DNA of 42,841 nucleotides, from assembly GCA_004214185.1 (NCBI GenBank), contig SGZG01000008.1, forward strand, positions 1 through 42,841, given 5' to 3'. Below are positions 1 to 42,841 of the stretch, in pieces. The translations under genes and the position numbers were made by a program. This stretch comes from Flavobacteriales bacterium (lineage in GTDB: Bacteria > Bacteroidota > Bacteroidia > Flavobacteriales > Flavobacteriaceae). Below the pieces are notes generated by a model. That model worked only from the letters and a program-made list of their open reading frames with translations. It did no database searches and was not told the DNA's origin. Positions within the stretch are counted from its first letter, which is position 1, and the number at the start of each line of letters is the position of its first letter.

Positions 1-242
1 AATAATCCAAAAATAATAGGAACATTAAAATATAGCATTATGTCAAAAATCCATTTTTTATTTAGATATGAGGCATCATTATTTGAAAGATTTTTCTCAG
101 TTTCTCCGAAAAGAAAATCTAGTAATGGAATTAATAAGAAGACATAGAAAATAGCAGAATATGTCCATAGACCTGTAGATATAAATGAGATGTAAACTGA
201 AATGGGAACTGTGTAAGCAAATAGATATTTAAGATCTTTCAT
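1..242 (-). CDS. Alkane 1-monooxygenase (AlkB)-like membrane protein, 5' part only
   Basis: The minus strand is open from an ATG at 242 off the left edge, giving about 80 residues that start MKDLKYLFAYTVP. Hydrophobic helices lie at roughly residues 5-22 and 26-44, with an acidic loop and then a third hydrophobic stretch near 65-80. The opening, the LIPLLDFLFG segment and the spacing of helices resemble the N-terminus of AlkB-type non-haem di-iron alkane hydroxylases of the fatty-acid desaturase superfamily, which hydroxylate terminal methyl groups at the inner membrane. The diagnostic histidine boxes would lie beyond the edge and are not visible, so the family call rests on the N-terminus alone. 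Another desaturase-superfamily protein remains possible. No clear promoter was found upstream. Confidence 0.7.
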   Translation of the reverse strand, partial: MKDLKYLFAYTVPISVYISFISTGLWTYSAIFYVFLLIPLLDFLFGETEKNLSNNDASYLNKKWIFDIMLYFNVPIIFGL

Positions 243-346
243 TTTAGTAATATTTTTTTGGTCAATTACCCAAATCCTTATAAAAATATTAAATTTTGGA
301 TAGTTACCCACATAATCAATAAATTTAAGTTCTGATCTTTAATTGC

Positions 347-381
347 AAAACGGCTATACTTTATAAAAGTATAACCGTTTT
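347..381 (-). terminator. Rho-independent terminator-like hairpin, copy 1
   Basis: AAAACGG at 347-353 pairs with CCGTTTT at 375-381, and TATAC/GTATA extends the stem around one mismatch. Read on the minus strand it ends in TTTT and lies 140 bases after the stop of the gene at 522-1301, which it may terminate. The hairpin is one of three near-copies in the first 2.6 kb. Confidence 0.6.
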
Positions 382-417
382 ATTGTTTTAGTAGATAACT
401 CAATGGAAATATCGAAC
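368..417. repeat. tRNA-terminator-associated repeat, copy 1
   Basis: Bases 368-401 are identical over 34 positions to 1406-1439. Similarity continues to a shared AAATATCGAAC ending at 417. The first 27 bases match 2588-2614 with one difference, and there the match stops three bases inside the initiator tRNA gene. The block therefore looks like a copy of the sequence downstream of that tRNA, with the tRNA body replaced or decayed. Confidence 0.7.
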
Positions 418-521
418 ATTAGTCCAACTCCAAGAGATATAATCGATACTAATCATTTAATGACCCTTATTATGAAAAGTAAAAAAATAAGATAGATTAA
501 CTTAATTTCTTTAAATCTATA

Positions 522-1301
522 TTAATTATCATTACCTGCTCTATTAAACTTACCTTGAGCATTTCTTGTATTTCCAACATGCACATAAATTTGATCTGAG
601 TGAGATCCTTCAACTAAATTCCAAAAGCTTCCAGCATATTCAGAATTTCTAACGCCTTCAGGGCCGTTTGCAACTGCAAAATCAGCAATATTTTTATAAG
701 CAGCCCAAACTTGAACATCTGATCCCGAACCGATGTAATGCGTTGTAGCTCCTCCATACCACATAACTCCATCATCTACACCTGGCTTCACATTCCATCC
801 CATATATGCATCAATGAGTTCTTGATTTCCAGCTGATGAATTATAACTACCAACTACAAATACATACGGATTGTCCAAATCCAAATTTTCTTTTCCATAC
901 CAGTTTCCTTGCCAGTCTACAACTCTTACTTCATCAGTATGATTATTGAAATAACCCCACCATTTTGCTACTGTTTCTTGCATTTCTTTTTTTTCATCTT
1001 CAGGTAGTTTTTCAATGTTAGCTCCAAGAACAGTCCAAATATCATCTTTGACCATGTCTTCAGCAGAAGCATAAATGTCACTAATCATTATACTATGATC
1101 CGATCCATACCAGTGTCTGTACACAAACGACCTCGCAATAGTTCTGCCTTCTCCAATTGATGCATTTGTTACTTTTTCATGTAAGTCTACAAATTCACCA
1201 ATTTTGTTCAGTGGAACATCTAAATAGGTTTGATTAATAACGTTTTGAGCATTAACAGAAAATGCAAAAAGCATTACTGCTAAATAATTTAAAAGTTTCA
1301 T
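522..1301 (-). CDS. Secreted protein of unknown function with two similar halves
   Basis: This is a 259-residue protein with a signal peptide (MKLLNYLAVMLFAFSVNAQ, likely cleaved after residue 18 or 19), so it is exported. I do not recognise a named family. The mature part appears to be a tandem duplication. Residues about 63-88 (RHWYGSDHSIMISDIYASAEDMVKD after a short strand) resemble residues about 186-212 (THYIGSGSDVQVWAAYKNIADF), and each follows a helix-rich stretch. That strand-helix-strand pattern is compatible with paired dimeric alpha/beta barrel (ferredoxin-like) domains, which is inference. The gene stands alone, divergent from the YHYH lipoprotein gene, between two copies of the terminator repeat. 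Function unknown. Confidence 0.8.
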   Translation of the reverse strand: MKLLNYLAVMLFAFSVNAQNVINQTYLDVPLNKIGEFVDLHEKVTNASIGEGRTIARSFVYRHWYGSDHSIMISDIYASAEDMVKDDIWTVLGANIEKLPEDEKKEMQETVAKWWGYFNNHTDEVRVVDWQGNWYGKENLDLDNPYVFVVGSYNSSAGNQELIDAYMGWNVKPGVDDGVMWYGGATTHYIGSGSDVQVWAAYKNIADFAVANGPEGVRNSEYAGSFWNLVEGSHSDQIYVHVGNTRNAQGKFNRAGNDN

Positions 1302-1385
1302 AAAGTTTTTTTTTGGTTATTTATAAATTTACAAAAATTAATTTATTAGTCAGAAAGTTAGATTTTCTAAATTATTTGGAATAAA

Positions 1386-1419
1386 AAAACGGTTAACTAT
1401 ATAATAGTATAACCGTTTT
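1386..1419. terminator. Terminator-like hairpin, copy 2, between divergent starts
   Basis: AAAACGGTTA at 1386-1395 pairs with TAACCGTTTT at 1410-1419, and the inner ACTA/TAGT continues the stem with a bulge. It sits 84 bases upstream of the start of the minus-strand gene at 522-1301, and 166 bases upstream of the plus-strand gene at 1586. It therefore terminates no visible gene, which suggests a relic. Confidence 0.55.
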
Positions 1420-1455
1420 ATTGTTTTAGTAGATAACTCTATTCAAATATCGAAC
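1406..1455. repeat. tRNA-terminator-associated repeat, copy 2
   Basis: Bases 1406-1439 equal 368-401, and the shared AAATATCGAAC ends at 1455. On the minus strand the segment just beyond contains GTTCGA between short complementary arms TCAAA and TTTGA, reminiscent of a tRNA T-arm. The rest does not fold as a tRNA. The surrounding gap 1302-1585 holds nothing else I can support. Confidence 0.65.
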
Positions 1456-1585
1456 TTTGATATTACACCTCGAGATTTTGAAATTACCCTTCAAACTATA
1501 TACCTAATTCGAAATGATTAACAACATTTTAAGTGTGTTCATTAAACCTATAAGGTAATTTGCTGTCTAAAATTAAAGTGCCTTC

Positions 1586-2557
1586 ATGAGAATTCTATTT
1601 AAATTTTTCATAATAATCCTATTGTTTTCGTGTAACAAAAATGAAGAACCTCAAGAAAAAAATGATTTAAACTGTTCTGGGGATTACTCAACTGCTGGAA
1701 TTTTGGTCGATATCAATGAGGAAATTTATAATGATGATGAATCTGTGAATAACTACAGTAGATACTCATGGTCTTCAGATGGTTCAAACAGAATTCTAAT
1801 TGGTAATGGAATACCAAATCATGAAGTAGGAACCTTCCCAAACCCCAATAACCCTAACACAATAAGAGAACAAAATGTAAACAAGAGATTTACCCTTTGT
1901 CCTGAAATAATTACAGAAAGTGGATTGGAGGTTGTAGGGCCCGCCTTAGCGATCGCCTACGCACTTAACAGTGTCAAGTTTGATCCTGCGACAGCAGGGA
2001 GATGCAATGATGTTGGCGAATGTAGTTTAGCACAAGGTCAGGGGAATTGGAATATTGAAGCCTTAGGTCATGACACTTTTGACTTTGGAGATGACATGAA
2101 TCATGCTCATGTCCAACCTAATGGTGAGTATCATTACCATGGAATACCAGAACTGTTGTTAGATTTTCTTGGCGATAATCAAGGGATGACAATAGTTGGA
2201 TGGGCTTCAGATGGGTTCCCAGTATACGCAAGATATGGTTATTCTGACGCTAATAATTCTAACAGCAGTATCAAGTCACTAACTCCGAGTTATAGGTTAA
2301 AATCTGAACCTGATGCTAATAGACCTACAACTTTAACTGCATTAATTGGTGGGCCTGGTCAGGGCACATCCAATCCAAATACTCCAATCCCAATGGGTGC
2401 ATTTACACAGGATTATGAATACGTTGAAGGCCTTGGAGATTTAGATCAATGTAATGGACGATTCGGAGTAACCCCGGAGTTCCCTGAAGGGATTTATTAC
2501 TATGTTGTCACAGATGATTTCCCTTTTTTCACAAGATGCTTAAAGGGTGATTTATAA
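1586..2557 (+). CDS. YHYH-domain lipoprotein
   Basis: This is a 323-residue protein. Its N-terminus has a short hydrophobic segment and a lipobox ending LLFSC (Cys16), so it should be lipid-anchored. The YHYH signature is at residues about 181-185 in HVQPNGEYHYHGIPE, followed by GWASDGFPVYARYGY at about 205-219, the typical downstream block of YHYH proteins (PF14240). The domain's biochemical role is not established; clustered His and Asp residues (DDMNHAHV before the motif) suggest metal binding, which is inference. Cysteines at 140 and 146 and near the C-terminus could form disulfides. The gene is monocistronic, and the terminator at 2566-2601 starts 8 bases after its stop. It is flanked by two copies of the repeat. 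Confidence 0.85.
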   Translation: MRILFKFFIIILLFSCNKNEEPQEKNDLNCSGDYSTAGILVDINEEIYNDDESVNNYSRYSWSSDGSNRILIGNGIPNHEVGTFPNPNNPNTIREQNVNKRFTLCPEIITESGLEVVGPALAIAYALNSVKFDPATAGRCNDVGECSLAQGQGNWNIEALGHDTFDFGDDMNHAHVQPNGEYHYHGIPELLLDFLGDNQGMTIVGWASDGFPVYARYGYSDANNSNSSIKSLTPSYRLKSEPDANRPTTLTALIGGPGQGTSNPNTPIPMGAFTQDYEYVEGLGDLDQCNGRFGVTPEFPEGIYYYVVTDDFPFFTRCLKGDL

Positions 2558-2565
2558 GCAATTAA

Positions 2566-2601
2566 AAAACGGTTACACTTTTATAAAAGTATAACCGTTT
2601 T
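2566..2601. terminator. Bidirectional terminator shared by tRNA-fMet and the YHYH gene
   Basis: This is the longest of the three hairpins. AAAACGGTTA at 2566-2575 pairs with TAACCGTTTT at 2592-2601, there is one C-A mismatch, then ACTTT pairs with AAAGT, leaving a TTAT-type loop. Minus-strand reading ends in TTTTTT and follows the tRNA by 10 bases. Plus-strand reading ends in TTTTATT and follows the YHYH stop by 8 bases. Confidence 0.85.
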
Positions 2602-2611
2602 ATTGTATTAG

Positions 2612-2614
<3 letters not shown>
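2588..2614. repeat. tRNA-terminator-associated repeat, copy 3 (at the intact tRNA)
   Basis: It matches the first 27 bases of copies 1 and 2 with a single T-to-A difference. The match stops at 2614, which is tRNA position 71. This is presumably the parental copy because it is attached to a functional tRNA. Confidence 0.7.
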
Positions 2615-2684
<70 letters not shown>

Positions 2685-2738
2685 ATTTGGACTGTAAATA
2701 TATAATAAATTAATTTTGTGAGGAAGAAATATATATTT

Positions 2739-3671
2739 TTACTTTTTATATACTTCTTTTTTCATTGCAATTTTTGGAGTTCTATCTTCTTTAAATACTC
2801 CCCAATGTTTCTCAGGCTCAAAAGGATCGTTTGATCCTTTCCACGGTTCGTCAAATGCTTCAAATAAAAATGTTAGAACTTTTTCTTCTTCACTCCATTT
2901 TGACAATTGTTTATAATATATTTTTTGAAAATGTTCACTTGTGTTGTGTTTCTTAATTTCTAGATCATTTGTACTGGAAGTCCATCCAGCTTCAGTAATT
3001 ACAATTAATTTTTCAGGATATTTAGAGCGAACTAAATTCAAATTTTCTATTGTATAATCAAGTGCATTATCAATGTAAATATTTTCCCATTGAGGGTAGG
3101 TGTGAATAGAAATAAAATCAATTACCTCAACTAGTTTTTCTAATTTATTTACCCAAGTCACATAATTTTCACAAAAAGTAACAGGTTGTTTGGCTTTAGA
3201 TTTTATAATTTTTGCAAATTTAACAACACTATCAACAGGAACCATATGATCTGTCCAGCTAACACAAGCTTCATTTCCTATTGAAAGTGAAAAAATAATT
3301 TCAGGAAATTCATTACCAAATTTTGCTAGCAAGTCTATTCTTTCAAGATTTCTTTTTTTGTTAATCTCTAATTGTTCATTGGAATATTCACCTCCCCAGG
3401 GACAAGAGTAGTTATTGACTTCTGCCTCAATATAACAGCCAAGCATTACTTTCAAGGGAAGTTTTTCATTTTTTATGACCTCTAAAATAGTTTTTGAATG
3501 AAAATCACAGCTATATAACCTAATATACTTCCATGTTTTATTTACTATAAAAAGATCTTCTTTAACTTGATTATAAGTAGGGTAGATTTCACCAGGACTT
3601 TGACCTTGTCTGTAACCTGAATAGCATACAGCTTGTCCATAATCTATGTTAAGTATTTTTGAATAGTCCAA
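2739..3671 (-). CDS. GH17 family beta-1,3-glucanase-like protein, no signal peptide
   Basis: This is a 310-residue TIM-barrel glycosidase. GH17 hallmarks are SIGNEACVSW (acid/base Glu134) and VITEAGW (nucleophile Glu227), plus FISIHTYPQW after strand 6 and FEAFDEPWK near the end, where Trp and Glu shape the glucan subsites. GH17 enzymes act on beta-1,3-glucans with retention. The N-terminus MDYSKILNIDYG has no export signal, so the enzyme is predicted to be cytoplasmic. It is the last gene of the seven-gene glucan operon, 2 bases after the neighbouring GH17. It is closer in sequence to the lipoprotein GH17 at 8482-9780 than to its immediate neighbour. Hydrolase or transglycosylase activity cannot be told apart by eye. 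Confidence 0.85.
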   Translation of the reverse strand: MDYSKILNIDYGQAVCYSGYRQGQSPGEIYPTYNQVKEDLFIVNKTWKYIRLYSCDFHSKTILEVIKNEKLPLKVMLGCYIEAEVNNYSCPWGGEYSNEQLEINKKRNLERIDLLAKFGNEFPEIIFSLSIGNEACVSWTDHMVPVDSVVKFAKIIKSKAKQPVTFCENYVTWVNKLEKLVEVIDFISIHTYPQWENIYIDNALDYTIENLNLVRSKYPEKLIVITEAGWTSSTNDLEIKKHNTSEHFQKIYYKQLSKWSEEEKVLTFLFEAFDEPWKGSNDPFEPEKHWGVFKEDRTPKIAMKKEVYKK

Positions 3672-3673
3672 TA

Positions 3674-4558
3674 TTAAAATTTTAATTTTTCATCTTTATC
3701 CCACAATCCCCAGTATGCTCCAACATCTCCTTCTACACCAACTTTCCACGACTCATCAAAAGCTGAAAAATAAAACATTTCAATGTTATCTTCAAATGAC
3801 CAATTTTGTGCATTTATGAAGTATTTAAGTGCGTTTACTTTAGATGGGTGAGCCCCTTGTAAACTTGCACCTTTGCTTGGCCATCCTGTTTCTGTAATAA
3901 TTACCTTTTTACCTTTTCCAGCTGATTTGGCCTCAAAATACATTTGTTTCATGTACATTAAGGAATAGTCTAAACTACAACCTTCCCAATAAGGATAGCA
4001 ATTAGCTAAAATCACATCACAAGAATCAGATAAATTTGGTCTGGAAGAAAATTCATAGTAAGCATCAACATACCCAGTTGGGATATCTCCAATTTCTTTT
4101 TTAACTAAATTAATGTAATCAATAAGTTCATTTTCAGACATTTCTTTTCTGTATAAAACCTCATTTCCAACTCCTGCAACATTAACATGACCAGATTTAC
4201 ATAAAGAAATCAATCCATTAATTTCTTTTTCATTTGTGAGCTTATTATCACTTAGCCATGCACCAACTAGTGTCTTTAAACCTAATTCCTTCGCAAGAAC
4301 TGGAATTCTTTCATTTCCTTCTGTGCAAGAAAATGTTCTAATCCATTTAGTGTAGGGCTTAATAATATTTAATTTTCTTAAAATTTGCTTATCAGAAATT
4401 TTATCACCAGGCTCTTGACCTTCATCATATGCACTAAAGCACAATCCATGAATTCCTTGTTTTAGAAATTTATTACAAAGTTTTTTTAGTTCAGACTCAG
4501 AGACAGTGTTCAAATTAATACCTGTTAATGAATGTAGCTTTTCCCTTCTATAAGACAT
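3674..4558 (-). CDS. GH17 family beta-1,3-glucanase-like protein, no signal peptide
   Basis: This is a 294-residue GH17 protein. The acid/base lies in VAGVGNEVLYR (Glu133), and the nucleophile in VIITETGWPSKG (Glu223), the classical GH17 signature including the WPS triplet. LANCYPYWEG and FSAFDESWKVG fill the positions held by HTYPQW and FEAFDEPWK in the paralogue next door. No signal peptide is present (MSYRREKLHSLTG), so a cytoplasmic location is inferred. It lies 4 bases after the sugar symporter gene and 2 bases before the terminal GH17, so it would meet sugars that the symporter brings in. The likely role is cleavage or transfer on imported beta-1,3-gluco-oligosaccharides. Confidence 0.87.
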   Translation of the reverse strand: MSYRREKLHSLTGINLNTVSESELKKLCNKFLKQGIHGLCFSAYDEGQEPGDKISDKQILRKLNIIKPYTKWIRTFSCTEGNERIPVLAKELGLKTLVGAWLSDNKLTNEKEINGLISLCKSGHVNVAGVGNEVLYRKEMSENELIDYINLVKKEIGDIPTGYVDAYYEFSSRPNLSDSCDVILANCYPYWEGCSLDYSLMYMKQMYFEAKSAGKGKKVIITETGWPSKGASLQGAHPSKVNALKYFINAQNWSFEDNIEMFYFSAFDESWKVGVEGDVGAYWGLWDKDEKLKF

Positions 4559-4562
4559 GTTT

Positions 4563-5975
4563 TTATTTATTTTTTAATTTCAATTTTTCTTTAATCTCAT
4601 TGGCTCTTTCCTCAGTAATATCATAATCCTTCATTATATATATAGCAATTAATATTCCCAAAATAGGAATAAGAGTATAAAAAATTCTCATCCCATCTAT
4701 TGCAAATTCAGTCACATTATCAGCATCAAATCCAACAAATTGTAACGTTAAACCACTTAAAAGACCTGCAACTCCAAAACCTAATTTTACCATCCACCAA
4801 TAAACAGCTCCAAGAACACCCTCTCTTCTTTTCCCGTTTTCAAGTTCATCTAAGTCACATATATCTGCAGTCATTGACATCATTATTGTAAATAGACTTC
4901 CTATTCCAAATGAGTGAAATGGTAATGCAAATAAAAACATATAGGGTTTTCCAGGGATAAATAAAAACCAAAATAAAATGTATCCAATAATTGAAATTAG
5001 CTGAGATATTATAAATGCTTTCTTTTTTCCAATTTTCTTGGACATAAAAGTTATAACAGGTATTACTAGGAATGAAGTAATCAAAGCTCCAATTGATCCA
5101 TGAAGAGCGGGCCAGTAGTCAGCTGCACCGGTATCACTTCCAAATAAATAATGAACGATTATTAAAAAAGTAAATGGCGCTATTACCTGAAAAGAATTAA
5201 AAATCAAAAATGTAGCTATTGCTATTTTTCTGAAAGGTTTAATTCGAAATGCCCCAAAAGCATTAATAAATATATCTTTAATGCTATTACCAATATTTGA
5301 TACGTTTATGGGTTTTAAATCTGTTCTATTCTTAGTTGATTCACTTTTTATAAAAATCGCAGGAGCAATTGCAAAAAGTGTACATGCAATTGCTACCCAA
5401 ACAGATAATTCTCTAACACCTTGCTCAGCACCCTCGGGGTAAATTTCAGGTTCATATAGTATGATCCAAAACCATGGAGCAATAACCCAAGCCCATTGTC
5501 CTACAAATTGAGCAATTGCCATTATCTGGGTTCTTTCATGAAAATCATCACTCATTTCATAACCCATAGCTACATAGGGAACACTAAATATGGTTAATCC
5601 AAGATAAAAGACAAGAGACCATAGCAAAAAATAAATAAAGTTATAAGTTAAACCATTTTCTGCGTATAACTGCCACATAGCAACATAAGAAATACCCATT
5701 AATATTCCACCAATAAAAACATATTGTCTTCTTCTTCCCCACTTAGACTTGGTATTATCTGAAATAAATCCCATTAGTGGGTCTGTTACAGCATCAAATA
5801 ATCTAGGTGCAAATTGTAAAATTCCCCACATTATTGCAGCAAAACCTAAATCTTGTACTAAAACAATTATAAAAACTCCTAATGCTGCTGGAAACATTTG
5901 GTTTGCCAACATTCCAAATCCAAAAGCTATTTTTTCACTTAAACTAACTGATCTTTTTATATTACTATTTTCCAT
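4563..5975 (-). CDS. GPH-family sugar:cation symporter (MFS)
   Basis: This is a 470-residue inner-membrane protein with about twelve hydrophobic helices. The family fingerprint is DAVTDPLMGFISDN then SKWGRRR at residues 61-83, the conserved Asp-rich loop of glycoside-pentoside-hexuronide:cation symporters (melibiose carrier group). A second family-typical stretch is MSMTADICDLDELENGKRREG near residues 365-385; this is the central cytoplasmic-loop motif. It is placed between GH30 (upstream, 4-base gap) and two cytoplasmic GH17 genes (downstream, 4-base gap). The substrate is therefore probably glucose or beta-gluco-oligosaccharides released outside. Coupling to Na+ or H+ cannot be read from the sequence. 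Confidence 0.9.
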   Translation of the reverse strand: MENSNIKRSVSLSEKIAFGFGMLANQMFPAALGVFIIVLVQDLGFAAIMWGILQFAPRLFDAVTDPLMGFISDNTKSKWGRRRQYVFIGGILMGISYVAMWQLYAENGLTYNFIYFLLWSLVFYLGLTIFSVPYVAMGYEMSDDFHERTQIMAIAQFVGQWAWVIAPWFWIILYEPEIYPEGAEQGVRELSVWVAIACTLFAIAPAIFIKSESTKNRTDLKPINVSNIGNSIKDIFINAFGAFRIKPFRKIAIATFLIFNSFQVIAPFTFLIIVHYLFGSDTGAADYWPALHGSIGALITSFLVIPVITFMSKKIGKKKAFIISQLISIIGYILFWFLFIPGKPYMFLFALPFHSFGIGSLFTIMMSMTADICDLDELENGKRREGVLGAVYWWMVKLGFGVAGLLSGLTLQFVGFDADNVTEFAIDGMRIFYTLIPILGILIAIYIMKDYDITEERANEIKEKLKLKNK

Positions 5976-5979
5976 GTTA

Positions 5980-7461
5980 TCAGTTTTTTAACGTGATTGT
6001 TTGAATGGCTTGCGGGCTAATTGAAATAGATTTAGAAAATCCATTTAAATTTAGGTTGAAACTCTTTTTTTCACGCCCTTCATTAAATAAAACAATAGCA
6101 ATACTTTTATCTGGATTAAGAGCTGCAGTAACCATTAACTCAGGATCGGAATTTATTGCATCAATAATCTCTGCACCTGGTCTTATATACTTACTAAAAT
6201 GTGTCATGACATAATAAAGTGGAGTATAATATATTTCATCAATTGCTGGATCAACAATTATAGGTGCCACACACCAATTACTAACCCAATTTGGACCTCC
6301 TTGTGTATCTAGAACCATATTCCAGTCTACCCATCCATCAACCCAGTTATTTAAAGATCCAATTATATCTCTTGAATATCTATTGAATGGAGCATATTTT
6401 GGATGTAAATATTTTTTTTCGTCTTCTCTCCAGTCGTATCCCCAATCAGTTGCTTCTTTTCTAAAGTACCAGTCGTCATCATTCCAGTGTGGAATTTCTG
6501 AATCAACACATGCTTCTGTTTGAATTAAATATTTGTTTGGTGCTTTGTTATGAGCATATTGAAGCTCATCTGGGTAAAATTCAAAAGTACTATCATACCA
6601 ATGAACAGCAGTTCCATCAAAATATTTAGAGGATTCTTCATTTTCAAACATTGAGTCAACCCATTTTTTAAGATCTGCTCTATTTTGATCGTATCCAAGA
6701 ATTATGATATCTTCTTTGCCATCTTTTTCCAATTGAGGACCCAAGTAATCTTTAACAAAATGCGTCATTTCTTCAGGTGTATAATGCATACTTTCCCAGC
6801 TTGAATTATTTCCATGAGGTTCATTTTCAACTGTAAATCCCCATATATCAATACCTTGTTCTTTGTAAGCATCAACATATTTAGAGAAAAATAGAGCCCA
6901 AGTGTCGTAGTATTTTGGTAATAATTTTCCACCTTTCCACTCATTGTTATCTTTCATCCATGGAGCAGCTGTCCATGGAGATGCGAAAATTTTAAATCCA
7001 TCTTGTGAAACTTCCATCGCTTCTTTTATCATGGGAATGATATCATCCATATCTTCTTTTATAGAAAAATGTTCAAGATTTATATCTCCCTCTACAGGGC
7101 TGTATGAATAATTTGAAATAGAAAAATCACATGAATTCATGTGAGTTCTTGTAAGAGAATAATTTGAACCTTTTTCAGAAAAATAGGCATCTATAATTTC
7201 TTTTCTTCTTTCTTTACTCATTAGATTTAATAAGTAAGCAGATGATTCTGTGAAAGCTCCACCAAATCCTGTAATAGTCTGATATTTTTTTTCAGTATTT
7301 AAATTAATTTCAGAGATTTTTCCAGAAATATTAAATTCTTTTAGTTCTGTTAGCTTATTTCCATTTCTAGAGGTTTCAAAAATTTTAATTTCCATTTCAG
7401 AATTATTTTTACATGAAAAAAATGATAGTGTAATTAATAATGATTTTAGAAGATTATTCAT
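5980..7461 (-). CDS. GH30 lipoprotein, probable beta-1,6-glucan debranching glucosidase
   Basis: This is a 493-residue protein with lipobox SFFSC (Cys17), so it is lipid-anchored outside the inner membrane. GH30 landmarks are ITGFGGAFTESSAYLL at residues 63-78, the GFTVENEPHG acid/base motif (Glu214) and the YLIQTEAC nucleophile motif (Glu316). A beta-sandwich C-terminus (about 420-493) ends in the typical SISPQAIQTITL. Characterised GH30 enzymes from marine Flavobacteriia laminarin loci remove beta-1,6-linked glucose branches. That role fits the GH17 and phosphorylase neighbours but is inferred. Beta-1,6-endoglucanase or beta-glucosidase activity is an alternative within the family. Confidence 0.88.
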   Translation of the reverse strand: MNNLLKSLLITLSFFSCKNNSEMEIKIFETSRNGNKLTELKEFNISGKISEINLNTEKKYQTITGFGGAFTESSAYLLNLMSKERRKEIIDAYFSEKGSNYSLTRTHMNSCDFSISNYSYSPVEGDINLEHFSIKEDMDDIIPMIKEAMEVSQDGFKIFASPWTAAPWMKDNNEWKGGKLLPKYYDTWALFFSKYVDAYKEQGIDIWGFTVENEPHGNNSSWESMHYTPEEMTHFVKDYLGPQLEKDGKEDIIILGYDQNRADLKKWVDSMFENEESSKYFDGTAVHWYDSTFEFYPDELQYAHNKAPNKYLIQTEACVDSEIPHWNDDDWYFRKEATDWGYDWREDEKKYLHPKYAPFNRYSRDIIGSLNNWVDGWVDWNMVLDTQGGPNWVSNWCVAPIIVDPAIDEIYYTPLYYVMTHFSKYIRPGAEIIDAINSDPELMVTAALNPDKSIAIVLFNEGREKKSFNLNLNGFSKSISISPQAIQTITLKN

Positions 7462-7467
7462 ATTATT

Positions 7468-8478
7468 TTATTTGTTGTTGTATTTATTTTTAATTACTTC
7501 AAATGTTTTCTTTTTGTTTCTTTCAATATCTACAATTCCCCAATATTCTTCATTTGGAGCTCCGTCATATGGAACTCCGATACTATTTGGAGCCCATCCA
7601 CCAACATCTTGTTTATCAGGGTTTCCAGCTTTCCATAAACCATCAATAAATTGAAATATTAAAACACCTGATACTTTGTCCGAGTTATTAAATACAGCAT
7701 CAATAATTTTTGCATTTGCATCGGCTTGAGCAACTTGATTTTCTCCTTGTGAATAACCGTATTTTTCAATAGTCATATAACTGTCACTTCCTGCTTCAGA
7801 AAGATATAACGGTTTGTCACTTATTTTTACCCATTCTTTAAGTAGTTCAGTTGGATCGTCCCATCGATAAACGTTAATTCCCCAAGCATCTAAATTATCA
7901 AGCTTTCCTATGAGAGATTTTTCAGGTATTTCTCCGTGTGCAGTTGTAACAGGTTTAGATTTATCTATTTGTTTAATTTTTAAAGCTGCTACATTTAGAG
8001 CATCATACCAATTATTGATATCTCCTTCAAACCACTCAGAATGATAGTTGTATTCATTTCCTAATTCCCAAAATAATATAGCATTATGGTTTTTATATTT
8101 TTGAACATAATTTGTAAAAGAGCCCGTAAGGATATCGTAATATCCATCTTGGTTGTAGCCAAATCCTATAATAACTTTTATTCCCGCATCATCTATTTTA
8201 TTGAGGACGGAAATGTTATCAATAGGAGAATAAACACGAATTGTATTAATTCCTGCCTCTTTCATTAATTTTAAATCCTTATCAATATTATTGAAACTTC
8301 TTTTCTCAGTGCCTATTGGTACAGGATCGTAGCAAACACCCTTTATAAAATATTGTTTGTCATTAATTAGAATAGTCCTGTTTTTAATAGAAATAAGATC
8401 ATTGTTATTATAATCATAAAAATTCCAACCAATAGCAAAAATTAAAAGGATTACAAGAAGAGAATATCTTAATTTCAT
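7468..8478 (-). CDS. Membrane-anchored GH2/GH5-like TIM-barrel glycosidase, subfamily unclear
   Basis: This is a 336-residue protein with a hydrophobic N-terminal segment (residues 5-19, no good cleavage or lipobox), so it is probably signal-anchored facing the periplasm. The barrel begins with NRTILINDKQYFIKGVCYD, a strand pattern seen at the start of GH2 catalytic domains (PF02836). It continues with AGINTIRVYS, the acid/base motif FWELGNEYN (Glu142) and the nucleophile motif LYLSEAGS (Glu228). These are clan GH-A retaining residues. The sandwich domains of true GH2 enzymes are absent, and I cannot place it in a numbered family. Its operon position between a GH17 and a GH30 lipoprotein gene points to beta-glucan, possibly beta-1,3 or beta-1,6 links. 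Confidence 0.72.
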   Translation of the reverse strand: MKLRYSLLVILLIFAIGWNFYDYNNNDLISIKNRTILINDKQYFIKGVCYDPVPIGTEKRSFNNIDKDLKLMKEAGINTIRVYSPIDNISVLNKIDDAGIKVIIGFGYNQDGYYDILTGSFTNYVQKYKNHNAILFWELGNEYNYHSEWFEGDINNWYDALNVAALKIKQIDKSKPVTTAHGEIPEKSLIGKLDNLDAWGINVYRWDDPTELLKEWVKISDKPLYLSEAGSDSYMTIEKYGYSQGENQVAQADANAKIIDAVFNNSDKVSGVLIFQFIDGLWKAGNPDKQDVGGWAPNSIGVPYDGAPNEEYWGIVDIERNKKKTFEVIKNKYNNK

Positions 8479-8481
8479 TGT

Positions 8482-9780
8482 TTATTCATTTATTGGTGGA
8501 GTTAGAATACTATTAAATAAAGTTTCACTGTTACCATTAAAGGTTTTTAATATTGAATTGCCATTTCTTGTTAGTCCATTAAAATCTCCACTATCAACAT
8601 TTTTCCATAGAGCATACTTTGCTTTTCCATCAACAGTAAACAATCCAAAATGATTTTCTGATCCATTAGTATTTCCTGTAGAATCTTTCCATGGTTCATC
8701 AAATGCTTCAAAATAAAAACAACTTATTTTTTCTTCTTGAGTCCATTTTCTTACTTTCTCAAAAAACAATGCTTGCTTGTACTCATCCGCTGCGTGACTT
8801 CCTTGCTCTCCATACAATTCATTAGAAACAGTGGACCAACCCAACTCACCAATGTGTACCTGTTTATCTACACCAATTTTTCTTAAATAATTTTTTACAC
8901 TTTTATATTGAGAAACTGTGTATTCAAAAGAATTTTCCATTGACTTATTTATGATTTCTAAATCAGAAAATTTATTTTTAAGGTCTTTATTAAAATTCCA
9001 AAATGATGGATTGTAATGAGTATCGTGAAATGCGTATGTGTGCATTGAAATAAAGTCAACTGCTTCAATTAAAGCATTTAAATCTTCAGTATGATATGAA
9101 TCGTCACCACCACCCCAAGAAGCGAAATTATCTGAGCTTGTAATCCATAAATTTTCAGGAAGCTTTCTTTGTTTTTTTAAATCCTGAAGGTGATTAACCC
9201 ATTTTAATATAACACCAGGTTTAACATAATAACTCCATGCCCAATTAACCATTGCTTCATTTCCAACTGCAATGATTTTAACAATTTCAGGGTACATGTT
9301 CGCAAGGTTAATTGCTTTTTGTATTTCAATTGCATTAGCAGACTCGTCTTCTTTTTCATGATTAGGACTATCTGTCCAAGCATTTTCACAATCGATCCAT
9401 GCTCCAAGCATGACATACATTTCAAAATTAGAGTCTGTTAGTTTAAGCTCTTTTATAGCTTTTAAAATGTTAGATGCTTGTGGTAATTGTAAATTATAGG
9501 TTCTTAAAATTTTTATTCCTAATGAAGAAAGTATTTTTAAATCTTCTTTGAGTTCATCCATCGTTGGTTGAATATCTCTGGTATTATGTCTATAGCCACC
9601 ATATGAAATTGCTAAATATTTAGGATTATTTAAAATTTCTTTAGCTGTCATTTCTTCATTGTGAATCATTTGATTTTCTGTTGAGTTACATGAAATAAAC
9701 AACCAATAAACCAATAAAGCGATCAGATGAAATCTAATTACTTTATGTTTCGAAAGGTTAATTATTTCTTTTTTTATCAT
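8482..9780 (-). CDS. GH17 lipoprotein, beta-1,3-glucanase-like
   Basis: This is a 432-residue protein. A basic N-region is followed by a hydrophobic stretch and lipobox LFISC (Cys31), predicting a lipoprotein. Catalytic motifs are AVGNEAMVNW (Glu175) and HIGELGWS (Glu312), where the usual TE of GH17 is replaced by GE. FISMHTYAFHD and YFEAFDEPWK correspond to the same blocks in the cytoplasmic GH17 at 2739-3671. The barrel is longer than in its paralogues because of an insert near residues 250-285, and there is a C-terminal tail after residue 395. The start codon overlaps the stop of the phosphorylase gene as ATGA, indicating translational coupling. Its probable role is laminarin or oligosaccharide cleavage outside the cytoplasm. 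Confidence 0.85.
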   Translation of the reverse strand: MIKKEIINLSKHKVIRFHLIALLVYWLFISCNSTENQMIHNEEMTAKEILNNPKYLAISYGGYRHNTRDIQPTMDELKEDLKILSSLGIKILRTYNLQLPQASNILKAIKELKLTDSNFEMYVMLGAWIDCENAWTDSPNHEKEDESANAIEIQKAINLANMYPEIVKIIAVGNEAMVNWAWSYYVKPGVILKWVNHLQDLKKQRKLPENLWITSSDNFASWGGGDDSYHTEDLNALIEAVDFISMHTYAFHDTHYNPSFWNFNKDLKNKFSDLEIINKSMENSFEYTVSQYKSVKNYLRKIGVDKQVHIGELGWSTVSNELYGEQGSHAADEYKQALFFEKVRKWTQEEKISCFYFEAFDEPWKDSTGNTNGSENHFGLFTVDGKAKYALWKNVDSGDFNGLTRNGNSILKTFNGNSETLFNSILTPPINE

Positions 9781-12700
9781 ACCCCAATACTTACATTAAT
9801 ATGTTTAATAATATTTTCTCGGTTAAAAATAGATTTACTTGAATCATTATCTAATTCATTACCCTGAACAATTACAGACTTACCATCAATGAAGTTTATA
9901 GTAATGTTTTTGTTACTAGATTTAGAATAAATTATAGGAACTTGACAATAAGTAAAACACAGAGAATCTTTTTTTACTAAAATTTCAGAAAGCTGTTTTG
10001 ATAAATTAACGTATCTAAAAATTTCATCATTTTTTAAAAATTCTTGATCTCTAAGCATAATTGGATTAAAACTTATTAATCCATTATTAACTTCAACACC
10101 AAGTTCACCAAATCTTGAAATCACATCCTCCTTAACTTGTCCAGTCATCCCTGGTTGTTGTGCACCTTTTCCAGCAGGTGTATGAGAATATGGATCAGTT
10201 GGGAAGGCTCCATATAATTCCGGAGATTTATTAACTCCAATACCTTCCAAAATTTCAAAATAGTGATCAAAAAATCTTCCTATTATTCTTTTATCTCCTT
10301 CTTTAATAGCTTTCTTTGTAGTTTCAAGAACTGCTAAAGAAAGTTTTGAAACCATATGCCAATATATTGACCCAAGTCCCTCATATCCAAAGAAAGTTCC
10401 GGATCTTCCTGTGAACTCTTTATGGTTAAATACATCTTCAAAAATTTGTAGAACATTGTTGTATTCCTTTTTTACTAGTTCAGAATATTTTTCAGGTAAT
10501 TGATTTAGCTCGTTCACTAAATTATTGGCATTGTTGAAATCACAATTAAAATGATAAACACCCTCACAATCTTTTGAAATTATTTGTTTATTCCCATCAT
10601 TGACTAATTTGGTTAAAAGATTGGAATTTTTAACTTTTAAAGTTGGAATAGTATTCTTGTCTAAAAACAATCCTAAATCTTTATTTGGATAGAGTATGTA
10701 ACTGTATTGATCTTCTCTAAATAGTTTACTTGACTTGAGTGCATCAAGAACTTCTAAATTTTCTTTTGAATCTAGATATCCAGAACTTAAAACTGCAACT
10801 TGACCTTCAAGCATTTCAGGTAAATATGAAATAGAAATTTCATTATCGTTAATAGTTAAGAGATTGTAAGCATGGTAGAGCTTATCACTTCTTTTATTTG
10901 AATCGATTGAGTGGTCAATATAAATAAGGAGAAGTTTTGTTAAATCTTTGATTTCTTTTATTCCAATTGCTGATTTTATACCAGAAAAACCATTATCATA
11001 TATAGTATTCCTATAATTTGAGCCAGCATGACCTAGCAGGTCAACAATTTTTTTTCTGTCAGAATCAGAAATAGAAGATTCTAAAAGACCTTTATTTTCG
11101 TTAAGAGCTGAATAAATTTCATTGAAAAACTTATTTATCTCAGTAGATACTTCAACCGAAATATAATCAGTTTTCTCAAGAACTGACTTAAAGAAATTCA
11201 CAAATCTTCTTAAATAGTAAAGCGTAACCATTGAAATTCCATTTCCAACCAATGCATTGTTAGCATCATTCCACTCTGGCCTTTGAGTATTCATCCATAT
11301 TCCACCCTCAGGAACAAAATTTGAAACTTTAGCAAGAAGTGTTGCCAATATTTTTTCAATAAAATTTACTCTGTGTATATCTGTATTATTATTATATAGT
11401 AATGATCCGTCAACTCCAATTTCACTTCTTCTTTTATTTATAGTTGATTCACTTTTATGATCATAATCTATAGTGTTTTTGGAATCTTTTAAAATTTCTT
11501 CGTAAGATTTAATCCTGTAAGGAACATTTGCGTAAACAAATAAACTTTTTGAAAAATATTTGTATAGTTTGTTGGGGAAATGACTCTCTATAAACTCTAA
11601 AAACTTCAATAAATATATGATTTGATGGTCACCCCAATAACCAATATAAGACCAAGGGTTATCTGGTTCGATTGTTTCCCAGTCAAATCCATCTTTTGTG
11701 ACTCTGTATGGATTGTATCCATCAAAGGTTGTTGAGTTTAAAAACTTGTGAATCATACCTTCAATAAATTGAGGATAAGAATAGGCCAAAGCCTCCCAGT
11801 TTTGAAAAATATCTCTCCAGTTTCCTTGGTAGTCAAGAATTTTTGATCCATCAATCTCACTTCTTGTATTGATTGAAAACTTATTCCAAGGTCTACTTGG
11901 ATCTCCATGTCTTCTACTAAATTTTAATGGTAAGTACTCAGAGCATAATCTTTTAAAATCATGATTAGAAATATTCTCAGAAATTGATTTTAAATCATGA
12001 AGAGTAAAAATATCTGGAAGATTGTTTAAGGTTTCGTTAAAAGATTGATAAATAAAGGAATTCGCTTTTTTAACATAAGGTAAAAAGTCATTTTTTTCAA
12101 TTTGATAGTTGTCATCAAATATTCCTCCTCTCATGATATTAAACATAGTATTGGAAAAATGTCTAATCATTCTGAGTTTATCATTGGTTAATTGTAACCC
12201 ATCTGAATTTCCTACTAATTCTCTTAAGTTTTTTGAACCAAGAACAATGTCTTCTTTAACTTTTGATTCTAAATCGCTGTCGTTAGATATTGATTTTTTT
12301 AAACTCACAACGTCAGAAATAGTTTGATTGACATTACAAATTACCATCCATTCTTTTGTACTATTTTGATCTAGATCAATAGATTTATTTATAAAATATG
12401 CCCCTTTTTCTGCTTTTATTTTGAATTCATTTTTCAACTTAATTCCTTTTCTGAAATTATTTAGTTGGAGAGATGACAATAGATGTGTTGAATTAGAAAA
12501 TCCTGTTGACCATACCGTATTAACTTTTAACGCTTCGCTGGGCTCAGCTTTATCAACAATAATAGCACTCAAAGAGAATAGTCCTAATTTACTTTTGTTA
12601 TCTAATTCGCATTTTTTGTATGCATCTACAAGATTACTTTGTGCATTCTGAAGTCCCTCCCCAACTCCGTAGGGCAAAATGTTTTGAATGCCATCAAGAA

Positions 12701-13226
12701 GATCAATAGTTATTTGATTGTCACAATTATTTTTTATGAAAGATTTTCTAACAAATCCATATTTATTGCTTGAGTTCCACTGGTAATTGAATTCAATATT
12801 TAAATCATGATTTATTTCTTCAAAAATTATTTTGTTTCCTATTGTGTTTTTATAAATATTTCTTGAAATATTATATATTCCAGAGTATTTTTCTGAGAAG
12901 GGTTCCCATAAATAATTTTTTCCTGATTTTTTAATAATTAAAATTGTTTTACTTCCAGTAGTTTCACTCGATTCAGTTATCTTATCATCAGTGTAATATG
13001 GAAATAAAGCATATTCACTATTTTTTCTTCCTGCAGAGAGACTTCCAGTACTGGAAATAAACATCCAGTGATTTGAATTGCTCACTATGCTCATAAAAAA
13101 TGGACGCATATTGTCCACATTAGATATTTTATAAAAATTTTCGTTTTCAATTTTGATTTGTTTTCCTTCAACTTTTCTTTCATTATTGAATGATTCTAAG
13201 TTTCCAATATGAATCTTTTCTGGCAT
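9777..13226 (-). CDS. GH94-clan glucan phosphorylase, most like GH149 (beta-1,3-glucan phosphorylase)
   Basis: This is a 1149-residue protein without signal peptide, hence cytoplasmic. The N-terminal half is beta-rich (GSLSAGRKNSEYALFPYYTD at 61-80, NILPYGVG near 182-189), as in the sandwich domain of cellobiose-phosphorylase-type enzymes. The (alpha/alpha)6 part includes DYQGNWRDIFQNWEAL at 465-480, YIGYWGDHQ at 527-535 and RPEWNDANNALVG at 649-661. Asp654 in the WND triplet corresponds to the general acid of GH94-type inverting phosphorylases. The length and layout match GH149, which phosphorolyses beta-1,3-gluco-oligosaccharides to glucose-1-phosphate; GH161 is the main alternative. It is the first gene of the operon and is coupled to a GH17 gene. 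No promoter box was found upstream, only the dyad at 13358-13373. Confidence 0.75.
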   Translation of the reverse strand: MPEKIHIGNLESFNNERKVEGKQIKIENENFYKISNVDNMRPFFMSIVSNSNHWMFISSTGSLSAGRKNSEYALFPYYTDDKITESSETTGSKTILIIKKSGKNYLWEPFSEKYSGIYNISRNIYKNTIGNKIIFEEINHDLNIEFNYQWNSSNKYGFVRKSFIKNNCDNQITIDLLDGIQNILPYGVGEGLQNAQSNLVDAYKKCELDNKSKLGLFSLSAIIVDKAEPSEALKVNTVWSTGFSNSTHLLSSLQLNNFRKGIKLKNEFKIKAEKGAYFINKSIDLDQNSTKEWMVICNVNQTISDVVSLKKSISNDSDLESKVKEDIVLGSKNLRELVGNSDGLQLTNDKLRMIRHFSNTMFNIMRGGIFDDNYQIEKNDFLPYVKKANSFIYQSFNETLNNLPDIFTLHDLKSISENISNHDFKRLCSEYLPLKFSRRHGDPSRPWNKFSINTRSEIDGSKILDYQGNWRDIFQNWEALAYSYPQFIEGMIHKFLNSTTFDGYNPYRVTKDGFDWETIEPDNPWSYIGYWGDHQIIYLLKFLEFIESHFPNKLYKYFSKSLFVYANVPYRIKSYEEILKDSKNTIDYDHKSESTINKRRSEIGVDGSLLYNNNTDIHRVNFIEKILATLLAKVSNFVPEGGIWMNTQRPEWNDANNALVGNGISMVTLYYLRRFVNFFKSVLEKTDYISVEVSTEINKFFNEIYSALNENKGLLESSISDSDRKKIVDLLGHAGSNYRNTIYDNGFSGIKSAIGIKEIKDLTKLLLIYIDHSIDSNKRSDKLYHAYNLLTINDNEISISYLPEMLEGQVAVLSSGYLDSKENLEVLDALKSSKLFREDQYSYILYPNKDLGLFLDKNTIPTLKVKNSNLLTKLVNDGNKQIISKDCEGVYHFNCDFNNANNLVNELNQLPEKYSELVKKEYNNVLQIFEDVFNHKEFTGRSGTFFGYEGLGSIYWHMVSKLSLAVLETTKKAIKEGDKRIIGRFFDHYFEILEGIGVNKSPELYGAFPTDPYSHTPAGKGAQQPGMTGQVKEDVISRFGELGVEVNNGLISFNPIMLRDQEFLKNDEIFRYVNLSKQLSEILVKKDSLCFTYCQVPIIYSKSSNKNITINFIDGKSVIVQGNELDNDSSKSIFNRENIIKHINVSIGV

Positions 13227-13357
13227 TTAAATATAATTTAGGTTTTAATAATTGGTTTTAAATGTTGTTTTGTTGTTGTTTAACAAGGTTAAAATCCCTT
13301 ATTTTTCAAATCAATTAAAATTAATTTTAAATAGTAAATCTTTTTCTGATAAAACCT

Positions 13358-13373
13358 TTACATAATTATGTAA
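13358..13373. promoter_or_regulatory. Perfect 16-base palindrome, candidate operator for the glucan operon
   Basis: TTACATAATTATGTAA equals its own reverse complement. It lies 131 bases upstream of the phosphorylase start codon and 300 bases upstream of era. A dimeric regulator site is plausible, but in DNA this AT-rich a chance palindrome cannot be excluded. No regulator gene is adjacent. Confidence 0.35.
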
Positions 13374-13636
13374 GATTTGTCTAGTAGGTATAATTAATTT
13401 CTTCTCTGTAGAATATGTTTTTTATATAAAATGTAATGTTGTATAAATTATTGATGTCTAAGTATTGTATAGGTATTTTTAACAATTTTAAGTTTTTTTT
13501 AATTTTAGTAATAAGTGCTATTTTGTCTTTTTATTAGATAAAAAAGAATTACTTTGTTAATCTTTAATATTTACAAGATTTAGTTTAACGATTTCAAATA
13601 AATTACTGTAATTTTTTATAATATCTTTAAAATTAA

Positions 13637-13666
13637 TTGATATCTAGATTTACAATTATAAATTTG
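13637..13666 (+). promoter_or_regulatory. Bacteroidota-type promoter of era
   Basis: TTG at 13637-13639, 19 bases, then TAAATTTG at 13659-13666 matches the Bacteroidota consensus (-33 TTG or TTTG, -7 TAnnTTTG). Only 7 bases separate the box from the era ATG, so the transcript should have a leader of a few bases or none. Confidence 0.7.
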
Positions 13667-13673
13667 CATGTAA

Positions 13674-14555
13674 ATGCATAGATCAAGTTTTGTAAATATT
13701 ATTGGTAATCCTAATGTTGGAAAATCTTCATTAACCAATGCCTTGATTGGTCAAAAACTTTCAATAATTACATCAAAAGCTCAAACAACTAGGCATAGAA
13801 TTCTTGCCATTTTAAATCATGAAGATTATCAATTGGTAATTTCTGATACACCTGGTGTCATAAAACCATCTCATAAGTTACACAAATCTATGATGGACTT
13901 TGTCTCGTTAACAACTGAAGATGCTGATATTCTTCTATATGTTGTTGAACAAAACGACCACAACCTAAAAGATGAAAAGCTTTTTTCCAAAATCAAAAAC
14001 ATTAAAATTCCAGTTATTTTAGTAATTAATAAAATAGATCTAATTGACCAAGAAAAGTTAAATAATGAATTAAATTTTTGGAATGATAATTTACCTAATG
14101 CCGAAATATGGCCAACATCAGTTAAAGAGTCTTTTAATATAGATAAACTTTTATTTAGACTAATTGAACTAAGTCCAGAATCTCCTCCCTTTTTCCCAAA
14201 AGATCAGCTAACAGATAAAAGTGAAAGGTTTTTTGTGAATGAAATTATTAGAGAGAAAATATTATTAAATTATAAGAAAGAAGTTCCATATTCAGTAGAA
14301 GTTGTGACTGAAGAATTTAAAGAGCAGGAGGAAATAATAAGAATAAGATCTGTTATCAATGTTGAAAGATCAACCCAAAAGGGTATAATAATAGGACATA
14401 AGGGTTCTGCAATTAAAAATTTAGGTACCCAATCAAGAATTGACATAGAAAAGTTTTTTGGAAAAAAAGTTTTTATTGATTTACACGTAAAGGTTAATAA
14501 AAACTGGAGGTCTGATGACAACAAATTAAAAAACTTTGGATATCAGAATAATTAA
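13674..14555 (+). CDS. era: GTPase Era
   Basis: This is a 293-residue GTPase that binds the 3' end of 16S rRNA and assists 30S subunit maturation. Motifs are G1 GNPNVGKS at 11-18, G3 DTPG at 58-61 and G4 NKID at 119-122. A C-terminal KH domain has GHKGSAIKNLG at about 240-250. The length is normal for Era. It is followed after 45 bases by der, another ribosome-assembly GTPase, on the same strand. The start at 13674 is supported by the G1 spacing and the promoter directly upstream. Confidence 0.97.
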   Translation: MHRSSFVNIIGNPNVGKSSLTNALIGQKLSIITSKAQTTRHRILAILNHEDYQLVISDTPGVIKPSHKLHKSMMDFVSLTTEDADILLYVVEQNDHNLKDEKLFSKIKNIKIPVILVINKIDLIDQEKLNNELNFWNDNLPNAEIWPTSVKESFNIDKLLFRLIELSPESPPFFPKDQLTDKSERFFVNEIIREKILLNYKKEVPYSVEVVTEEFKEQEEIIRIRSVINVERSTQKGIIIGHKGSAIKNLGTQSRIDIEKFFGKKVFIDLHVKVNKNWRSDDNKLKNFGYQNN

Positions 14556-14600
14556 TTTTTATAAATAAAAGGTTAGTTTTGTTGGCCTTTAAAAAAAATC

Positions 14601-15905
14601 ATGGGATCAATCGTAGCCATAGTTGGACGTCCAAATGTAGGTAAATCTACTTTTTTTAACAGATTAATTCAGAAGAGAGATGCGATTGTAGATTCTCAAA
14701 GTGGCGTAACTAGAGATCGACATTATGGATATTCGTTTTGGAACGGTAAAGAATTTACAGTAATTGATACTGGCGGATTTATGTTGGGAGGCGAGGACAA
14801 TTTTGAAAAAGAAATTAATTCACAAGTTATTATTGCAATTGAAGAAGCTGATATTGTAGTTTTTGTAGTTGATGTAGAAACAGGTATTAATTCAATGGAT
14901 CTTGAAATTTCAAGACTACTTCACAGATCTGATAAACAAATAATTTTAGCAGTTAATAAAGTAGACAATTCTAAAAGACAGTTAGATTCAACTGAATTCC
15001 ATTCATTAGGTTTTGAAATGATTTTTAATTTTAGTGCAATAAACGGGTCGGGTACTGGAGAACTCTTAGACTGTCTAGTTACATTAATGCCACCTGAATC
15101 TTTAATAGAAAAAGATGATATACCCGGTTTTGCTGTAGTTGGTAGACCAAACGCAGGGAAATCCTCTTTTATCAATGCTCTTCTTGGTCAAGAGAGATAT
15201 GTTGTTAAAGATTTAGCAGGAACCACACGAGATAGTATAGACACTCATTTTAATCGTTTTGGATTTGATTTTAAACTTATTGATACAGCTGGAATAAGAA
15301 AGAAAGCCAAAATTAGTGATGATGTTGAATTTTATTCGGTTGTAAGATCTATCAGAACCATAGAAAATTCTGATGTTTGTTTAATAATTTTTGATGCAAC
15401 TAGATCTTTTGATTCTCAGGTCAAAAATATTTTTTGGTTGGCCGCAAGGAATAATAAAGGAATTGTTATTCTAGTAAATAAGTGGGATTTAGTTGATAAG
15501 CAAACAAATACAATAAAAGCAATTGAACAACAAATTAAAAAAGAAATAGAGCCTTTTTCTGATGTTCCAATTATTTTTATTTCAAGTCTAACGAAACAAA
15601 GAATTTTTAAAGCTATTGAAACTGCAATGACAGTTTATAAAAATAGGTCTAAAAAAATTGTGACCAGAAAATTTAATGATTGCATGCTTCCTATAATAGA
15701 AAAGAACCCTCCTCCTGCATATAAAGGAAAATATGTGAAAATTAAGTTTTGCACACAACTGCCATCATCTTTTCCTCAATTTGCATTTTTTTGCAATCTT
15801 CCCCAATATATTAAAGATCCGTATAAAAGGTTTATAGAAAATAAGATAAGAGAGATTTACGATTTTAGTGGAACACCAATAAGAATATTTTTTAGAAAAA
15901 AATAA
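14601..15905 (+). CDS. der: Ribosome biogenesis GTPase Der (EngA)
   Basis: This is a 434-residue protein with two tandem GTPase domains, the defining feature of Der, which acts in 50S subunit assembly. The first domain has GRPNVGKS at 9-16, DTGG at 56-59 and NKVD at 119-122. The second has GRPNAGKS at 181-188, DTAG at 228-231 and NKWD at 293-296. The C-terminal KH-like domain (about 350-434) ends in TPIRIFFRKK. It probably shares a transcript with era. Its stop codon abuts the stop of the convergent MerR gene with no intervening base. Confidence 0.97.
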   Translation: MGSIVAIVGRPNVGKSTFFNRLIQKRDAIVDSQSGVTRDRHYGYSFWNGKEFTVIDTGGFMLGGEDNFEKEINSQVIIAIEEADIVVFVVDVETGINSMDLEISRLLHRSDKQIILAVNKVDNSKRQLDSTEFHSLGFEMIFNFSAINGSGTGELLDCLVTLMPPESLIEKDDIPGFAVVGRPNAGKSSFINALLGQERYVVKDLAGTTRDSIDTHFNRFGFDFKLIDTAGIRKKAKISDDVEFYSVVRSIRTIENSDVCLIIFDATRSFDSQVKNIFWLAARNNKGIVILVNKWDLVDKQTNTIKAIEQQIKKEIEPFSDVPIIFISSLTKQRIFKAIETAMTVYKNRSKKIVTRKFNDCMLPIIEKNPPPAYKGKYVKIKFCTQLPSSFPQFAFFCNLPQYIKDPYKRFIENKIREIYDFSGTPIRIFFRKK

Positions 15906-16223
15906 TTAGAGCTCTTTTTTGATGTTGATTAGGTTTGCCTTAATTTTTTCTAACTTTTTTATTATCTCAAAATTTTTGTTTAAGATTTTAAGTTGATCTT
16001 TGGCCCCCTCCAAGGTGTAACCTTTTTCTTTAACTAAATGGTGAATGATTTGAAGTTTTTCAATATCAATTGAAGAATATCTTCTAGTTCCCTTGCTATT
16101 TTTTTTTGGATTTAGTTCGTCAAACTCTTTTTCCCAATATCGAATCAAAGAAGCATTAACATTAAAAGCCTTTGAAACTTCTCCAATACCATAATAAAGT
16201 TTGTCAGGAAGATCTAAATGCAT
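15906..16223 (-). CDS. MerR-family transcriptional regulator
   Basis: This is a 105-residue protein. Residues 9-76 form a MerR-type winged helix-turn-helix: YYGIGEVSKAFNVNASLIRYW, then the wing with GTRRYSSIDIEKL and GYTLEGAKDQL. The remaining tail is a short helix rather than a ligand-binding domain, so this is a minimal MerR protein. The start overlaps the stop of the M23 peptidase gene as TAATG, which implies translational coupling. M23-MerR next to alaS is a recurring flavobacterial arrangement (from memory). The target genes are unknown. Confidence 0.9.
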   Translation of the reverse strand: MHLDLPDKLYYGIGEVSKAFNVNASLIRYWEKEFDELNPKKNSKGTRRYSSIDIEKLQIIHHLVKEKGYTLEGAKDQLKILNKNFEIIKKLEKIKANLINIKKEL

Positions 16224-17200
16224 TAGTCTAAAGATTGATTTTCTTCGTTTGCTAATCTTAATAAATCATCAAATTCCTCTGGTGTTAAATTTCCTAAATA
16301 GAAATTAATAGGATTAACTCTTTTTTTATCTTTCCAAACTTCATAGTGAAGATGAGGAGCTTGTGATCGTCCAGTACTTCCAACATATCCTATTACATCT
16401 CCTTTTTTAACTGTTTGACCTCTTCTAACGTTATAATCATTTAAATGAGCATATAAAGTCACATATCCAAAACCGTGATCAATTCGGATGTGTTTTCCAT
16501 ATCCAGTAGATCTTGAATCAGCCCTAATTATTTTGCCATCGCTGGCAGCATATATTGGTGTACCTTTTGGTGCTGTAAAATCCATACCAAAATGCATTTT
16601 ACGAGTTTTGTTAAACGGATCTGTTCTATAACCATAACCAGATGCCATTCTAGTCAAATCACTTCTTTTTATAGGCTGAATTGATGGTATAGCAGCTAAA
16701 AGCTTTTCTTTTTCACTGGCTAGTCTTTCAATTTCATCTAGAGATTTAGACTGAATAACTATTTGTTTTGTTAAGATTTCTATTTTTTTAGTTGTTTCAA
16801 TAATAAGTTTTGAATTTTCAAATCCTTCTAAATTTTCATATCTGTTAACACCACCAAATCCAGCTTTTCTTACCTCACTTGGGATTGGATCTGTTTCAAA
16901 CAAAACTCTATAAATATTGTTGTCTCTTTGTTCAATTTCAGAAAGAACAATATTTAACTGATCAAGTTTTTTATTCATCAAGTCTAGCTGAAATTTATAG
17001 TTGGAAATTTCTCTGGATTGAGACAGTTCAGTAGGAGTATTTAAAATGGGAGATTGAAGTAATATCAATAAAACTACAATTCCAAAGAAAGCAGATACAG
17101 ATAAAAATGCCAATATATTTCTTAACTGAACTCTTTTACTTACTTTAATCTTTCTATAGGAAAGAGTTTTAGAATCGTAATAATACTTGGTCTTAAACAT
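16223..17200 (-). CDS. M23-family peptidoglycan endopeptidase, membrane-anchored
   Basis: This is a 325-residue protein with a cytoplasmic N-terminus (1-28), one transmembrane helix (29-49), a helical, probably coiled-coil region (about 60-170) and a LytM/M23 domain (about 185-305). Zinc and catalytic residues are visible: His203 and Asp207 in HFGMD, His252 in LYAHL, and His283/His285 in APHLHYEV. All are conserved, so the peptidase is predicted active on peptide cross-links in the periplasm. The start at 17200 gives a basic N-terminus before the helix, as expected. It is divergent from alaS. Confidence 0.93.
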   Translation of the reverse strand: MFKTKYYYDSKTLSYRKIKVSKRVQLRNILAFLSVSAFFGIVVLLILLQSPILNTPTELSQSREISNYKFQLDLMNKKLDQLNIVLSEIEQRDNNIYRVLFETDPIPSEVRKAGFGGVNRYENLEGFENSKLIIETTKKIEILTKQIVIQSKSLDEIERLASEKEKLLAAIPSIQPIKRSDLTRMASGYGYRTDPFNKTRKMHFGMDFTAPKGTPIYAASDGKIIRADSRSTGYGKHIRIDHGFGYVTLYAHLNDYNVRRGQTVKKGDVIGYVGSTGRSQAPHLHYEVWKDKKRVNPINFYLGNLTPEEFDDLLRLANEENQSLD

Positions 17201-17290
17201 TGATTAAATTATAGTATTTTTACTTATTATTAAACATCGTAAAGATATAAAATAGTTTATTTTAAAATAACACAGTAATTCAAATAATTA

Positions 17291-19903
17291 ATGAACTCTA
17301 ACAAGGTCAGATCTACTTTTCTAGAATTTTTTCAAAATAAAAATCACAAGATTGTAAAGTCAGCACCAATGGTAATTAAAAATGATCCTACATTAATGTT
17401 TACAAATGCTGGAATGAATCAATTTAAAGACAATTTTTTAGGTAATAAAATTGTTTCAGACAAAAGAGTTGCAGATACTCAGAAGTGTCTTAGAGTTTCT
17501 GGTAAACATAATGATTTAGAAGAGGTTGGAATTGACACTTACCACCACACAATGTTCGAAATGTTAGGTAATTGGAGTTTTGGTGAGTATTTTAAAAAAG
17601 AAGCTATTGAGTGGGCTTGGGAGCTCTTAACAAAAGTTTATAAAATTGATAAAGACTCGCTTTATGTGACTGTTTTTGAGGGTTCAAAAGGTGATAAAAC
17701 AGAACTTGACCAAGAAGCTTTTGATCTATGGGCTGAAATAGTTGATAAGGATAAAATTATTTTAGGTAATAAAGAAGATAACTTTTGGGAAATGGGTGAG
17801 GTAGGTCCATGTGGGCCATGTTCTGAGATTCATGTAGACATAAGATCAGAAATAGAAAAATCTAAAATATCTGGAAAGGAACTCGTAAATAAAGATCATC
17901 CTGAAGTTATTGAAATTTGGAATTTAGTTTTTATTCAATACAATAGAAATAGTAGTGGTATTCTGGAAAACTTACCCTCAAAACACATTGATACTGGGAT
18001 GGGTTTTGAAAGACTTTGCATGGTTTTACAAGGAGTTAAATCTAATTACGATACAGATGTTTTTTCACCATTAATCAATAAACTAGAAATAATTTCTGGA
18101 TACAAATATGGATCTGATAAAGAAAAAGATATAGCATTTAGAGTTATTGTTGATCATTTAAGAGCTGTTGTATTTTCAATTGTTGATGGCCAACTTCCAT
18201 CTAATACAGGTGCTGGTTATGTAATTAGGAGAATTCTAAGAAGAGCAGTTAGGTACGGATATACCTTTCTAAATTTAAAAAAACCATTTATTTATAAGCT
18301 CACCGATACATTATCCAAACAATATAAGTTAGTATTTCCTGAACTAAATTCTCAGCTAAATATTATTGAAAATGTAATTTCAAATGAAGAAAGTTCATTT
18401 TTAAGAACTTTGGAAAAAGGAATTGTTAAGCTTAATCAAATCATATCTAATTCAAAATCAAATGTCATTTCAGGTTATGAAGTTTTTGAACTTTATGATA
18501 CTTTTGGATTTCCTGTAGATCTGACTGCCCTAATATTAAGAGAAAATAATTTTGATTATGATTCAAAAGAATATAATAGTTTACTAGAAGCTCAAAAAAA
18601 CAGGTCAAAAGCAGCAGTTTTAAATTCTAACGATGAGTGGATTCCTGTAACTGGTTCTGTAGAATCAGATTTTATAGGTTATGACAAATTATCGTGTGAA
18701 ACTTATATTTCAAAATATAGAAAGTCTAAAACTAAAAAAGGTGACAATATTTATCAGCTAGTGTTAGAAAAAACACCATTTTATCCAAGGGGAGGAGGTC
18801 AAGTTGGAGATAAAGGTTTTTTAATTGAAGATAAAATGGATCCAATTAATATTACAAACACTTTAAAAGAAAATGATACTATAATCCATGAATGCAATAA
18901 GTTACCTGTTGATATCAAGTCTAAATTTAAAGTTTCAGTCGATGAAGAAAAAAGATTTAATAGTTCCTGTAATCACACTTCAACTCACCTTTTACATGAG
19001 GCTTTAAGATCAATTTTAGGAAAACATGTTCAACAAAAAGGATCTATGGTTTCAGAAAAGTATTTGCGGTTTGATTTTTCTCATTTTGAAAAACTAACTA
19101 ATGAGCAAATATCAAATATCCAAAATTTTGTTAATAAAAAAATTGACGATCAACTTCCTCTGGAAGAAAATCGAAATGCAAATTATGATGAATGTATTAA
19201 TAATGGTGTGATTGCTCTTTTTGGAGAAAAATATGGTGATGTAGTTAGATCAATCAAGTTTGGATCTTCAAATGAATTGTGTGGAGGAACTCATGTTTTA
19301 AACACTGGACAAATAAAAAACTTTATAATCAAATCTGAATCTGCCATCTCAAGTGGAATTCGAAGAATTGAAGCTATAAGCGGAAATGTTGCACAAGATT
19401 ATATGGACAATAAATTAAAAACTCTTGAAAAATTGTCCTCAATGCTCAATAATGATAAAGATTTAATATCCGCTCTTGATAAAATTAAAAGTCAAAATAT
19501 TTTATTGAGTAAAAAATTAGAGAAAGCAAATAAAGATTTGCAAGACTTTTATTTGGATATCATCTCTGAAAATTCAAAAAACAACAATGGTATAAACGTA
19601 TGTTGTATGGAATTAACATGTAATCCAGAAATGCTCAAAGGTCTTTCATTTAATTATGCTAAAAAACTTAATAAAGTATTTTTAGTTTTAGCCTCAAAAA
19701 GTCAAGGTAAGATTTATTTGACATGTTACATTTCTAAAGAAATTTCTAATACGGAAAATCTTAATGCTGATTTAATTGTTAAGAACTTATCAAAGCACAT
19801 TAATGGCTCAGGTGGAGGTCAATCTTTCTTTGCAAGCGCAAGCGGTAACAATATCAGTGGATTAGGTATTTTATTGGAGGATGCCATTAAAATTGTACAA
19901 TAA
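17291..19903 (+). CDS. alaS: Alanine--tRNA ligase
   Basis: This is an 870-residue protein. The class II catalytic core has FTNAGMNQFKD at about 37-47 and HHTMFEMLGNWSFGEYF at 85-101. GAGYVIRRILRRAVRYGY (307-324) follows in the tRNA-recognition part. The editing domain carries the zinc site His562, His566 (HTSTH), Cys664 and His668 (CGGTH). The C-terminal C-Ala domain ends with the glycine-rich GSGGGQSFFASASG. The length is normal. It ends 3 bases before the stop of the convergent DUF4136 gene, so no separate terminator is possible between them. Confidence 0.98.
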   Translation: MNSNKVRSTFLEFFQNKNHKIVKSAPMVIKNDPTLMFTNAGMNQFKDNFLGNKIVSDKRVADTQKCLRVSGKHNDLEEVGIDTYHHTMFEMLGNWSFGEYFKKEAIEWAWELLTKVYKIDKDSLYVTVFEGSKGDKTELDQEAFDLWAEIVDKDKIILGNKEDNFWEMGEVGPCGPCSEIHVDIRSEIEKSKISGKELVNKDHPEVIEIWNLVFIQYNRNSSGILENLPSKHIDTGMGFERLCMVLQGVKSNYDTDVFSPLINKLEIISGYKYGSDKEKDIAFRVIVDHLRAVVFSIVDGQLPSNTGAGYVIRRILRRAVRYGYTFLNLKKPFIYKLTDTLSKQYKLVFPELNSQLNIIENVISNEESSFLRTLEKGIVKLNQIISNSKSNVISGYEVFELYDTFGFPVDLTALILRENNFDYDSKEYNSLLEAQKNRSKAAVLNSNDEWIPVTGSVESDFIGYDKLSCETYISKYRKSKTKKGDNIYQLVLEKTPFYPRGGGQVGDKGFLIEDKMDPINITNTLKENDTIIHECNKLPVDIKSKFKVSVDEEKRFNSSCNHTSTHLLHEALRSILGKHVQQKGSMVSEKYLRFDFSHFEKLTNEQISNIQNFVNKKIDDQLPLEENRNANYDECINNGVIALFGEKYGDVVRSIKFGSSNELCGGTHVLNTGQIKNFIIKSESAISSGIRRIEAISGNVAQDYMDNKLKTLEKLSSMLNNDKDLISALDKIKSQNILLSKKLEKANKDLQDFYLDIISENSKNNNGINVCCMELTCNPEMLKGLSFNYAKKLNKVFLVLASKSQGKIYLTCYISKEISNTENLNADLIVKNLSKHINGSGGGQSFFASASGNNISGLGILLEDAIKIVQ

Positions 19904-19906
19904 ATT

Positions 19907-20446
19907 TTAATTTATCTCTGACGTTAATTGATTTGGAGGATAAACTTCAAGAATCTTTGTTACAAAATTATTAATTAACTCGTCTCTGTTAGATTTTGTA
20001 GAACTTAACGCCCCAACACCTTTACCTTGCCAAACAAGCTGTTTAGCTTTCGAATCAATTATATCAATATAAAGAATACCATCAACAGAAGATGTAGCCA
20101 TTTGACTGTAGTTTAATCCACCAAAAGGATACCATCCAGCATAAAATGAATTGTAAGATGAGTAATCAATGTAGAAGTTTTTAGTTGACTTAGTTGAAAT
20201 ATTGATTAAAATATCAGGTGTATTGCTTATTACTAATCCCTTTGATTGTAATGAATTTTTTATAGAATTCAATATTCTTTTTTTATCTATATCAGATATT
20301 TCTAATTCATCAATTCCAGGCTTATAAAAGGCATAAGTTTTGTAATTATTAAAATCTACTTGTGAATCATAATCCGATGCTACTTTAATTGATTTACAAC
20401 TGATTAGTAGAATTGATATAAGTGTGATTGAGAATATTTTTTTCAT
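19907..20446 (-). CDS. DUF4136-type lipoprotein
   Basis: This is a 179-residue protein with lipobox LLISC (Cys17). The mature part opens with YDSQVDFNNYKTYAFY, characteristic of DUF4136 proteins. It also has GILYIDIIDSKAKQLVWQGKG around 125-145, the second conserved block of that family. The family is common in Bacteroidota and its function is unknown. A TAnnTTTG box lies 16 bases before its start, and the gene appears monocistronic. Confidence 0.88.
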   Translation of the reverse strand: MKKIFSITLISILLISCKSIKVASDYDSQVDFNNYKTYAFYKPGIDELEISDIDKKRILNSIKNSLQSKGLVISNTPDILINISTKSTKNFYIDYSSYNSFYAGWYPFGGLNYSQMATSSVDGILYIDIIDSKAKQLVWQGKGVGALSSTKSNRDELINNFVTKILEVYPPNQLTSEIN

Positions 20447-20462
20447 ATTGTTTAGTATAGAT

Positions 20463-20470
20463 CAAATATA
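20463..20470 (-). promoter_or_regulatory. -7 box for the DUF4136 lipoprotein gene
   Basis: The minus strand reads TATATTTG, a full match to TAnnTTTG, 16 bases before the ATG at 20446. No good -33 TTG was found at the expected distance. Confidence 0.5.
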
Positions 20471-20519
20471 ATGCCTTTCATTACTTAAATTTATAATAAA
20501 AAAGTAAATAGTTATTACA

Positions 20520-21446
20520 GTGTCTTTTTTTAAAGAAATTTTTTCAAAAAATATTAGATTAAATATTCCTCTTTTAGAAAACAAAGGGCACGAAATTTTT
20601 ATGAAAAGAGAGGATTTGATCCATCCCATTATATCTGGAAATAAATTCAGAAAATTAAAATATAATATTAAAGAAATTAAAAATAAAAAATTAAAACTAG
20701 TAACATTTGGAGGAGCTTTTTCTAATCATCTTTTAGCTGTAGCATATATTTCTAAAATTGAAAAAATTAAAGCAATTGGCATAGTAAGAGGTGAAGAATT
20801 ACATAATTTTAAACTCAATCCAACCTTGAAAAAGTGCATTGATTATGGTATGAAATTGAAATTTGTAAGCAGAGACGAGTATCGACTTAGACATGAAAAA
20901 AAATACCTTGAAAAATTGATTTCTAAACATAGTAATGCTTATATAATTCCTGAGGGTGGAACCAATGAATTTGGTGTTAAGGGATGTGAGGAAATACTAA
21001 ATTCAAACGATATAGACTATTTTGACACTATATGTGTTCCAGTTGGTTCAGGGGGTACTATCTCAGGTATAATAAATTCAAGTTCATCAAAACAAAAGAT
21101 TTTAGGTTTTTCTTCCCTCAAAAAAAGTAATATAAGAGTTCAAATTAATAAATTTGTCAATAAGAATAATTATAAAATAATTGATGAAAATTATTTTGGA
21201 GGCTATGCAAAGTTTAATAGTCAATTAGTAGATTTCATAAATGAATTTTATTACAATCATGAAATCAAACTTGATCCCATATATAATTCTAAAATGATTT
21301 TTAGGATTCTGAATGATTTAAGATCAAATAAATGGAATTATGGAAAAAAAATTTTATTAATTAATACTGGAGGCCTACAATCAATTGATGGATTTAATAA
21401 AAGATTAAAAGAAAAAAAATGCGCTACTATAGACTTCACATTCTGA
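20520..21446 (+). CDS. PLP-dependent D-cysteine desulfhydrase / ACC deaminase-like enzyme
   Basis: This is a 308-residue fold-type II PLP enzyme. KREDLIHPIISGNKFRKLKY (29-48) contains the likely PLP lysine, Lys42. GGAFSNHL, about 30 residues further on, matches the substrate-binding loop, and PVGSGGTISG is the phosphate-binding glycine loop. The family includes D-cysteine desulfhydrase and 1-aminocyclopropane-1-carboxylate deaminase, and the substrate cannot be decided here. The chosen start is GTG at 20520; the next ATG would remove the conserved N-terminal segment before KRED. The 3' end overlaps the glucosaminidase gene by 28 bases, so the three genes from here to hemL look like one operon. 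Confidence 0.85.
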   Translation: MSFFKEIFSKNIRLNIPLLENKGHEIFMKREDLIHPIISGNKFRKLKYNIKEIKNKKLKLVTFGGAFSNHLLAVAYISKIEKIKAIGIVRGEELHNFKLNPTLKKCIDYGMKLKFVSRDEYRLRHEKKYLEKLISKHSNAYIIPEGGTNEFGVKGCEEILNSNDIDYFDTICVPVGSGGTISGIINSSSSKQKILGFSSLKKSNIRVQINKFVNKNNYKIIDENYFGGYAKFNSQLVDFINEFYYNHEIKLDPIYNSKMIFRILNDLRSNKWNYGKKILLINTGGLQSIDGFNKRLKEKKCATIDFTF

Positions 21447-22225
21447 TAATTTTAATATTTATATCCTCTTGTGGTGTTAAAAAAGTTTCATACAGGGACA
21501 AAAGCCCAAAAAAAATTAAAAATAAGTCAGTCAAAGCAGTAAACCGTTTCTTTAACTCCATGACTAATGAGCAAAGAACTCATTGGTATGTTAATACTTA
21601 TTCAAAGATAGCAATTGACGAAATGAAAAAATTTAATATACCAGCTAGTATTACAATGGCTCAGGGAATTTTAGAGTCTAACTCTGGAAAAGGTTCGTTG
21701 GCATTGAAATCAAATAATCATTTTGGAATAAAGTGCCATAAAGGTTGGAAAGGTAAAAGGGTTTATCATGATGACGATGCAAAGGGTGAATGTTTTAGGA
21801 AGTATAAAAATCCAGAAAAATCTTACAGAGATCATTCAATTTTTCTTAACACCCGCGACAGATATAACTTTTTATTTAAATACAATAAAAAAAATTATGT
21901 AAAATGGGCTAAAGGGTTAAGTAAAGCAGGGTATGCTACTGACCCTAAATACGCTGATAAACTAATTTCAATTATTGAAAGATATGAGTTGTGGAAATTA
22001 GATGGCTCTAAAAAACCTCTCAATAAATCTAGGGAAAGAAAAATGTCTAAAAAACAAAAACAGAATGATTTGATCCAAAAAACTAATTTATATGTTGTTA
22101 AAAAAGGTGATACATTATATTCTATTTCAAGAAAATATAACATTTCTGTTCAGGAATTAAAAAATTTAAATAATATAAAAGATTCAAATATTAGTGTTGG
22201 TCAACCAATTAAAATCATTAATTAG
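21419..22225 (+). CDS. Glucosaminidase-LysM lipoprotein (peptidoglycan hydrolase)
   Basis: This is a 268-residue protein with lipobox FISSC (Cys18). A lysine-rich linker leads to a glucosaminidase (FlgJ/LytG-type, PF01832) domain at about 60-200. That domain has [19 protein letters not shown], where Glu86 is the likely catalytic acid, and [16 protein letters not shown]-terminal LysM repeat (about 224-268, [18 protein letters not shown]) binds peptidoglycan. The predicted role is cleavage of N-acetylglucosaminyl bonds of the cell wall during growth or division. The gene starts inside the preceding PLP enzyme gene and ends one base before the hemL ATG. Confidence 0.93.
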
Positions 22226-22226
22226 T

Positions 22227-23513
22227 ATGGAATATAAAAGAAGTAGTGAGTTGTTTAAAATTGCGAAAGAATTTATTCCTGGTGGAGTTAACTCACCTGT
22301 TAGGGCATTTAAATCTGTGGGAGGCACTCCAATTTTTGCTTCTAAAGCAAAAGGAGCACATGTTTATGATGAGGATGGAAATAGATATATAGATTACATA
22401 TCTTCATGGGGTCCAATGATACTAGGTCATGCTAATGAAAAAGTTATTAAAGCTATTTCCCTAACTGCTAAAAAAGGTACTTCTTTCGGAATGCCAACGT
22501 CTATGGAAACAGATCTTGCAAAATTAGCACTGTCAATGGCTCCAGGAATGGAAAAAATCAGGTTTGTCAATTCTGGCACTGAAGCATGTATGAGTGCAAT
22601 AAGATTAGCAAGGGGCTACACCAAAAGAGATAAAATAATTAAATTTTCAGGATGTTATCACGGACATTCCGATTCTTTTTTAATTCAAGCTGGTAGTGGT
22701 GTGGTTACATTTGGATCTCCAAATAGCCCTGGAGTTACCCAAGGTACAGCTGACGATACTCTTATTGCTCCTTACAATGATTTGAAATTTGTAAAAAATC
22801 TAATTAAACATAACAATGACAAAATAGCAGCAATAATTATAGAACCAGTTGCAGGTAATATGGGATGTATAATTCCAAAAGATGGTTTCATTGAGGGGTT
22901 AAGAGAGCTTTGTAATAAAAATGATATTCTTTTAATTTTTGATGAAGTTATGACTGGTTTTAGGCTTGCTCAAGGTGGAGCTCAAGAACTGTTAGGAGTT
23001 AATGCGGATATTGTTACTTATGGAAAAGTTATTGGAGGCGGTCTTCCCGTGGGAGCTTTTGCATCAACTAATGAAATTATGAATTATTTATCGCCAGATG
23101 GGTCTGTTTATCAAGCTGGAACGTTAAGTGGAAATCCTCTTGCAATGTCAGCTGGATTAGCAACTTTAAATGAGCTCAAAAATAATCCTGGTATTTACAA
23201 AAGCTTAGAAAACAAAACATCATATTTAGAAGAGGGTATGAAAAGGATTTTAAAAAACAATTCAATTGATTTCAGAATAAATAAATTAGGTTCAATGATT
23301 TCTCTTCATTTTACATCAGAAGATGTAATTGATTTTAAATCAGCTCAAAAAGGAAATAATGAAAAGTTTAAAAAATATTTTCACGGTATGCTAAGTGAAG
23401 GTGTCTATTTACCACCAAGTGCATTTGAAAGTTATTTTTTAAACGATGCTTTATCCTCTGATGATATAGATTTTACGTTAAATGCTCTAAATAAAGTATT
23501 AAAATCTATTTAA
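22227..23513 (+). CDS. hemL: Glutamate-1-semialdehyde 2,1-aminomutase
   Basis: This is a 428-residue PLP enzyme that makes 5-aminolevulinate from glutamate-1-semialdehyde for tetrapyrrole synthesis. The start was set at ATG 22227 because it gives [20 protein letters not shown], the normal HemL N-terminus. An in-frame GTG at 22194 would add 11 residues and overlap the previous gene. Motifs are [11 protein letters not shown] (18-28), YHGHSDS (144-150), DEVMTGFR (239-246) and [16 protein letters not shown] with PLP Lys267. The stop overlaps the convergent metalloprotease gene by 4 bases. Confidence 0.97.
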
Positions 23514-25957
23514 ATAGGTTTTCCACTTAAAATACTTGATATCTTATTTTTTAACATTTCGACATGCATAGAAGTCATTTTATCTGATTTCTTTTTATGT
23601 TTTTTCAAATCTTTTTTTAACTCAATAAGTTGATTAGCAGCTACAGTTCGGATATCTGATTGACTGACCTTTACTGAAGTTACTCGACCCCTTGCCCAAG
23701 AAGGTATTGAACCTTGTTCATTACTCATTAAGTAACTTATTCTATCTAAGTAAGCAAGTTGTAGGTTTCTTCTGTATACATCAATAATTTCGTTATTGTA
23801 AATCTCTTTGAAAATCCCTTTTCTCAAATCTGTCATCATTTCAATTAAAGAATAAGCATTTCGCCCATTTATAGCCTCATTTTCAATAATCCTAGCCATT
23901 TTACCAAAATCCAATAAACTATTTAAAGTTCTAGATTGAGTACTTCTAACTCTGTTGGTTATTCCAGCAAATTCAATTTTATTTAATATTTCCTTATTAA
24001 TCATCCATGATGGGGTTTCAAAAAGTTGATTATGTAGAAATTTCATGCAATTTTGCTGGTGTGATTTTTCTACGTGAGTATAAACAGCTCCATTTTGATC
24101 TGACGTTTTGTAATATTGATAAATTCCACCAATGTTATTTGAAACATGTCCCATATATCTTCCAAATTGACCTAAAACTTGACCATACATATAACCTAGT
24201 TCAGAATATGTTTCTCCATCTTCAGTCGTCCAATCGATTAATTTAGGCATAATTCTTTTTAGATTTGCAATTCCATATTCACTTGCTTTAATAGCATCAT
24301 TACCTAAGTCTTCGGTTTGAGAGCTTGGATCTATTCCAGCACTACCAAATCTATATTTTAAATCATCTGCTTTTTCTGTAATCCAACTTTTAAGTATTAT
24401 TTTTTCTTCTTTCTCGGTAACGTCGAAAATTGGTTTATATCCCCATTTTATTGCATAGATATCATATACTCCAACATTTGGGGTATTCCAATCGGAAGGC
24501 ATTAATGCAACACCCTCATCTTCAGGTTGAGCTACATAGTTAAATCTAGCATAGTCCATAATTGATGGAGCTGTTCCATACTTTTTGGTGAAAGTTGCTG
24601 ATCTTAATGAATCAACGGGATATGCACTACTGCTACCCATGTTGTGAGGAAGTCCAATTGTGTGACCAAACTCATGAGATGAAACAAATCTTATTAATTC
24701 ACCCATAACTTCATTTTTAAACTCAACTCCTCTTGCTTCTGGATTTACAGCTGCAGTTTGAACAAAAAACCAATTTCGCAACAACTTCATAACATTGTGA
24801 TACCAATTTATATCTGATTCAAAAATTTCACCTGATCTTGGATCTGAAGTTCTTGGACCATTAGCATTTAGGGTTGGGGAAGCTAAGTATCTAACTGTTG
24901 AATATCTAACATCTTCAGGGCTCCAATCAGGATCTTCATCCTTTGTTGGTGGATACTTGACTATTACAGCATTTTTAAACCCAGCAGCTTCAAATGCAAC
25001 GTTCCAATCTTCAATACCCGCTTTCAAATATTTTCTCCATTTTTTTGGAGTTGCTGGATCAAGGTAATAAACAATAGGTTTTTTTGGTTCGACTAATTCA
25101 CCATTTTTAAACTTTTCAATATCTTCATCTTTAATCTCTAATCTCCATCTTTGCAAATACCTTAATGTTTCAGCTTCTTGGTTATCAATCCCATAATCTG
25201 TTTGACTGTTTGTAATCCATCCTACTCTTTGGTCAAAATATCTTCTCTTCATTGGAACTTTAGGTAATAGAACCATTGAATTATTAATTTCCATGGATAC
25301 AGTTCCACTTTCAGTTTGAGAAGATTTATATGTTTTAACATGTCTGGCTTCAATATTTTTTGGAAATGACTTTATTGACTCTATGAAAGAAAGCTTTGTA
25401 TCTAAGCTTGATATTTTTCTAGATTTTCTACTTCTTTGAGGATAGCCCAACGTTTTTACGTCACTATTAAATAGACTCGTAACATTAATCAAGCTTGATT
25501 TTAAAGAGTCGTTTCTAGCCTCAATTTTGAATTTGAAAATTATAGGTTCAAAATTGGAATTAATCACAGCCTGATTTATTGGAAGTGAATCATTTGCAAA
25601 ATTTACATAAGAGCTTTCTCTCAATAAAATATTTTTTTCTTTTTTATCCCACCTTAAAACTTGTTCATTCAATTTATGTTGTGTTAGTGGAATTGATACA
25701 GACATTTTTGAAACTCTTGTTACCATCAGCATGTCTCTGCCAATTAAAGAATCTGGAATTTCATAGTAGTATTTATCATCCACTTTGTAAACATTAAATA
25801 AGCCAGAATCAGCTACTGCATCTTTGGTTATAATATCTTTAAAAGATTTTTCTTTTTTTTGTTTTTTTTCTTTCTCAGTTGAATCTTTTTTCTGAGCATT
25901 TATACTTAAAGAAAATATAAGAGTAAATAAAACTGGTAGGTAAAATAATTTTTTCAT
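23510..25957 (-). CDS. Secreted zinc metalloprotease, DUF5117/DUF4953 type
   Basis: This is an 815-residue protein with a signal peptide cleaved near residue 21 (SINAQ). A charged KEK-rich linker is followed by an N-terminal domain of the DUF5118/DUF5117 type. The metzincin site [11 protein letters not shown] places zinc ligands at His428, His432 and His438 with catalytic Glu429. [16 protein letters not shown] downstream supplies the expected Met-turn. A helical C-terminal domain (about 600-800) completes the family layout. Such proteases are common in Bacteroidota; the substrate is unknown, and the location is periplasmic or outer surface. A near-consensus TATATTCG lies 20 bases upstream of the start. 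Confidence 0.9.
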
Positions 25958-26047
25958 TTTCTATATTAATTAGATTTCGAATATATTAAAATATATATTA
26001 TATTTTTAAGATATTATTAAAAATAATATACAATTATTAAATAATTA

Positions 26048-26074
26048 ATAAAAAAACATTCCAACAGGTACGTT
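26048..26074 (-). terminator. Rho-independent terminator of lysS
   Basis: On the minus strand AACGTACC pairs with GGAATGTT (one A-A mismatch, one G-U pair) around a TGTT loop, followed by TTTTTTATT. It begins 11 bases after the lysS stop. Confidence 0.75.
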
Positions 26075-26084
26075 TATTTATATT

Positions 26085-27773
26085 TTATTCAACAACTTCA
26101 ATAATTAATTTGTCATTTATTTTTTTAACAGAAGCGAGTTTGTTTTTTGTTAGGCTCTTGATTGTTTTATCCCATTTTTTATTTGAGAGCCCTGACTCTT
26201 CTTTTGCAATTGATAATTCTACAGGGGAATTATTTTTTATGAAATTCATAAGAGATTTTTCTTCTTCATTTAGTTCAATTCCCTTTCGTTCAGGTTTCAT
26301 TTGAGGGAAAAATAGTACTTCCTGAATTGAGACGTTATTTGTGAAAAGCATTACTAATCTATCAATTCCTATTCCTATTCCAGATGTTGGTGGCATTCCA
26401 TATTCAAGAGCTCTGATGAAATCATTATCAATGAACATTGCTTCATCATCTCCTTTTTCAGAAAGTTTTAATTGGTCTTCAAACCTTTCTAATTGATCAA
26501 TTGGATCATTTAATTCAGAATATGCATTTGCAAGTTCTTTACCGTTAACAAGCAATTCAAATCTTTCTGTAAGATCAGAATTATTTCTATGCTCTTTTGT
26601 TAAAGGACTCATTTCTTTTGGGTAATCAGTTATAAATGTTGGTTGTATATAGTTATGTTCACACTTTTCACCAAAAATTTCATCAATTAATTTTCCTTTA
26701 CCCATTGTTTCATCAACTTCAATTCCCAAATTTTTTGCTGTTTCAAAAAGTTCTTTTTCACTCATCTTAGAAACATCAATACCTGTATGTTCTTTGATTG
26801 AATCTAAAATGCTAATACGTTTAAATGGAGCTTTAAAATTTATTTCTTTTTCATTTAATTTTACTTTTGAAGAACCATTCAACTCTAAGGCAACTTTTTC
26901 AAGTAAAGATTCTGTCATTTCCATCATCCAATAATAATCTTTGTATGCAACATACAACTCAACCATAGTAAATTCTGGATTATGAGTTCTATCCATTCCT
27001 TCATTTCTAAAAGCTTTTGCAAATTCGTATACTCCATCAAAACCTCCAACAATTAATCTTTTAAGATATAATTCATTGGCAATCCTTAAATATAGTGGGA
27101 TGTTTAAAGCATTGTGGTGAGTAATAAATGGTCTTGCAGATGCACCTCCCGGTATTGATTGGAGTATAGGTGTTTCAACTTCTAAATAACCATTATTGTT
27201 GAAGAAATTTCTTATTGTATTAATTATTTTTGTTCTTTTAATGAAAGTCTCTTTAACATTAGGATTTACAATTAAGTCAACATAACGTTGTCTATAACGA
27301 AGTTCTGGATCTGAAAATTCATCATAAGTTTTACCTTCAGAATCAGTTTTTGGTAAAGGGATGGGTTTAATTGATTTACTTAATAGGGTAAATTTTTTAA
27401 CTAATACAGTTTTTTGACCAACTTGTGTTGTAAATAATATCCCCTCAATTCCAATTATGTCACCAATGTCTAAAAGCTTTTTATAAACTTCATTATATAA
27501 TGTTTTATCCTCATCAGGACATATTTCATCTCTGTTAAAATATACTTGGATTTTTCCTTTACTATCTTGTATTTCAGCAAAACTAGCCTTTCCTTGGATT
27601 CTTCTAGACATTATCCTTCCAGCAATAACAACTTTTTTATTTTCTTTAAAATTTGAATTAATCTCCTTTGAGTTACTATTTAGCGGAAATAAATTAGCAG
27701 GAAAAGGATTGATTCCTAGAGATTTTAATTTATTTAATTTTTCTCTTCGAATTTGCTCTTGTTCAGACAGCAT
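26085..27773 (-). CDS. lysS: Lysine--tRNA ligase, class II, with C-terminal extension
   Basis: This is a 562-residue protein. The OB-fold anticodon-binding domain occupies about 45-150 ([26 protein letters not shown] region). Class II motifs follow: motif 1 around [15 protein letters not shown], motif 2 with [19 protein letters not shown], and motif 3 with [16 protein letters not shown]. About 65 residues after PQMKPERKG extend past the usual bacterial LysRS end. They read as a small helical, winged-helix-like module ([20 protein letters not shown] onward). Similar extensions occur in other flavobacterial LysS proteins as far as I recall. It has its own promoter box and terminator. Confidence 0.97.
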
Positions 27774-27789
27774 ATAATGTATTTTTTTT

Positions 27790-27797
27790 CAAATATA
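27790..27797 (-). promoter_or_regulatory. -7 box for lysS
   Basis: The minus strand reads TATATTTG, a full TAnnTTTG match, 16 bases before the lysS ATG. The -33 element is poor. Confidence 0.5.
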
Positions 27798-27878
27798 ATC
27801 AATCAATTTCAAAGCTAACTCTGATATTGTATCATCATTTTATTAATATATTTACTAATAATATTTAAAATATTTTTT

Positions 27879-28037
27879 TTGAGTTTTTGGCGAGTAATTC
27901 TTTCAATAATTTTTCCTCCTCTTTCAGTTTGGGATAAAGGATGTGGTTCTGTTTTAATTGTATTTATTTTGACATTATGTGGTTGGGTTCCTGGTGTAAT
28001 AGCAGCTTTAGTAATCTTAAACAATTCTAACAAATAA
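27879..28037 (+). CDS. YqaE/Pmp3-family small membrane protein (TTG start)
   Basis: This is a 52-residue proteolipid of the UPF0057/Pmp3 family: two hydrophobic helices separated by DKGCGS. The family block CGWVPGVIAALVILNN is complete. No ATG exists in this frame between the upstream stop at 27822 and the conserved region. The TTG at 27879 gives the N-terminus MSFWRVILSIIFPPLSVWDK, matching the family's normal start, so a non-ATG start is the best reading. Relatives are linked to membrane potential and salt or cold stress in yeast and plants; the bacterial role is unclear. The stop lies 4 bases before the lipB start, suggesting co-transcription. Confidence 0.9.
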   Translation: MSFWRVILSIIFPPLSVWDKGCGSVLIVFILTLCGWVPGVIAALVILNNSNK

Positions 28038-28041
28038 CTTA

Positions 28042-28749
28042 ATGAATAAAAATGTATTTGTTCACAATCTAGGCTTGTTAGATTATCAAAAAGCAGTTGA
28101 ATACCAAACTAATTTATTTAATAATATAATTGATCAAAAATTAAAAAATAGAAAGTCAAATATTAAAAGTCAAACTGAGAACCATTTGATTTTTGTTGAA
28201 CATCCAAATGTTTACACTTTAGGTAAAAGTGGAGATCTTAATAATCTTCTTTTAAGTAAAGAAGACTTAAAAAGAAAAGAAATTCAATTTTTTAACACAA
28301 ACCGAGGAGGAGATATAACTTGTCATGGACCTGGACAAATTGTTTGTTATCCAATATTTGATTTAGATAATTTTTTTACTGATATACATAAGTATTTAAG
28401 ATTTTTAGAGGAGGTGGTTATATTGACTTTAAACGAATATGGAATCAATTCACAGAGAAGTTCTAATGAAACTGGAGTTTGGATAGACCCTAGACTTGAA
28501 TCCGCTAGAAAAATATGTGCTATGGGAGTAAAAGCAAGTCGTTGGGTTACAATGCATGGATTTGCATTAAATGTAAACAATGACTTAAGTTATTTTGAAA
28601 ACATTATTCCCTGTGGAATCTCTAATAAATCTGTTACTTCAATATGTAATGAATTAGGTAACGAAGTAAACAAATCAGAGATAATTAAAAAGTTAATTAA
28701 AAATTTTGAAGAAATTTTTTCAGCAACCTTAGTTAAAACTATAAATTAA
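28042..28749 (+). CDS. lipB: Octanoyltransferase LipB
   Basis: This is a 235-residue enzyme that transfers octanoyl from acyl carrier protein to lipoyl domains in lipoate synthesis. Conserved blocks are EHPNVYTLGKSGD (53-65), RGGDITCHGPGQIVCYP (88-104) and KICAMGVKASRWVTMHGFAL (157-176). The catalytic pair is Lys164 and Cys191 (IIPCGI). It follows the small yqaE-like gene by 4 bases. Its last 21 bases overlap the end of the convergent lipoprotein gene. Confidence 0.97.
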   Translation: MNKNVFVHNLGLLDYQKAVEYQTNLFNNIIDQKLKNRKSNIKSQTENHLIFVEHPNVYTLGKSGDLNNLLLSKEDLKRKEIQFFNTNRGGDITCHGPGQIVCYPIFDLDNFFTDIHKYLRFLEEVVILTLNEYGINSQRSSNETGVWIDPRLESARKICAMGVKASRWVTMHGFALNVNNDLSYFENIIPCGISNKSVTSICNELGNEVNKSEIIKKLIKNFEEIFSATLVKTIN

Positions 28750-31095
28750 AACTTCATTTTTTTCTCCTAAAACTGAAATGAATTTCTCGGATTTTTTGTT
28801 TTCAAATAAATCAATTACGCTGGAACCAAAAACAGGAAACTTTTCAACTAAATTTCCATTAGCATCAAAAATATAAAGTTTATTTTCTTGCTTATCTGTG
28901 ATTGAAATATAATCCAATGTTTTTGTTTTAAAAATTTTGGGTTTAGTATAGTCTCCGAAACTAAGTTCAGTATTTTTACCGTTTATTGTCAAAATATTTT
29001 CACTCAAATAAACCAAATTATTATTATTAGCAAATAAAGAGTATTTACTTTCTAAAGGAAGAGGATCTTTTTTAATTTTTCCTAATTTATCAATTCTTAT
29101 TAAATTGTTTTCTGAGTCAATGGTGGTAAACATATTTTTATTAAAAAAAATATCGTTGTTAATGTTTTTGAGTGTATTTTTTATTCTAATATTACCTCTT
29201 CTATCGGTAATTTTTAGTTCACCTTCAATATTAAATACAAGATAATCTTTGTCACCTGACCTAAAATGTTTGGGTTTATAGTTTAACTTTCCTTTTAAAT
29301 TTTTAGTTGAAAATCCATTAACAGTATTCATTTTTGAATTTAATACTCTTATTTTATCGTTGTAGAGAAAAAATCGATAATTTTTGATCTTATCATAATC
29401 AAAAACAGAAACTCCTAATTTGTTTTTATAATTGATTTTTTTTACCAAATTTCCATTTTTATCAATTATTTGAAAATCATTACTTGTGTTAAAAGCATAT
29501 TGTAACCTTCCATTTTTATATAAATCAACTTGGTTGATGTCTCCAACTATTTTTGAATTCAAATCTTTTTTCCAAATTAATTCACCATCCAAAGAGACTA
29601 GAAAAAGTTGATTTAAATCATTCTGAAAAATAATTTCTCTCTCTTTAGTTATGTAATTAGTGACAATTTTTGGTGCAGTAGTTATTCTGTTATCAGTTTT
29701 AAAAACACTGTTTAATTTTATATTGTTGTCCTCACTTTGCTTTACAGTTTTAAGAACAGCATGAGTATTATATATTAAGTTTTCATCTAATGTTATTAGA
29801 TTTACTGAAAATGGAAAATCTTCATCAGATATTTTAAATTCCTTTAATAAACTACTTTTTTTGTTTTTGAAATTGGATATTTTAAAATAATTATTTTTTG
29901 AAGGTATCTTTTCAATAAATTGTTCGAAAGCATTATTAGTTTCGAGTGTGTTAGAACTAGAAAAATTAACTATAATTTTTTCAAGACTCTCTTTTGATTC
30001 AGAAATTATCAGATTTAGTCCAATGATTGTTAAGAATCTTTGTTTTTTATTGAATTCAATAAAGTTTAAATTATTAAAATTAATTAGATCGTTTTCTATT
30101 GAATAAATCGTGAATCCACGATACTCATATGATTTTGAACTTTTTTTATTTACTGTATTTTCTAATAATTCTTTTTTGTCAAAATTAATTAAAGCAATAG
30201 AGTCTTTAGCAGTTCTTAAAAATCCAAATTCATTGATATTAAACAAAATTGAATCTTTTTTTAAGGAGTTAATTTGGTTTATTGTTTCAAACTTTTCTAC
30301 ATTTTCTAAATATTTATAAAAATCAAAACTAAAACGTTCAAAATCAATGAAATTCTCAGGAACAATATTTATTAAACTACTCTTACTTGAACTTATATCT
30401 TTTAAATATGATATTTTTTTTGGTATTGAATCATTTTGGAAACCAAGACCATTTAATGTTAATCCACTATTATTAAACTCAACATCAAATTGAAACCAAG
30501 AAGATAATTTAGAAATATTAAAAAAATCTATTAATTCTTGAGTTTTTGTGTACTGTTGTAATTTTTCGGAAACAAATATGACAATTTTTGAATCTGAGAT
30601 TTTATACAAATCGATTAATTCTTCATCAGACTTTTTTGAAATTAAATTAGAATTTCTAATAGAATTTTCAACTAGCAACTTACTTTTAGATTCAATGAAT
30701 ACGTCATTTTTGAAAGTTGAATAATAGAAATTATTATCTGATCCAATTTTTTTGATTACATGTTTATCATAAAATATAGTATCCAATATATTTTTTCTAA
30801 AATTGAGTATTGGATTAGACTTAGAAAATACGATTGGAATAATTTTATCTTTTCCAATTTTGTGATAACTAATAAGAACCTCCGAATCTTTATGATTATA
30901 TAAAATAGAATCAATACTGGTATCTAAAACCTCATTTAATCTTACGTTAAAGTCAATAGAGTTCTTTTCTTGAAAACTAGTATTTTTAACAATTAGTAAT
31001 GGATCTGTAGGTACTAAATCAATAAGTTGTTTGGATTTTTTGTTTTGCTGACAACCTAAAAGAAATAATAACAATAAAATCGATATTTTTTTCAT
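28729..31095 (-). CDS. Lipoprotein of unknown function with propeller-like C-terminus
   Basis: This is a 788-residue protein with lipobox FLLGC (Cys15). The N-terminal half (about 20-450) has alternating strands and helices and no recognised motif. From about residue 470 it contains at least six imperfect repeats of the form hydrophobic pair, D-x-x-G-x-[ILV] (for example VSLDGELIW, IIDKNGNLVKK, ITDRRGNIRIK, RIDKLGKIKK, IFDANGNLVEK). That pattern fits blades of a PQQ/WD-like beta-propeller. It lies 40 bases after rnhB on the same strand. A scaffold or envelope-sensing role would be guesswork. Confidence 0.8.
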   Translation of the reverse strand: MKKISILLLLFLLGCQQNKKSKQLIDLVPTDPLLIVKNTSFQEKNSIDFNVRLNEVLDTSIDSILYNHKDSEVLISYHKIGKDKIIPIVFSKSNPILNFRKNILDTIFYDKHVIKKIGSDNNFYYSTFKNDVFIESKSKLLVENSIRNSNLISKKSDEELIDLYKISDSKIVIFVSEKLQQYTKTQELIDFFNISKLSSWFQFDVEFNNSGLTLNGLGFQNDSIPKKISYLKDISSSKSSLINIVPENFIDFERFSFDFYKYLENVEKFETINQINSLKKDSILFNINEFGFLRTAKDSIALINFDKKELLENTVNKKSSKSYEYRGFTIYSIENDLINFNNLNFIEFNKKQRFLTIIGLNLIISESKESLEKIIVNFSSSNTLETNNAFEQFIEKIPSKNNYFKISNFKNKKSSLLKEFKISDEDFPFSVNLITLDENLIYNTHAVLKTVKQSEDNNIKLNSVFKTDNRITTAPKIVTNYITKEREIIFQNDLNQLFLVSLDGELIWKKDLNSKIVGDINQVDLYKNGRLQYAFNTSNDFQIIDKNGNLVKKINYKNKLGVSVFDYDKIKNYRFFLYNDKIRVLNSKMNTVNGFSTKNLKGKLNYKPKHFRSGDKDYLVFNIEGELKITDRRGNIRIKNTLKNINNDIFFNKNMFTTIDSENNLIRIDKLGKIKKDPLPLESKYSLFANNNNLVYLSENILTINGKNTELSFGDYTKPKIFKTKTLDYISITDKQENKLYIFDANGNLVEKFPVFGSSVIDLFENKKSEKFISVLGEKNEVLIYSFN

Positions 31096-31135
31096 AGTAG
31101 ATTGTGTGGTAAAAGTAATGAACTATTCATTTAAT

Positions 31136-31708
31136 TTAAAACAACTTAAAACTTTTTCTATGGTGTTTTGTAATACCATATTTTAAAATAGCATTCTTAT
31201 GTTCTTTAGTAGGGTATCCATTATTTTTTTTCCAATTATAATGTGAATTTTTAATCGATAGAAAGGTCATTAAATCATCTCTTGAAGTTTTAGCTAAAAT
31301 TGAAGCAGCAGCGATATTCATATATTTTAAATCACCTTTAACAATACATTTGTACGGAATTTTATTCTTTGTATAAAATTTATTGCCATCAACAATTATA
31401 AATTCAGGTTTCTTTCTCAAACTCGCGATAGCCTTATTCATTGCTAATATGGAAGCATTTAAAATATTTATTTTATCAATAGTTTTTACATCAACATGTG
31501 TAACTGAATAATCAATTGCTTCTTCAATTATGATCTTACGTAAAAACTCTCTCTTTTTTTTTGAAAGTTTTTTAGAATCTGTTAATTCTTTATTTTTAAA
31601 ATCTTTTGGAAGAATTACTGCGGCTGCAGTCACCGGCCCTGCCAAACAACCCCGACCTACTTCATCTGTTCCACACTCAATAAGATTAGAATACGAATTA
31701 ATTAACAT
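31136..31708 (-). CDS. rnhB: Ribonuclease HII
   Basis: This is a 190-residue enzyme that removes ribonucleotides and RNA primers from DNA-RNA hybrids. The family signature GTDEVGRGCLAGPVTAAAV (13-31) has catalytic Asp15 and Glu16. Asp107 (IIVDGNK) and Asp126 (VKGDLKY) complete the metal site. SILAKTSRDD and the C-terminal GYPTKEH are also typical. It is first in a probable two-gene unit with the downstream lipoprotein gene. Confidence 0.97.
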   Translation of the reverse strand: MLINSYSNLIECGTDEVGRGCLAGPVTAAAVILPKDFKNKELTDSKKLSKKKREFLRKIIIEEAIDYSVTHVDVKTIDKINILNASILAMNKAIASLRKKPEFIIVDGNKFYTKNKIPYKCIVKGDLKYMNIAAASILAKTSRDDLMTFLSIKNSHYNWKKNNGYPTKEHKNAILKYGITKHHRKSFKLF

Positions 31709-31751
31709 ACTAATTAAAATTAAAAATTTTAAAATAATAAAATGAAATGAA

Positions 31752-31759
31752 TAACTTTG
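31752..31759 (+). promoter_or_regulatory. -7 box for the putative porin gene
   Basis: TAACTTTG matches TAnnTTTG, 15 bases before the ATG at 31775. TTTT at 31727-31730 is a weak -33 candidate, 21 bases upstream. Confidence 0.5.
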
Positions 31760-31774
31760 ATATAAACATAATTT

Positions 31775-33679
31775 ATGAGGCCTTTCTTGTTGTTTTTTTC
31801 TTTTCTACTTTTTTTTAGTGGACTGAAAGGTCAGGATATTGAAAATTTAGAAACTTTAAGAAAATCTTCTGAAAGTGATACTAAATTGGAAAAAATTGCT
31901 CCTGTTGATTTGTATTTAATTTTCAATAATAAAGGAGACACAATACACGTAGATACTACACTTACTATAAAAAAACATTATAAGTTTAATTACCTGAGAA
32001 AAGATAATTTTGAGAAACTTAAATTTTCAAATTTTGGTCAAACATATAATTCTTTAACTTACAATTACTTAAAATCATCATTACCAGCCCAAAGTTTTTC
32101 ATCTAAACAACATGCATATATAAGTTCTGATGATGTTAATTATTACAATGTACCAACTCCATTAACAGAATTATTATTTAAAACTGTCATGAAGCAAGGG
32201 CAATTCACAAATGCTATGTTTTCAACTAATATGTCTGAAAACTTTAATTTTTCAATTGGTTTTAATGGGATGAGATCACTTGGAAATTACCAAAATATTT
32301 TATCTGGACTTAAGATGTTCACATTCACATCAAATTTCGTTTCAAACAACAATAAATACGAGTTTAAACTTCACTATGTAAGTCAAAATTTTGAAAATCA
32401 AGAAAATGGAGGATTAACTGCTTCTTCAATTTCAAATTTTGAATCTGAAGATAATTTATTTTCAGAAAGATCAAAGCTTTCTGTGAAATTTGAAAATGCT
32501 CAATCTCATTATTTGAGCAAAAGATTTTTTATAGATCATAAGTTTAATCTTTTTAAATCAAAAAAGAATAATTCTCTTTATTTAGGTCATGTTTTTGAGT
32601 ATGATACCACTTACAGTTCTTTTGATCAATCCAATCCATCTTTATATTATGGAACAGCAATTGAACTTATAAAGGATAAAACACAAATAAAAACATTATC
32701 AAATAAATTTTATACCAATCTCGATTCAAATTTTTTTGGAAACATAAAATTGTCGTTTCAAAATTATAACTACGATTACCTTACCAATTCTCTAAGTAAT
32801 TTGTCAGATGGATTTAAAGAAAATGAAAATTTAATATCGTTTGATTGGAATAGAAGTTTTTTTAATCATTTAATCACGGGAAAGATTTCCAAAAGTTTAT
32901 TCGGCTCAAGACTTGGGGACTTAGTAGACCTTAAAATAGAAAGCCCTAACTCGAATTATTCTATTGGATTGACCTCTATTAACAAACATCCAGGATTTTA
33001 TTATGAATTATTTGATAGCAATTATGATGAGGTGGGATGGAATTCAAAAGTAAATCAAATCAAAATTAATGACTTAAGTTTCAAATTAAATTTGACTAAG
33101 ATTGGAAGTTTTGAAATTAATTATACTATTATTGACAACTTTACATATTTTAAATTAGTAGAAGAGGAGCCTATAAGTGATGATGGTGATTTAAAATTAA
33201 TTCCAAAGACAGATCAAAGTATCAGTTCTATAAATTATTTTAAATTAAAATGGCAAAAAGAATTTAAGTTTGGGAAATTTGCCTTAGACAACTCTATAGT
33301 TTTACAGAAAGTTGATCAGGATGAAAGTGTTTTAAATATTCCAGATTTTCTAACAAGAAATACTTTTTATTATTCGGATGATATTTTTGACAGAAATTTA
33401 TTTATTCAAACAGGTTTTTCCATAAAATATTTTTCAGATTTTTATGCTAATGAATATAATCCACTGATCAGTTCCTTTCATATACAACAGAGTAAAAGAA
33501 TTGGAAATTTTCCTTTAATTGATTTTTTCATAAACGCTAAAATTCAAAGAACTAGATTATACTTGAAGGCTGAACATTTAAATTCTTCAATTACTGGCAA
33601 CGATTTTTACTCATCACCCTCATATCCCTACAGGGACTTTATAATTCGATTTGGTCTTGTTTGGAACTTTTTTAATTAG
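31775..33679 (+). CDS. Putative beta-barrel porin (PF14121-like)
   Basis: This is a 634-residue protein with a signal peptide (MRPFLLFFSFLLFFSGLKGQ). The mature region opens with VDLYLIFNNKGDTIHVDTTLTI, then FNYLRKDNFEKLKFSNFGQTY, the conserved start of flavobacterial putative porins. The rest is alternating strands rich in aromatic residues, ending FIIRFGLVWNFFN with a terminal aromatic as in outer-membrane barrels. The transported substrate is unknown. It is monocistronic and convergent with gltD, whose stop is 5 bases away. Confidence 0.85.
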   Translation: MRPFLLFFSFLLFFSGLKGQDIENLETLRKSSESDTKLEKIAPVDLYLIFNNKGDTIHVDTTLTIKKHYKFNYLRKDNFEKLKFSNFGQTYNSLTYNYLKSSLPAQSFSSKQHAYISSDDVNYYNVPTPLTELLFKTVMKQGQFTNAMFSTNMSENFNFSIGFNGMRSLGNYQNILSGLKMFTFTSNFVSNNNKYEFKLHYVSQNFENQENGGLTASSISNFESEDNLFSERSKLSVKFENAQSHYLSKRFFIDHKFNLFKSKKNNSLYLGHVFEYDTTYSSFDQSNPSLYYGTAIELIKDKTQIKTLSNKFYTNLDSNFFGNIKLSFQNYNYDYLTNSLSNLSDGFKENENLISFDWNRSFFNHLITGKISKSLFGSRLGDLVDLKIESPNSNYSIGLTSINKHPGFYYELFDSNYDEVGWNSKVNQIKINDLSFKLNLTKIGSFEINYTIIDNFTYFKLVEEEPISDDGDLKLIPKTDQSISSINYFKLKWQKEFKFGKFALDNSIVLQKVDQDESVLNIPDFLTRNTFYYSDDIFDRNLFIQTGFSIKYFSDFYANEYNPLISSFHIQQSKRIGNFPLIDFFINAKIQRTRLYLKAEHLNSSITGNDFYSSPSYPYRDFIIRFGLVWNFFN

Positions 33680-33684
33680 TGACT

Positions 33685-35145
33685 TTATCTAGCTAATGGC
33701 AAATCACCCTTTTCTTTCGTTTCAAGTTTTGATGATCCCATTAGAAATTTGTCAACTTCGTAAGCAGCTTCTCTTCCTTCAGAAATTGCCCAAACTATAA
33801 GGGATTGACCTCTTCTCATGTCACCTGCAGAGAAAATTTTAGGGACACTGGTTTGGTAATTGTTAGTTATGATTTGATTGTTGTCATCAGTTTTTAAAGC
33901 TAATCTATCAATTAAATCAGGCTCGTGACCAGTAAATCCTAGAGCTAAAAGTGCTAAATCACAAGGCCACAATTTTTCTGATCCATCAATTTCTTTAAGT
34001 TGAGGTCTTTGACCTTCTTTCTTAATCCATTCAACTTCCACAGTTTTTAAACTTTTAACATTTCCCATTTTATCTCCAACAAATTCTTTTGTAAGAATAC
34101 TCCATTCTCTATGAATACCTTCTTCATGAGATGAGGTAGTTTTAAGTTTAAAGGGCCAGTATGGCCATGGATTTTCTTCTGACCTTTCTTTGCTTGGCTT
34201 TGGCATAATTTCAAAATTTGTGACAGACTTTGCTTCTTGTCTATTTGAAGTGCCTATGCAATCTGAGCCAGTATCGCCTCCACCAATAACAATTACATGT
34301 TTATTTTTAGCATTTAAATCCTCACTTGTTTTTTTTATTCCATCTACAACCTCATTTTGAAGTTTTAAAAAATCCATAGCTTGTTTAACACCATTAAGAT
34401 TCGAACCTTGAATAGGAAGATTTCTTTTAATGGTGGCTCCTCCACATAAAACAACAGAATCATATTGTTTTAATTCTTCAGATGATAGGTCTTTTCCAAC
34501 CTCAGTTTCAGTATAGAATTTTATTCCTTCTTCTTCCAAAATTGATAATCTTCTATCTATGATATGTTTTTCCATTTTAAAGTCAGGAATACCATATCTA
34601 AGAAGACCACCAATTTTTGAATCTCTTTCAAAGACATGTACTTCATGTCCGACTTTATTTAATTGTTGAGCTGCTGCTAAACCAGCTGGTCCAGATCCTA
34701 CGACAGCTATTTTTTTTCCTGTTCTAATTTTGGGCGGATTTGGTTTAATCCATCCTTCTTTAAATCCCCTTTCTACAATGTATTTTTCAATCATTTCAAT
34801 AGAGACGGGAGGATTTATTAACCCTAAAACACAGGCAGCTTCACAAGGAGCAGGGCATAATCTCCCAGTAAATTCTGGAAAGTTGTTTGTTGAATGCAAT
34901 AAGTATAGTGCTTTCTCCCATTCATTATTATAAACTGCATCATTAAAGTCTGGAATTAAGTTTCCTAATGGACATCCACTATGACAAAAAGGAACACCAC
35001 AATCCATACACCTTCCGCCTTGTTCTTTTAATTTTTCATCAGAGGGTTTTAAGGTAAACTCTTTATAATTTTTAACCCGCTTTTTGACAGGAACTAATCC
35101 TTCATCGGTTCTTTCATATTCTATAAATCCTTTTAATTTACCCAT
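33685..35145 (-). CDS. gltD: Glutamate synthase (NADPH) small subunit
   Basis: This is a 486-residue FAD protein that passes electrons from NADPH to the large subunit. The N-terminal cysteine sets for 4Fe-4S clusters are Cys46, 49, 54, 58 (GGRCMDCGVPFCHSGCP) and Cys97, 101, 105 (GRLCPAPCEAACV). The FAD-binding glycine motif VVGSGPAG is at 148-155, and the second nucleotide-binding motif VIGGGDTGSDC is near 287. A C-terminal AGDMRRGQSLIVWAI block contacts FAD. It follows gltB by 5 bases in the same operon and is full length. Confidence 0.97.
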   Translation of the reverse strand: MGKLKGFIEYERTDEGLVPVKKRVKNYKEFTLKPSDEKLKEQGGRCMDCGVPFCHSGCPLGNLIPDFNDAVYNNEWEKALYLLHSTNNFPEFTGRLCPAPCEAACVLGLINPPVSIEMIEKYIVERGFKEGWIKPNPPKIRTGKKIAVVGSGPAGLAAAQQLNKVGHEVHVFERDSKIGGLLRYGIPDFKMEKHIIDRRLSILEEEGIKFYTETEVGKDLSSEELKQYDSVVLCGGATIKRNLPIQGSNLNGVKQAMDFLKLQNEVVDGIKKTSEDLNAKNKHVIVIGGGDTGSDCIGTSNRQEAKSVTNFEIMPKPSKERSEENPWPYWPFKLKTTSSHEEGIHREWSILTKEFVGDKMGNVKSLKTVEVEWIKKEGQRPQLKEIDGSEKLWPCDLALLALGFTGHEPDLIDRLALKTDDNNQIITNNYQTSVPKIFSAGDMRRGQSLIVWAISEGREAAYEVDKFLMGSSKLETKEKGDLPLAR

Positions 35146-35150
35146 TAGAA

Positions 35151-38100
35151 TTAATTTATAATTTCTGTAATTTTTTCTTTTGCCATTTTTTCTAAAGCAA
35201 TTTTATACTCGGTAGGCATTATTTTAACAAAATTTAGAGATTCTTTTTTCCAATTATTTAAAATGCTTTCAGCAATTTTACTTGATGTATAAGTGAAATG
35301 ATTTTCAATATAATTTTTAACAATATCTAAATCTTGAGCAGATGGAATCTCAAATTCGATCATTTCAGTATTAAAATTCCTTTTATCAAATTTTTGTGTT
35401 TTGTAAATGTAAGCAGTACCCCCACTCATTCCTGCAGCAAAATTTCTCCCAATCTCACCAAGAATTATTGCAGATCCACCTGTCATGTATTCACAACCAT
35501 GATCTCCAACTCCTTCAACTACTGCAATTGCTCCTGAGTTTCTAACACAAAACCTCTCACCAGCTATTCCGTTAATATATGCTTCTCCAGCTGTTGCTCC
35601 ATACAAAGCGACGTTACCTGTAATAATATTTTCATTAGATTTAAAATCAGCCTCTTTCGGAACTTTTACTATAATTTTGGCACCAGATAATCCTTTACCA
35701 AAATAATCGTTTGTGTTTCCATTAACAATTAGGGAAAGACCTTTTGTTGCAAAAGCTCCAAAACTTTGACCAGCAGCACCATTGAAATTTAATTCAAGTG
35801 TATCATTAGGAAGTCCTTTTGATCCGTATAATTTTGAAATTTCATTACTTAAAATAGTTCCAACAGTTCTGTCTGTATTTTTAATATCATATTCTAAGCT
35901 CATTTTTACTTTCTTTTCTACAGCAAGTTTAGCCTCTTTTAATATTCTAAAATCAATTACATTATCTAAATTATGATCCTGCGATGTAGTATTTTTTAAC
36001 GGAGTGCTTTCAGAAACTTGAGGTTTGTAAAGAATTTTAGATAAATTAATTCCTTTTGTTTTGTAATTTTTTATTGCATCTTCCATATTAATTTTTTGGC
36101 TTTGTCCAACCATCTCGTCAATCGTTCTGAAACCTAATTGAGCCATTATTTCCCTTAATTCTTCGGCAACGAAATACATGAAATTAATTACGTGTTCAGG
36201 CTTACCTTTAAAGTTTTTTCTTAAAACAGGATCTTGTGTAGCAATTCCTACTGGGCATGTATTTAAATGACAGGCTCTCATCATTATACAACCAGATGCA
36301 ACTAATGGTGCTGTTGAAAAACCAAATTCTTCTGCTCCAAGCAAGCATGCAATTGCAACATCTCTTCCTGTCTTTAATTGACCATCACACTCTATAACAA
36401 CTCTACCTCTTAAGTCATTCATAACTAATGTCTGTTGAGCTTCAGCTATTCCCAATTCCCATGGAAGTCCAGCATGTTTTAAAGATGTTAGTGGTGAAGC
36501 TCCGGTTCCTCCATCAAATCCTGAAATTAATATAACATCAGCTTTAGCTTTTGCAACTCCTGCAGCGATCGTACCAACCCCAACTTCAGAAACAAGTTTT
36601 ACATTAATACGAGCTTCTCTGTTAGCATTTTTTAAATCATAAATTAACTGAGATAAATCTTCAATTGAATAAATATCATGGTGTGGAGGAGGAGATATTA
36701 ATCCAACATATGGAGTTGAATTTCTAACTTCTGCAATCATGGGGTTTACTTTAGGACCAGGAAGTTGTCCTCCTTCACCAGGTTTAGCACCTTGTGCCAT
36801 CTTAATTTGAATTTCTTTTGCACTACTTAAGTAATGTGAACTAACCCCAAATCTTCCTGATGCTACTTGTTTGATAGCACTGTTTTTCCACTCTCCATTT
36901 TTATCTTTAATGAATCTATTAGCATCCTCTCCACCTTCACCGGAGTTACTCTTCCCTCCAATTCTGTTCATAGCTATTGCTAGATTTTCGTGTGCCTCTT
37001 TACTAATTGATCCATAGGACATGGCCCCAGTCTTAAATCTTTTTACAATTTCAGTCCAAGGTTCTACTTCTTCAATTGGAATTGGATCAAAATCAACTAG
37101 TTTAAACATTCCCCTTATAGTCATTAATTGTTTAGTCTGTTTATTAATCAAATCAGAATAAACTTTATAGGTTTCATATTTATCTTCTTTTACTGCTTGT
37201 TGTAGTTTTGAAATTGTTGATGGGTTTAAAAGATGAGCTTCTCCATTTCTTCTCCAACGGTAATTTCCACCAATTTCTAAACTGGCAAATTTATTTTCGT
37301 TTTTAAATGCTGATGAATGTCTTTTTGAAAGTTCCTTTTCAAGGCTATACAAACCGATTCCTTCAATTCTTGTTGGGGTATTTGAAAAATATTTTTCGGT
37401 AAAACTTTCTCTTAAACCTAAAGCTTCAAAAATTTGAGCTCCTCTGTAAGAATGAAGAGTTGATATACCTATTTTATTCATTACTTTAAGAATTCCTTTA
37501 TCAATTCCTTTATTGAAATTGTATATTGATTTTTCTAAAGTTTGCTTACCAAATGTTCCAATGGAATGATGGTATTCAATAACTTCATTAACTAAATAAG
37601 GATTAATTGCGCTAGCTCCATATCCAAATAACATTGAAAAGTGGTGAGGTTCTCTTGGTTCAGATGACTCAATAATAATTCCAAACTTGGATCTTTTTTT
37701 TGCTTTCATCAGTACATGATGAACATTAGAGCAGGCCAATAAGATTGGAATAGCTCCTTTTTCTTTTGACACACCTCTATCACTAATTATAATTATATTA
37801 TAACCAGAGTCAACATAAGAACTGACATCTTTGATCATTTGATCAAGTGCCTCTTCAATTCCGTTGTGACCTTTAATAATATCATAGAGAGCACTCACAG
37901 AAGCAGCTTTAAAATTTTTATTTTTTATGAATTTAATTTTATCTAAGTCTTCATTTGAAATTATAGGATTTTTAATTCTTAATTTTTTACAGTGATCAGG
38001 AACTACATCAAAAATATTATAATCACTTCCAATACCAAGACTTGTATCAGTAACAATTTCTTCTCTTATACCATCAAGTGGTGGATTGGTAACTTGAGCA

Positions 38101-39653
38101 AATAACTGTTTAAAATAATTGAACAAAAGTTGAGGTTTAGTTGACAATACAGCAAGGGGGGTATCTGTTCCCATAGAACCAATTGCTTCTTTTCCCGATT
38201 TACACATGGGAAGAATAATAGTTTTTAGATCTTCCTGTGTGTAACCAAAAATTCTTAATCTAGTTTCAAAATCAATTTTTTCTTTTGGAGTTTTATTTCC
38301 TGTGTAAGGAACATCTTTTAAATTCAAAACATTGTCATTTATCCATTTTCTATATGGATATTTAGTTACAATTTCGTTCTTAATTTCTTCATCTTCAATT
38401 ATTCTGCCTTCGTTCATGTCTACCAAAAACATTTTACCAGGCTCAAGTCTACCATGAGATTGAACGTTAGAAGGTTCAATATCAACTACACCAGTTTCTG
38501 AAGACATTACAACATATCCATCTTTTGTCACGGTATATCTAGATGGTCTTAGTCCGTTTCTATCTAGTAATGCTCCAATATATTTTCCATCTGTAAATGG
38601 AATTGATGCAGGACCATCCCATGGTTCCATAATACTAGAGTTGTATTCATAAAATGCCTTTTTTTCATCAGACATTGATTTGTGTTTCTCCCATGCTTCA
38701 GGAACCATCATCATCATAACTTCGGGAAGAGATCTCCCGGTTGTTAACAATAATTCAACAACCATATCCATTTGAGCAGAATCAGATTTACCTTTTAAGA
38801 TTGTTGGGAAAATTTTTTCAATTTCATCTCCAATAAATTCACTTTTCATTAACTCTTCCCTAGCATTCATTCTTGTTACATTCCCCTTGATTGTATTGAT
38901 CTCACCATTGTGACACATATATCTAAATGGTTGAGCTAAATCCCACGTGGGAAAAGTATTAGTAGAAAACCTTTGATGCACCAAAGCCAGTCGAGTCACA
39001 AGTTCTGGATCTTTTAGGTCAAGGTAAAAACGATCTATATCTTCAGGTATAAGTAGACCTTTATATATCAACGTTCTGTTGTGAAGACTAGAAAAGTAAA
39101 AATAATTTTTTTGATGTAAAGCACTATTATAAATTTCGTTCTCAGCTATTTTTCTTGCAATAAATAGCTTGGTATTAAATTCAGTATCAGTAAGTGTTTT
39201 ATCATTTTTCCCAATAAAAACTTGTTTTATTACAGGTTGTGTTTTGGCAGCAATTGAACCTACAACTTTGGAATTAACTGGTACTTTTCGCCAACCAATA
39301 ATATTTAAACCTTGTTTTTTTATTTCCTTTTCAAAAATGTCAATACAGTATTTTAATTGGTTAATTTTTTGTGGTAGAAAAACCATTCCAACGGCATATT
39401 CATATGCACTTGGAAGTTGAAAGTCACATTGTTTTACAAAAAAATCGTGTGGAATTTCAATTAATATACCAGCACCATCTCCAGTTTTACCATCAGAGCT
39501 AACAGCACCCCTATGTTCTAAACATGTTAAAATATTTAAGGCCTTGGGAATAATATTGTTAGTTTTTTCACCTTTAAGGCTACAGATAAAACCTGCACCA
39601 CAGTTGTCATGTTCAAAATCTGGAGAATAAAGTCCTTGTTTTTTAGGTAGCAT
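35151..39653 (-). CDS. gltB: Glutamate synthase (NADPH) large subunit
   Basis: This is a 1500-residue protein that makes two glutamates from glutamine and 2-oxoglutarate. A 17-residue propeptide precedes the Ntn nucleophile Cys18 (DNCGAGF). Domains in order are class II amidotransferase (about 18-430), central domain, FMN-binding synthase domain (about 800-1200) and the C-terminal beta-helix domain rich in GxxxG turns (about 1250-1480). The 3Fe-4S cysteines lie in [20 protein letters not shown] at about residues 1115-1135. All key residues are present. The box at 39674-39681 is its likely promoter. Confidence 0.98.
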   Translation of the reverse strand: [1500 protein letters not shown]

Positions 39654-39673
39654 AAAATGTCAATTGGAACTCG

Positions 39674-39681
39674 CAAATATA
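39674..39681 (-). promoter_or_regulatory. -7 box for the gltB-gltD operon
   Basis: The minus strand reads TATATTTG (full TAnnTTTG match), 20 bases before the gltB ATG. The -33 region is weak. Confidence 0.5.
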
Positions 39682-39831
39682 ATACATATATGCTGTGTTT
39701 AAGAATATAGGAATGTTAAAACTTCTAATAATATAAACTTGATAATTAAATTGAATTATATTGATAATTTGTTACAAAAAGGCATTATTATTGATAATAT
39801 GACAATTTTAAAATAACTACATAATTTTTTT

Positions 39832-39839
39832 TAAATTTG
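39832..39839 (+). promoter_or_regulatory. -7 box for the nhaD-folC operon
   Basis: TAAATTTG matches TAnnTTTG, 22 bases before the nhaD ATG. No clear -33 TTG is at the expected distance. Confidence 0.5.
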
Positions 39840-39861
39840 AATCCTTAAAATAAATCAATCA

Positions 39862-41184
39862 ATGGAAATATTAATAATATCTGTATTTGTATTAGGTTAC
39901 GTTTTAATAACACTTGAACATACAATAAAAATTGACAAACTAATCCCTGCTCTTGGTATGATGGGTATTTTATGGGCAATCATTGCACTAAATCACCTTG
40001 ACGTATACGATATAAATCTTGAGCTTTTAAAATTAGAACCTACTCACATTGAGGAAGTACTTCTACACCATCTTGGTAAAACTGCAGAAATTTTAATTTT
40101 CCTTTTGGGAGCAATGACAATTGTTGAAATTATAGATTATTTTGATGGATTTAAAGGCATTAAACAAGTTATTAAGACACGAAGTAAGGTTAAAGTCCTT
40201 TGGATTTTTGGCTTTCTTGCATTTGTTTTATCTGCAATAATAGATAACCTAACAGCCACTATAGTTCTAATAACATTACTTCAAAAGTTAGTTAAAGACA
40301 GGTCACTCAAGTTATGGTACGCTGGTCTTATTATAATAGCAGCAAATGCTGGTGGAGCTTGGTCTCCAATTGGAGATATTACCACAACCATGCTTTGGAT
40401 TGGTAACAAAGTAAGTGAAATTAACTTAGTTAAATATTTAATCATTCCATCACTTGTGTGCATGATTGTTCCATTTTTGGTAGCCTCCAGGTTTAGCATA
40501 TTTAAAGGTGACTTAGAGGTTATGGAAATAAATGAGGCGAGTAATCCATATGGAAATAGAATGTTATTCTTAGGTTTAGGATCAATTTTATTTGTTCCAT
40601 TTTTTAAAGTTGTTACTCATCTTCCACCATATGTTGGAATGATGTTATCTTTAGCTTTTGTTTCTACAATTGCTGAAATATTATCAAACAAAAAAACAAA
40701 TGTTTCTAGCGTAGATGCAGAAAATGAGACTTTATCTCATCATAGTCCAGTTCATCATTCTCTTTCCAAAATTGAGATGCCAAGTATATTATTCTTTTTA
40801 GGGATTTTACTTGCAGTTGGAGCGTTAGAGTCATTGGGTATTTTATTTAATTTCGCTGGTTACTTAACAGAAATTTTTCCAAATACTGATGTTTTGATGA
40901 TTCTATTTGGGTTTCTTTCAGCTATAATTGATAATGTTCCTTTAGTTGCTGCTTCTATGGGTATGTTTCCCAATCTTATAGATGACCCATTATGGCATGC
41001 TTTAGCTTTTTCTGCAGGAACCGGTGGTAGTATGCTTATAATTGGTTCAGCTGCAGGTGTTGTTGCAATGGGTATGGAAAAGATTGATTTCTTTTGGTAC
41101 TTAAAAAAAGTTGCTATTCTTGCCCTAATTGGTTTTTTGTCTGGCTATGGAACATTTATTTTACTAAGAGATTTTGTTATATAA
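39862..41184 (+). CDS. nhaD: NhaD-type Na+/H+ antiporter
   Basis: This is a 440-residue inner-membrane protein with about eleven to thirteen hydrophobic helices of the ion transporter superfamily. Family features are SAIIDNLTATIVLI (124-137), NAGGAWSPIGDITTTMLW (162-179) and the mirrored second-half SAIIDNVPLVAASMGMF. The paired IIDN motifs reflect the inverted-repeat fold and hold acidic residues for ion coupling. Na+ extrusion suits a marine cell. A hydrophilic loop at about 276-305 carries HHSPVHH (293-299), a possible metal or pH-responsive element (inference). It is followed by folC after 3 bases. Confidence 0.93.
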   Translation: MEILIISVFVLGYVLITLEHTIKIDKLIPALGMMGILWAIIALNHLDVYDINLELLKLEPTHIEEVLLHHLGKTAEILIFLLGAMTIVEIIDYFDGFKGIKQVIKTRSKVKVLWIFGFLAFVLSAIIDNLTATIVLITLLQKLVKDRSLKLWYAGLIIIAANAGGAWSPIGDITTTMLWIGNKVSEINLVKYLIIPSLVCMIVPFLVASRFSIFKGDLEVMEINEASNPYGNRMLFLGLGSILFVPFFKVVTHLPPYVGMMLSLAFVSTIAEILSNKKTNVSSVDAENETLSHHSPVHHSLSKIEMPSILFFLGILLAVGALESLGILFNFAGYLTEIFPNTDVLMILFGFLSAIIDNVPLVAASMGMFPNLIDDPLWHALAFSAGTGGSMLIIGSAAGVVAMGMEKIDFFWYLKKVAILALIGFLSGYGTFILLRDFVI

Positions 41185-41187
41185 AGT

Positions 41188-42393
41188 ATGAATTACCTTG
41201 AGACAGTTAATTGGCTTTTTGACCAACTTCCTGTCTACCAAATTGATGGAGTTTTTAAATACAAGGTAGATTTAGAAAAAATAACAAAAGTTTGTAATCA
41301 TCTAAACAATCCTCAAAACTCCTACAGAACTGTTCATGTAGCCGGAACTAATGGTAAGGGTTCATCATCACACATGATTGCCTCAGTCTTACAAGAAACC
41401 GGTCTGAAGGTTGGTTTGTATACCTCTCCACATTTAATTGATTTTAGAGAAAGAATAAAGACTAATGGTTTTCCTGTTGATAAAAAATTTGTTATTGATT
41501 TTGTGGATCAACACAAAAGTTTTTTTTTGAAAAGTAAGTTGTCTTTTTTTGAAATGACAGTAGCGATGGCTTTTGAATTTTTTTCAAAATCAAAAGTAGA
41601 TATTGCTGTAATTGAAACAGGACTAGGGGGAAGGTTAGATGCAACTAACATAATAAATCCAATAGTTAGTTTAATAACTAATGTTGGTTTAGATCATAAA
41701 GAATTTTTAGGAGATACCTTAATTAAAATAGCTGGTGAAAAAGCAGGTATTATAAAAAAGAATGTTCCTGTAGTTATCAGCGAATTTCAAGAAAATATTT
41801 ATTCAGTTTTTGAACAAAAAGCGACTAATTTAAATGCAGATATTTATCTTGCTGATAGTAAAATTCATTTTAAATCTGATCTAAAGGGTAGTTTTCAAAA
41901 TAAAAATATAGCAGGTGTTGTTAAAACTTTATCATTAATAAAAGATTTCCATATCCCTAAGTCAAGCATTAAGAATGGTCTTTTGAACGTAATTAAGAAC
42001 ACAGGTTTAATGGGAAGATTTCAAGTCATCAGTAAAGAGCCACACGTTGTATGTGACGTAGGCCATAACGTTGAAGCTTTTAGAGAAATAATTAATCAGA
42101 TTAGTTCAATTAAGTACAATAAATTGAGATTAGTTTTAGGTTTTGTAAAGGGGAAAGATTATGATAAAATATTAGATTTATTTCCAAAATCTGCAGAATT
42201 TTATTTTTGTTCTCTAAATATAAGTAGGGGCTTAGACATTAAAGAATTAAAAAATTATTCGAAAGCAAATAAATTAAATTCTACTTTTTACAATAATGTG
42301 AAAGATGCTTATAAATGTGCTTTATTTAATTGTAATAAAAATGATCTTCTATTTATTGGAGGAAGCAATTTCGTAGTAGCTGAAATTTTATGA
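41188..42393 (+). CDS. folC: Folylpolyglutamate / dihydrofolate synthase
   Basis: This is a 401-residue Mur-ligase-family enzyme that adds glutamate to folates (and possibly to dihydropteroate). The P-loop HVAGTNGKGSSSHM is at 50-63, and TSPHLIDFRERIKTNG follows as the conserved omega-loop region. The block AVIETGLGGRLDATNI is the FolC signature. VCDVGHNVEAF begins the C-terminal domain, which is complete. The start lies 3 bases after the nhaD stop, implying co-transcription. Confidence 0.96.
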   Translation: MNYLETVNWLFDQLPVYQIDGVFKYKVDLEKITKVCNHLNNPQNSYRTVHVAGTNGKGSSSHMIASVLQETGLKVGLYTSPHLIDFRERIKTNGFPVDKKFVIDFVDQHKSFFLKSKLSFFEMTVAMAFEFFSKSKVDIAVIETGLGGRLDATNIINPIVSLITNVGLDHKEFLGDTLIKIAGEKAGIIKKNVPVVISEFQENIYSVFEQKATNLNADIYLADSKIHFKSDLKGSFQNKNIAGVVKTLSLIKDFHIPKSSIKNGLLNVIKNTGLMGRFQVISKEPHVVCDVGHNVEAFREIINQISSIKYNKLRLVLGFVKGKDYDKILDLFPKSAEFYFCSLNISRGLDIKELKNYSKANKLNSTFYNNVKDAYKCALFNCNKNDLLFIGGSNFVVAEIL

Positions 42394-42423
42394 TCTTGGA
42401 ACAATTTTTGAAATACTTTTAAT

Positions 42424-42841
42424 ATGAAAAATTTTATTTTATTACTTACTTTAATTTTTTCTTTTTCTTGCTCAAGTGATGAATTTGAAAAAGAGGGTTA
42501 TGATAAGGATGGTAACTCTTATGATGGTCCGATTGAAACTATCACCCATAATGGTTTAGAAAGGAAATATGTTATTTATACTCCTCAAAGCTATGATGGC
42601 ACTTCAAAATTACCACTTTTGTTAAATTTTCATGGATTTGGTGGACAGGCTGGTGATCATTTGCTATATACAAACATGAGATCTATTGCTGATTCTGAGA
42701 ATTTTATTTTAGTATATCCACAAGGCACTGATTTGGATGGTTCTTCTCATTGGAATGCTGCTCTGCCCGGAGGAGACAACAAAAGTGATGTTGATGATTT
42801 AGGTTTTATTGAAGTTTTAATTAATAAATTAAATAATGATA
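42424..42841 (+). CDS. Lipoprotein esterase/depolymerase of the CE1/LpqC type, 5' part only
   Basis: About 139 residues are present before the right edge. The N-terminus has lipobox FSFSC (Cys16). The domain starts with GLERKYVIYTPQSYDG and continues with LPLLLNFHGFGGQAGD (oxyanion region), then FILVYPQGTD and SHWNAALPGG. This is the layout of polyhydroxybutyrate-depolymerase-like and feruloyl-esterase-like alpha/beta hydrolases. The catalytic GxSxG lies beyond the edge, so activity and substrate are undecided. It starts 30 bases after folC on the same strand and may be its own unit. Confidence 0.82.
   Translation, partial: MKNFILLLTLIFSFSCSSDEFEKEGYDKDGNSYDGPIETITHNGLERKYVIYTPQSYDGTSKLPLLLNFHGFGGQAGDHLLYTNMRSIADSENFILVYPQGTDLDGSSHWNAALPGGDNKSDVDDLGFIEVLINKLNND

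Follow-up and report, generated by a model that had tools for sequence, protein, structure and literature searches.

The seven-gene operon at positions 2739-13226 of the window (the whole 42,841-nucleotide stretch analysed, from a Flavobacteriales bacterium) is very probably the relocated downstream half of a laminarin PUL, controlled in trans. Its gene content, the two loci involved, the insertion beside era and the promoter site shared by both loci were computed directly. The features concerned are the following.

2611-2684, minus strand: tRNA-Met, flanking the inserted operon on the left (tRNA search, relatives' empty sites)
2739-3671, minus strand: GH17C, no hydrophobic start (Pfam GH17, 31.7 bits, over the cut-off)
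3674-4558, minus strand: GH17B, no hydrophobic start (Pfam GH17, 46 bits, over the cut-off)
4563-5975, minus strand: MFS_2 (GPH-like) sugar symporter, 470 aa (Pfam)
5980-7461, minus strand: GH30 lipoprotein (Pfam, 272.5 bits)
7468-8478, minus strand: GH2L, hydrophobic N-terminus, GH2-type TIM barrel (Pfam, fold search, motifs)
8482-9780, minus strand: GH17A, a lipoprotein of the Formosa GH17A type, probably an endo-beta-1,3-glucanase (PDB match, motifs)
9777-13226, minus strand: GH149 beta-1,3-glucan phosphorylase, 1149 aa (family model, PDB match, motifs)
13354-13362, minus strand: proximal half-site TGTAAAGGT, at -136 from the GH149 start (invariant-block alignment, pattern scan)
13466-13474, minus strand: distal half-site ACCTATACA, at -248 from the GH149 start (invariant block 13465-13474)
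13674-14555, plus strand: era (GTPase Era), right neighbour, divergently transcribed (NCBIfam, neighbourhood comparison)

Operon and enzymes

The initial annotation had described seven tightly spaced minus-strand genes with one ATGA overlap and without SusC/SusD, and this description is confirmed: the seven reading frames lie at the coordinates listed, on contig C59, with gaps of -4 (the ATGA overlap), 3, 6, 4, 4 and 2 bp, and a profile search of the contig gave no match to SusD or a TonB-barrel. The cluster unites the GH149/GH17/GH30 enzyme set and the MFS transporter of the variant 1/B laminarin PUL, while the susCD pair and GH16 of the canonical form are absent from contig C59; with GH149 beside GH17/GH30 and no adjacent susCD, it is a CAZyme cluster lacking susCD (Kuhaudomlarp 2018). 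The seven-gene order is identical in all five fully covered loci situated beside era (era-type: our own, G014, G007, G018 and G011), so the arrangement is not due to chance; the other two operons, those of G019 and G001, are cut off by a contig end. Among 80 GH149 loci, GH17A is the next gene in 65, and in the 62 loci followed by 9 kb or more of sequence the same-strand run includes GH17A in 60, an MFS relative in 60, GH30 in 53, GH17B in 52 and GH2L in 13 (presence counted at no less than 38% identity). An Rfam scan of positions 1-16000 returned nothing besides tRNA, and sigma-70 promoter matches stayed at chance level (62 observed, 67.2 expected).

The large protein, previously annotated as GH149-like with a family-model check proposed, belongs to GH149 over its full length (NCBIfam NF058639, 1776.8 bits against a cut-off of 1150, residues 16-1147) and matches PDB 6hq6 with 1554 bits over residues 8-1147. 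It carries the active-site motifs WND (652-654), RD (471-472) and His957, which match those of Pro_7066 and are named in PMC6771811. No signal peptide was seen in the 1149 residues, and the family predicts phosphorolysis of beta-1,3-oligoglucosides. The family assignments likewise bear out the beta-1,3/1,6-glucan substrate first proposed.

GH17A matches the GH17 protein PDB 6fcg with 567 bits, scores 26.4 bits against Pfam GH17 (under the cut-off of 28.2) and contains the motifs GNEA (173) and ELGW (312). Entry 6fcg is presumably the Formosa GH17A structure. The literature gives the structure of Formosa GH17A as solved. The GH30 lipoprotein reaches 237 bits against the NCBIfam endo-1,6-glucanase model, below its cut-off of 700; judged by family, it probably removes beta-1,6 side chains, as in PMC6298971. 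GH2L consists of the barrel only (336 aa, without the N-terminal GH2 sandwich domains), with the motifs GNEY (140) and SEAG (227), and the fold search ranked GH2 enzymes first with GH158 close behind. Surface export of lipoproteins follows a rule by which an acidic run stands after the lipoprotein cysteine. SusD and a PKD protein on contig C46 have such a run; GH17A and GH30 do not, and are therefore more likely periplasmic than external. The external debranching and trimming proposed at the outset is to this extent less likely.

The transporter passes the Pfam MFS_2 cut-off (205.4 bits against 27) and misses that of the NCBIfam GPH model TIGR00792 (179.6 bits against 231.35), and is for this reason filed as MFS_2, GPH-like. 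GH17B is homologous to a GH17 domain that in 15 other loci of the 80 is fused to the MFS transporter, directly after the twelfth helix; here, instead of a single polypeptide of the FbGH17b type, there are two genes 4 bp apart. The unfused GH17B beside the symporter and the position of the fused domain hint that the last cuts may be cytoplasmic. GH17C resembles GH17A minus the export signal and starts with TTG, as does the last gene of all five fully covered era-type loci.

The SusCD/GH16 half and the insertion beside era

The proposal of a peripheral module whose SusCD partner lies elsewhere proved well founded. The full-genome search for SusCD and GH16 that had been put forward as a check found both on contigs C46 and C40, which carry a Y_Y_Y/LuxR-type regulator, SusC, SusD, a PKD surface protein, a 301-aa lipoprotein (H301) and GH16, and the paired promoter site described below is common to this half and the operon. 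The C46/C40 genes are orthologous to those that immediately precede GH149 in G016 and G009, both of the same genus, and partly in G020. G016 and G009 have the whole locus in the order SusC-SusD-PKD-H301-GH16-GH149-GH17A-GH2L-(GH30)-MFS; in G020 one contig has only an H301 fragment-GH16-GH149 and onward, with SusC on another contig. Identities to the whole locus of G016 (L017) are 82% for SusC, 78% for SusD, 52% for the PKD piece, 41% for H301 and 64% for GH16. A single reading frame in G014 and G015 (849/848 aa) covers both the C46 and the C40 piece, and the two contigs therefore belong to one locus. The genome is fragmented (60 contigs) and 82.8% complete, so the two halves may lie at any distance from each other.

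Elsewhere in the genus, G014 and G007 have SusC and GH16 on one contig and GH149 on another. SusC was found in four of the seven era-type genomes and GH16 in three; neither was found in G001, G018 and G019 (66-80% complete), through assembly gaps or real loss. GH3 gave no match in our own 82.8% complete genome, and in five relatives without GH149 a GH3 gene is placed after GH16. Another SusCD locus, on contig C32 with LacI and GH65 nearby, has no half-site and was set aside.

The operon starts beside era in seven of the 22 genus genomes, and tRNA-Met lies on its far side in the five whose contig reaches that far. In all 11 relatives examined the site is empty, with tRNA-Met 79-83 bp from era. 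The operon start and era diverge from one 447-bp region. No direct repeat joining the operon edges occurs among the 20 repeat families listed of 22, a second search having taken each edge by itself, and Pfam named no integrase among the 28 window reading frames of at least 100 aa (two of them without a family).

The history of the operon appears to be composite. In a quick tree, era-type GH149 is sister to PUL-type GH149 (SH-aLRT 96), each group on a long branch. The ratios of between-group to within-group distance, from five era-type and up to three PUL-type genomes, are high for GH149 (2.47), GH30 (2.23) and MFS (2.95) compared with SusC (1.81), SusD (1.64) and GH16 (1.33) and with Era (1.33), Der (1.81) and M23 peptidase (1.36); those of GH17A (1.78) and GH2L (1.36) do not exceed the comparison genes. 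The MFS tree unites the transporters of the five era-type loci with those of four loci not belonging to the genus (100/100); of two PUL-type sequences, one branches next (97/94) and the second falls elsewhere. The GH30 tree is a quick tree. These uneven ratios and the MFS grouping point to a mosaic operon, which one gain, two gains or exchange would fit alike. Simple excision of a half-PUL from an intact PUL is not supported by the distance ratios and the MFS tree.

The paired promoter site and competing explanations

Upstream of the operon stands a paired site of the pattern ACCTWTACA-N100-130-TGTAWAGGT, its proximal half lying within 14 nt (13349-13362) that do not vary among seven species. 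In our own genome the pair occurs in exactly two places, before SusC and before the operon; across the 22 genomes it occurs in 12, namely all seven era-type operons and five SusC promoters, with none for the reversed-pattern control. The site is thus specific to both loci, as expected of one regulon. The spacing differs between the two promoters (a gap of 102-103 against 127), and in five of ten aligned SusC promoters (G007, G006, G004, G021, G010) the distal half reads AACTATACA, one base off the pattern; the alignment covers ten of 11 SusC loci, G017 having dropped out with its SusC broken into frames. Single half-sites are less telling: TGTAWAGGT is not significant in the window (two matches, a number reached by 15 of 100 shuffles), and the 80 loci, which total 1.56 Mb, contain 66 half-sites elsewhere, or roughly one per 24 kb. 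A TAnnTTTG element was not found before the operon. Since the same paired site precedes SusC and the operon, the regulator encoded beside SusC probably controls both promoters through this candidate site.

It might be argued that the pair serves some other regulator, or era, and implies no joint control. The link to joint control is indeed a correlation; the 447-bp region is also the one from which era transcription departs, at the empty site of L131 one ACCTTTACA lies between tRNA-Met and era, and in other lineages a half-site precedes SusC in only three of the seven loci with enough upstream DNA (L025, L046 and L058, not L029, L052, L056 or L095). However, no half-site precedes era in the other nine of the ten empty sites scanned, whose 79-83 bp are too short for a pair; the pair marks only SusC and GH149 promoters in the 22 genomes; and the Y_Y_Y regulator gene adjoins SusC in all three loci with a half-site, found there at -205 to -225. 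We therefore consider this explanation unlikely.

Less probable still is that the operon alone uses short beta-1,3-glucosides entering through porins, the SusCD locus being a separate system. No SusCD adjoins the operon, a putative porin gene lies in the window at 31775-33679, and SusC was not found in three era-type genomes. Against this stand the orthologues, in our own genome, of the SusC, SusD, PKD and GH16 genes that precede GH149 in G016 and G009, the restriction of the paired site to SusC and GH149 promoters and its retention in all era-type operons, including the three without a SusC match; an exported endo-glucanase and GH30 would also be of little use on disaccharides. The earlier alternative of short sugars needing no SusC is not needed, though SusC is found in only part of the era-type genomes. 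That an ordinary intact PUL only looks split, through an artefact of assembly or binning, is scarcely credible: the genome is indeed fragmented and incomplete, and the short contigs C46 and C40 both break off within a single gene, yet seven genomes of the genus have the operon beside era, tRNA-Met flanks it wherever the contig extends to it, and eleven relatives have the same site empty.

Proposed pathway, known systems and implications

Under the preferred reading, a relocated half-PUL under trans control, we infer localisation, transport, enzyme roles and the identity of the site-binding protein as follows. The C46/C40 half would cut laminarin at the surface and import oligosaccharides, which GH30, GH2L and GH17A would debranch and shorten in the periplasm. 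The MFS_2 symporter would move short chains into the cytoplasm, where GH149 with phosphate would release glucose-1-phosphate units, aided by GH17B and GH17C, and the regulator encoded beside SusC would switch on both the SusC locus and the operon via the paired site. It is tempting, if tentative, to propose that an operon for cytoplasmic phosphorolysis was inserted between tRNA-Met and era, came under trans control of the laminarin regulator linked to SusC by way of the paired site, and supplanted a periplasmic beta-glucosidase, the GH3 enzyme still encoded in the SusCD locus of relatives, changing laminarin use in part of the genus; this may be so, at somewhat less than even chances.

The gene set, including SusCD-less versions, is already in print, and its enzymology is therefore ordinary. 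GH149 with GH17, GH30_1 and GH16/GH3 is described from CAZyme clusters and PULs of Bacteroidetes, 'CAZyme clusters' without susCD are named, and gammaproteobacterial type II clusters have a cytoplasmic GH17 (COG5309) and an MFS pfam13347 protein (Kuhaudomlarp 2018, PMC5827456); here the missing SusCD half is traced and a promoter site found, neither of which appears in the accessible text of that paper. The core of GH149, GH17, GH30 and MFS is that of the variant 1/variant B laminarin PUL (Formosa, Unfried 2018, PMC6246565; Kappelmann, PMC6298971), reported without susCD in the NS4-clade MAG W_MB115 (Sidhu 2023, PMC10108472). In contrast to that PUL, MFS and GH17B are unfused here, and the present analysis places the SusCD-GH16 half elsewhere in the genome and identifies the insertion site and a promoter site common to both halves. 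The window's GH17B is a GH17 without signal peptide, like MlGH17B of Muricauda lutaonensis, which is 53% identical to the fused FbGH17B (PMC11005184) and whose strain has a laminarin PUL (PMC13188888). In the carrageenan regulon of Zobellia galactanivorans, too, a PUL has no susCD of its own and a distal susCD pair belongs to the same regulon (Ficko-Blean 2017, PMC5698469), although for another substrate and as shown by RNA-seq and mutant phenotyping, where the present case is a prediction from sequence. In Maribacter, too, the laminarin genes are not in one locus, but they are scattered, with no GH17/GH30 tabled in five strains (Kalenborn 2024, PMC11345257), in contrast to the two compact halves here. 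Regulation of beta-1,3-xylan use is the subject of PMC12125979; none of the titles and abstract openings surveyed, subscription journals and preprints lying outside the scope, described an operator of this kind for laminarin loci.

PUL-based substrate prediction assumes that the genes adjoin susCD, and here a laminarin pathway is split into two loci that one switch may run together. The paired site may be the operator of a laminarin regulator in marine Bacteroidota, and, being searchable, such a shared site may allow 'incomplete' PULs in small marine genomes to be reunited by sequence alone. The genus offers a natural comparison of three locus types: the SusCD locus holds GH3 in one and GH149 in another, and in the third GH149 is placed at era. 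These types make the cost and benefit of hydrolysis versus phosphorolysis of a major marine storage glucan testable.

Enzymes and neighbourhood of the GH149 operon

The seven minus-strand genes at 2739-13226 (GH149, GH17A, GH2L, GH30, MFS_2, GH17B, GH17C) lie as the initial annotation had placed them, with gaps of -4, 3, 6, 4, 4 and 2 bp. Its GH149-like call also held when weighed against GH161 and GH94: the protein scores 1776.8 bits with the NCBIfam GH149 model (cut-off 1150) and 1554 bits against the solved GH149 phosphorylase 6hq6, compared with just 51.9 bits against a GH161 chain and 49.8 against a chain labelled cellobiose phosphorylase. A Pfam search of this protein at E 0.1 matched no model. 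It carries the motifs WND (652-654) and RD (471-472) and His 957, which the available part of PMC6771811 describes for Pro_7066. The structure nearest to the 432-aa GH17A is 6fcg (567 bits), to which GH17C, lacking an export signal, is also similar (97.8 bits); GH17B is similar to the glucanosyltransferase 4wtp (120 bits). Each of the five operon hydrolases retains the two glutamate motifs expected of its family. GH17C starts with TTG (window 3671), as in 5 of 5 loci that hold it beside era, the window included; translation of this last gene may be weak.

A scan of genome contigs yielded at least 80 GH149 loci, and among the matches listed GH17A directly follows GH149 in 65 of 80. Same-strand runs (identity at least 38%) in the 62 listed loci whose downstream sequence reaches 9 kb or more include GH17A in 60, an MFS relative in 60, GH30 in 53, GH17B in 52, GH2L in 13 and GH17C in 5. 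The operon's enzyme set is the known core of flavobacterial laminarin PULs and not a new enzyme assembly.

The SusC/SusD locus and the insertion beside era

That the operon lacks SusC/SusD was confirmed: none of the 12 TonB-barrel matches in its genome (60 contigs totalling 1.378 Mb, 82.8% complete) falls on the window contig. The initial annotation had raised a SusCD locus elsewhere as one option. Searched as a whole, this genome contains two SusD genes, on contigs C32 and C46, and GH16 on C40 and C10; GH17 had no match beyond the window at E 1. Two contigs hold the following genes.

C46: LuxR-type Y_Y_Y/GerE regulator, SusC, SusD, start of the PKD protein
C40: surface-protein end, 301-aa protein, GH16, second propeller/Y_Y_Y protein, GH5

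Both contigs derive from a single locus, because one ORF of 849 aa in genome G014 and 848 aa in G015 spans both the C46 piece (1-193 and 3-195) and the C40 piece (358-849 and 357-848).

Among the 22 genomes of the genus, ten have a GH149 match, in two ARRANGEMENTS: beside era in seven (the window's genome, G014, G007, G019, G018, G001 and G011) versus after GH16 in three. GH149 of the other six era-adjacent loci is 82-84% identical to the window's, compared with 65-66% for the three after GH16. Directly upstream of GH149 in G016 and G009 stand orthologues of the C46/C40 genes (SusC 82%, SusD 78 and 77%, GH16 64% identity). The G020 contig starts inside the 301-aa gene and carries GH16 and then GH149; SusC of this genome (81%) sits on a separate contig, so adjacency of SusC and GH149 is not seen there. 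In G016 the transporter gene is followed by a 105-aa ORF (locus L129 from 8853) that resembles the GH5 protein at 74%; it may be a remnant of GH5, which would fit insertion of the GH149 operon between GH16 and GH5.

Upstream sequence of 9 kb or more is available for 54 of the listed GH149 loci, and in 17 of them this flank includes a protein related to SusC or SusD of C46; the remaining 37 should not be read as loci lacking SusCD, since in longer PULs the pair may sit more than 10 kb away. Two Schleiferiaceae operons (L022, L026) have an opposite-strand upstream neighbour among the matches listed and are additional candidate detached halves; L090 was likewise flagged by script, with a doubtful opposite-strand ORF of 172 aa.

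Five genus genomes with no GH149 match (G004, G010, G017, G006, G005) have after GH16 a 761-762-aa protein with a lipoprotein-like signal. Pfam assigns the G004 protein to GH3, and those of the other four genomes share 83-89% identity with it. In G014 and G015 GH16 is followed by GH5 and no GH3; in the window's genome the gene for a 961-aa propeller/Y_Y_Y protein (C40, L099 4136-7021) separates the two. The contigs of these three genomes end past GH5, and a whole-genome GH3 search, made in the window's genome alone, returned no match. Mutual exclusion of GH3 and GH149 is suggested by these arrangements. Some Muricauda clusters have GH3 in place of GH149 (available part of PMC13188888). In G017 (L122, contig C4), the regulator and SusC of this locus are split into several frames, representing either pseudogenes or sequencing errors.

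Detected in 19 of the 22 genomes, era has a filled site in seven and an empty one in all 11 others examined; the G020 contig starts within era and is outside the count. In 11 of 11 empty sites tRNA-Met is 79-83 bp from era; in five filled sites it lies beyond the operon's far side, and the contigs of the other two stop short. From this comparison, the operon occupies about 11 kb between tRNA-Met and era. Because empty sites are the wider state within the genus, gain here would be the simplest reading. Two further features were noted: a second Era-like gene in the window's genome (C12:1156-2028, 59% identity; G005 likewise has two), either on a foreign contig or a paralogue, and an ARAGORN tRNA-Lys call at 37007-37091 (+) inside the opposite-strand gene for the glutamate synthase large subunit (35151-39653), probably a false positive.

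A promoter site common to both loci

Alignment of the GH149-era intergenic region (422-447 bp) across seven species is 22% invariant, and its sole invariant runs of at least 7 are ATAAAACCTTTACA and TTGTATAGGT. The same halves appear upstream of SusC in ten genomes: TGTAWAGGT at -69 to -81 in 10/10, and at about -206 ACCTWTACA in five (the window's genome, G014, G015, G016, G009) and AACTATACA in the remaining five. In the window's genome the paired site ACCTWTACA-N100-130-TGTAWAGGT has only two occurrences, one in front of SusC and the other in front of the operon. A search of all 22 genomes located it 12 times, in ten genomes and nowhere else: ahead of 7/7 operons beside era and, in the window's genome, G014, G015, G009 and G016, ahead of SusC; the pattern was defined from these promoters, so that matches there are expected and the absence of other places is the informative part. 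A reversed control pattern gave no match in the 22 genomes.

Outside the genus, among listed loci with at least 200 bp upstream of SusC, the half-site ACCTATACA lies at -205 to -225 in 3 of 7 (L025, L046, L058) and is absent before SusC in L029, L052, L056 and L095. A third half-site, ACCTNTACA, lies -340 to -344 upstream of the operon in five of the seven era-type genomes and is absent from the window and G007. The putative site's likely binder is the Y_Y_Y/GerE protein adjoining SusC, binding being inferred.

Localisation, operon history and relation to known systems

In Bacteroidetes, acidic residues by the lipoprotein cysteine mark surface proteins. Such residues stand directly after or near this cysteine in SusD, PKD and the 301-aa protein, and are missing from GH17A, GH30 and GH16, the last having glycines there. 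By this rule the first three would lie at the cell surface, with GH17A and GH30 in the periplasm; GH16 could go either way. Among the matches listed, 15 loci have a transporter fused to a GH17B domain that is 46-57% identical to the window's GH17B. The predicted model of one fusion (mean pLDDT 79.9, pTM 0.59), interpreted from its helices and hydropathy, has 12 membrane helices followed by a polar helix (453-471) and the barrel, with no sign of a thirteenth membrane helix. A simple scan found a hydrophobic start in 0 of 66 unfused GH17B and 0 of 11 GH17C among the matches listed. Since the C-terminus of such transporters is usually cytoplasmic, GH17B would act in the cytoplasm. The signal-less MlGH17B is a transglycosylase (available part of PMC11005184), hence chain rearrangement ahead of phosphorolysis is possible by analogy.

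In the GH149 tree, the loci beside era and those after GH16 form one clade (96). The transporter tree does not match this grouping and distances are uneven along the operon, which has probably swapped parts.

Published work, in the parts available, already includes GH149 clusters with or without susCD (PMC5827456), a laminarin PUL without susCD in an NS4 MAG (PMC10108472) and a carrageenan regulon including a distal susCD pair (PMC5698469). This analysis adds the partner locus, an insertion site that is empty in relatives, and the paired site joining both loci.
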